From assembly GCA_947179485.1 (NCBI GenBank), contig OX359250.1, forward strand, positions 12,258,539 to 12,322,538: 64,000 nt of DNA, in the 5' to 3' direction. The DNA comes from Allacma fusca. Lineage: Eukaryota > Arthropoda > Collembola > Symphypleona > Sminthuridae. The notes under the pieces are model-generated. The model was not told the origin of the DNA, searched no databases, and saw only the letters and a list, made by a program, of their open reading frames with translations. A program made the translations under genes and the position numbers. Numbering within the stretch: position 1 is the first letter of the stretch; each line of letters starts with the position of its first letter. Below, one piece after another: positions 1 to 64,000 of the stretch.

Positions 1-1988
1 GAGATAAGTCGTCATGAACCATACTTGTAACGAGACTTTAATCAAAGATTTAGTAATGTGTTGTAATTTTGAATTGTTTTTCATGAATTGCTATTTCAAA
101 CATTTCCATTAAATGTAATATGATGTGATGAAAACACATACCGCTTGAAGATTTGCAATTCGTCATACTTTACACACATACTCAACTGTCGGATTATACC
201 ACAATTGCTTCATTGTTTATATCATACGTCATTACAACAACAACCTTAGAAATAGTAGATTTGAGAAAAAAATTGTGTATGTAGACACTGCGAACAATGT
301 AAAACCTACTTATACAAATTTAAAACTATTAGTATAGTATAGTAATTACTGAGTATTCCCATTGATTAGAAGTTACCCTTACAGCTACTTAGATCTATAT
401 AACTAATTTACAAAAATGTTGCTCTGCACTCAATACAGAATTTTAAAGTTTTAGGTCCGCAGTAGATACATTGTTAGGTTGATTTATTTCATTCGGAGGT
501 ACTTGATCCAAGTTTCAATCTTTCTAATTAGTTTTTTAAGTTCATCAATAAATTCTACATGATTATATAACTTTCCCAATACAATCTTCTTGGGTTGCAT
601 CACGCACATGTATTGAACAATAGTTACATATCAAAGCAAAACCTGCACGATTTCTTAAACTTTTTAGTTCTACTCTCCGAAATCGTCTAGTCTCTAAACG
701 TAATCCCATGTAAATAATTATTTTATGAACAATTATCAAGCTCTACTTATCAAGCGAACATACAACATACATTTATAGACTTGGTATTTTGATATTCTAA
801 CAACTGAAAATGCGCTTTATGCGGATTCCTGCTCCATCCAAAAGCTTTGGAATGGAAGTTTCTACCACTCACATTCAATGTATTACTAGATATGTAATAT
901 CTACCAACCTATATGTCCTTACATGTTAGATCCTTCCATTCTAACTCTATCTCTTTAGTATTTAACTTCTTTTCGGTATTATTTTTTTAGCACAGAATGT
1001 ATTTAATTGAACGTTACGTATGCGCAGCAGTAGTAAGTAATAAGTAAGTACATGTAGCAGTTTGCAGTAGGGACAAAAGAAGAAAACAAAAGACGAACAT
1101 GTAAAATCGTAAAGAATAACTCTAAATGCTTAAATAATAAGTTATTTTTATATGCAATTGTATAAAAGCTTGTCGCTGGTATCTCTCCTACAAGACATTT
1201 GGTAATCTTCTATGTAAGCCATTATGTCAAGGCCGTGTTCAAAGGTTTTTATCCCTGAGCGACTTGTGTAAAAATTAAAACTTTCTGAACGGAGACGCTA
1301 CTGTTTCAGATTTTTAATTCTCCGCTTTGACATCTCCGGCGTAACTTCTCATACGTTCAAATGAACTAAAAACATGCATACCAACTTAAGTACCATATAT
1401 GCTCCGTCATTTCCATTTTAGTGCAATATAAATTCTTGGACTTAAAGTAAAACATTTTCCTGCCGCTCTCCACCCCAAGCTCCATGAAATCCCTTTGCTC
1501 AGTCAAAATGAATAGTTTATAATTAATCTCGAAAGAAATATGTTTTCCATCAGCAGTAAGGAAATAATTTTCGGTTTATGTAACTCTTGTCCTGATGTCA
1601 AACTCAAAGTTCCTTGAATATTCTCACGTACAGGAAAAGTTATTTATGCTCGACGTAAGTACAAGGACCACTATCTCTACTGCACGGTTCAACACTCACA
1701 GTAATAGTTGTAATTTGGAAAGTTTTGCATAAAACTGGATGAATTACATTAAAGTCAATACTTGGAAAACAAATCAGAATTTTTTTCTCCGTAGTAATGG
1801 ATTTTGGTTTAAGAACCCAGTACACACAGTACTACCAGCCTACAGTTAACAGTATGAGAGAATTTGAGTGAGAGAAGAAACTTTGTACCCAACGAACGAA
1901 AGATCTTATTATTATTTTCCAACACGTTCTCTTCCCTTAGAGTTTACTCCCGTCAGAGTTCTTTGGAAGGGATTCATTCCATTTACTG

Positions 1989-1994
1989 TTTATT
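1989..1994 (-). promoter_or_regulatory. candidate distal polyadenylation signal AATAAA
   Basis: TTTATT on the plus strand is AATAAA on the minus strand, about 1.7 kb past the RGK stop. Such hexamers are frequent by chance in AT-rich DNA, so this is a weak call. Confidence 0.15.
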
Positions 1995-3370
1995 TCTCTC
2001 CCTCTCTCACTTTTTTCTCCTGCTCTCCTGTTTGCAGCTACAGATTGATCAAGCATGTAGTAGTAGTAGTAATAATAAACCAGAATCACTTTGGTACACG
2101 TACACGTCCATTTCTGCTGAAAGTAATGTTCTATAATAATAGAATTATTATATAAACGAGCCATTACTGCCGTATGATAAACACAGATAATGAATTTCTT
2201 CTGTTCACAAGGCACTTTTGAGATGTAATAGAAAGTTTCGGAAACGTAGATTCAGAGCAGGGAAACATGATAGCCTTCCCTCGATACAAATTGCTAACAT
2301 TCTACTTGTAGCTTACTCTACCGATAATAATAACATATAAGTATCTATATAGAATTCTATGTCTACATACATATAATTAAATATTATTTACAAAAGATTT
2401 TCAATCATATTTTGAAAATGTGACATATAGTAAGTAATATGTTGTTGCCAGAAACAGAAATTGAGTGCGAAGGTGCTTTTCCACTTCACTTAACCTTTTT
2501 ATATATATTTTTCTTTTTCATTACATATTGTATCACCAGTAAGAATGAAATTCACCAGGTCCAGTAGGTCCATGTTGAGAATGAAGCCACCTCTCTCTCT
2601 CTCTCTTTCTTCACTTACTGTGCAATGTTTATGTAATTCTATATTCTCATTTTTCAATGTCCTTTTGCCAATTGGGTGTACATATACATACACATATACA
2701 CATAATTTATAGTAATTCAGTAACAAGGTCTGTTTTCGAAGAACTGATACCATTCATGGAGGAAATAGCTTCGTAGTGGATCTATTTTGTAGACAAGAGT
2801 ACCTTGTTAGTAAGTAATTAATTTAGGATCTCTATTGCTAGGAGTTAATCATTTCACATTCATGTCTATTGAATTGTATGAAGAATTGATTTCATTTTAT
2901 GTAAAGTATTTATATATAGGAAGACTTTGATTGACAGTGTCTGTGAGAGAAGTAGCATTAAAACTTTTTGTAGTAAGATGTAACTGTTTGTCGTGCATAT
3001 TAAATTCTTATTATTAGGATTCCTCTTATTACCACTTTTGGGAGTATAATTTAGAAGTAATTCTGGTTTGCAAAGGAGCGTGGAGGAGTTGTTGTTGTTA
3101 ATTAGTTGATGCTTCAGTGGTATCAGATTTCCAATAGTTCGTTTCACTATTGATACAGTCTGGGGAGTTGTTGGTTTCATTCTCCTCTTTGCTTCTTATG
3201 TGAAAATTTCTCAATAATAATTATTATTACTCACAATCAGACACCGACGTCGACTCTTAACAATAACCAGGAAAAGTGAAGAGTAGGTACATATAATTAT
3301 GTAGCTACAAATGTATGTCCACGTGTATCTATGTATGTTTATATATAGAAATGAGAACTTGGCTTTCTGC

Positions 3371-3420
3371 TCTCTCTCTCTCACTCTCTCTCACTCTCTC
3401 TCTCTCTCACACACACACAC
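3371..3420. repeat. (CT)n-(AC)n compound microsatellite
   Basis: Interrupted CT dinucleotides run into an AC run. Confidence 0.9.
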
Positions 3421-3569
3421 TCTTCTCTCTCACTCGTTCCCACATCCTTAGCAATTATGTGTGTTCATTCTCACTAACATTCTTGAGCTCACTCACTCAC
3501 ATTCTCCCATACTAATAACAGAAAAATGTTGAAGGTTTTAGTATTGTAGCTACCGTTGGTACATACACA

Positions 3570-3575
3570 TTTAAT
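3570..3575 (-). promoter_or_regulatory. Rgk: candidate polyadenylation signal ATTAAA
   Basis: TTTAAT on the plus strand is ATTAAA on the minus strand, about 140 nt past the RGK stop codon. It is the common variant of the poly(A) signal. No transcript evidence is available. An AATAAA lies much further downstream at 1994-1989 and could serve a longer 3'UTR. Confidence 0.25.
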
Positions 3576-3714
3576 TGCGCATACTTCTCCGTAGTGAAGT
3601 AGTATTAACAGGGGCGAAGTGGCAACTTTTAGCATGTATTTATAATCCTGGGAAAATAGTTTTCTCGGTTGTTGGTATAGATAAAGTCCTAAGCTGATGC
3701 TGTCATTGGGAGCA

Positions 3715-3845
3715 TTAAAGAATGTGTAAATTCTCGCAGTTCTTGAACTTGGCATCTTCTTTCCCAAGCAACCATGTTAACATCTGTCGAGCCTTCACAC
3801 TAGCTCGGAGAATTCCTCGGTGTTTGCACCAACTCTCTTGGTTTC
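3715..3845 (-). CDS. Rgk: RGK gene coding exon 6 (C-terminus and stop)
   Basis: The acceptor is ATTTTTCATAG|GAAACC. The exon is 131 nt, entering at phase 1 and ending in TAA at 3717-3715. It encodes residues 674-715 after the split Gly673. The segment is basic (CKHRGILRASVKARQ) and ends MLTWLLGKEDAKFKNCENLH-IL. RGK proteins lack prenylation boxes and end in a conserved motif with a cysteine about seven residues from the terminus; CENLHIL fits this. The basic C-terminus is known in the family to mediate plasma-membrane association. Confidence 0.94.
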
Positions 3846-6418
3846 CTATGAAAAATAATTACAGCAATGAGTTTCAAATAAAACAAAAACACTTGATTAA
3901 ACTTCCTCGACTTTGATTAAATTCCGTTTTGTTAGAAGGTGACGATTTTTGTTTTGTTATGGGGAGTAAGCATGGGCGTCGGAGTAGTTAAATTTTAACT
4001 TGAGTTTTTTTAATTCGTAAAGTAAGTTAAGGGAATAGTTAGAAATTTCATTCAAATACTGTAATCTAAATTGCCATTGAGTTTTTTAAAAAAAAGTAAG
4101 TCATAACATTTGAAATGTTCTCTTGTTATAAAATTACTATTCTTTCGGGGTTTATTGATATTGATGGAATATCAGAGAGAGTATAAGCAGCAGGCTAGAT
4201 ATTATTATTTAATACTCTTCAAGTTTCGCACTAGTGCTGGGACAGAAACAGTTTTGGGGGAAATGTTCCCTGAGGTTTGTATGAGATAAGGTCAGTTACC
4301 ATGTGAGGTTGACAGGATTTTTCATTAATAGACAAACGCAGCATATATGTATGGATGTTCTTTACATATTGTTAAAACTGATTTCTATGGCACACGTCCA
4401 AGGTTAGAGTTGAGGACTGTGGAGGTGACAATTTCCCATCATAGTTTTAATTATGAGTCATTGGAGCCTTGACATGATGCTGTCACTTGCACACCTCGCT
4501 GCACTGCATTATTATATTACAGCATATCTGGCTGCTGGGTCTGGCGGATTTGGGATGATGATGATGATACATACATACGTTTATATTGGATCGGATTGAC
4601 AAAGGTAATGAATTATTTTGGATAGGTTTTAATAGTAACGTTCAGCCGGTTCAGCCAAGATTGTGTGATGAGATATCTGTCTGTAGTTTTATTTTTACCT
4701 GTTTGTGTCCCTTTCAATCGAATTTGATGAAGGATGCCCACAAGTAGTTCGTCCACATTATGGTTGATTCCTACGGAGATTTCCATGAATTTGACTCGAA
4801 ATGATACGGCGAGACAGCGACCATCTATTACAACAAAATTGATATGAGTAAATAGTGTCCAGATTATGCAAACTAGACTTCACTTAACCATTTCTGGAAT
4901 CATCTGAGACCCAAGAGAATTACAATTGTGCTATGGGTTTTGTGTATACATAGATACATAGAATAGAACTGCATTAACTAGTACACACATCAACAAGTGG
5001 ATGATAGAACAATGTTTAATGGACAGGAAATTGTCAGTGGGTTTGTTTGCAGAGATCAACGTTTTTTTTTTCAATAGAATTCTAGGTTTCTCGGTATCCC
5101 TTAGAGCTTCCAACGTGTTCAACATTTTTGTTCCGTAAGAAATTCCGTTCCGTTCCGAAACCTACAAATAATATTGTTCCCGGTTCCGTTCCGGCTGTCG
5201 GGACATCGGAACATTTGAACTGACACCGTTCGGAACAAAGGAGTAAAGTATTTTTTCCGTTACAGGTTGTGTTCCGTTCCGTATTATGCTAGTTTTTCCG
5301 TTCCGAACCCGTTCCGTTCCGAAATATCCCGGAATTTTTCACAACATATACATGAAACGCGTGTACAAATTACTGAAAACTTAATATACATGATATACTT
5401 TTAATAGATTGGATGCTAGGGAATGCTATTATTTAATTATATAAAATAATATTTAATAATAATTAGGCCACATAAAAAGAACTACTGTGCAGTATTATAA
5501 AATTATTATTAATTATTTTTTAGCAATAAATATTTGTAGCGTGTGGACTTCAATGGCCTAACAGTGTTAATTTCCTGCAAGCTTGCTTCATTGCTGCTAA
5601 TAATTTCGATTTCAGAATTTTCATTTCAAGAAAAATCGCCCATGCCCATGTTTATTAAACAAAATTAGTTATTCTGTTGATTTTCATGGAAAACGATACC
5701 CGCATTACATATAAGCATTTGCGTAAATTAAATCTAACTGTGTTCATCCAATTTCGTTATTTTGGCAAAAAACTGCTTACAAGCCAGGCCAGAGCGATAA
5801 GAAATGTGTTTCCATTCTAGTTGAACGATGGCGCGACACTTCAGAAATTGTACCGGGATCGGTTCGGAACGGAACAGAACAATTCCGCTTTCCGGTGAAA
5901 TAAATTATATGGGACATTTTTCGTACCGATGCTCTGAACCGTCCCGGTCCCGATATTATCGGTACAAGTGCTCATGTTCCGGTTTTGTCCCGATTCAATG
6001 ACGGAATCAAAAAGAATGTTCCGAAATTGTTCCGTTCCGTTTCCGAACACGGAACTTCGGGATTTCGGAAACCCGAAGGAAGCTCTAGTATCCCTTTCCG
6101 AGGAGCCTGTCTATTTTCCTTGTGTTTGCAGGGGAAAATAATGTGAGGCTTTTTTAAAGGTTCCTGTCATCAACTTATGATGGAGTGTTTTTTTTTATGG
6201 ATTTAGATATGTCCATGTGATGTTTTTTGTAAATACATGAGCCTTTGGTTCTCCTATTCCTTTTTTTTTATCCCAGGGAACAGGTGGTTCTTCTGCTGTG
6301 CTTGAACAGAAAAAAGTCAGGGATGATGAGAGAAAGTCGGGAAAGAGCTGTATATGGGAAAGTTTTAAAATATTGTCAAGTCACTATTATTGTGAGTTGA
6401 TTTTATTTTCTCCGTCTC

Positions 6419-6450
<32 letters not shown>

Positions 6451-9400
6451 GCTCTCTCTCTCTCCCATTTTTGTATAACTTATACGTATGTACTGGCGTT
6501 ACTGGCCTATTGCATATCCGGTGTCGTTCTTGGATGTTATCCACGTTTTATTGTAAAAGTGGGTGAAGCTTGAAGGAGAAAAATTTTCAGAATGTCAGAC
6601 CCTGTTGAGAATATTTGATCAGAAGGTACACGACATACACACATGTCTTGAAAACATTTTTCTCCCTCCCATCTCCATCCCCTTGAATTTTCCGAACACG
6701 CTCAAAACATTCTCAGCTCAGCTGTGGATACTCGTGATTAAATTTACGCTCTGGAAATTTTCTAAACCTTACATTGAAATTAACCAGATAAATTCTGAAA
6801 GTTATATTATAAAGAAAAATGGGAAAGTTTTCTAAAAAAAAAGTAAATTCAGAAATGTGTTTTTTTTCTCTCTCTAAAACGTAAATTCAAAAATATGTAT
6901 TCTTCAGTTTTCAATTGGGCAATGTTGACGATTCTATGGAACAATTTGTAGTATCTCTTTTTTTTATATTTGTAAGAAAATTCAAGGAATTTACTTGAAC
7001 TGTAAGAAAACTTTCTGGGATTACTTTGCTTTTGTAGCAGTCAAACTATCAATGCATAGCACGTTTCCGAGTTACTCAGGAAAAACTCATCGTAATAATT
7101 GGGAGCTTCCTGGATTCCCAAATGTGTAAGACCCTTTAACGGGCTATATACTATGACACTGGAGTAGATTTGGTCCCCTGTATATTTGTATTACTTCATT
7201 TTGAACTTTGAAGTGATGTTCTCTCGCCTTATGGAAAAAGAAATTCCAAGAAATTCGGTCCCTGGCTGTATCAATGAAGTAACTGTAGATACTTAACATG
7301 AAAATCTGAGGGAATATTCAATTTTCTTAATACTCTTCAAGTTCGGAGCACTTGCTTCCCCAGTGTAGTGTTCCGCCTTCACCATGAAAAGGAATAGGAG
7401 ATTAAATACGTAGGGATATACACATGTACAATACATGTATGTATATGTAATTATATATACATATGTAGATATAGGTAGTACTTATACCTGTGTAGGATTT
7501 ATGTATCTACTATCTACTTATGCCCTTGTTGGGACTCTCTTGATGCACAAGATAGGGGGAAAAGATACATATTTAAAAAGACAAGTTATACCTTGAGTGG
7601 AAACAGCGCGACTTCTTGCCAAGTCAATTTTGTTCGCAACGAGAACTACAGCTTTCGTTCGAAGGAAATCCCATTCTTGTAATCTCCGGAGTTCCGTCTC
7701 TGCTCTCTGGAAGCTTGAACGGTCAACCACAGAATAGACGAGTACAAAGGCATCAGGGGGATCCGATCGGTTCAACTCCGTCTATTCATATAATTTATTT
7801 ATATGTCAAACATGAATTCGCACTTTTGGCAAGTCCTTCCCAGTATATTGTAGTGTCGTATATTTCCCATCCCGTCATAAGTCTTCCTATCCCACTATTA
7901 TTACTTCTACTACTTCTACTACCATTATTATTATTATTATTTTTCTTACTACACTTCTACTATTATTACCATTATTTCCGTTGAAGCTTACTTTTCCAGG
8001 TTTTTGTAAAAACGAACGAGTGTGTGATGTGTATATATGTATGTACATTGAGATGAGTTTAAAAAAAAATGAGAGACACACACACACACACACACACACA
8101 CAATCACACAATACATACATATATTCTTAAGTAAGGATACTTGTTTAAGCTCAACATTTGTGAGTCCTGACCTGAGTAATTGGATGTATCTCTACTCTAT
8201 GTGTCAACATATCTAGGCATATAGGATCTACAATAGGGTTATGTAATTCTACTTGAAAGTATAGCATCTGCCTGTTTCTTGTGAGTGAAAGGAAAAGAAA
8301 AAGAAGGAGAAACGATAAAACAAGACGTGAGAAGTTGACTGAAGATGACAGGGATCGGAGTGTGAAATCATAATCATATAAGGGGACTTGTCATTATATT
8401 GCCTTGGAGTTTTTCCTTGTGTCTCTACTGGCAAAAGTTTCTATTTACATACATACTGGGGCTCTGTGCTGAGCAATTGCATTTATTAAATGAAAGCACA
8501 ATTTCCTTTATAAAAAGGCACTCATTCATATTTTGTTTTGATCTGTATTTACATATGTATGTATGTATGTGTGAGTCTACACATATGTAAGTCTGGTAGG
8601 AGTAGTATATTTTGAATTGCTATTAAGTTTAATTGAAATAAATCCTTAGAAATAAATCAAAAAAATAAATATTATATTTATGGAAGTTTTTCTTGAGGAG
8701 TAATAGGGATGACTAGGTTCTTGCCAAATACATAAAAATAAAATTGAATAGAGAGGAAGAAGTACTACTAGTATTTTACTTGATATCTGTGATCTGTCAT
8801 GGGAAAGCGCGCTAAACCGTAGGAGGGGGGAAATAAAATTATATTCAAAAGGAATAGCTTAAATGGATGTTAGATTCCATGCTGTGTCTATGACAGACAG
8901 GGATGAGACTACAGAGACTTGAGAATAAATCAAATGAACGTGTACCTTTGGATTATTCATTTTGAAGAAAGTAAGTTCCGACTCTTCACCGTCCAGCATG
9001 ACACTGACTGTCTCTTCCCCTTCGACATCTGCAATAGTAAAAGACATTTTATCACATGTCAGAAGAAGGATTTTACAAATTTAAATTCGTACAAATATTT
9101 TATGGTAAATATATGTATAGAATAATTAGATACGAATATATTATTCTTTTTATCATATTCTTCTTATCAGCTCCATCAATTCAAACTTATTGCGGAAACT
9201 ATATCTAAGTAATTACATTATAGGATATGATTCTCAGAGCTAGATGTAAAATCTCATAGTTCTTTGATTTTATGTTAAACGTTTTTAGTCCATTTTCATT
9301 TTCTTTTAAACCCATGTTTTAGCCCCCAAAGAATGCTTTTATGAAGAATTGAGGACTGCAGTATGAACTCATGTATTTTAATTTAATGTAAGATTTTCGT

Positions 9401-12400
9401 TTATTTATTTTTTTATGGTATGGAGGATGAAGATGAAACGCATTCATAAGTATCCCTGAGGACTGGGTCTTTATGATAGGAATGTGGAAACATTGGTACA
9501 TGTGGTTTGCATTTCTATTTTTGCATTTAAGACGACTTTGACTTTGTGGTTGTCTTTTTTCCTTTCTTTTTTTTTGTTATACTTTTTAACGTTGAACTTG
9601 ATTTTCTTGTTTTGGGATTGGCCACTAAATTTTAACTGCTTGAGTATTAAAGTTGGTGCCTTTTATTCCTTCCCGGTTCGGTTTTTGCCCGCTCACTTTA
9701 GTGGTTCCGAGTTTTCAGGACAGAATGTGGTTTCTACGGAAGTTTTTATGCAGTTTCATAATGGTAAAAGAATGTTATGTGTGATTTTTCCTACTCGTTT
9801 CTTTCTTTCTTTTTTTTTTGCCTTTCTGTCTCCCGTAACATTTCATTCCATTCCTTCTTCTGCGGTCTTCAACGAGACATTACTGTTATTGTGACGTGGG
9901 AGACTCTCAGACGGGAATGTAGCAACTGTTACGGTAGATTAGAAATTGGGACGGCACGCGGGCATAGAAAACGAGCTAAGCTAAGATTCCTCCTTTTGTT
10001 TAGCTTGGCCTCACTTGAAATTTGTACATATCAGTAATCATGCATACGGATGTACCTATATGAGATTTTCTATTCTGTGAGTAGAAACTGTTGTTATCTA
10101 CTAAACCGGAGTTTGCTTATGAGAAGTGACGTTGTAGATAATACACTGACGCTTTTTGTTGAAGTAACAGGTTACGTTGCAAGTGTGTGCTCTGCTTAAA
10201 GGACGTTATCCTTCTGATAACTAGGAGTGGGTTTAATGTATCTATGTAGTATGCATGTACATAAGTAGTACATGCAGGGATGTTTTCTCTATGCAAAACT
10301 TCAAAATTCCAATTTTACAAAATAGAAAAATAGTTTAGGTGAAGGGAATAAACATGTCTTGTTTTGAAAGGTGTATGTATGTATGTATGTATGTATGTAC
10401 AAACAATGCGACAATAATCTTTAGGAGAGAGATAGACAGATAGTGAGAGATGAAACTATATCCATTTATGTATTTTAAGGCTCGGGAGGGATGTATGGGA
10501 AAAGGTGGGAGTTTGTCTTTCTCATCGAAAGCTTCACATCCGGAGGCACATTTTGAACTTTCCAAAACTATTTAAGTGAGTTAGGGTTTAAGGTCTACTG
10601 TAATGCCGAAGATTTTACAAGTATGTTGCTTCCTGTGACTGTAGTAGGATTTATCCCGATGGTGTATGTATGTAAGGATAAGGTGGGATTTTCACTTTTG
10701 TATATATGAGAACGGATGCTGGAAAGCGGATTGCTACAGGATATTGACCTGTATAGTAAGGGACTAACAACTGCTCCCTGTCATACAGACAATGCTAAAT
10801 AGCAGTCCATATTTAAGGAATGATTTTTTTTGTAGCGGATAAAAACGGGTCCCAGATTATCCATTATACCGAGATTTGCCTGCTGTGGTCTCATTTTGCG
10901 TGGGGTCTAATATTATATATGTATCTATACATAAATAATTGTATATATTATGGATCTTTCTCGGGAAGTCGTATGTGTAGGTACATACTTACGAAAGGTA
11001 CAAGGTGTTTTTCATTGTCAGTCCGCTATTTTGACTGAATAGCTTTAAATTCCGGGAGCATATTACGATGTCATGTCACCCCTTCCTTTCCCTTCCGTTT
11101 TTCTTTGCTGTTTGTAACGACACTCAGATGCTTGATCTTGAACGTACTTTGTAACAGTGGTGAGTGTTGGATGTTATTGTTTGAGTATGGATATGTGGGT
11201 GTGTGTGTGTATGTGTGTGTGTGTGTACGCATCTACAATTTAGGGTCTGGAGGATGAGGGAAATTGTGCCCGTTGAAGAGCATTCTGTAAAAGGTGATGG
11301 CTTTTCTATGTTCGTACTATTTGAATACAAAATTCATCACGGGGTCTTACGAATTTTGGAAATTTTTAACGAATTTCTTTTGAGTATGTAGTCATATGAG
11401 TGGAATCAATATATACATAAATATAGGGAAGGCAAGGAACCTGTACATATGTACATACATACATACTTCATTTCGTGCTGGCACTTCTCTTGGCGTGCCA
11501 GTTGCAGCCGATGCAGCAAGTTTGTATGTATTGGCAACTCCCAATTTTTTTTACCGCATTAATCGTATCAAATGAAGTGGACTCAAGCGGTGTTGATTTT
11601 CCAATGCGCTGGGAAAAACTTGAATGGGTACAACCCGTACCCAAAACATATAATTATGTAAATACATATCTACTTTACATATCTATCCAGATCAACATAT
11701 GAGTAATTTTTATACATCTAGTACATACTTGGGACGTATGCCTATATATACATACATGCATACACATATCTATGACTGCATGAGGATAGTGTTTTGCAAC
11801 TTAATTTGTCAGATGCAATTTGAAATTACGGGTTCACATATGGGCTGTGCTAGGGAATGAAGAAGCACTGAAGTATGATGGTGAGTCTTTTTTTAAGAAG
11901 CGAAAGAAACTAGAGGTAAACTGAACCATGATTTTTTTTGTTCCTTGCCTAACTTTAGAATGTACAGATCTTCACACATACATACATACATACATACATA
12001 TATGGCGGACATTATACAATACTCTCCTATATTTGTGTGTTGTGAACTGAAAGAGAGGTTCATGTCAGGGAGGTTCAACATGTATCTACATGAGCATATT
12101 ACATATCTCTTGTATCTACTTGGAATGTATTGGGCAAGCACACAACGAGATATTTCATTGGGAACGTCCATTTTTTTTGTACTAAGGAAAAGAAGCAGGC
12201 AGGCAGGCAGAGGAATCATGAAAAAAATGTTAAGGCCAAAAAGGAGATGAAGACGAAGAAGAGGAAAAAGGAGAGACGTGAATGTTTTCTGTGAATTAAA
12301 TTTAGCTTCAAGCGAGTAGCTCCACAGTCTGACAGATGTACAGGGAAAATATTGAAGAGAAAATCTTTTCCTTGTGTCTGTGAGTGTGTGTGTGTGTGCG

Positions 12401-15400
12401 TTTGAATGAAGGAAATATCGGAGAATGTGTAGATATGCAGAAGAGTTGCCTAATAGTTACTACTCAGTTAGGAACACACATAAGATGAGAGAATGAAAAA
12501 AATATTGCGATATTTTAATATTTCCCTGGCCCTCCTTCTTTCTTCCCGTCATCTTGAAATCTCTCTATCACAAACTTTGTCTCTCTCTCTCTCTGTCTTT
12601 CTTTTTTTCTTTTTTTTTTTTGCATTCAACCTTTTTGAAATCTCTGCAGTTTCCTATTTAATACTTTAGGATTTCCACCCATATGTGCATGTAATGGTGA
12701 AATTATCACGGAAGAATAAGAGCTGCAAGGGAAGATTGTGTGTGCATGGACTCAACTAGTATATCTCAGGGATTGTATTGGAAGGAGATTTTTTTTTATT
12801 AAATGTTATACCCCTCTCCTCTAGTCCTCCGTCACTTCACTTTCCTCCTCTTGTTACACTCCTACCCTCACATTCATTCTGGAGCAGTTGGTTGGTGCAT
12901 TATGTCTATCTCAAGACATAAGGAAAGAATAATACTTTAAAGAGTAAGTGTGTAGTAGTAGTATTAGTAGAAGGAGTTGTAGTACACATGTGTGCTCGTA
13001 TATAGTGATACAGTTGACGGGAATACATGAGGAATTGAAGCGACATGGAAATCCGTCATGTCTCAGGAGAGCTTTACAAGAATATTATTTGAAATCTTTG
13101 CTGAACGACACGTTTTAGGGATTCAAATGGAAAGGGCCTAGGTTTTTTTTTCCTCTCTCTCTCTTTCTCTCTCTCTTTCTTTTTCCCTCTCCCTGGAAAG
13201 TCTGAAAACGTACAAATACGATGTCATCTGCTCTTTTGCACTTTCTCCTGTATTTCGAACCCACTAAAGTACTAGTCCTGGACTATGTATTCATATGTAG
13301 ATATAAATATATGTACTATGTGGAGGGTCTGGTTGGATGGATTTTTTATTTCCCTTTTCGAGCTCATTTTACCCGTCGTTGCCTGATGGTTTTGGTCTCA
13401 TCTGTCAGTTAAATTACTCTAGAGTTTTAGCCTTTCATCCCTTCTAACCATATATATCTCGAGACTGGAACTTTTTTTTTTTGGGTGATGGACATTTAAT
13501 AATTAATTCCAATCCAACTCTGGGACTCTTTGTTAGATGTATGTACATATGTAGGGATATGTAATTCCTAACCGTTGATGTTATGACATGTACATACCTA
13601 CACAATCATACATAATAAGGTAAAACTCTGGAGGATTCCCAAATCCTAACATACTTTTACTTATCATCATGATCGTCGTCACTTGTTAAATCAAAGCACC
13701 CAGATCTTCCTTGAGTAATAATGGATGCGCTATTTCCTTTTTTTTTTTTTTATGAATGATGGACAATGTACAAATCACAAGAATTTTGAAGACTTGTGTT
13801 GTCAAGTTTAAACAAGTACTAATTATTTTATAGAATTCAAATAAAATCCCTTTCAAATGTTACAAAGCCGAGCTTCAAATACGGATCGATGTGAGAGTTG
13901 GGGGAATGTAAGCCCAATGTTGTAATAATGGTGGAAATGGTGGAGAGAATTTAAGAAAGTAAGGATATTTTGCATGAGTGAACTTTTCCAACCTATGTGT
14001 ATATGCATATATACTGGGCCACCCATCCCAATGTTATTATTAAATAAATGGAGAAAGTATTTGACACTATCCTACATTTCCCCTATATATGTAATTACAT
14101 ATGTAAAAGGGCACTACTAATGCTCGTTATATGTAAAAAGTAGTGTAAATAGAGAATTGACTTGAAATATTGAATGACTGAGTGAGCTTGTTCATGGAGG
14201 ATGGAGTATAGGATGTACCTTCAATGAGCATTACTATACATATGTAGATATATGACTGTCTCAGGAGGAACGGAATTTGTATGGGTAGTAAGTAGCTCAT
14301 TTAAATGGGACTAAATGGCGCAGTTTCCCTCTTTGAATGTGCCTGCAGTTAGTTAGGATGTTAATTGGAATCCGTTCCGAGCGGAGACAGACGGACACAT
14401 ACATATGAAGTGTATGCACATTAGTATAAGGCTGGGTGTGACTCCTAGACTCTCAAACATGTGTTGGAGGTGATGGCTCTTTAAAATGGAATTTTTAATG
14501 AGGAGATTGCTAATATTGGAGGAAATCATGATGTGAGATTTTGGTGGGAATGACATGTTGCAGTGGCAGCAGCAGTAGTAGTAACAATTTCTACGCGTGT
14601 CTTATTTATTCCTTGTCTTGTCGCAAATGAAATGGTTTTCTCCTGAGGTAGATACTCTAAAAGTAGATATATGCGTAGTAAGTATGTATGTAATTATATG
14701 TCTACGTACTGCTGTATACTGTGGTCGTATCTAGAAATCTCGGATATATAATGTATGAAGTACTAGGCAGGGAGTCCCTAATTATTCAGCTTGTTTGGGA
14801 AACTTGGGCATATTTCGGTAATTGTTGGTATGGGGAGACGTTGATTAATTTTGCAGGACTTTAATGCAGCTAAAAGTTTGTTTTTTGATTATTGCAGTTG
14901 ATAACTGCTCGAGTATGTGTGTGTGTTCTGTTGTAGGTGTGGGGTGTTAAAGTACGGAAGGGACTCTCTCCCTCCCTCCCTCCCTCCCTCCCTCTGTCTG
15001 TCTGTATTAGCAATTCTTTTTGAGTACTACCGTTAAACTAGAGAAGGGTTTAGTACTGCAGTAACTACGGGTCTTGCATGCTATGACAACTTTATACTTT
15101 CATTAGAGACCATTTCAAAAGTAGTAATTTTTTTACTTTGCCATTTAACTGGGCTGTTTGTTCAAAGGGGAACACACTACACTACTACTGCTACTCCTGG
15201 AATAAACAGTCATTACATATATTTCTAGTTCAGAAATGACACGAAGAAGGATGGTGTATGTGTGTCTATTACATGTAAATACATATATAAATAACTTCTC
15301 GTAGTTATTTGTACACTTCATAGGATCAGAGAGGACAGAGGAAAGGAAGGCGTTTTGACTACCAACTTGAACCACGGTATGGAAGGAGAAAAAAACAACT

Positions 15401-16930
15401 TCCCCCCCCCCCCCACTGACTTTCATACATATTATGCATCTATTTAAAAATTTTGGTACTAAATAGAGATATGTCCATTGACCCTCTCAGGCCTCAACAC
15501 ATACAGACGGGCGGGAAATTAGCAAATTAGCACACTGACTTTTAAATTATTTTCCAAAATAGTTTTATAGTACAAGCGGAACGAGTCAAAATTCTTAATA
15601 ATAAAAATTTTATGTGCGTCAAAAAACATTCGACAAGGGTTCGAATGTCTCAGCGGTCTCCTCGTGTTGAAATACTTTCTTACGTTACGAACATACCGTA
15701 CTTGATTATTGTTACTATAAAAATTTTCAGAGCACAGGAAAACATTTAATATCTATAACTGGGTGGGCTTGGGAAGTAATGTTTTAATGAGTTTGCGGTC
15801 CGAAAGGGAATATATGTAATGTTCCAGGAGTTTATTTTTTGTTTTTGATATTCTTGAAGAACTTTGCCGCAATTTCCTTTCCCTGCTCTATTTATTAGTT
15901 GTGTTGTGTGGGATGTATATTTGTGTCCGTGTTTCAAATGTAGCAGATATATCGGAATCCGCAATGAAATGTGGGGCGTAAGGAAGAACCCTCTAAATGT
16001 TTCCCTCTACTTTAGTAATTGACTAAGAGGACGGACAGCTCGTCAGGACATACATACTATCTATGGGGCTCCTACAATGTTGTAATTATCTTGTTTTGTC
16101 GTCTAGCTAAAACTTATCGAATTTTCCAAATTGAGCTTTTTTTAAGTATGCTCTGTGCCCCAGTGGTCGTTTACAGTTGGACTGGATGTGTATATCTACA
16201 GATAGTAGGAGGGAATAAATGAAATATAGCACAATAGATACTAGGTCCAGGAAGTTTCATTTCACCGACGGATGAAGGAAATTTCCGAAAGTTCCCCTTA
16301 CGACCTCTCATTGTCTCTCAATGTTTCTGGTACTGGAGATATATGTGGGAGGGGAGGGGTAGTGACGGAGGAGGAGGGAGGAGGAATAGAGCGTCTGACA
16401 ATAAAATGCGGCTCAAGTTGACGTGACGGACATGACAATATTAATTTGGGGATAAAAGTACTTGTAAATCCCGGGTTTACCAGTTGAGTCGTTGAGTGTT
16501 ACTTTGAAAAGCTAAAATTAGCTGTTGGAGTGGAGCAAAGTGAATGAGATGGGGAAATGTATGTAATTTACGTAACTATCCGTGTATGTATGCAATTGTA
16601 TATCTCAGGCCTGGGGATGCGTGTATATGTAATTATCTGTATAAGTATATTTCTCTGTCTGCCCATTATTGGTATTGGTAGTGCATACATTTATGCATAC
16701 ATACATGCGTTTAGTCTCCATTTAAGCAAAGCTACTCCGTTTGTTCGCCATGAAGACCAAGAGCTAGCTGTACGGGTAGCAATGAGCTGTATGTATGTAT
16801 GTATATGTGTGTATATACATATATACAGGTACGTATGTAATATCCATCCTGCTTTTGCCCTTTACCCTATTCCTGTTCAAGGGATATTCCCAATGTTATT
16901 TTTACTCCTGAGTTCATTCAAGTACGTACC

Positions 16931-16984
<54 letters not shown>

Positions 16985-18595
16985 GTGCATAGATATATAA
17001 TAGGGTACGAAAGTATTTTTGTAAGTTGAATAGGTACTCCGTTGATGGTTGAAAATGGTGTTGGTTGAATTTAAATTGAAGTTTTAGACTTATAGTGAGA
17101 TTACTAAATGGTTGGATTTGGTACACATCTATGTATATGTACGCATATTATAAGAAGTATGGGATGAATGGGACCGTTTGGGATGGTTGTTGTATTTATT
17201 TACGTGGTATGTTCCTTTCGAGGAGAAAACATGTTTGTTCACACTATATTCCTCATATCCTGGATTTAATATATACACGGAACATAATTACTGCACATCC
17301 AATGTTTGTTTCCCTGACTCCTGTCATTTGAGGTACTAAAAGGCACTACGGTCTGTATGTCGTATTGTGTGGGAAATCGGGAGGAGAGGATTACTACTGC
17401 ATTATGCACAAAAGTAATGTGGACTTGAAATCTCTCCTGGTCTGTCTCTCTCTCTCTCTCCCTCTCTCCCTCTCTCTATTTCTGTGTTTACTTACTGTTT
17501 ACGTTTATGGCTCTTTTCTGTAAACATTTTGAGGCTAACATTCTCCATTGGGCTCTGTTACAGTAGTGGATGCAAGGAATTTCCCATCCCTCTCCTCTCA
17601 GTTGCTCACCTTTTCTTTGACACTAATGCTTAAAATGGTTGGGAATGAAAAGATGAGATTCATTCTGACTTGGAATGTTAAAGAAGGGATTATTTATTAT
17701 CTGTCTGTATTTTCCGGAAAACAGAAGTAATAAAATCTGCTCCAACTCCTGGTCTCCCCCCTCAATACTTCTTCCCGTCACCCAAAAATAGTATTTTATT
17801 TTTAAAACGGGAAAATTAGTTATTGCGTCTAGGAAAAAAGAGATCATTTGATGCGTCGTCTAGAAACTAGGGGAAAAAAAAGTAATATATTGAATATTTT
17901 GGTGAATTTATGTATATATACGCGTAGATATACAGGATAGTTAATTGAAGGGAAGGAATTTGTTGAAGTTCCTCCATTTCGATGGTACATAGTTCATGAA
18001 ATGGACTCTATTTTCTTTTATGTAGAGAAATAAAAATGAAGGAATAAAACATTTATCACTGAGGACTAGATTTTGGTATTTAAGGGGGGTGGGGGTTCAG
18101 CAGTGGGTGGGGGTTCGAGAGTAGTAAAATTTGGGGGAAATTGTAAATTATTACACAAAATATTGAGGATTTTCTGAAGGCTTATTTCAATAATGGGATC
18201 GGAAAGATATGGTTAGTTTTATTTTATTATCCCAATTTGGGCTGTTGCTGATCCTATTTTTCGTTAAGAATGGAAGTGGAGTGAAAGGTGTGGGAAAAAT
18301 AAGTGACAGAGTGGGTAAAGAATAGATGGAAATGATTTGTGAATTTGCTTGAAGCTTAGATTAATTCAATTCTAGGATGGTTATTGTTGTCACCCCCGGC
18401 TTCCTCTAGTATATGGAATGTATGTACATACATATCGTCACTGAAGTGGCAAAATGGTCTTCGTGCGCACACACACACACACACACACATACTATACTTG
18501 TGTACAGCACTTTGACCATTATGCCTCTTCAGCGACGATATATCAGGGGTAATTTATTGACTAAAAAGTTTTGTTGATAGGATGTTGGAAATGGT

Positions 18596-18626
<31 letters not shown>

Positions 18627-20083
18627 AACTCTTCCCCCGTACTCTTTAAGCTCCTGTACTGAACTGACATTACATATGCATTGTATATTTTTTTCATGAG
18701 ATTCTCATTCTTTCCTTCCAATTTTCGTGCTTGGAATGGGAATTGCTTCGATCCCCTGCTCAGACTACAGTAGATAAGAATACCTGTACTAATTTATTTG
18801 ATCCGTCTGACGGTAATATGTAGTTACTTGAGTCTGTAGTTTGTATTATTCACACTATTTTTTTTTAACATTTTCTGTATTCAGGTCCGAGTCTATGTTA
18901 CTTATACTTGTCTACATAAATACAATAAGTTCACATTATGTAGTTTTTCTCTCGCAATCAGTAAATCCGTATAAATGTTCGTTTCATGTGTGTGTATGTG
19001 TGTGTATGTATGTATGTATGTATGTATGTATGTGTGAAGGAAAAGGACGCGGGGTCCTGTCTCGTTTGATGGCTAGAGATAACATGGGAAGGAAACATAT
19101 GTATATGTCCGTAATAGCTCGTGGTTGTTATGGCTTGGTGAGGTCTATAGGGATTTTCGATGAGATCGTAAGTCTTCGGAGTTAAATTGGGACTGCTGGA
19201 TCGTAGTTATATTTCCATACGAACTACTATTTCACATGCAGACTTTAAGAGTGACTGGCAGTAATAATTATTATTCATCTCCTGGAAACAAGAGTAATGG
19301 CTCATGATTTGCGCAGCTTTAAATTAAAGGAAATTATTACTTCAAGTTAGAAAACTAAATATTATGTACACCCACCCCCCCTCCCAACCTACCGTCCCGC
19401 TCCAGGCATTTTATTCATCTGGAAGTCTGAAAAGGAAGGCAACCCCCGACTATTGTGGATACATTTAATTAGATATGTACGTATGTATGTACGTGTCTGA
19501 AGAAAGATTGCATTTTTAAAATGCGTCAATGGAATGCAGTCAGTCCTGGGAAGTTGTTTTTTTTTTAAAGTTAGACTTTTTTTTGTCTGCTACTTACAAT
19601 TAGATCCAGAACATTTACTGAGTGTTCTAAAATGGAAATCCTTATGCATGTATTTATTTGTGCAGGTAAAAAGAGAGGGAGAGAGAGCCATTAGAGGGGA
19701 GGGAGGAATTTGGACGACGGGCTCCGTTTTAAGGGATTTTCAGTAAAGCCTTGAACTCCGCTAAAAATGTGACTCAATTACGGCTGTTTATTAAGCACAG
19801 AGTGTTTTACTATGTCTAGTTGGGAGTTGGTGGGGAAACGTAGGTATTATGGTATTTTGTAGCGCTTCTTGAAGAAGTTGTGCTCCGGAACGTGGAACTT
19901 GGGACGGGTTTTTGACGTCGTGATCTATCTACCTATGTATATGGATGTAATTATTATATATCGCTCTGTATATTGACTGGAATGAAGTGTGTGGGAAATT
20001 ATAAAATAAAGCCGTCTGTCCCATTCTATACCTGAATTCTCACTTTATTCCTGCACTTTCTAACTGTCTCGTCTCTCGCTCTT

Positions 20084-20125
<42 letters not shown>

Positions 20126-23100
20126 TCTCCGTCTATTACACAGTACACACATTTCCCATCCATTCACAGTTTTACTCCCTTAAAAGTTGTAAAAAAAAGG
20201 AACCTGGTGTATAGTGTATTTTGTATGTAGAAATGTGCCTCCACTCATTCCTACAAAAAAAAAGAAAAAGAAAGAAAGAAAGAAAGAAAGAAAGTGTGGG
20301 GAGAGAAAGCATTGTCTGGTGGAGGAGGCAGCCTATTCTGCATGATTGCCTCTCTCATTCCCCTTTGTATTTTCTAAAGTGTTGGCTGAGTCCCTATGAA
20401 TGTTTAATATGAGTTTTGGTATTTTTCTCGTCGGTGGAAACATTCAGACGTAAATTTCTTGTGGAGTGTGTGTGTGTGTGTGTATGTGTGTGTGTATGTA
20501 ATCTCATTCATTGTAACTCAAAAAATATATATATCCCTGTAACGGCTGTAACTAGATAACTTAAGCTTCCCTGCTTCTTCTCTTTTATCTATGTATGTAT
20601 GTTTATATAAAATTGAGACCCCCACATGTATGTATATGGATTAAACGAGGGTGTAAATATAATAAGCGGGGAAATTGCATGAGGGAAATTATTTATGAAC
20701 TCGACTCCTTTTGTACTGCCACCAACTATTGTTGTCAGTTGACACTGGGGTTGTCTATGTGGGAAAGGCGTCTTGACCTAGATCTATCTGTCTATATAAC
20801 TATAATTATATGTATTACTACATATGCTCCGACTGAGCTGTTGAAACGTCGGAAGTCCAAGGTTTTTTTTCTTTTCATTTGTGTGTTTTAAATAATTACT
20901 TTCAATAGTGTTGCAGTTGAGACGGAGTAGAGTCATTAGTAATGGTGTTAGCAAAGGCATCAAAAGCCTTCCAGCTACTACATATGTGAACCTATTTAAT
21001 CCTAAATTTCATTATCTCAACCGTTCTATGTAACTCTTCTGACGTAATTACTTATAATTATACGTAACTAAATATACACTAGACATTATCAAACTACTAC
21101 TGTTTGAGCATGTTAGTAGGAGTTTTAAAAGAGGATGGGATGATAATGTCCTTGGACTATCTATAATTAGGTATCTACTTATAGGTATTAGAATTTATTT
21201 TTATTTTCTAGGAAAATAATAATATTGTTATTTAAATTTTTGGAAGTATATCTCTGTTTGTACAATTATTATTTTAGATGGTAAATCTATAGTCAGTAGG
21301 TATAAATAGTTGATACACATCAGGCTGGTGTGACAGATTATTATTATTATTATTATTACTACTACTTATTTTGCATTTGAATGAACTGTAGGACTGGATA
21401 TACATTTGCATTACTGATTGTAAAAGTGAATGGTTGAAATGGTTCCGTATTCACAAAGAAGAAGATACTGGTAATGACTAATGTAGGCATTGTATCTTAT
21501 GTATGTGTTTAATGATACATTCCCCTGTTTAAGAATTGAGATTGTCCCATTCTTCTTGAGCGACACTGGCTTTTGTATTCCCGTTCTCCTCCTCCCAACT
21601 GCTGTCGGAATGATTGTGACTACAGTACTTGGGCTATGGGGCTCGGGGAAAATTATGAAAGAGACAAGTTTAATGGAGTGTGTAAGAAGAAGTGTTCTAG
21701 GAATTGATCCGTTCGTTATGTTGTCTCTGTTTGTTGGACTTGAAGGGGGCAAGGAGAAAGTGGGGATATATACTGTATTATAAATGGACAGTAGAATAGA
21801 TCCATACATGGGAAGGTGAGTGTGTATCCAAGTATGTAATTACTTGTATGTAGACACATTATTATCAAAGAGAAAGCAGAAAGAGAGAACAGAGAACCAC
21901 TCACAATCAGCCCACCACAACCAAGGTGTTTCAGGTAATTTGAAGGAGCGGTTAGCCATAGTTTCTGTGTGGTGTGTTTTGGTTCGGGAATTGTTTTTAT
22001 GGAAAGGGATGGATGTGTATCAATATATATATATATATAGATATTATATATATATACGTAGATAGTTAGATAGATATATAGATAGTTAGATACTACTTTT
22101 TCCAACTTGTATTATTAATATTATTTGTACTGTAGTCATCATCATTTGTGGTGTGGCATGTGGGACTCCTTTTTGGGTGGCAAACCCTCCAAGAGCACAT
22201 CAAAGTCCTGGGAACTATGTATAATTAATGAAATCAAGTGGTTTTAGTTTTGATTTAGATTGTATTTACTTTCGGGACTTGTAATAATAATGCTTGGAAG
22301 ACTCTTTCTACTACACACACTGCAATGCAATGCAATGCACTGCACTGCACTGCACTGAGAAAGGGTACTTATACTTTGACTCCTCAGCCTTTCATCCAAG
22401 CCAAGTGGGTAATATCCAGAGACCACTACGTACATGTATCTACGTACATGTATAAGTAAGTACGATGTGTATAAGTAGAGTACGTATCTATCTTTAATAA
22501 AAAATGATTATACTTTGTATCATAAAAGAGCAACAAGAACACTTTAATTGCTTGAATGTCTTTATGATATACGTTTACCATATACTTTGGTAATTACTTG
22601 TTTGTTTTGTATGTGTGTGTGTGTGTCGTGTGTGTATGTGTGTACTTGTTTACAAGTCCCATTTCACCAATTAAGCGTCTATTTTTATACTATTCTCTTG
22701 TACCAGAATTCAAAGTGCTAATAGAAGTGCGATAAATATTTTTTTTTGTTACCAGTGTGAGAATGATTGGTATGGTCGAACCCGAAGGTTTCGCTACGAG
22801 GGCTCTCTCTCTCTCTGTCTATCTACAGAATAGGGAGCTGGAATGCATTTGTAATTTGAAAACACTATACTTCATTCGCTTCCCTTGCTCTTATTGTTCG
22901 TATTTTGATGCACATTGGAATGGGACGTGTTTGGAAGTAGGGGTGATTATTATTATTACTATTATTATTATTATTATCATTGGCTATTAGCGAGCCTCCG
23001 CTAGTATCAGTAGCATCAGTCTTTTGTTATTGTTGTTTTGTTACTTTTATAGCACTCTCTGTTAGTATTTTGTTTTCTCCATGTTTCCATTGGATTTTTG

Positions 23101-24550
23101 GTAGTATAATATATGTTATGGGTGAATCTAAATGATTTGGAGAGGGAACTCCCTTCCATTGCCCTGCGTGTGTACGTACACTACAAACATGCCTTCTCTG
23201 TTGTGCATGTTTTTTTTTTAAAAAAAAAAGAAAGAAAAAAGGTGTCGAGCATTGTTCTCTTTGAAACCTGTGAACTGAGAAATTCTTTCTCACTCCAACT
23301 GTGACGAAATTCATAGTAGAACGGGTATCCATCCATCCATCCAGCCCATCGTAATAGCCTATCGGTGATCAGATAAGGGAGAGTTTTGTAAACTAACAAA
23401 CGAAACTCAAGCGTCCTATTACGCCGTAAATTGTGAACACTGTAATAAGGAACATGCAATAATAATATATATTGGCTGCTAAAGGGGGAAAGAGCAGGGA
23501 GACCGCGAGCGTGCATGTTTCAGTTAATTTTCCAATGAGTTTTTCCCTTTGCTATATCTACCTATATGAAGTTTCTCTGTATGTATGTGTATGTGTGTAC
23601 AAATGTGAAATAGCTTATCTACATATGGTAGCTACTTATTTGTATGAATGTAATAATAAGTATATGTATATGTTCCGAGCCAGGAGAATGCTTTCCCTTG
23701 CATCTGAGAATTCCTCGAGGACGTACATATGTGTGTTTGTACATAAGTGTATGTATAAGTACATTGAAAGGACGTACGGAAGGATTAATATCAGCATTCA
23801 TTCCTCTCGGTGTACGAAGGACTGCTCGCTTTGAAAGTTATAATGGAAATAATAATGAGAGTGTGTTCTGATTATTTTCCAGTTTGATATTTAAGTGACC
23901 AATATATAATAATTATAACGTGCAGGCGAGCAAGTCTAATTGTAAATGTGTACAGACGTCAAAGATATATACATACATATATGTAATTAGATATACATAT
24001 GTGTTGGTATATAGTAACATACCCTTGATATCTTAACCACTGGGACGGGTTTAATAAAACTGATACTATGTATGTAAGTAAGTAGGGATCGTAGCCTGGG
24101 TGTCCAAAATATTTTGAGGGAAATGAACTTGCACAAGTATTTGGAGTAACTCTGTATGTACACTAGGGCCTCGAAAGCTGGAGCTTTTCCTATCCTTGGC
24201 TTTCGGAACATTAAAACCTAAGTAGTATTAAAATACGTGGATATACATATATCCACACTTAAACCGGCAAGAAGGGAAAAGTTCAAAAGGGAATTAGAAG
24301 AAAATTGGGCGGCCCGCTGACTCTGAACATTTTTGAACTGAAAAAAAAACGTGTGTGTTAGAGGTACATTATTCTGTTTTATTCACTGCTCCTGGTTCCT
24401 TATTTCTATGTGTAAGTACATATGGGGGAAGTACCTATGTATACATGAGTATAGATACTTAGAGGTTCATGGCTCCTACAGGAATGCCACACAAGTTTTG
24501 CGACCAGTCCAGATTGCATTTTCTTATGTCGGAAATGCGGCGGCCTCTCT

Positions 24551-24620
<70 letters not shown>

Positions 24621-26781
24621 CTCTGTCTACCTCCGCACACATGAATATTACAATGAGGGAATGACTGTGACTCCAGGAAACGTTCGCTGGAGTATTAGTA
24701 TGTATCTATGTATGTATGTGTAGAGGTTGTTGAAATCTATTTTAAAGTAGGGATACATTTTGTGAGATTTGAGTGCTTGTTTTCTAAATACATGTTTTCA
24801 TTAGCTCGGGCTCTTGCGGAAATACTAAGTTTCCTCCTTTATGGAGTTTTGTCTGTGAGCATGTGTGTACTTGGAGATACATAGATATGTATACCCAAGT
24901 GTATTGGATATGGACTAATGGTATAATAATCCTTGGGACCTTTCCTCCTTTATCTGTAGTTATTGTAATCATATTTGAAGTATTTTCAACTTGACGGTTC
25001 CTGACCCTTTTCCCTATGCAGCATTATTACACAAGTCTGAGAGTAACAGTAGTATATGGACTCAGTGGGTTGAAACAAGACTTTGATAAGTTGTTAGACA
25101 ACAAAGTCGGGAACTATGGGAGTTTACAGCGGAAGTTCCCGTTCACAGACCTAGTTCCTCCGGTACTCAAGAGATGAATTATGCAATATAGAAAGAGGAG
25201 AGTTCAGCAGCGTGTAAGTTAGATATATAAGTATAGTTATATATAATTATGTATAGCTGTTTGTTGGTCTTACCATTCTGACGGTCATGGTCGTAAGCAT
25301 TGATACATTCGGAAGTCATGAATTGACTGATGAGGGCTGTTTTCCCAACTCCTCTGGCCCCAAGCATGGACACACGATGTCCATTGACATCATGATCCCC
25401 ATGACCGGCTGTAGGTGATGCCATGGTGGAGGAGGGTCGCATTGGGGATTTTGGACTAGGCATGGGTGACCTACTGCTTGATGAGTCCCCACAAACATTT
25501 GATGGGAGGAGAAGACCATCTTCGGATGTGAATGGTCCATTCCTCTGTGGTTCGGGTGTGGTTGGTGTTGGGATCAAACTGTTACTTCGGGATCTTCGTC
25601 GGCGGAAGGAGTCACCTCGATTCACGATACCTGTCAAAAATTATTAGGAACAATAATATCTCATTAAAATCCTTCTTATATAAATCACAACTTTTAAATG
25701 AAAGAAATGTATTGTCTGTAGATATATCTATAGTCAAGTCTAGATGTAGGTAGGGTAATGCATTGACTACTGCCCCCGTCCGTGATATTTGTTTTCTTTC
25801 AAAGATTATTATTAGGGTCCAGGGGTCCTGTCAGGAAGAAAGTAGTTGGCTTTTTGAGAATGTATGTATAAATTAGGAATTTAGTCCAAGGGACCTTCTC
25901 AGAGGAGGGGAGGTTAGATAGGAAATGGATGGGAAATTGAAAATTGTCTTGGAATAGATTGATCTTTATGTATATCTTTAGAAGGGCTGGGAGGATTATA
26001 TTGACTCTTGTCTTATACTCTGCAATTGTAGTCGACATTGTACATTCGTCCTTTCTCTCTCTCTATCTCTCTCGCTTTCTCTCTGTGGAATTGCTGGAGA
26101 AAGGAAAGAATTGAAAGATTTATTTATATTGTTTAATGTAAATAACAGCTCATCTCTACCATATATTACTTGGTCACCTCTCTCCCTCTCTCTCTTTCTC
26201 CCTGTCTCTCTCTCTCTTTCATATTCAAAAGCCTTTCTTCTTTCCTTTTCTTCTTTTTCGCCTGTCTTCGTCTTTACCCCTCCTTTTAGTACTACTAAAA
26301 GTTACTTAAACATTGACGACGGGAAGGAATGACAACGACCACGATCATGATGGAGCAGACGAATGTATTAGAATTTACGAGATTCGAGGTTGTGTGGTTG
26401 GTGGTGGTCATCATAAGGATGACGGGTTTTGGAACTGTACTTTAATATAGGAAGGCTTATACATTATGTATACATAATTACGCATTCAAGTATAAGACAT
26501 ATAAGGAAGTTTTTGTGTATAGGTATTCTTGCCTATAAAATGTTAACATATAGAGAAAGAGAGAGAGAGAGAGAGAGACAGAAAGGAGCTGGGCGGTTCG
26601 GCAGTGGTGATGAAAAGAGTTGAAAGAGTCAATTCTCTCATCCCGATTGTTGTATTTGTCGGGAGTTGGGTAAGACATATATTGACATACATGTGTGTAT
26701 ATATATCTAGATATATGTATGTATATTTGGAACGTTGAGGAGAAGAATGAAATCTGTGAACTGGAAGTTGCTAAAGTTTGT

Positions 26782-26815
<34 letters not shown>

Positions 26816-29800
26816 GTCTCTACTCTCACATTGCTATTACACTATGACTACTGCAACCACCAACACTACCACCACCACTATCGTATTTGCTACCACTCCT
26901 TGCATGATGAAGGGAATGGGAAATGCCATGAATCTAAGTTAGGTTTGGAGTAACTAGAGTTTTCGAGTCAAGTCATTTGGTTTGGAGATAGAGGAGAGTA
27001 AAATATAGATGGACGGATGGCTTGGTCGGATTTGTACCGACTTCTTACTTGCATATGTGCTTGGATGCTTCGTACTATAAGTATTACATTTGTAAGCCTT
27101 CCATGGAATCAAGGTTTATATTCTTGAGCATGCTGTAATTCTATGTATCTAGATATTCATATGTATGTAGACATACGTATTTCGTACTTATTGTACTGCA
27201 GCAATGGTAGCAGCAGCAGCAGCTTCTGTTGCTATTCTGCTCTTGCCTTATTGTACTTTCGATCTATGTAGATATATATGTAGATACATACGTATAAGTA
27301 GATACCTCCGGATAGGATTTTGTCTTCCCTGTTTAGGGCCTTGTACTACAGAGTCCTGTTATTAGCCGAGCTCCCAACACTCGAGTATCTTGTACGTACT
27401 TTTGTATATCTACATATACAAACAAACTTAAACTACAGAGTTCAAGCCCTAAGTTAATTCGCATATGATTTGAAAGAGTTCACACATGTACGGGGGAATT
27501 CCAGATGACTCCTTGTCTGTGGGTTACACGGAGTTGGTTATTATTAAAGTTGAAGTTGTAACGTCCTTTGTCTACCTTCAATTCCAAGTAGTAAAGAAAA
27601 GGAATGGAGAAAGGGGGCGATGATGATGATTATGATGAAGGAATGAAATAAGGACGGGAGAGAGAGAGAGAGAGAAACTGTGGAGAAAATTGAGGGAACA
27701 GTGAAAGCAGGTTAGCCTGTCAGTAAGTCAGGAGGTATGTTTTGGGAGTGATGTGAAGCCGAAAAGGGGGGAAGTGAAAGCGGCAGGAGAGGTAATATTA
27801 AGTTGAGGCCGAGGCTTTTATTTAATGTCATGTTTGCCTCGAAATGATTGAGTTTCTATATGTATATATATATATGTATATATAGATTAGATATGAAATT
27901 CATAGTGGATAGGGACATACAGGTATAGGATATTACATGGGATAGGACATTTCGGTTCTTGTGTCTGTCTGCCATGTGTGTGTATCTTTATTGCCTATCG
28001 TCATTTTTTTTCTTTTTATATACAACATGGTCTGGTCCTAACGGTTTAGTATAGGCTTTACCTCTAGGTCCGTACAGAAAAGGTGTGCAAATAAATAGAT
28101 GTATGAGTATCATCATTTAAAGTGACTGCGGCATATTGAGGGTCTGTATGGGAGAAAGTGTTATGGAGCATCATCCTACTATATATTGCTACTAAAGGTT
28201 TCTATATAAGGTAGGTATAGATATGTCTACATATGTATGTACCTACTGAAATCTGTACTTTCATATAAATAGCGAGACTTTCTAAAGCAGGAGGACAGAC
28301 ATGAGCTGAACTTGAAGTGTAGTCAAGCAAATGGATGAGACAATGAAGCGGAGCCACACTGTTTTCCTTAAAATTGTTTCAACAACTACTCTGGAGATGA
28401 CTAGAGCTTGAGTATTTTGACATCACATGAGCAGACATGAATCTATGCATGTATGTATGACTGTGTGTGTACACAGGGGAAGCGACGAGAGTTAAAATGA
28501 TGGCTTCGCAATATGTAGTGCTGTAATATTGTACTCGTTTAGTTTTGTACTTTTGTATTGTTTTTGTCTTTGGTACAAAACTAAACAAACAATATCCATT
28601 TTCGAGATACAAAACTAAAACAAAAACAAAACAGGAATTGAAAAAAACAATACAATCCAAATTGTATTGTTTCAAGGTTCTAGAGACGCTAGAAATTTAC
28701 TAAAGTGATTGTTGTAATAGATTTCTAGAGCACATAGGAATCGATTTGTGTAATTGGAATCGTGAAAAAACACGTCAAAGCACAAAAACTGGGCATTGAC
28801 TAATTATGGTAGATTCGCCTACTATCGCCCATATAAAATATACACTTACATTGAGTATGTCATTCTAGTGTCATGTGACCACTAATGCGCCAATAAAGTC
28901 AATCACAGGTGATTTACTACTAGTTACTCACCAAGTTTCATTATAGGTCATGCGCCCCTTAAAACCGTAATCTGTCATGAGACTATTGGTGACCCAATAA
29001 GGTCAATTTGAGGTCACATGACCTTACTGTGTCACTAGTAGTCACATGACCTCAGATTGACCTTACTGTGTCACTAGTAGTCACATGACCTCAGATTGAC
29101 CTTACTGTGTCACTAGTAGTCACATGACCTCAGATTGACCTTACTGAGTCACTAGTAGTCACATGACCTCAGATTGACCTTACTGTGTCACTAGTAGTCA
29201 CATGACCTCAGATTGACCTTACTGTGTCACTAGTAGTCACATGACCTCAGATTGACCTTACTGTGTCACTAGTAGTCACATGACCTCAGATTGACCTTAC
29301 TGTGTCACTAGTAGTCACATGACCTCAGATTGACCTTACTGTGTCACTAGTAGTCACATGACCTCAGATTGACCTTACTGTGTCACTAGTAGTCACATGA
29401 CCTCAGATTGACCTTACTGTGTCACTAATAGTTGCATGACTTTGACTGTTACCATATTGATTATTAAAGGTTGTAACGGCTGAGGCCACTATATCAACCA
29501 ATAAAACCCTATTATTATTATTATTATATTGATTATTAGACGCCACCGATAAGATGTACTAGTTGTAGGTTACATTTAATGTGGATTAGTAAGACGTCAT
29601 GAAAAAGGTCACGAATTAAATCAACAATGGCTAATGACAATTCAATGGCATCAGATATGATACCAATGAATCGGTACTGATCAATAAAATTGGCTAACCG
29701 TATGGTTTAAATGTTGACCTGGATAAATCTAGTCTGAGTCTAACAAAGACAAAAGACCTAGTCTAACAAACGAACTATGTGATTTGTAAATGTAGTCCAC

Positions 29801-32655
29801 GCATAGGGGACAGTTCTACATTGATGAAATAGGTGGTAAAAGCCAACGGCTGAGCCAATTGAAAATATAGATATCAGAGCCCACGCGTCTACTCTATCCA
29901 TTCTAATTTTAAGCAATGGTAGTGAATATTGTTCATGAAATTATGTTCTTCTGGAAATTACAATGTGGTTATTACAGGGATTATTCACAAATAGGTTGGT
30001 GCCACAGAACTGCACCCTTCAAAATTCGACCGTCAACAGATTCAATGCATTTTATATGGGAGATTCGTCAATGACTGGTTTTTTGATCTTTTACGTAATT
30101 TTTAAACAACTAAATTGCACAAATCAATTCCTACGTGCTCTTGAACTCAGATACAACTATCACTTTAGCAAATTTCTAGCGTCTTCTAGAACCTTAGAAC
30201 AATACAATACAGATTGTACAAAAACAAAAACAATCTGATAGAAGTACAAAACAAAAACAAAACTCGGAGTACAAAACAATATCTTAGTTTTACTACTTTT
30301 GTACTTTTCGCCAAAGTACAATACAATACTAAAAGGACAAATTACAGCACTAGCAATATGTACATACTTACATTGGATATTTTCAATTTCCCATGTGATA
30401 TCAATCTGTATATATTGTAGATGCATGATTGATCTTCTGCATTTTTCATGTATGCTCATACATATCTTCATGCATAATTACATACATACATACATATGGG
30501 GATGCGGAAGGAGCTTTTGGAAAGGCAGGGATGGAATTGAGGGCTGAATAATAATAATTATTAATACACATTTTGAGAGATTCAATAATGTTCTGTCTTG
30601 CTTCTTTTTGATACCTTTACGACTCTTTAAATTCCCACCAGTTCCGTGGATGCTGGATATTTCCTACTATGTATTATAATTTTGTAACAATTTTTTTGTT
30701 TTTAATTTATAGGGGACTGTGTAGGAACAACTCTGCCCTTGCTTCTTCTTACAAAATGGGATATCATGAAAAGAAACTTCGCTTCACTGGAAATCAAGAC
30801 GGAGGAGAATGAGGTTAGCTTTTTTTTTTTAAATTGAAAGCAGAGGGACTTGCCGTATTAATTAATGGATCGTCTCTTATTGTCACTTTAGTATAATTGA
30901 GAAAGGGTTTGGGAGCATAAATACTATATTATTGAACTGGTTGTCTGCTCTACTTGAATTCTTATTGTGAGATATTTTTTGAGACAAGCTAATGGTCGGA
31001 ACTTTTGTCCTCATATGGTATGCATGATCCTGTTTAATAATTATAATTATATGTATATTGCTAAAGTTTCCATGAAAACAGTAGATACTGGTAGTATTGG
31101 AATTTTAGAATTCTTATTACTACTTTCTACTAGAACTACTACACTGTATTTTTTTTTAAACATTAGGTTGAATAATATTTAGACTTTTGACATACATAAC
31201 TATGTAATCATCTACGTATCATATGGTGATCTGGTTATGTTGATTTTGTGTGTGTTTGGGTAGGGTATCTATGTATGTATGGATGTACGTACATACGTAC
31301 GTGCGTATGTACATATATGAGGTTATGGACGATAACCATTAACCTTGATCATTTCCTTTTGAAGAATGACTTGAGGCTCTTAACTAAATTTATCTAATGT
31401 GAAATTCAGCATATATGACTTTATTACAGCTGGATATGATTACTCTCTGCTGTTGCAATGTTTCACAATCGTAAGAAATTTAAATTAAATAATGGTATGC
31501 TCCAGTGGATTCCTTTGTTGTATTTTTTTTTATGTCTCCATTATTTCAGAAGCCCTCCGATCCAAAGATACATACATTACATCATACAATTCTTGTTATT
31601 ACATTCCTCTCTGGAAACATTTTAACTTTCTCCTGACGAGTCAGTTCCATAGGCCTATGTTTATATAGGTACATAATAGCATGGATAGTAAGAAACATTT
31701 TTACATATATTTATATGTATAATTATGTATATATTTAATTGAAATAGGAATTGTACGTGAATGAAAGGAAGTAAGTAAATACCATCACTGTCTGTATAGA
31801 CATCTCTTTTCCCTAACGATCGTGGAATGATGGACAAATAATTCTATGATTTTTTTTTCTTCCCTTGTTTTCCACGACTCCACTCCACTACTCCTACTAC
31901 GGCAAGTGAGTATTATGTATGGAATGTATTATAGGAACGGAACGTGTGTACGATTATGGATACATATATCCCTATGTACATATGTGTTTCCATGTCTCAT
32001 CATGGTTACGCTCAGTCAGAGGGTCAGAGAAGAATCCGGTTGAAACCCCTTTCACATTATTTATTTACTTATGCCTCGTTTATTCCCCACACGGATATCT
32101 CTATACATATAAAAAAAAATATGTGTGACTCTTACTCCGAGCTCTGTTCTATCTTTATGGAGTAGTTGTTGTAGTAGTTTAGGAAATTTCCTAGCGAGTG
32201 CTATTGTTGTAATAAGAAGTACCACTCAACAGAGATTTTGTGAAGGTGGGAAAAAATGCTCTTGGAAATTCGGCTGTAATGTTTGTACGACTCCTGGCAC
32301 ATGTGCCTCCCTGTTATATTCTTCGCATTTTAAAGAGGGCAGAGCTTGATCTCGCAGAAGTTGAAATTCAGAGTGGAGATGCTGTAAAAAGTGAATGTTG
32401 TCCTATACACACTCTTGACTCTTTTCCATGAGAGGATTCATCCTATATATCTGTAGATATGTAGATACACATGTGTAGGGATACATGCTCCTGCTACTGG
32501 GACGATGACGATGATGAGGAAAATGATAATGATGAAGGGGAAAGAGCTCTTGTGCAGCGAAGAAGAGATTTTGATAAATTTAAATCCAGGAAATGCATGA
32601 AGTTTCTGGCTTGACTTTTGTTGCAGGGTTGACATGAGTGTATGGTTGATGTTTG

Positions 32656-32687
<32 letters not shown>

Positions 32688-33281
32688 TATACCTAAATGT
32701 ATCTACATATGTGTGTGTCTGTGTGTTGAAGTGAGCTTGTTTTAAAAAGGAAAATGTGAGACTGTCGTCATCACCGACGTAATTTGCAATACTGTTTAAA
32801 AAAAATTAATAGTGTCAACGGAAATACACATTTTAACCCTGTCGTTGTTCCTTTACATGAGCTCTGCTTCCCTTGTAACTGATGTGTAGATAAAAGAGGC
32901 TGTGTATAATCTGTATACCTACAGGGGACAGATATATCTTCTGTAGGGAGTCGTATTATTTGTATTTGACACAATGATATTTCTTCTTTACGCAAACTAA
33001 TACTAGGCTGACAATTAGGAAGAAGTCTGTATACTTTTGAATGACAGGATATATATTTTTATATATAGGTAGATATGGATTGATACACATGGTTCAATAT
33101 AAATAGTGAGTTCTAATGTTTAGACATGACTCGCTCAGAGTTTAGCTCCCTAGGTAGGGCTTGTCAGGAAGTAGTGCTACTTGAGCATTATAAATACATT
33201 TTCGCTCTTTTATTATTTGAAGGGATTTTAGACATTGCCAATAATTGCACGTGGATGAGGCGTTACACTCGTCTTGATGAC

Positions 33282-33338
<57 letters not shown>

Positions 33339-36300
33339 ATGAGAAAAAGAGAGGAGACAGGAACAAGAGTGGTAGTTGTTGTAGTAGAAGTAGTAGACGT
33401 GGTTCTTGTTGTTGTTGTTGTTCTGTTATGCTACTACGACTTTTATGAAATGTTTATATAAGTTGGTCCTTATGTCCTCGGTTGTGTGTTACGAGCATGT
33501 ATACTTAAATGAAATGTTCCAATGTTATTAGATTTAGTTAGATTTTGGATGAGGGAACCTTTTCTCTCTCACTTCTGCTCCTCCACACATACAATTGCTA
33601 CTACTGCTACTACTTATTATTATTATTATTACTACTTTCACGATTCTCTCACTCTTTGCCACACACACACACACACACACGCTCGACACTCACTCTAGTA
33701 CACATAATTACATACCTATATTTTTATACATTATTACTACATACATACATACACGTGCCCCATGGTTGTTACGAAATTTTACTCAATAGTAGCTGCCAAT
33801 GTTGCTACTTTTTTTGCTGTAAGTATGCACGCTGTAATTTTTTTTTCTTTTCGGGCGCTCTCTTTCAAGTTTGAGAGTAAATGTGCGAAACTGTTGTGGG
33901 GTCATGAAAGAGAAGGTTTTGAACTCCCATGCTATATTCCTGTTGTGTGTAGGTTTTAAGTACACAAATATGAACCCTGACTTGAATGAGGTCAAATAAC
34001 TTGAGACATCAGAATAGTCGTCAAAAATGTTCCTCATATACATACCGGAGTCGTCGTAGTTGTGTATTATTTATAGACTCAATTCTAAATAATTTTTTTA
34101 TGGTGTGCTGTTGTGCGTAAACTGGAGTGAGATGAAATGATTATTGTCCGCATTTTTGTTCCTCTGTTATTCGTATTTATGTATAATATGTAATTTAGTT
34201 GTGGAGCTCTGATAGTACTACTACTACTACTACTACTACTACTAGTAGTCTATTATTATTATATGGTTAGGGGAAGGATGAGATTTTAAAAAGTAAGTGT
34301 TGAAGGATCCTGATGTATAGAACTTTTAGGAACATATGAAAACTCGGAGGTTTATCTTTTAGGGGGCTGTCATTCCTTATGAAAATATTTGAGTTGTTAT
34401 TAGTCCATTGCTTTTTATACACATTACTCTACTGGGGTGTGGGAGTGAGAATAGTAGTAATAATAATAATTACTACTACTTTTATTATTATGATTATGTT
34501 ACAAGCATCCATGTACATATGTATGTATGTGGATGTGCACATAAACAAAACACATTGCAGTCTCATAAATTTGGTTGATTGTATTTTTGGTATTGTATCA
34601 TTTAGTATGATACTGTGCGTGTAGATATATGTGTTTCATGTGGACGTTGTACAGGATTTAGGGATGGAAATCTAGGATTAATATTTTTCTTGCTAATTTA
34701 TACATATGTAGAATCACGTACTTTGCAGAGAGTAGGGAGCATTTAATGTTGTGAGCTTTTAGCTCCTGACGTAATAAAAATTCATATATTCATAGTGTAT
34801 TTTTTTAATGGCAGGGCGGGAGGGAGAATGTACCGGAAAAAACGCCTATTTTTATTTTGTGTCTTTATTCGGTTCGGTGCTCCCTGTAATAACTTGCTTA
34901 TTGGTTCGTGTTTAATCAAATGTAAATCGGAGGCTGTTTTTTTTTAAAATACCGGCAAATGCGTAAGCAATATTTTGCATTTCCATATAATTTATAGTAT
35001 CCTTGTAATAATTAAGATATGACATTTGTATGTATCTACATACAACAGAGGTACAAGGTACCTGTTATTGGGCTTCAATTCTAACTACTGTGTGGAATCT
35101 AGTTGTATCCCTGGACCCAGAGCCTTTCAGCTTACAACGAAATTGGAGACATATGTACATACATATGTGCTGTGCTGTGCTGTGCTCATGGGGTTGGAAT
35201 GAAATCACAACAAGAAACTAAAAGATATATGTGTACATGTACATACTATAAAAAAAGACGAATTACTCGCATGTAAGACATATTGGCTTTTAAGTGTCTA
35301 CCAGCATGCATGTATTTTTTGGCGGAGTACTAAAAGGCAAGTCTTTATGGAGACAGAACTAAGCAGAGAGGGAGAGAGAGAGAGTGAGAGAGAGAGAGAG
35401 AGAGAATGAATTGCCAAGCTGTTGAGATAAATAGAAATGATTGCGGAAATCAAGTGGTGCGTGTTAGGAGCTTATTTTATTTCATGTGAGCCTGCTGCTT
35501 TCCTTTTATTTTTCTGGATAAAGTGTTTTATTTTTCCATCCTTGCCCTGTTGTGTAGTAGGAGTTATAATATATGATTTATTGGAAACTCAACCCAGGGC
35601 ATGTAGTAGTATGTGTGTACGGGTTGGTGGGGCTGGCTTTTGAGAGGGGCGGAACGTCCAGACTCTTACTTGTTCCCAATTTTAAACTGCACCCATTTTT
35701 AGTTTTTATAAGGAAAAGGAAATGGGAGAGTAATATTTTTTTTCTCTGTATATTTCATTTTTCTTTTGAGTGCAATCCACTTTGCTGGATTGATCTAAAC
35801 CGTTTAGTGACCGTGTAAATAACGTTGACTGTGTACGACAACGATTTTAAGATAATTATAATTGTTTGTATTATAACTTTTCCATCCTGTATCGTACTAC
35901 ATATAATCTTTGTATATCCATTATCCACAGGTTTATAAAAATATAAATAAAAACGTTCTCACTCGATTTTTTGAAAGTATGATTCATAAAAAGGAAAAAT
36001 AATGTCTGTACACAGTACACACATATGTATAATTACTTATATCTACATACATGACCTTTGTAGAATTGTGTGGGTGTTTGGTGTATATCTAATCTTTGCC
36101 ATGAAATCGGTTATGACTCCTATTACGTCAATTAATATTTTGGATAGATTTTTGTATGTCTCGTGGACTTTTTCCCGTATTAACGGAGTTTGTGAAAAAA
36201 AAAATTGTATGATGAATGTTGTTTTTTTTGTGGTTTGAAATGGCTCGTTTGTCATTTAACATTATGTCACTATTTCCAACGGCTGGGGACTTGTTCCCAT

Positions 36301-39300
36301 TGAGCACATACACACGAGAGAAATTCATAATTTAATGGATGATTTCCTCTTGGTAATAACCAACATTAAGTCAAGTATGAGTTTTCTTGATAACAACTTT
36401 GAAAAATCAGCTCGTGGAAAGCATGAAGTACCGATTGCTCCCTCGTCACCATTACCGTCGTCGTCGTCATTTTGAGAGAGAGAGAGAGAGAAAACATTGA
36501 GGGACATATGGGGGAAAATTATAATTACAATTATGCATGTAAATTTGTGGTTGGTTGAATGGGAAAGGGAAATGGCTTTATTGCAATTCTACAGAAAGTT
36601 TGAGACTGACTCTAGAGATTCAATAATTTCTACTGCATATGTATATCTGTGTAATAAGGAGTACACGATAAGCTATGCTTTTCAAAATATGTAATTTATA
36701 TGTATCTTTGTATATTACTGTTATTGGGCTATATGATTGCCCGTATTTTGTAATTCATTGATCTGGATCTTTCCCTGAAGGCTGGGGAATGATGTGTGAG
36801 TGCGAGTGACAATTTTCGGGGAATTACATTTGAGGAGATAAGTAGTTACACACATATACAATTGTATGTATCTATAGATAAATAATTTTGCTGATGTATT
36901 CCTATGTGTCTGTGTTACTTGTTGTAGTTTTAGTAGATGACTGGAGAATGAAATCTTAACTTCACCTGCAGTATATACGTATATACATATGTAGTTCTTT
37001 TGAAAATTTTGAATCCCTATTGGTTTTGTTGGGTACGGGGGGGGGACCTATGTATATAATTATATGTAATATGTAAATCAAATTCTACCACCATCAACAC
37101 AAGTAGCGTTTGATATTTTCTATGTGTCCATGCTTTATGTAAGCTGTGATGATATTGAATGGGGCAACAGGTGTGGGTTTCATCTCTCTCTCTCTCACTC
37201 ACTCTCTTTCTTCCTTTCTTTCTTTCTCCCTCCCTCCCTCCCTCCTATGGATATCATTGTTTTTGAGTGTGTTTTTGATCTCTCCTTCCTATCCTATTTA
37301 AGGATTGTTTTTCTGCTGAAGCTTATCTTTTTAAACAGAGGAGTTTCTCTAAGACAATGTTATATTAGTGGAGATGATGGGGAGGAGAGATGACAGGAGT
37401 CTGTTTATTAGGAAGATTCTAAAGCTTATCCATTACCTTGAGCGGAAATCTCATTCATCCTCTTATTTATGTATGTACATATATTCCCTTTCGTGTGTTG
37501 TTCTATTCAATAAGTTGTCTTCTCGACGGGGTGTCTTTCTTTTCACTGGACAATAACACAGTGAAACACTGCGTTATTTACCTACTCCTTCTGGATAATT
37601 AAAGTTATAGTGGGTCTCTGTGTCTATAGTACTACAAAAGTTCGGGATGGTTGATTACCAAAAAATTATGACTAGTGATAACACAAGATTTGCTAAAATC
37701 ATTTGGAGATTGAAGTGAAGAAAACATATCTAGGTACATATGTACGTGAGCTTTTGAGACATGAATTTAAAAACAGGAAAGGTTAACATCAATTATTTGA
37801 GGTAATTTGAAAGCGTTCAAATTACATAATTAGTTATCACAAAAATTAACCCAAAGAAATTGTCAAAGTAAGATATGTAACTATTGGAAAATTATTTAAT
37901 CCGGATCCTCTTTCTCCGTTGGTTCCCTGTAAAATTCTTATTCAATTCAAAGTTGCGCATACTTGTAATTACATAAGCATGTACATGCACATACGTATGT
38001 GTGTGTGTGCGTGTGTATAAGGGTATAAGCACGCTTTCAAATTAGAACTAGTGGTAGTAATTGAACGAAGGCGATTAGCCGTCCTCTATATTCACGATTT
38101 AATTTGTAATAATGTATGCATTTGATCGTTATCGATTTCTCTTGTATTTAACTATTGGAATTGAAGTTTCGTTATTGGATTCGTATTAATTGAACAAGTG
38201 GTCATGCATGGGTGTGTGCGTGATATTATTTCAAATTTCCAATAGCTCCACCATTGGATAGTAACCTTCTTACAATTAGAAAAGGATGGTTATATTCCAT
38301 CTTCTTGTTCTAGTATACTTGCATTCTAATGTTTAGGCGTAGTATACATATATCGAGCTTGGATGCAAAGGAACATGCGTGACACTTTGTTTTCACTTGG
38401 AATTAAAATTACATACGAATGTATGTATATATATATACATATATCTAGATATATATATGGATGGACGGATCCTCCAACAAAACTGTGTTTAATAGGAACC
38501 TACTGCAGTTGCATGTGAAATGTCATGCCTGATTGCAATAAGACCGTGCTATTGATTTTTACAATTCACGGGTAAAAACTTGTATTTCCTTTTTAAGTTG
38601 TTGGAATTGGAGCATTATCCTATTGACATTTTACCCTGCATCCTTTTTCAACCTTTTATGTATGTATTGACTCATGCCGTCAGACAATAGGGAACTGGAA
38701 CTACAGTAGTCCATAGGGAGAAAGATCAGGAGAGAGAATGCTTTTTGTAATTTGAGTATTAGTTACTTGATATTTTTCCATGACTTTTGTTTCTTGGGTT
38801 GAATGGACTGCCGAGGATTTTAAAATTTCCTGGAACTTTAAAAATCTTTCTCACGGCTTAAAAATCCCCTTTTTTTGGGATAACACTGTATTGCGCATAA
38901 GGTTAATTGAATTTCGAGATGTTTTTACAATGGATTTTTTTACGTTATTTGATGCTAAACATAACATAATATGATTTACTCTTTTAAAAAAAAAAAAAAA
39001 AAAACGAAAAGAAATGAAGTTATTTTCCTAAATCTCACTGAGTACGATTTGATCAAAAATTTTTCGTTTGAAGAAAATTGTGGAGTCATTGGATTTTGTT
39101 TTTTATATTTACAACTTTTATCTTGACTTACTTGCTTATGTCTGATTTTGATATATGGGGTTGGGATAAGTGTGTGTACAGCAAACTTGGAGGGAATGGA
39201 AATGCGGAACTGGCATTTTATTTTTATTTTGAAGAGGGCAAGATCTCTGACGTAGGATAGAGAGTGTTCGAGTGTTAGGTTCTTGGGCTGTTTTTAGTTT

Positions 39301-41061
39301 CAGAAGAGGAAGGAAAATAGATATGAATATCATTATAATATATGCTTGGGAAATTTGATTGACTGACAGGGAGGAGTCCATATACATTTATCGGATACAT
39401 CTATCTGTGTACATATGTATGTGTGTGTCTGTATCCGCCCGTCTCTATTTTTATTTATGGAAAGCAATTACTTGTGGTTTCCCATCTTTCTTTTCCTCCT
39501 GTATGTGCTTGACTCTCGAATAAAAATGTAAACAGTGGATTGGGACTAGTTCGGAAATGGATGGCTAGGGAAAGGATTTTCGGATGGATGATTGAATGTA
39601 AACTTATGTATTTGCCAAAAATTAGCAATGGGATCCCCTCTTCCTCTACCTTCTCCTCCTCCTCCTCTTTAGCCCAAGGCATGGAGATCAACCTCCACTA
39701 CGTAGTTTTCCATCCTGGTGCTTTTGTATGTAAATGTGGTAGGTAGGTTTACTTGTTCCCTGACGGAGGTTACAAATGGAATTTCTAGTTAATTGCGGGA
39801 AACAGAAGAGTTATTTGTTTTAAATGTGGCAAACTTGAGTTTTACCAGATTAAAAAAATAAATGATTTTCAAGGTAGGATTATTTAGGACCATTGAATAT
39901 CCTTCCCCGCCCCTCCCCCCCCCTCTTTTTTATTTTGTTAGCACTAAATTAAATATTCTCCTAGTTTTCTCTATTATTTACAGTAACTTCGAACGGAGTG
40001 TACACATTTTTTTTGTTTAAAAAGAAATAGCATATTTTTGTGACCGTTCCCTCATAGATGTTGATACGTATCTATCTATCTTAAGATGTGTTCAGATACT
40101 TGGGGACTTGGGCGGAGCGGAGTAGTACAGGAGCATATATGTATAAGGTATCCCTTGTAATAACACTGTGGTTAACAGTTGTTCAATGACAAAGGTTTTG
40201 GGAGTATGGAGTGTCCTGACATGTGGGAAAATACAAACCCAATGAAAGGATGTGTTTGTAGAAACAACAGCCGAAGGCTATTCGGCAGGAGATTTTCTCC
40301 AGGTTTGTTTCACATATGAAGTAATTCCTCTAGCGTATGTACAGGGATTGGACGATCTATTGGCTCTGCAATGTATTTTTATTTTTAAAAGAATTGAGCA
40401 AACAGACCCTGTCATTGGAAAATGTTTCCAGTCTTATCTCCATATCTCACTCTCTCTCTCTCTATCTCTCTATCTCTCTCAAGTTTTGGTATTTAGTGTC
40501 TCGGATTCAGTCTATCCTATGTTTTTTATTGTATTTTTTGAACCTTCACAGCCACATTTTTATTTTTAAAGTGGTTGGTTAAATACTTGAATGATATGGA
40601 TGTGGTTGTATGTATATGTAATTATATGTGTTTTGTGTGAGCTTGTGGGGATGGTGTCTGGGGAATCACAGGCGGAAAGTTTCATGATCCTGTGAACCTT
40701 GTCTGAAAAGATGAGCGCAGTTGGGATGATTTCGACTAGTGTAATTATTATAGTAACTGATAGGAATCATTTTATATTTTGAAAGAAAAGTAGGCTTTAT
40801 AAAATCCTACTATCTTGTGAAGTAAAGTTCCCTGTGTGTATCAGTTACCCTGGGGAAGCATGTCAAGATGTAAGAGACAGAGGAAGGAGTTAGTACATTT
40901 TGAGAGACGTTTCGAATGGGATCTGGGAACACGTTGCAGTTTAATGCAATTAGGGAACGTAAAAATAAAAATAGTGGTAATGATTATTATTCTTAAATTT
41001 GCACTACTTGAGAGAGTTGAGTGTTTGTGACAATGCGTGACAAGATTCTCACTATGTGTAC

Positions 41062-41098
<37 letters not shown>

Positions 41099-43351
41099 TC
41101 TCTCTCTCTCTCTCTCTCTGTCTCTTGGTGTCTCCATCTCTAGCTCTTTTATATGTGTGTATAATAATCATATAATAAAACTTTTTTCCCTCTGAGTGCC
41201 AAAGGGTTATTTTATGCCTAAGTTGTGCGCAGTTGTATATAATTATTATTTCTTCTCTACTTGTAGCAAGGGACCATTCGACGAGCTCACTCAGAATCAG
41301 TGTCAGTGCATGTGTTAAGTCTAATAGAGAGGGAGAGAGAGAGAGAGACAGAAAGAGACGTGAGGAAGATATGTACCTCTCTACAGGATTCGTATGACCA
41401 TGCCAAATCTGAGATTCTCTTGAAAATATGCTCGTGTCATGTAGTAGTGTTATTTGGTGGACGTGTACTCACAATCAGTACATATTTGATGTCTTATGTA
41501 CATCCCGTCGGATGCATTAATGTTACGTAGTCATATTGTGTGATATGCATCTCTAGCATCATACGTACACTCTCAGGTGTATAAAAATATTATTATAATT
41601 ACTAGAGTTCCAAGGGATACGGAAATCTGAAATACTCTTAAAATAATTCAGTTTCTAAATTCAGATTCCTCCTGGAGTGTACTCCCCTAGTCACATGCTC
41701 CTTATGTCCCTATATATAATTATATGTACATACATTGCAAAATAGCAATTGTCATAGACGTCGGGTCTGGACTAGAGTCTAATAACTGACAACCAATGTA
41801 CGGTGGGATATGGCAGACATGAACGAAGGAGTGAGACCTTGGAGTTTTTTTTTAAATAAAAAAATAAATAAATTTGACAGAAAAATAATTTAATCGAAAG
41901 TATAGGAGATAAGAAGGGGATCTCGTGTTCTCCATATATTTCGATTAGGTATCTTTTTTTTTTAGAGTAACAATATAAAGGGGAGTAGTTTTGAGAGACT
42001 CGAGAGAAAATGATTTTCTTTTTTTTTGTGTGTGTGTGTGTGTGTCTCCTGTTTTGTTTCTAGGGACAGAGCTCTCTGTTTAAAACAAGGAGAGATTGCA
42101 ATGTTGGGGACGCTTTCGTTCATTGGGCTGTGTCTGTGTCTACTCACTTTTGCAGGGACGTATGTGTGCTCAACATCCCTGGTATGTTTGCACAGTAGTA
42201 GGGTCTCTATTGACCTTGAGGGAGTCTACACATTTGTAAGCATATGATAGATACATACCCACACGGAACGTAACGCAGATGTGGTTTTGTGTTTTATTTT
42301 ATTTATATGAACATAATTTACGTAGAGAGAGAGAGAGAGGGAGAAAAAAACAGACAGAGAAAGAAAGAGAGAGAGCTTCCTCTAAAACCAAGACATAGAA
42401 GATTGAAAAAAAAGTGAACCGTGTTCACTTCGGAATGAATTGGTTTATATAACTTGTGACTCTCCTTTCCTGTACAATGTTCAAGTTCAAGATAATTATT
42501 GAAGTATATAGATAATAATTATTTTTTGTATTTATATAATTATTTATTCTTGTTTGAAATTCCCCGTCTTCCTTCGTTTAGTATCTGTGTAAACCCAGTC
42601 ATGACATTTAGAGTTACAAGTCAGTTTTTGTCTTATACATATCTGTATCTATGTATATGTATGTAGATACATTTGACGAAGACGGGAAGAAGATGAAGGA
42701 GAGACATTTTTGATGTACCGTCCTCACATGGCATGGTCTGTCTCGAATGGAGCGGAGCTTAAGTTTATGCTCTTTAGCACAAAAATAGCTCCCCCCATAA
42801 GATTATTATTGAAGTAGTTGCAATCATCAAAAAATATGAGTATGGATAGTTCAAGGTTTCAAGAGTAGCATTTGGGAATTGTTACACCATGCTTTTAGTT
42901 AGTACTTGCAGATGATGGTAGTTTCTTTTTTTTTTCTTTTTTTTTTTTTAAACAAAAAAGTATATATTTTTATACGTATCCATGTGTAATATTATGGGGT
43001 TGGATGGGGAAGTCAGATTTCAACTGCGTCATTCATTTTATGTTGTATTTCCTCAGACGTACGTATTCTTTATATCCCTCTATTCATATATGTAATTTTC
43101 TTTATATGTATACACATGCTCCATGTAATTATGCATGTGAGTTAAATGGTTAGTTGCGGAAACGAGATCATTCTTTATTTTATTTTGTTACTGCTTCTGT
43201 GTGTACACAGTGTGGTACTACTTCTACTACTACTACTGCTGTTACTGAGACTACTGCTGCTCTCCTGCAAAATCCTACCATTGGACCAGACGACTCAAAC
43301 TATGGAATATAAAACCATGCGGAAAATGAGGTTTATTTTGGTATCCCCTCC

Positions 43352-43403
<52 letters not shown>

Positions 43404-44639
43404 TTTCCCTAAAGATACACTGACATGAGAAGTTAAACTTTTAGAGTTTTTTTTTCGCTTCAAGAAATTGTGGGAAAAGTAGGAAACCATAAGTAAATCC
43501 GGAATTGAATGAATGTTTACATAAAAGTACCTCTGACTATGGAGTTTGCACATTATGAACATATCCGTATTGATGAATCTATAAATGAAGCACGAGTTTT
43601 TTTTTCACAGAAAAAAAAGTTGCCTTTTTCTTCTTCTTTTGGGTAATGTTAAGAAGAAGAGAATTGTGTGGACAATATCTGAGGGGATTCTAAGGATTGT
43701 GTATGTGTCTAGTTGTCACTAACAACGTCTCTCTAACAACGTATTACTCTTCTAAGGATTGAGATGGGCAGGTTTAACGTGGTTCTCTTTTTGTCCTTCC
43801 CTCTGGTCCTATACTTATCGGTTTGATATATATATTATATATACATATACATATTTGTTTTTATACCTACTTTCTTTCGTTCCTGGGTTCCCATTTTCAA
43901 AGTAAAAGAGATGCTCTCTTTCTCTATCACTCTCTTTCTCTCTTTGTCCCTCTTGGGATAATTCAGACGAGACATGGTCCACAGGGTAAATGCAACGCAG
44001 GGGATATTTATAATGTTATAATATAGTAGTAGAAATGCATTTTACGTATCTCTCCTGAGGGATGTTAAATCCATCATGATGTATGTATGTATGTATGTAT
44101 GTGTGTATGTGCTTAGCCCTTAAATGTTTTAAGTATACAAGACTAGTGGTTTCTCTATTTTTTTTGGTCTCTTGCCCGAAAGACAGTATTAAAACTTATT
44201 ATTCTACTGCATTAGTAGTAGTAGTAGTAGTAGCTGTAACTGTAACTGTAACTGTAGTGTTAGTAGTTCCAGCTGAGTCTCTTCACAGTCTTTAGAGATG
44301 ATTGTGAAGATTGTCGGGGTGATTCGTAGTCATCAGCCCGTTTGTAGTAGCTGACAATGTGTAATTATGTGACTGTGAATAAGAGATTACCTGGGGGACA
44401 GAGGCAGAAGGATGGGGAAGCGTGAGAAGATCAAGGAGGATCAAGATAGATGAGAGATGTGTGAAGATAGCGTTGATTCCCTAAATGGACCAGTTTAATG
44501 AAATGCATACGTGCGTGGGAGAATTCCGTAAAAGCGAGATTGCATGAGGGATGGGAGTGGATGAGTAGGTGTGTGTGAGAAAGAGATCGGAGAGAGCTTA
44601 AAATGTAGGATAGTGAGAGCATATTAAAGAGAGTGAATT

Positions 44640-44679
<40 letters not shown>

Positions 44680-45408
44680 TGAGAGAAAAAAAAAGAGTCT
44701 GGAGAAACTTTTTGAAGGAAAAGAATTTGAGAAATGATGGGAACAGTTTTTTTTTTCTATGTACTACAAATATGTGCATAAGTGTTACCTAGACACGTGA
44801 AAGGGAAATCCTGAAATAACCTAAATAAAATATAGTTGGACGAAGTTAGTTTTTAGATAAGGTTTGGTTAGGTAAGGTAAGGTAAGGTAAGGTAGGACTT
44901 TAGAAGCTACAGTTTATATTATATAATTATGTAAGTATTGGGACGATTAGCTAGAGATACGCAAATATAATTGTATATCCCTAACCCTCCCCAAACCGGA
45001 ATCTACATGCATAGATATGTTCTGAATGAACAGTTGTGTTGTAATGATTTTCTTGTCTCGTTTACCTAATGCTTTCCCTACTTTGTAACTCTTTCTCTCA
45101 TTTTATCTCCTCTCAGACTCCGTCAACCTATCTATGTATGTATGTATGTATGTATGTATGTATGTATGTATTCCCGACTTCCTTCCTTTCTTCCTTGTAG
45201 TACTCCTCGGATCCTGAGGCCTCTCCCCAACACACGGAGTCATTATAATGACAAGCGTCTGTCCAAAGTCTCTAGTGTGTTTGCTGTTCCAATTGGAAAT
45301 ACCTATCTCAGTCTCAATCTTAGTAGATTCTGGGTTTCGATTCCCCTGTTTACCTCACCATTACTACTGTTGTGAGAGGAAGCGATTTTGGGGTAATTTC
45401 TGAATGAG

Positions 45409-45469
<61 letters not shown>

Positions 45470-48400
45470 TGCTAGCTAATGACACTGTCTTCCATGACAT
45501 AGGAAGACTTGTGTGACATTGGAGAGAACGGACAACACCTGTGTATCATCCACACTCTTAGTTATTACTAAAGTCCCGGATAGGATAATAATAATAATAA
45601 TAATTTATTACTATTTCAAACCCCATCTCACCCAATCTCTCTATAATAATTCTGCTGTGATTAGATACTTGAAGATCAATGTAGGAATTTTTGCCTGGGT
45701 TGAGTATAATAATTATTATTGTATAAATAGGAAATCACACTTGAGAGGAGACCAATGGTATGGTATCAGTCATGTTGACTTATTTGTAATCAGAGCAATG
45801 CAGAAACAATTGGTAGTTATTTTTACTTTTTGTTCTCCCAATTTTCTGTATTTAGGAGAGTGAGCGATTCTATGGACCAATCTGGTTTTCTTTGGGGGTG
45901 ATTGAGTAGTTTGTGTCCAATTTACTTTATGACTGATTGTGAGTCTGTGTTTATGTAGACGGGACTGATTGTGAGCATCTATTAATAGCCAGGATCATAC
46001 GTTTTCCTAAGTGCTGATGATTATTATGTAGATGTCTATGTATGTATATAAGTATCTATTTCTAGGGATGTATATTGTATGACAGGGATAGGGATAACTC
46101 TCACAATCAGAGGGTGGATGAATTTAGGTCGATTGAGGAGGGAGAGAAAATTCTCCCCATTGGATTTTTGATGTTGTTTTATGACACTATTGGTTTGGTC
46201 TCGTTCCTTGGGGACTTTTTTTTTTTTCTTCTTCTTCTTCTTCTTCTTCTTCTTCTTCAATGGAATTATGTATGCCTCTCTTTTCCCTTCTCTCCTGAGT
46301 TTTTTTTTGTCGGTCTCCCTATATATGCAGTTTATCAAAGATATATGAGAGACTCCTAAAATAAAAGAGATGGCTGGAGTAAAGGATTAGATGATAGATA
46401 ATCTAATAAATGGCTCTACTATGTCCTACTGCTCCTCCTGGCTAATGATGATGAGAAAGTCAACGGACTGTGTGTCAGTCTGGAGTGGATTTTTTTTTTA
46501 TCCTAAAAGGTTTTGGAACATCTTGTGGATAAATACTTTATTATTACTATATATTGTAGTACCTTTTATATATTGCTACATATATATATATATGTTATGT
46601 ATAAATACTATCGTATTATTATTATTATATATTTTTATTTATGTTCCACTGCTGTTGCTGGGATGAGACTCTATATTCAATATTTTATGATGTGGACATA
46701 CGTATTTTTTTATAGCTTCTTGTACAATAGTTCAACATACAAACAACAGGAGATTTGATATGATGGCTTTGGTAATATTTTTTCTTGTAATGTTGCTCCA
46801 TGAAACTATCTAATGTTTTTCTAATGACAATATTATTACTTCAAAGGAAAGGCGGAATCTAGGAAAATTGAGTAAAGGGATTATTGCTCAAGTTGTAGAG
46901 ATCAAGATACATCTCTTGTGTATTGTATAGATACATAAGTATATACATACATAGCTTCCCCTTGTGATATGAGATCTTTTGGTATCTTTGTTTTTTTTAT
47001 CCGGACTACAGTATACGTGCCTTTTGTGTTCATTTAGTTTAAAGGCTTTTCTATAACCTGTAAAACTACCTTGTCCTTTTCCGTTAGATTTCCTGTACAA
47101 ATGACAATTTTTAAAGGAAAGGGAACGAACGCTAGGAATATATGACAGGAGGGGAGGAAGCGGTGAGACCAATGGTGGAAAAGTTTGTTTTTAAAATCAA
47201 CAACCCGCTTAAATTGGGATAAGAGGATAAATAAAGTTATATGAAAGCCCACAAGTTCTTTAACAAATCTAAGTGCACTGGAGAATAAAAGTCTGATATG
47301 GGTTTTCCTGTGAGGGATTTGAAGTGGACTAGGATTGTATCCAGGGATTGTTTTGTCGTTATTATTATTATTATTATTATTACGACTCATACTCCAACTA
47401 ACCACACATTCTCTTTTAATTTGAGTAATGTTTTTGTTGTTGTTGTATTATCAGGGAAGGGATTTTTCCTCGGAAAGGTAATTTATTTTGATGATCCTGT
47501 AATTTGACAATCCACTACTAAATATTGAATGAAATTGTGAACAGCCATTTATACTTTCACGAATCCTTTCAAAGGAAATTGTGTGCTTGTTTGTTTGTTT
47601 GTTTGTTTCTGTATGAGGGTGAACTTTATAGTTAGTTACTATTGTTAGTAGGATTATTCCTATTGGGATGACAAGTTGACTCAAATTTCAGTCCATGGTT
47701 TGGAGGAGACACGAGAAACTTTTGGGGAATTGGGTTCTATATGGAAGTAGATACTCCTTTCTATATGTCCTCTAAAGCATCTGTGTATGATCGTTTGAGT
47801 GTTTGTATGAGTGATAAAGTACATTTCATATTTTATCTTGCTCCTCTGATGGTGACGTTGTTTGAGAGTGGATTATAGGGGGAGTTATTGATGGGATTGG
47901 TAATAATTATTATGCATTTTTTGAAATGTCCTCGCACTTTCAAATGCTGACACTTTCCTGAGAGTTCTGTGTGAGCTGATGTAAGAAATTGGAGGAGGGA
48001 ATTGATTGAAGGATTTGCGTTTATATATATATACATTTTTATGTATTTATAGATATATGTAAGGAATTTGGAAAGAAAGTGAAGATTTTTTTTTCCTCCT
48101 CATGGAAAACTATTCGTCCTCGGCTCTTTTAGTATTTGTACATATGATGAATATACTTATATGTGTGTGTGTGTGTGTGTTGCCTAGATGAGATTTGCAA
48201 ATGTAAGGGAAAAAAGATTTGGGAGGAATTTGTGAGAGGATAGTTTGAAGTGGCAAGTAGGGCTTGGAGTGGTGTAAGGAGAAATAACGATTGAGATTGG
48301 GAGGAAATTCATTGACGTTTTACAGTCACCTATTGGGAAGTAGTATCTATCTCTACATCTCTACATATCCATATATATCTATAATTTTTTTTACAGATAT

Positions 48401-48768
48401 TCAGAAACTTACTGGAGGTAGTTTTGAGGAGAGAGAGAGAGAGAGAGAGAGGTCCTGGAAGTGTACAAGTTTATGTATGTACTTATATCTATATGTATGT
48501 CGAGAATTTCCGAGCAGGTATCGTATGTATATAACGTAAAACTGGATGCATTAGTATGGATTGGATTTGAGTGGGGAAAGGTGTTAGTAGGGCCCTTGGA
48601 ATCCAAGTCTATTGAGTATCCACCAGTATATATGTACACAGATATGGGTATGTGAGGGAGGACAAGAGTAGGATGGAGGGAAAGGTGGTGGTAGTAAGTA
48701 AGTAAGTCAGTCAGTTCGTGGGGGATCTAGATATTGAGAAGAGAAGGCTCTTCTTTTGGACTAGGAGT

Positions 48769-48800
<32 letters not shown>

Positions 48801-50083
48801 AGAGATTGTAAAAAGATTTTACCTTTAGGTGTTACACTGAAAGAGCGAAGTCTGTAGGATTCCTCATCTTCATCATCTGGAGTGACAACGGGAGGATTGT
48901 TATCTCTATCTGGAACATCCAAATATCCTGAAGTATTTCGTCTTGGTCCTTTAACTGAATTGGTTCTCCGGGTGGAACCCGAACGTGAAACTTGGGGAGA
49001 TTTGGGTAATCCAGTAGGTTTACAACTACCACGTCGAGCAGAGATTGGTGAACTTTCCGGTGTTGCAATGACGGGAATAAAATTGGCGGAGATCCCCATT
49101 GTATTACCACCACCACCACCACAACCACCAGCACTGTTACCACTAGAATTATTAACACTAACCATAAATTGTTGATGCTGAAGCTGTTGCTGGTGCTGTT
49201 GTTGTTGCTGCTGCTGCTGTTGTTGTTGTAATAATTGGAGCTGTTGGATTTTATCCTTCTCTGGTGTGGACTTGTCCGAACCTCTCCTATCACCAATCCC
49301 ACCCCCACTATGACGACGAAAAATTTTCGGAGAGTCCCGAGGTGTGTCAGAGAGGAGTAAGGCTTGATGTTGCTGGTTCTGAATTTGTTGTTGTTGGAGG
49401 AGAAATTGTTGTTGTTGATGATGTTGTTGCTGTTGTTGTTGTTGTTGTTGCTGTTGTTGATGTTGAACTATGGTCATTTGAGAGTTAGTATTGATATTAC
49501 TGGAGGAGAGGGGAGGTGGGGTCCCGTACAGTGAGTTGGAGCTCATCTCTAAGGAAGCACTGGTAATGAGTCTTCCGGAACTGGGCACTTTCTTTAAGAA
49601 TGGGTTGTAGGACTCTTGACAGTCACGGAGAGCACCCTCACTGGAGGCTAGATCAAGATGTTGTTGGTATTCCCGTATGTCTCTCTCCCTTCTCTTGACT
49701 TTGGGTCGGCTGGATCCAATCACTCGGGCACTCTGAGACCGATGTGCACCATTTTTCCTGGGCCGGGTAGGCGTCGTATTTTGTATTTGCATGTTTCCAC
49801 TACCGCTACTCCCAGAAGCACCACCACCACCATGAGGAGATGAAGTGGCAGTAATAGTCGTCGTTGTGTTGGAATAATCCTCCTTGTAACGGGCTGACTG
49901 CCCATTTTCTCGGAGTGCAGAGGCTGAGGGTTGCCTCCTCACACCAACACCACCAGCATGGATAGATCTCTCTCCTGGCATACTAATGCCCTCCATGGTT
50001 GAACAACCAGGTGCACATATACTAGCGGATCGGCCTTTGATAGCCATCAAATTTTGATAGTAGGCTTCTTGTTCCAAAGTCAT
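3715..50083 (-). CDS. Rgk: RGK-family small GTPase (Rad/Gem/Kir-like), six coding exons, 715 aa
   Basis: Joined exons are 50083-48823, 25630-25274, 9028-8946, 7781-7592, 4824-4699 and 3845-3715, giving 2148 nt including the TAA stop. Every junction has GT/AG ends and keeps phase. Domains in order: a low-complexity N-terminus with polyQ at about residues 208-240 and 286-305; a basic/serine motif (SFRRRRSRSNSL, 428-439); the G1 P-loop GARGVGKT (511-518); an RGK-like strand around LDGEESEL; G4 NKID (617-620); the GINHNVDELLVGIL segment (649-662); and the C-terminus KFKNCENLHIL. The ending has no CAAX box, as is typical of RGK proteins, whose conserved C-terminus ends in a similar Cys-x-x-Leu pattern. 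Known family roles are inhibition of high-voltage-activated calcium channels through the beta subunit, cytoskeletal control, and 14-3-3/calmodulin binding. Vertebrate members are about 300 aa, so this one has a long invertebrate-type N-terminal extension. Family assignment is very secure; which paralogue it is remains open. Confidence 0.95.
3846..4698 (-). other. RGK intron 5
   Basis: An 853-bp intron, GTAAAA to CATAG. I see nothing in it beyond AT-rich unique sequence and a short ATG triplet run near 4555. Confidence 0.9.
4699..4824 (-). CDS. Rgk: RGK gene coding exon 5 (G5 region)
   Basis: The acceptor is TTGTTGTAATAG|ATGGTC and the donor ACAAACAG|GTAAAA. The exon is 126 nt, phase 1 in and phase 1 out. 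It completes Asp631 and encodes residues 632-672. KFMEISVGIN corresponds to the G5 region (KFIETSA in vertebrates), and HNVDELLVGILHQIRLK is the final G-domain helix, characteristic of invertebrate RGK proteins. The exon is too short to give a notable free-standing ORF and was found by reading the intron for the missing G5 block. Confidence 0.94.
5094..5101. repeat. left 8-bp target-site duplication GTATCCCT
   Basis: Identical to 6088-6095 on the other side of the element. An 8-bp duplication is diagnostic of hAT-superfamily insertion when paired with short inverted termini. Confidence 0.85.
5102..6087. mobile_element. non-autonomous hAT-like DNA transposon (986 bp, MITE-like)
   Basis: The element starts TAGAGCTTCC and ends GGAAGCTCTA, a perfect 10-bp terminal inverted repeat, with imperfect inverted similarity continuing inward. 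GTATCCCT flanks it on both sides. The subterminal regions are full of TTCCG/GTTCC pentamers (5140-5330) and the matching CGGAA/GGAAC on the other end (5850-6075). Such arrays are typical of hAT transposase-binding regions. The AT-rich middle has no transposase-like frame; a 69-codon frame at 5841-6050 is simply terminal-repeat sequence. It must be mobilised in trans, if at all. Confidence 0.85.
6088..6095. repeat. right 8-bp target-site duplication GTATCCCT
   Basis: Perfect copy of 5094-5101, directly abutting the right terminus of the element. Confidence 0.85.
6413..6464. repeat. (CT)n microsatellite
   Basis: CT repeat interrupted twice by CG. Confidence 0.9.
7592..7781 (-). CDS. Rgk: RGK gene coding exon 4 (G4 region)
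   Basis: The acceptor is TATGAATAG|ACGGAG, joining exactly in phase 0 to exon 3, and the donor is CAAG|GTATAA. The exon is 190 nt. It encodes residues 568-630, including DAFVLVYSVVDRSSF (the core strand and following helix of the G domain), AVVLVANKIDLARSRAVSTQ and one base of codon 631. NKID (617-620) is the guanine-specificity G4 motif. The real exon starts six bases upstream of the first possible start codon of this frame (a TTG), so any start-codon-based prediction here is an artefact. Confidence 0.95.
7782..8945 (-). other. RGK intron 3
   Basis: A 1.16-kb intron, GTACAC to AATAG. It holds trinucleotide-rich sequence near 7900-7970 and an (AC)n tract at 8075-8102. Nothing else is recognisable. 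Confidence 0.9.
8075..8102. repeat. (AC)n microsatellite
   Basis: About 14 uninterrupted AC units, in intron 3. Confidence 0.9.
8946..9028 (-). CDS. Rgk: RGK gene coding exon 3 (switch/strand region)
   Basis: The acceptor is TTTTACTATTGCAG|ATGTCG and the donor CCAAAG|GTACAC. The exon is 83 nt; it enters at phase 1 (completing Asp540) and ends at phase 0. It encodes residues 541-567, VEGEETVSVMLDGEESELTF and then FKMNNPK. The LDGEESEL stretch corresponds to the RGK strand that reads VDGEEA in vertebrate Rad. A canonical Ras-type DxxG (G3) would be expected just after it, but none is present. Confidence 0.94.
10372..10399. repeat. (TATG)n microsatellite
   Basis: About seven TATG units. Confidence 0.9.
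11196..11226. repeat. (TG)n microsatellite
   Basis: TG repeat with one TA interruption. Confidence 0.9.
11976..12000. repeat. (CATA)n microsatellite
   Basis: About six CATA units. Confidence 0.9.
14967..15005. repeat. (CCCT)n-(GTCT)n microsatellite
   Basis: Seven or so CCCT units followed by GTCT units. Confidence 0.9.
15402..15414. repeat. C13 homopolymer
   Basis: Thirteen consecutive C residues, unusual in this AT-rich sequence. Confidence 0.95.
16935..16979. repeat. (CT)n microsatellite
   Basis: More than 20 uninterrupted CT units. Confidence 0.95.
18084..18113 (+). other. G-quadruplex-forming motif
   Basis: Four G runs (G6, G5, G3, G5) separated by loops of 1, 9 and 1 bases. The RGK pre-mRNA would carry the C-rich complement. 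Confidence 0.7.
18468..18489. repeat. (AC)n microsatellite
   Basis: About ten AC units. Confidence 0.9.
18596..18621. repeat. (GA)n microsatellite
   Basis: About 13 GA units. Confidence 0.9.
18987..19034. repeat. (TG)n-(TATG)n compound microsatellite
   Basis: A TG run with TA interruptions passes into seven TATG units. Confidence 0.9.
20089..20125. repeat. (CT)n-(CA)n compound microsatellite
   Basis: CT units followed by five CA units. Confidence 0.9.
20255..20294. repeat. (AAAG)n microsatellite
   Basis: An A-rich leader followed by AAAG units. Confidence 0.9.
22321..22357. repeat. (TGCAA)n-(TGCAC)n pentanucleotide repeat
   Basis: Three TGCAA units followed by four TGCAC units, one substitution apart. 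Confidence 0.9.
24553..24618. repeat. (CT)n microsatellite, longest in window
   Basis: More than 30 uninterrupted CT units. Confidence 0.95.
25274..25630 (-). CDS. Rgk: RGK gene coding exon 2 (linker and P-loop)
   Basis: The acceptor reads ATTTTTGACAG|GTATCG and the donor AATG|GTAAGA. The exon is 357 nt, entering and leaving at phase 1. It completes Gly421 and encodes residues 422-539. The sequence starts IVNRGDSFRRRRSRSNSL, a basic/serine segment that precedes the GTPase domain in invertebrate RGK proteins. It continues through a Ser/Pro-rich linker (SPMPSPKSPMRPSS) to HRVSMLGARGVGKTALISQF, the first beta strand, P-loop and helix 1 of the G domain. The lysine and threonine that bind nucleotide phosphates and magnesium (GKT) are intact. 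Confidence 0.95.
26552..26580. repeat. (GA)n microsatellite
   Basis: About 12 GA units. Confidence 0.9.
26784..26812. repeat. (CT)n microsatellite
   Basis: About 14 CT units. Confidence 0.9.
28508..28515. repeat. left 8-bp target-site duplication GCAATATG
   Basis: Perfectly repeated at 30353-30360. The 8-bp length points to hAT insertion. Confidence 0.88.
28891..29023. repeat. diverged inverted copies of the 39-bp unit
   Basis: Read on the plus strand, 28891-28932 and about 28989-29023 resemble the reverse complement of the 39-bp unit that follows, with several mismatches (for example ACTACTAGTTACTCAC, and AGGTCAATTTGAGGTCA). They face the direct array, so the boundary at 29023 is the apex of an inverted repeat. 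Confidence 0.65.
29024..29440. repeat. 39-bp minisatellite, ten full units plus a degenerate partial
   Basis: Units start every 39 bp from 29024 (29024, 29063, 29102 and so on to 29375), and a degraded eleventh begins at 29414. Units are near-identical; the one at 29141 has GAGTC where the others have GTGTC. Near-identity implies recent expansion. Each unit contains ACTAGTAGTCACATGACC. Across the unit boundary the complement reads AGGTCA-ATCTG-AGGTCA, two perfect nuclear-receptor half-sites spaced by five (DR5). Confidence 0.95.
29454..29538. mobile_element. short retroposon-like fragment with 13-bp duplications
   Basis: ATATTGATTATTA occurs at 29454-29466 and again at 29526-29538, bracketing 59 bp that end in AATAAAACCCT followed by an (ATT)n tail. 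A microsatellite tail, a poly(A)-signal-like hexamer and duplications longer than 10 bp are what a 5'-truncated LINE or a SINE end leaves. AT-rich sequence makes chance similarity possible. Confidence 0.45.
30353..30360. repeat. right 8-bp target-site duplication GCAATATG
   Basis: Exact copy of 28508-28515, immediately after the element's terminal ACTA. Confidence 0.88.
30713..30813 (+). other. exon-like segment on the plus strand (unproven)
   Basis: A T-rich tract ending TTTATAG precedes it and GAATGAG|GTTAGC follows, so it has acceptor and donor dinucleotides. The frame starting at 30715 is open for 33 codons (DCVGTTLPLLLL, then TKWDIMKRNFASLEIKTEEN). Its composition is protein-like rather than repeat-like. 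A same-phase acceptor ATTATTTCAG|AAGCCC at 31550 would continue the frame to a TGA at 31634-31636. I recognise no family. It could be a nested gene, a non-coding RNA exon or chance. Confidence 0.2.
32656..32684. repeat. (TG)n microsatellite
   Basis: About 14 TG units. Confidence 0.9.
33284..33336. repeat. (TG)n microsatellite
   Basis: About 26 uninterrupted TG units. Confidence 0.95.
34214..34243. repeat. (CTA)n microsatellite
   Basis: About ten CTA units. Confidence 0.9.
35166..35187. repeat. (TGTGC)n pentanucleotide repeat
   Basis: Four units of TGTGC. Confidence 0.85.
35366..35405. repeat. (GA)n microsatellite
   Basis: GA repeat with two small interruptions. Confidence 0.9.
41064..41120. 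repeat. (TG)n-(TC)n compound microsatellite
   Basis: About 16 TG units followed directly by about 11 TC units. Confidence 0.95.
42101..42247 (+). other. possible 48-aa ORF with signal-peptide-like start (unproven)
   Basis: From the ATG at 42101 the frame reads MLGTLSFIGLCLCLLTFAG and continues through two more cysteines (C23, C29) to a stop. The first 19 residues look like a secretion signal. The upstream part of the frame is translated TG repeat and is not coding. T/G-rich intronic DNA readily yields Leu/Cys/Phe-rich frames, so this is a weak candidate. Confidence 0.12.
43358..43397. repeat. (CT)n microsatellite
   Basis: About 19 CT units. Confidence 0.9.
44213..44256. repeat. (TAG)n-(CTGTAA)n compound repeat
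   Basis: TAG triplets followed by hexanucleotide CTGTAA units. Confidence 0.85.
44639..44686. repeat. (GT)n-(GA)n compound microsatellite
   Basis: Eight or so GT units directly followed by GA units. Confidence 0.9.
44867..44894. repeat. (GGTAA)n pentanucleotide repeat
   Basis: One GGTTA followed by four GGTAA units. Confidence 0.85.
45132..45170. repeat. (TATG)n microsatellite
   Basis: About ten perfect TATG units. Confidence 0.95.
45411..45464. repeat. (CT)n microsatellite
   Basis: About 27 uninterrupted CT units. Confidence 0.95.
46228..46258. repeat. (CTT)n microsatellite
   Basis: About ten CTT units after a T run. Confidence 0.9.
47586..47608. repeat. (TTTG)n microsatellite
   Basis: Five or so TTTG units. 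Confidence 0.85.
48771..48800. repeat. (AAAG)n microsatellite next to exon 1
   Basis: About seven AAAG units, starting about 20 bp into intron 1 from the donor of coding exon 1. Confidence 0.9.
48823..50083 (-). CDS. Rgk: RGK gene coding exon 1 (residues 1-420 plus first base of 421)
   Basis: The start ATG is at 50083-50081 in the context AAAG-ATG-A. An in-frame TAA lies three codons upstream (TAA ATA AAG ATG), so the frame cannot extend further without splicing. The protein begins MTLEQEAYYQ. It contains many Ser/Arg motifs, for example RRTNSV and RRNTSGYLD (about 372-389), which look like basophilic-kinase or 14-3-3 sites. Two glutamine tracts are encoded by mixed CAA/CAG codons, and there are glycine runs and an acidic TPDDEDEE (401-408). 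The exon ends SFSVTPK plus one G. The donor reads AAAG|GTAAAA at 48822. Without splicing, the reading frame would run into an (AAAG)n repeat in the intron. Confidence 0.93.
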
Positions 50084-50159
50084 CTTTATTTATTTATGTG
50101 TGACTCTCTGGGTGTGAGTGAGAGTGTGTGTGTGTGTGTGTGTGTGTGTCTGTCTGTTC
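50084..50159 (-). other. probable RGK 5'UTR segment with (AC)n
   Basis: Directly upstream of the start codon the minus strand carries an in-frame stop, then an (AC)n run. At 50161-50160 there is an acceptor-like ATTATTCTCACGCAG|GAACAG, suggesting that the coding exon begins with 76 nt of 5'UTR. This is inferred from sequence only. Confidence 0.4.
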
Positions 50160-51006
50160 CTGCGTGAGAATAATAATAATTATTATCCCTAGTATCTACT
50201 ATATAAATTTGTGTATCTCTATATTTTATAGAATAATAATTGTTTATACCAGTGTAAAATGTACTGTGTATATCACTATTGATGTGTGTGTATGTATATA
50301 TATATATACACACACAATTTATTATATATCTATCTATGTATGATTGTCTCCACAGTTTTTTTTTTAAATTTGTATTTATCCCTGTATTTTTTTCTCTTTT
50401 TCTGTTGGACTCCTTCTCTTCCTTGTCTTTCTGTAGTTTTACTTTGTTTACGAGATGCTTAGGGATATAAGGAGTGTGGTTCTTTCCTATTTTCCCCCCT
50501 TATCCCTGTACTCAAGAATCATATGATTCTCATCAGCTGGGTTGGTGTAATAATTCTCTGGGATGTTATTTTGTAAGGAGTAAAAGGCGGGTTCCGGGGG
50601 AAGTGTTGTAATTTTTCTATATAAGTTTTGTGTTCCTTCCCTCGTTAGTTTATACTCTGTCTTGCTTCGATATTTTGATAGCTTCCCTGCCTGCTTCACT
50701 CGCTCATGGCTCTCTCTCTTTCTCTCTCTCTCTCTTATGTAATGGTTCTTGGGTATTTGGCTGTTATGTATCTCTTTGGCTCCGGATGAGAACACGTACT
50801 GCAGCTCTTACGTGGAAGAGTTGTAGTAGCAGGAGTGACTCTTGTAATAGTAGGAAAAGTAATGGGAGAAGTGGAAGGATACGAAGAGAGTGAGTAGCAT
50901 AATATACGGGGGTGGTTTTGAAATTAAATTCCAGTTCAAGTACAAACATAAACGATATCGAGGTTTGCCTTGCCCGACTTTTTTTTTTTGATACGGTCTT
51001 TCTTTT

Positions 51007-51011
<5 letters not shown>

Positions 51012-51060
<49 letters not shown>

Positions 51061-51061
51061 C
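51012..51061. repeat. (CT)n-(CA)n compound microsatellite
   Basis: About 20 CT units followed by CA units. Confidence 0.95.
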
Positions 51062-52507
51062 TGCGTTCCTCTTTCAATCTTGTCACATTTGAAAGAGAAA
51101 AATTCCTTTACTCTTGTTGTAGTTATATATTACACGCATGCCATAATATCTTGGGATGGATGTTGTAGATTTGTTGTTTTGGCGTATGGTGCCATGTGCC
51201 ATGCACATAAGTACATATGCTTTGTTACTAACTTGGGTCTGGGGTAGATTTGAGATATTGTAATGAAACGTTTGTTTTTCCTACTTCTTCTTGTCCTCCT
51301 CCTCCTCCTCCTTCTTCTTCTCTGACGTAAGTATATTATGTGTATTTTAAAGCAAATGTAATAGATTATTTTCACTGCTCCTGACTTCAAGACGTATGCC
51401 ACATATTTTCCTTTACTTCCAAGTAATTTTACGATCTACTAAGTTTTTACGGGTGTTAGTAGATACTTTATCTTTTTGGACACATTCGATTTCACTTTAT
51501 GAAATGTAATTGAACTTGATATGACGAGGGAGGATTGACTGACTCACAATATGAGACTCTGTCAGGGTATCGTACAGTAGAATTTAGGCATTTGTGTCTG
51601 TATGTTTATATAATATTTTTTGCACTGCCTAGTTTTTTTTTTGTACCGATGTGTCTATATATTTATTTGTATTTATATATACTTATATTATTATACCTAT
51701 TTTTTAAAAAGGTATATAAAATCTAGCGCACAGGTCGGCGTGGTTTTTTTCTTCCTCCCTCTTCCTTTTTGATAGTATTTTATGATTTGACTCAAGTTGT
51801 AGATGAAGCTTGTTAGCTTGGAAATTGAGGCGTATAGATGTTTATTTGGTGGCTTTAATTGACTTGTAAATAATTACGACTATGTTACGGAATAACGATC
51901 AGTCGTAATTGTATGGAGTGTCTTGTTATTATTACTGTTCCTTGTTACTTGGGTACTGATACTACTACGTCTACTACAACCCCTACTGTTATTATTATTT
52001 TGATTATTATTGGTGTTGTTGTTACTATAGATGAATCCGTCTGTAGATATAATTGTTATGTTGGCATAGGCAAGACAGGGACAAGTCAATGATTGCATGT
52101 CAATTTGCTAGACAGGAGTGACTGAGACCCACGATGTAGTGTAGTGGAGGGATTGAGTGAGTGAGGTATGTTGTCAAATGGAGTTTCATATGTTGTTGGG
52201 GGGAGTTCGAGGTTGGATCTATTCGGATACTTTCTTCTTATACGTACTTTGTCTTGACAAATATTTATTTATTTTTTGTTTTTTTTTTTTTTTAAAGAAA
52301 GGGTAGATGTGCTTTTAAGACTTTGAAAATGAAATGTAGTAGCAATGGCATATGGATTACAATGAGGTCACTGTAAAATCAGGGCACTCGTCTTGTTTTT
52401 TTTCTTGCTTACTCGGGGTCTTTCTCTCTCTCACTCTCTCACACACACACATATACACAGACTCTTATCTCTGGCTGAGATTGAGATGGTGTGTCGTTTT
52501 TCAGATG

Positions 52508-52531
52508 CCTTTTTTTTTTAAAAAAAAAAGG
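52508..52531. repeat. perfect A/T palindrome CC-T10-A10-GG
   Basis: A perfect 24-bp palindrome. A T10A10 also occurs at 23210-23229, and a 22-bp one (TTTTC-T6-A6-GAAAA) at 54463-54484. Confidence 0.9.
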
Positions 52532-53033
52532 TTGCTCTTGGTGTTGTCACTGTATGAAATATTCTGTTTGGTCTCCGTGCATCTCCTCCTCCACCTCTTT
52601 TTTTTCCCCAATGTCTTGTTTCAATGGTTGAAGAAGAGGACGTGTGGTTGTAGCTTGTTCCTCTTCATACAAGTTTCAGTTTTGATGTTTATCCTTTAAA
52701 AGAGAATAAAAAAAGAATATTTTTAATAATGAGGGATATAATGATCCCTGAAGTATGCAATATATCTTCTGAGGAATTCATGAGTATGCAACTGTCTGTG
52801 TACCTATGTGTGTGTTTGTGTGTGCATAATAGAATTTATATTATGATTATATGCAGTCGTGACTATATGTATCGACATGCTTTTACAGTATCTATGTTTA
52901 AGTAAAGGTTTCCGAACGAATTGAAAAGAAGGGAATGAGATAGTGAGACAGCTGATCCAAAGGTTATTTTATGGGCTTCGGTGTGTGTAGTAAGTAAAGG
53001 AAGAAAATTGAGTCGTACGTATGTGTTGTTGTT

Positions 53034-53035
<2 letters not shown>

Positions 53036-53068
<33 letters not shown>
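53036..53068. repeat. (CT)n microsatellite
   Basis: About 16 CT units followed by a T run. Confidence 0.9.
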
Positions 53069-53077
<9 letters not shown>

Positions 53078-53510
53078 TTTAATTTTATTTGGTAACTGCA
53101 TATTTCAGAGGACCTTGTTTCTCATCTCATACCTCTCCGATCCATCTCTTTACTTGTACATGGGAGAATTCAGGACAGAATGACTCTCGGAGCTCCGTGA
53201 AAAGGTTGTTGTTGGCGGCAAAATGTCCTGTAGGAACTTGAGTATTTCGTTTATTTTGGAGTGCATGCTATAAATTTTACTTTTAAAATAGATCTCAATG
53301 TTTTCCTACTCGGGGCTTCACGACGTAAATTAGAGGATTTTATAGGGAGCCTGTATATGGGCTCTCTTGTCCTTCTCTCCTTTTAAACTATTGATTGCTT
53401 TTGTCTACCCGAATCACATGATGTTACCTTTTTTTTCTCTCTCTCTCTCTCTCTCTCTCTCCCTTTCTCGGGTTCATAAAATGGAATGTGAAGGTTCTTT
53501 CTCCGCTATG

Positions 53511-53543
53511 TATAATAATAATAATAATTATTATTATTATTAC
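53511..53543. repeat. (ATA)n-(TTA)n inverted trinucleotide repeat
   Basis: ATA triplets switch to TTA triplets, giving a self-complementary hairpin. Confidence 0.85.
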
Positions 53544-54015
53544 AGCGATTTACAGACAGATATGTATATGGTATTATGCATACCTCTACTACACTGTTAC
53601 AAATAGAAATTGAAAATCCTTATGACTCTCATCTCAGTGATGCGGGCATACTTGGTGGTTTGTGTGGGACTCAAATATGTTAAAATTGAGTGTTTGCTTC
53701 CATTAACAAGCTATTTATTTGGAGGTTGTTGAAATTTTACTCATTTAATATAAATTCCTTTGAAATTTCTGGGAGATTTTATAAATACATGTGTACATGG
53801 TGTAACTATTTTATGAGAGGATTATTGAGTGTTGCTGGTAATTGCATCACGGCCGGGAAAAGTAACTTTTGGTGTGGGTCTAATTACATGTAGAGACATT
53901 CATTTTACGTATGTACATACGTGCACATCCTAGTTGTTACAACTTATCATAATAACTTGAACTTGCTGATGCTCATGGTTCATGTGTTTTTTTTTCTTTT
54001 TTTTTTCCCCTGTAG

Positions 54016-54352
54016 GTCCTGGCTGGATCCTAAATTGGAAGACCTAAGCACACTCTTGTGATGGCTCCTAATAACTTGAAAGTACAGCAATTATTTTATA
54101 TTTACGTTCCCTACCCACTGTCGTTCGAAGGATGTAAAAACGAAAATGGCCCGGGCCCGGGTGGACTTGGTTTTAGATAGAGATGTCTCTCATCCTGTAT
54201 ATCAAATTCTATTCTATCATGTGTGTCTTCAAGTTCCAGACCAGACAACTCACTCACTCACTCACTCAGCCATTCTCATTCATTCATTCATTCAGTCACT
54301 CACTGACTCACTCCCAGACGAGTATATGTGAACCATGGAAACATCTTACAAG
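54016..54352 (+). other. exon-like segment on the plus strand (unproven)
   Basis: It is preceded by a long pyrimidine tract ending CCCCTGTAG and followed by CTTACAAG|GTAGGT, a consensus donor. A well-placed start, GTGAACCATGGAA, lies at 54335 just before the donor and would encode METSYK. A same-phase acceptor CTATCTACAG|GAAGAA at 63421 would add EETKAFKLTSLVLSP and a stop. Most of the block has short frames and a tetranucleotide repeat, so a leader or non-coding exon is more likely than a protein exon. Confidence 0.2.
54247..54316. repeat. (ACTC)n/(ATTC)n tetranucleotide repeat
   Basis: Mixed CACT and CATT units, diverged by single substitutions. Confidence 0.85.
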
Positions 54353-57300
54353 GTAGGTGTAACTCATGTGATTATTATTGGGTTTAGTATGTATTTAAAT
54401 TTTTGGAAACAGATTTTCCTTTTAAAAAATTTTTATGTATTTACGGCTGATCCATATAAATCTTTTCTTTTTTAAAAAAGAAAATGCTGCGTGGTATTTG
54501 TGAATACGTAATTACATATATTGTAGATACATGCAAGTAGTATTCTAAGGTTACATTGACACGTGACATTCCCGTTGGGATTAGTGTTGGTATTTTGAAA
54601 TTAGGGTGCTGGGCTTTACTCTGGGGATTGTTATTACAATCTGTATTCATTCTGATGGGATCATATTTCGAAAAGGATTGGGAATACAGATAGTCCTCCT
54701 GGTTTTTGATTTTTATGTGGGATTGACTTTGAGACAGGACCAGATTTATTGTGGTTAAGGATTAATAATATTTTTTTTTAACGATTTGGCGGATACCTTG
54801 AGATTTGGCTTGGGGGAGAGGATAGATAGACATAACATATTGATTCTTTCTTCAATGGGATAAATCCAAGAGAGACGAGGTCCATCACCTGGTCTTCCCT
54901 CTCTATCTCTCTCTCTATATGTGTGTTTACTCTTTGAATCTCGTCTCGTCTCCTCTCTTCTAAGATTCTGCAACTCACCGTCTTGTGTACCTAGACTTTA
55001 CTTGCCATTATAAAATCAATGGGATTGCCCACCCACTGAGATACGTTTCTTTTTGGTGTGCAAGTTTAATATTTGACATCCTACAGATCTCTTTCACGTT
55101 TGCAGCTGGAACTAACTCTTTTCTCTGACTTGAAAATGTGTACATTAAAGCACACTATTACATATGTATGTATGTATATGTAGTATGGTAGAACAACATG
55201 GAGAGTAAATATATGTAGTGATGACTATTTATGTATGTATCCTATATCCCTATTTGGATGTGTATAAGTATCTATGCAAAAGCACATGACTTTGTACAAA
55301 AGTACATATTTGCACAAATGTAACCTAGACTCAAGTAAAGATAAGTCTTGCACGTCAGGAAGTATAGAGTGGAGAAGACGTTAGGGACGACCTTATTTAT
55401 AATGTGTTTTTCTTTCCGTGTCTTATCTCTCTATTACTCAAGTGTCCGTATACATGCATACGTGCAATGTATGCACACATGCAGATCCACTCCTCTATCT
55501 TCCCTCTTTTTCCCAACCTGCTTTTTGTCAGTCCCAATATGTTATACAGATACAGGCTCTCTGTCCCTATATACATACGTACAAGGAGTCAAGGAGTGGA
55601 TTGCCTGTGAAATGCAACGAGACTTTGAGTGTTTTATGTGCATGCGTGATTTATTCCTCTTTTGAATCAGACTGTAATAATTGTGAGGGAAAAATTGTGA
55701 GGAAAGTTAAGTCATTTGAGCGGAGAGAAAGAAAGAATCAGATGATTCTTTTTTCTTCTTCTTCTTCTTCTTAAATCCCACATTAGAGTTTCGACTCTGT
55801 ATTCTTCATCTATACGTATATCAGATATATATATAATTATATATCTAGATATGTGGGTATAGTGTAGATATGGAAATTAAGTACATAGTTAAATGTCCCT
55901 GACAATTAGCCCTGAAGAGAAAAAAAACTATTCTGATCATTTGGGATCCCCTCATGTAGGCGTTTATTGCTCATTCATACGGCTTGATCAAGTAGGTGGG
56001 GAAAAATACCCTGTAATATTGGACGTCTGGGAACTTGTCCTCTGATCCGCGTTATGTCTCACTAGGGAAATCATGCTCAAATAATACCTATACATTTGTA
56101 TGTATGTATCCCTGTGCATACAATTACACAGGTACCTACATCGGTACAGATAGTCAGTGATCCATGAATAAAAATTTTATGTTTTGTTACTTTTTTTGGG
56201 GGTTTTTGTTTTTGAAACAATTTGTTCTCTAGTAACTTTGGATTTGTTACTCTTTAAAATTTTAAAGCTACAGTGTTTTAAAGTAAAAACCTTAAGTCGT
56301 TTTGTTATGTATAATGTGAGGGACCCTTGTGGTAGTAAATGTTTAAAAAAAAAAATAAAACTTTGAAAATCCCTAAAGTTGTAGATTTAATGTGTGATTA
56401 ATAGATTTACTGTAAAAGTTTAAAGTTTTTAAGCTGGAAGTTGTGAAGACCACAGAGACAGACTGTGATAGATAGATAGGACTGTGTGTCTTAACCGTAA
56501 CAAGACTTTTCTCTTTCCTAGAATGTCTGCCAGGAGTAGGAGTTGTGAAGTTCCCCTGGTTTTTAAGCTTGATACTTCTTGCTGCTTCTATATGTATATA
56601 CATACATATCTGTATATAATTATAGACATGTATATATATATAGATATATAAATTGTGTGAGGTTTTGTGAGAACATGGTTCGATTAGCTGGTGTTACTTT
56701 TGAACGCTTGTTCTGTGGTTGGTGCTGTTTGTTGGGAAATGATTGGAGGAATAGTTGAATGGTATATATGTATATAGCATGCTGGAGCAAGCTATGTTAT
56801 ATTCAGTAAGGATACTACATTAGTATATACAGGTACTGCCACTGACAGCTCCAACTCGTACTATTTCTACAGGGACGTTTGCTACTCTTGCATGTCTGCC
56901 TCTGTATTTGTGTGAGTGTGTGTGTGTGTGTGTGCGTTCCTTCCTGTGAATCATCCTCCGATTCTCAATTAGTTTCTAAATTGAATTCTTTCCGGTAATG
57001 TATTTCCCTTCAGTTTTGTTTTTTTTTTGTCCTTTTGTTTTTTCTCCTTTCGAGGGTAACACCGGCACATAGATTCTTTTGAGGTCGTACATACATATGT
57101 ACATAGTTGTAATTATATATAATTACATATATATGAAAAGCATTGAGTGAGTGGGACCCATTGGCTGGAGGAAGGAGGAACTCTTCTAATTGGAACTTAT
57201 TGTTCAAAGTTTTTCTTCCCTAGAACATGTACTTATTGTATGTATGTACATATGTACACGCGTCTCTGCACATCTCTCCTTGTATATATGTATGTATGTA

Positions 57301-57446
57301 CCTGGGAGTGTGAGGGATAGAGGAGTAGTAAAAGATGACGAATCATACTTTCATGGACAGTTGTTTGACTTCTTTCCATTAGTGGGACCAGTGTTTTTTT
57401 TTGTTAAATACTGTTGTAAGTTTTTCCCCCTTTTATAGTGAAGTTA

Positions 57447-57500
57447 CTTTCTCTGTCTCTGTCTCTCTCTCTCTCGCTCTCTCTCTCTCTTTTCTCTCTC
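57447..57500. repeat. interrupted (CT)n microsatellite
   Basis: CT repeat with TG, CG and TT interruptions. Confidence 0.85.
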
Positions 57501-58038
57501 GAACAAAAAAGAAAGAAAAATAAATTTCCTATCAAATTAGAAACTCAAATCAGAATTTATATTGCTGTAATCAAGGGAGAGGAAATTCAGTTTCTTCTCA
57601 TAAAAACTGATGGGACTGCTTAATGTCATGGGAGTATGTATGTTTCATGAAAAATGATCAGTTCCTTTCTTTAAAAATATATAGGTAAAGAATGGATGTG
57701 AAAATCCTATTCCTACAACATCAAGTTTCGTTTATATGTGTAGAAGGAAATTGGAGAGAAAAAATAATAATAAAAAAAAAAAATAGTGTGGGGCATGCAT
57801 GCTCTATGCAGACAGATGGTACAGTTTATTATAGAGTTTCTTTTGCTATATGACTTTGGGTCTGGAGGACGGGGACGGCAATGACGATGACTGGGGGAAA
57901 GTGGAGAAATCATTTTAGGCATAATAAATATTAATTTTGATATGCATGTATATCTACATGTGATGCATTGCATGCTTCCTTCATACTGGGTATATTTTAG
58001 GGTAAGTAAAAGTATATTACTAAATGTACTTACATGCA

Positions 58039-58047
58039 CGTGTGTGT

Positions 58048-58098
<51 letters not shown>
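58039..58098. repeat. (TG)n microsatellite
   Basis: About 30 TG units with one TA interruption. Confidence 0.95.
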
Positions 58099-58101
<3 letters not shown>

Positions 58102-59035
58102 CTGTCTGTGGGTGTCCCTGCACATTCGTGAGTAATGTTATGCCTGCTCATATATTAAACTCTGCCTGGTCATGTAATATATGGTAGTGGTGTTTGCGTG
58201 TTCATAAATTTGGGCATGCTTGCTCTTATACATACAATTACATATGTATATAATATGTTTGGAATAGTTGGGCATATGTAGGTGCACTACTGCAACAAAT
58301 GGACTGACATTGCATTTTCATACCTTGAACTATTTTTCTTTTCTTGGGATACTACTATACTACCTCCTCTTGTTACCCCTGAAGTATGTACTTATATGCT
58401 TCTATTTCCCTATGAGGAGCTCGGGAGTCTAAATCGAGTCTACTATACCTTCCAATCCATGGACTTATGTCTGTGAGTGCGTCTGTCTTGATTATGTAAT
58501 TATTACTGAAAATTGGTAAAGATTTCCCGGTTTCTAGAGGGAATTTTTTTTATTATGTCGGGGGCGATGACTCCTAGTCCTTTCCCCGCTCACTTATTTT
58601 ATATTGAAAATAGCACTCTATTAGATGTCTACATGTAGTAATTCGTGTAATTTTTAAAGAACTTTTTTTTAACATTTGGAAGTACATATGTGAATTGTTA
58701 GGGAGACCTGTTGGGGTTAGGAGGAAGATAGCTAATCGGACAGGATTATATTTGTGTCGAGACTATGGAGAGCTTGGGAGAAAGTATTTTATTTATTATG
58801 CACTGGTGTGTATGTATGTGTGTGTGTGTGTGTTAATGACTATGACTGGAGGTGTAGGATCCCTGAATCCATTCCGTCTCACTCTGCTTATAATATGTAT
58901 CTATCTATCTATATTTTCGTTGAAGAAGACATAAAATTGACACAGGAGGCCAATCAGCCATCATTGGAGTTGGACCCGGGAGGGAGGATATCTATCTTCA
59001 ATCTTCTTGAAGTACACATATATTCTAATTATATA

Positions 59036-59061
59036 AGTGTGTGTGTGTGTGTGTGTGTGTG
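59036..59061. repeat. (TG)n microsatellite
   Basis: About 12 TG units. Confidence 0.9.
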
Positions 59062-62000
59062 AGTGAGTTTGGATATATGTATGTATCTATATAAATGGAC
59101 ATATGTTTTATTTAAAGGGAATGGGCCTTGAGCTCGGAGACCTTTTAAGGAGATTAAATATAATGGTGTAGATAATGACATATGTGCATAGGTTCAGGGG
59201 TACATACAGAAGAAATACATGTTTGATGACATAATTGTATGTAGATACTGTTCTATCCTGCTGCATGATTTTATTCTGGAATGGATTCCGCATAAAAGTT
59301 ATCCTACATGTGTATGTATGTATATATATCTGTTAGGGAAGGTTCTTCACGTGTGGAACGTATTATTCAGACTTACTGTTAGTACACACATACACACACA
59401 CACACACACATCCATATATCCAGTGAAGACAAGAGCACGTAGACACGTTCATAGCATAGTATATAATATGAGCCTATATTTATCTAATTACTTCTAGTCT
59501 ATTTAAATTCTACTTGACTTTATAAATACAGTACGTGTAATTATGTATATAAGGTTGTAAAGGGAAGAGTTTGCATAGGGAATAATTATATAATCGACGT
59601 TTTTTGTTACGTATGAAATAATGCTCATTTCCTCCTGGGCACCCATATACCTATATATAATTATATATTAGTATGTATAAGCAATTGGCCATATGAAGTC
59701 ATTTGGCGTAGACAAATTATCAAAATGCCTTGATCACCTTGAGCTCCGGCGTTCATCATCATCATCATCATCAGTACAGATGGAATAGGGACTCAAGAAT
59801 TTGGAGTAATATGTGTTCCTGTATCTACTTACATACATATGTGAGCGTATACGCTCAAACTTTCCCCACTCCTCCGAATGTATAATTAATGACATATCTA
59901 TAGATATGGGCCTGCATGTATGTAATTATTACAGTCATAGCTGGGCTGGAAATTCCATACTAAAACCTGGAATTTTACTAACTATGCACACACCAGGTTT
60001 TCGAATTAATCAGGGAAGACGAAGAGGAAAAAAAACGAATGGATGAAGGGAAACGGACTGTTAGAGCTTGTCACAGTAGTTGTAGTAGTAGTAGTAGTAT
60101 GTGGAAAGACTTGAAATTATTCTTATGACCTATATTTGTTGTAATTATCTATTATTAATAATTGTTACACAAATGTTCACATGCATGTGGATAATTTTCT
60201 AGGAGGGATTTCAAGTTCCTGGGTAGTTGTAAAAAAAAATTGAGGAGGAGGGGTGCGGTGGGTGGGAGAGGGAAAAAAGTCTGGGAGGAAGTAATTACTA
60301 CTCGAATGTTTTTTAGAAACGATTTTATGGTACCTCTATATGTTATAATACATACATACATAAAAAGTATGCACTTGTTAAAAAAAATGTTGTGGATTTT
60401 TGTAAATGTGTGGGTTAAATTGCCGTAAATATTACTTAATTTGTATGTATCTATGGTGTATTTGTGAAACACTCCTGCTCACATCATGCAATATTTCCGT
60501 TTACTTTACTGGTAAAGGAAATTTAACGGGAGGAATTATTATCTCCTCTCGTCTCATGCTTTCCTTAATAGCTTGTAACGTAAAGAGATTTTTATTGCAG
60601 AGAAAGAGAGAGAGAGAGGGGGACGGAGTATTATCTAAATTGTAAATACTGGACTTGTATATAGTATGTGTTATTTTTTAAGGGGGAAGATAAGAGACTT
60701 TTTTTTAAAAATAAAGATACATAGAGTGAGATAATGCTATTATTATAGTTATTTACTCTCTCAAGTTCTTGTAAATCCGCCCAAAATGCAAGTAGATAGG
60801 AATTTCTTCTGGGGGATATTCTAAGCCTCCCTATCTATGTATCTACACATTTTGGTAGATACTTTTTATAATACATGTTAATAGTAATTAATTAAATTGA
60901 AAACAATTTCAATTTACTGCTATCCCCCCTCCCTGCACAGTTTTAAAAAAAAATCAGCATATCCTTAGTACAGAAAAGGATTAAACGAAGCTTCCTTGAA
61001 GTTATAAGTTCCCTTTCAATGAATTGTGTGAACTGGGGCGAAAGTATCATTTAATTAAAGCCTCTCTCGTAAATTTACATTTGACCTCGCTTTTTATTTT
61101 GTCAGATTGACTTTTCCGGCTATGCTATAATATGTACATGCTGTAGTTCCGGCAAGAAAGTATTTTTGTTTATATTTCTCCAATATAGTTGTTTTTCGTT
61201 GTGGTTCCTTCAATGGATCGGAATGTTGGGAATTCATTGAACTCATTGTCAGTGAGAGAGGGGGAGCATGTATGTGGTGGAGAGATAAGCCTTGCTGGTA
61301 TTTGGGTACATTGTAATTTCTATAATTTGGAAGGATGTAAATTAAATGATTTTTTTTTTGTTATTATTATTATTGTTGTTGTTATTCTAATACCATAGGA
61401 GTTAGGATAAAATGGGGAGAGATTTCCGTAAGTTGATAATAATAGACATTAGTATAAGTATATACAAAACTATATGTCTGGGATAAAATTTGGGACGGAT
61501 GAGGATTTTATCTATACGAGAAATCTTAATAGGGAAAGGGGAATTGAAGTGAAAGTGGAGGAACGTGTTTTACAATAAGACATGGTATGTGTGTCTGTGT
61601 CTCTGGATATGCATTGTATGTACATTGACATGAAACACAATATATTAACATGGAATTTTGTTTCCATATATGTACATACATTGAACTAAAGTGAAGGACT
61701 TATAAGACTAAATATTTCGCAACATTACAGAAACATCACTGCATATCTAAGGATAGGTACATTTATGCATATACTATATGGGTCTTGTCTTCGTTATTAC
61801 TTAATTGTGTCACCGTGGTAGTAGCTGCCGGAACATTTGGGAGTAAAAGCAGTCTTGTTCAGGACTCTCTCTCTCTCTCTTTCTCGCTAGATTCTCAAGG
61901 AAGGGAAGTTAATGAGTTACTCATGCAAACTTTTAAAATTACTGGGGAAACGGAAACGAGAAATAGATTTGAAATCAGTGGGTGGGTGGTTATAGCTGGT

Positions 62001-62470
62001 GTTCTCTCTCTATCTCTCTCTCTGTGTGTGTGGGGGTTGAAGTATATAGTGTGATGTCTCTTATATACATTTGTAATAATGCCTCACAGTACTACTGTGT
62101 TCCTCCATAATTTTCTTTCATAATTACATGCAGATACATATTTCCTATGTACCTTTCAACTTTGTCTTCGAGTATGTATGTACATATATATGTGTGTGTA
62201 TGTAATTATATGGAAGGTATGACAGTATAAATTATATACACAAGGACTTGTTAGAATGCTCCTGGAGCTCGCATTGTATTGATGTAGGATGTTATTAATT
62301 AAGTATGTATTTGTAAACGTTGTATGTCGCCTTTGAATAGGCTTATGTGTGAGTGACTCGTTCCTCAAATATTGTTCACAGTATTAAGGTTTCGTAGGTG
62401 AAGGTAGATCTTGGTTTTTTCCTCTAAAAAAAAGTCTATTACTTTCGTAGGCGTAAATAATGGAAGGTAA

Positions 62471-62512
62471 TAGTTTAGATAGAAAGGGAGTTAGTTTAGA
62501 TAGAAAGGGAGT
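62471..62512. repeat. exact 21-bp tandem duplication
   Basis: The 21-bp unit at 62471-62491 is repeated without change at 62492-62512, so it is a recent duplication. Confidence 0.95.
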
Positions 62513-63157
62513 AGTGTTTGTACAGAGTAAAGATTAAAAATTGAAACTGTGGGTGTTTTCTTAAGAAAAGTTGAAGACGCCCACGATCTTGTGGTATTCA
62601 TATACATTGAAGTATAAGATAATATTTATGTATGTACGTATATCTATATGTCTACTTATGATGTTACATCATCTATTATGTAGTTAGTTTGTGAAGCTAG
62701 TCTGAAAAGTTTTGTTCCTTTTTTGTTGATCCCTTTTGATTACTGGAGATGATTTAAGAGATTTTCACGGAAGGAAGATAAGGATAGTGTCCTTTTCGGT
62801 ATTCCTCAGTCTATCTCTCTGTCTCTGCCTCTCTCTCTCTTATGTCCCCTAGCAATTGCTAATATGACTTGGGAAAGAGAAAAGAGGGAATTTTGGTCGT
62901 AGTATATTTTACTATCATCCTCGTGGAACTTTCTGTCATGAAGAATAAACTTTAGAGTGGAGGCTGCTATCCGTATAGTTTACATAGTTTGGGAGAGTGG
63001 GGGATTGAATGTTAAATGTTTAAAGGCAGCGTGAATGTGACTGTACACATAGGCATAGGCCTGACAACTTACAAATTGACTACTACTGACAGGAGATTTT
63101 TACCTTTTTGTTTTTTAATTTAAAAAAAAAAAGAAACCTTTTATTTATTTTACTTAC

Positions 63158-63228
63158 CGTACATTGTGACCATCTATCCATTAATACACTCACTTATAAT
63201 TATGCTTGGGAATTAATGCTATTTTCTG
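63158..63228 (-). other. candidate RGK 5'UTR internal exon
   Basis: On the minus strand, ATGTACG|GTAAGTA is a near-perfect donor (last exon base 63158). Upstream, ACCTGCGTTACAG offers an acceptor at about 63228. There is no coding potential. It could be a leader exon of the RGK transcript or a chance pair. Confidence 0.2.
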
Positions 63229-63980
63229 TAACGCAGGTACTGAAATATGATGGAACCCTGACCCTCCTGCTTTTGTATTCCCTGCTATTAGCTGAATTTT
63301 TGACTCCGAGGTTAATAATTTGTCATTCCTCTCATACTGTTCCATTTCCGTTGATATTATTTTAATATGAATTATTATTATTATTATCGTTATTTCATAT
63401 TAATTTTTTACTATCTACAGGAAGAAACTAAAGCTTTTAAGCTGACTTCGTTAGTTCTGTCTCCGTGAGGAAATTACTAAAGAAAGGTTGAGGCCTCGTG
63501 AAAGCTACATGAAGAGCAGGAATAAGCGTCTTTTTAATTATCAAGGAGGACCTCAGACCTACAGGTGTTCTATTATATCTAAATCAAGACACATAATTAT
63601 TTCAAGTGTTCACAAAAGTAGAGAGTACCTGAAGATTGGCAATGCGAGGGCAAGAGGTGGATGATAATGGCAATAAGAAATGTACTTATTATTCGAGGAT
63701 ATTTGGAGGATCATATATTTGTGACTTTTATAATAATAATAATTCCTCTCTTCCATTCCTTTGACCTCGTCTGTCAGACTGTAATATTATGCCTGTGTAT
63801 CTCGGCGGAAGTCATTTATGGTTTTCTGTTCTGGTCTCGTTATTGCCTAACATTTGATACTTGTGGGGAAAATTGTATGAGGAAGGAGTATGTAAAGGCC
63901 GGCTCCTTTTTCCCCTCAATAAAATGTAAACATGATAACTAGCAGTTTTGCCAGTTTTGTACAAGTAGTTAAAAAAAATA

Positions 63981-63990
63981 CTTACCTAGT
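63981..63990 (-). other. strong minus-strand splice donor, candidate 5'UTR exon end
   Basis: The minus strand reads AACTAG|GTAAGTATTT, an excellent match to the donor consensus, with 63986 the last exon base. It lies upstream of the RGK start codon in the correct orientation, so a leader exon may enter the window from the right. Confidence 0.3.
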
Positions 63991-64000
63991 TATTTTTTTT

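Follow-up and report, generated by a model that had tools for sequence, protein, structure and literature searches.

How should ten perfect nuclear-receptor sites, carried by a transposon within the intron of a gene, be read: as a hormone-responsive cluster delivered to that gene, or as a repeat that merely travels with its carrier? The question is raised by a locus of the collembolan Allacma fusca, analysed here in a window of 64,000 nucleotides (contig OX359250.1, positions 12,258,539 to 12,322,538 of the forward strand), to which coordinates refer unless stated otherwise. We favour the second answer, with a probability of about 80%: the array is probably the internal minisatellite of a recently multiplied non-autonomous hAT-like transposon, and its receptor-like sites would have spread passively.

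The array spans positions 29019-29440, with a period of 39, 10.8 copies and 98% matches according to Tandem Repeats Finder. The plus-strand sequence of the unit is TGACCTTACTGTGTCACTAGTAGTCACATGACCTCAGAT, and on the minus strand the unit junctions read AGGTCA-ATCTG-AGGTCA, which is the geometry of a DR5 response element (two AGGTCA half-sites, 5-bp spacer). Ten such sites follow each other on the minus strand in 39-bp steps (29047-29414), with the spacer ATCTG in 10 of 10, and the roughly tenfold array of perfect DR5s announced by a preliminary description of this DNA is borne out. The same holds for the two other motifs that it had pointed out: the extended half-site TAAGGTCA is found in every array unit on the minus strand, and the CACATG E-box, in the form GTCACATGAC, has 10 occurrences in the array. 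TAAGGTCA has no exact match among what we take to be the extended half-sites of FTZ-F1, ERR, HR3/ROR and NGFI-B. Exact AGGTCA-N5-AGGTCA occurs 11 times in the whole window, compared with a mean of 0.01 in dinucleotide shuffles, and AGGTCA direct repeats of spacing 0-8 are absent from the window outside the element. Per random 39-bp unit of the array's composition, ∼2.7e-6 exact DR5s are expected, a figure that takes no account of the many other motifs a reader could pick. Only one of the ten full units (29136-29174) departs from the other nine, which are identical, and it does so by a single change outside the half-sites; thus, the array is one unit multiplied. An independent origin of the ten DR5 sites is ruled out by the same identity. 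Viral contigs scanned with a 24-nt piece of the unit gave 0 matches.

The element around the array measures 1,837 bp (28516-30352), has ends of 12 bp and is flanked by a target duplication of 8 bp (Table 1). Transposon carriage, also part of the preliminary description, thereby receives support from the terminal repeats and target duplications that flank the element. Terminal inverted repeats of hAT-type elements start with YAGNG. Among 38 tabulated elements, TAGTGCTGTAAT is found at both ends in 33, the right end is altered in two (L025 and L040) and one end is unaligned in three (L015, L037 and L045); the 8-bp target-site duplications are perfect in 33, carry one mismatch in two and have an end not aligned in three. 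An 8-bp duplication together with short matching ends indicates an element of the hAT type. MITEs are short, commonly under about 600 bp, and non-coding; assignment to this class was rejected on grounds of length, both for the 1,837 bp of this element and for the others with a size (1.6-5.6 kb). Two frames overlapping the element (one at 29939-30238) remain without a Pfam match at a cut-off as lax as E 10. Beside the array, the stretch 28790-28979 aligns to the tandem unit with a score of 97, the maximum in 200 shuffles being 51.

Table 1. Coordinates of the element, its array, the surrounding intron and a hAT element with similar ends
Feature	Position	Strand	Remarks
Target-site duplication GCAATATG, left copy	28508..28515		Same letters as right copy
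Left terminal inverted repeat TAGTGCTGTAAT	28516..28527	+	Exactly matches right end on minus strand
Left end of non-autonomous hAT-like element	28516..28858	+	343-bp query against genome
Inner left arm	28684..28788		Inverted relative to 30080-30184, 79% complementary
Degenerate 39-bp units	28841..29016	+	Inverted relative to array; alignment score 147 to tandem unit
Inverted DR5 AGGTCA-ATTTG-AGGTCA	29000..29016	+	Just outside array; pattern count; intact in 51/60 copies
39-bp tandem array	29019..29440	-	10.8 copies; ten DR5 and ten GTCACATGAC
Right part of element	29448..30352	+	Genome matches; no gene found
Inner right arm	30080..30184		Inverted relative to 28684-28788, 79% complementary
Right terminal inverted repeat TAGTGCTGTAAT	30341..30352	-	Exact match to left end
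Target-site duplication GCAATATG, right copy	30353..30360		Same letters as left copy
RGK-like intron holding element	25631..48822	-	23,192 bp; donor AAAG|GTAAAA, acceptor TTGACAG|GTATCG
hAT L070	L070:1304-5365 (C10:9633500-9639000)		4,062 bp; ends TAATGCTGTAAT/TAGTGCTGTAAT; 8-bp target duplication CCTGTGAG

The gene around the element appears to be RGK-like. A vertebrate RGK GTPase probe (tblastn) matches the minus strand at 7754-7581 (E 4e-9) and 4831-4712 (E 4e-7), with a P-loop match at 25379-25320 (E 0.12). The two RGK-like frames gave nothing against Pfam at E 0.001, and at a lax cut-off the P-loop exon has sub-threshold Roc and Ras matches; for the putative RGK-like identity, tblastn is the stronger support. 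The intron lies between a coding exon whose end is at 48823 and the P-loop exon, which begins at 25630; its putative splice sites were judged by eye. The placement in an intron of an RGK gene, as first described, agrees with the tblastn matches and with the extent of the intron, which contains the element; the designation as the first intron stands in so far as the intron lies between the first and second visible coding exons, and is valid among coding exons only. Ten perfect sites inside a 23-kb intron invite the idea that this array has been co-opted as an enhancer of that one gene. The left end of the element is matched at 100% elsewhere in the genome, its target duplication is intact and no measured feature distinguishes the window copy, and we regard such co-option as extremely improbable. 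Most likely, the copy in the intron represents a passive insertion, which by chance would have brought with it a dense cluster of receptor-like sites.

The genome (393 Mb, 91 contigs) holds hundreds of candidate copies of the element. The 343-bp left end yields 622 candidates, of which 40 were scored and 40/40 have 99-100% identity; the right part yields 626, of which the 40 scored are full-length or nearly so, at 97-100%. A three-unit query of the array gives at least 337 matches (40 of 145 candidates scored). The 99-100% identity among the 40 scored left ends indicates a recent burst of one family. In 37 array loci that were fetched, the left end is present in 36 (absent in L044) and some right part is in register in 36 (absent in L045). 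Two peculiar arrangements are seen among the copies. At L012:1058-5956, two elements in head-to-tail order share one target duplication, AGTGCAGG standing between them as well as on either side of the pair. In L017, L021 and L042, the right part is broken by ∼0.7-1.1 kb of foreign DNA, perhaps as a result of nested insertions.

Other copies of the element do carry the array, a point that the preliminary description had proposed to check, but its length varies widely. In a set of 58 copies (60 left ends minus L026 and L045, in which no right end is in register), the arrays contain 803 full units in total, from 1 to 105 per copy. Forty copies picked by the left end alone, all of them measured, have 1-26 units and 0-26 DR5s each. 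Even eight copies, including that of the window, with ungapped 343-base left ends no more than 2 bases apart have between 3 and 12 units, and copies with only 1-2 units occur in near-identical elements as well. Such a spread, including that among near-identical copies, indicates that array length is free. The array is thus internal to the element and variable between copies, as is a transposon-borne minisatellite.

Both half-sites are intact in 703 of the 803 units overall and in 354 of 384 units in the left-end set. Counted as distinct variants, with a one-base deletion in the TT run scored outside the half-site columns, changes fall into half-site columns in 12 of 38 cases in the left-end set (11.7 expected) and in 19 of 55 in all 58 copies (16.9 expected); by this count, half-site constraint is not detectable among recent copies in either set. 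The interval for 12/38 (0.175-0.487, with 0.308 expected) is wide enough to accommodate a modest constraint. Raw changed cells are fewer in half-sites than expected (108 of 591 versus 181.8 in the 58 copies; 37 of 274 versus 84.3 in the left-end set), a deficit mainly due to one hot column outside the half-sites: column 19 of the unit (G to A or C) contributes 269 cells in the 58 copies and 163 in the left-end set, and without it the half-site cells amount to 108 of 322 (101.7 expected) and 37 of 111 (35.1 expected), respectively. Variant-by-element counts, which tally inherited variants many times, are somewhat low in half-sites (38 of 169 versus 52.0; 26 of 99 versus 30.5). The inverted DR5 outside the array shows 11 distinct substitutions in its 12 half-site columns versus 111 in 146 other columns (60 copies). 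Within arrays, one copy carries the same T to C half-site change in 48 of its units; by its counts, this copy is L014 (105 units, 50 DR5s).

These data bear on the functional proposal of the preliminary description, namely that the element places a hormone-receptor-responsive cluster in the intron, a proposal said to fall if copy number drifted freely and half-sites degenerated in other copies. Copy number does drift, and half-sites are broken and amplified in other copies; with array length free and half-sites degenerating, the proposal is not upheld for recent copies. Copies of any transposon decay neutrally after insertion, so this test leaves room for a function at the level of the family. 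In its broader form, the alternative states that the DR5 core is kept family-wide for the sake of a host nuclear receptor, be it EcR/USP or some other binder of direct repeats, whose presence on the array aids the transposon (chromatin opening or the timing of transposition being examples), gene-near copies then acting as hormone-responsive modules. Given recent copies without detectable half-site constraint, amplified broken half-sites and arrays that range from 1 to 105 units, we consider it unlikely. Arguments in its favour come from the genome at large and from diverged relatives of the element.

Perfect DR5s number 5,321 genome-wide (2,535 + 2,786), compared with 124 (70 + 54) for the reversed-pattern control, an excess that speaks for receptor use, as does the presence in this genome of encoded nuclear-receptor DNA-binding domains (40 zf-C4 matches). 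The 22-nt core of the window type is found 1,169 times (586 + 583). Among the first 100 DR5s listed, all on contig C1, 86 have spacers seen in related arrays and 14 have others, as judged by eye; the array-family spacers are ATCTG, ATCTT, ATTTG, AATTA, AATTG, AATAA and ACTGG. On the basis of these 86, most perfect DR5s in the 393-Mb genome seem to be attributable to this repeat superfamily. DR5s with other spacers (AGCTG, AGATG and CAGCT) recur, as at C1:218817, 7662179, 7415932, 1113628 and 8897493, and may belong to other repeats.

Two diverged relatives, L074 and L075, have ends alignable at about 70-75% and arrays of 39-bp units with differing tails around TGACCT-N5-TGACCT cores; one search pattern matched the L075 array only, in 8 places. 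Both also contain 35-bp units in which most of the second half-site is lost. About nine 35-bp copies, with a unit 4 bp shorter and devoid of DR5, make up a sub-array at L074:1370-1689, between two 39-bp arrays. The array-free right flank of L074 gives 241 candidates, the 40 scored having main matches at 89-100%, which points to a second multi-copy subfamily. With a pattern anchored outside the half-sites, 107 units of this subfamily were retrieved, and both half-sites are kept in 86 of them. At C8:22774588-22774854 and C9:34455672-34455977, intact and broken DR5 units alternate regularly, indicating that broken half-sites are amplified in the second subfamily too and suggesting two-unit higher-order repeats at these loci.

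Comparison of diverged units offers the receptor alternative a further argument. Fifteen types of 39-bp unit, drawn from the window, L074 and L075 and separated from one another by 5 or more differences, have a mean pairwise difference of 0.146 in half-sites versus 0.363 elsewhere, the half-site columns being the least variable of the 39 rotations of the mask; this set excludes the 35-bp units, a single 40-bp unit, the final edge unit of L074 and a few near-duplicates. L074 and L075 were found by a DR5 search, which introduces an ascertainment bias; once the type of the window and, for each locus, the type that led to its detection are removed, 12 types remain, with values of 0.179 versus 0.357 (P 0.011), and both half-sites are kept in only five of them. 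Addition of two 35-bp types, gaps counting as differences, gives 0.253 versus 0.370 (P 0.06) for 14 types and 0.213 versus 0.372 (P 0.014) for 17 types. The half-site mask still ranks lowest of the 39 rotations, but units such as those of the L074 sub-array, devoid of DR5, do weaken the signal. Since neither columns nor unit types are independent, the lower half-site variation is a hint, and the case for half-sites varying less than the rest between subfamilies is weak.

The same columns could be held for another reason. The TGACCT-N5-TGACCT block may serve the transposon itself, either as a contact for the transposase or a host recombination protein, or as a core that drives expansion of the repeat. 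Across unit types, the block is less variable than the tail, an inverted unit stands beside the array, and the stretch 28850-29110 has a strong single-stranded DNA fold (z -5.65). The only related hAT found with a transposase frame, however, has no DR5 in the 5.5 kb fetched, and elements reduced to 1-2 units occur among near-identical ones. Collectively, this makes a role in the transposon's own biology quite unlikely.

Under the favoured reading of a passive minisatellite, a hAT transposase supplied by another element would recognize the shared ends and move the non-autonomous copies. Gains and losses of the 39-bp repeat would come from slippage, from unequal exchange or from template switches made while the excision gap is repaired, as the spread of copy numbers suggests, and the DR5 motif, already present in the ancestral unit, would have been copied along with it. 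hAT dimerization domains are numerous in the genome (860 candidates; 150 scored, all matching). Six loci with long hAT frames were fetched, and one of them, L070, shares the end type of the element (Table 1). Its frame of 642 amino acids, stop to stop, contains zf-BED and Dimer_Tnp_hAT domains; the fetched 5.5 kb of L070 is free of DR5, and the analysis reported no tandem array in it. Similarity to the element beyond the ends is weak, so L070 is a cousin, possibly a relative of the mobilizer, rather than a proven partner. A further hAT-like candidate, at L068:155-3068, encloses a dimerization-domain match; its ends are CAGGCCTGGATAAC/CAGACCTGGATAAC and its 8-bp duplication is GCTAGTAG.

RAR, the classical DR5 receptor, is not known from insects; the likeliest binders of the array, if any, would be EcR/USP or orphan receptors. 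AGGTCA direct-repeat hormone elements have been reported in insects, which favours a receptor on the array, but antibodies to EcR or USP failed to supershift the cockroach protein complex described in the same source (PMC8435907, available excerpt). On protein-binding arrays, 12 NR:RXR-alpha dimers bound all spacings tested (0-5) as well as single half-sites, and this binding did not correspond to in vivo function, according to the accessible part of PMC6555819. With such promiscuity, binding of the array in vitro would be unsurprising and no proof of function. The most far-reaching version of receptor use is that the hAT-like lineage has kept its DR5 core through several subfamilies since a host nuclear receptor uses the tandem platform, which can reach roughly a hundred units, the thousands of perfect DR5s then forming a genome-wide receptor sink or a set of hormone-timed insertions; it would be a proposal of low probability.

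Whether it has a function or not, the array has practical consequences. Scans for hormone-response-element motifs in this species would mostly return transposon arrays, and copies with 1 to 105 units on similar backbones constitute a natural dose series for the effects of receptor-site clusters. Transposons that carry tandem repeats are already known, and so are transposons that carry receptor or factor sites, to judge by the accessible parts of four reports (PMC4079207, PMC1785376, PMC9659126 and PMC5913719). What goes beyond routine is the combination of both in one expandable hAT-like array, with thousands of perfect DR5s; open-access titles and abstract openings disclosed no report of DR5 tandem arrays carried by transposons in insects.

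On the side of the sites, Alu elements likewise multiply nuclear-receptor direct repeats genome-wide, in the form of DR2 retinoic acid response elements. That case concerns a primate retroelement with receptor binding established by ChIP, and the available excerpt (PMC1785376) mentions no tandem array, whereas the sites of the present array are of the DR5 type. hoboVA of Drosophila simulans resembles the present element in being non-autonomous and related to hAT transposons, and it has been proposed as a vehicle that spreads factor-binding sites; in its case, they are predicted developmental sites for hunchback and even-skipped, an expression pattern is reported and no minisatellite is mentioned in the portion of text at hand (PMC5913719). 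On the side of the repeats, MITEs and DINE/Helentron elements share with the present family a repeat inside a mobile element, burst amplification and homogenized arrays, but the examples belong to other superfamilies and come with no mention of a receptor-type motif in the accessible section of PMC9659126. Finally, Tetris, a foldback transposon of Drosophila virilis, is a non-autonomous DNA transposon too, with internal tandem repeats able to give rise to satellite-like arrays; in the part of the source available (PMC4079207), its repeats measure about 220 bp and reside in the terminal inverted repeats, whereas those of the present hAT-like element measure 39 bp and are internal.
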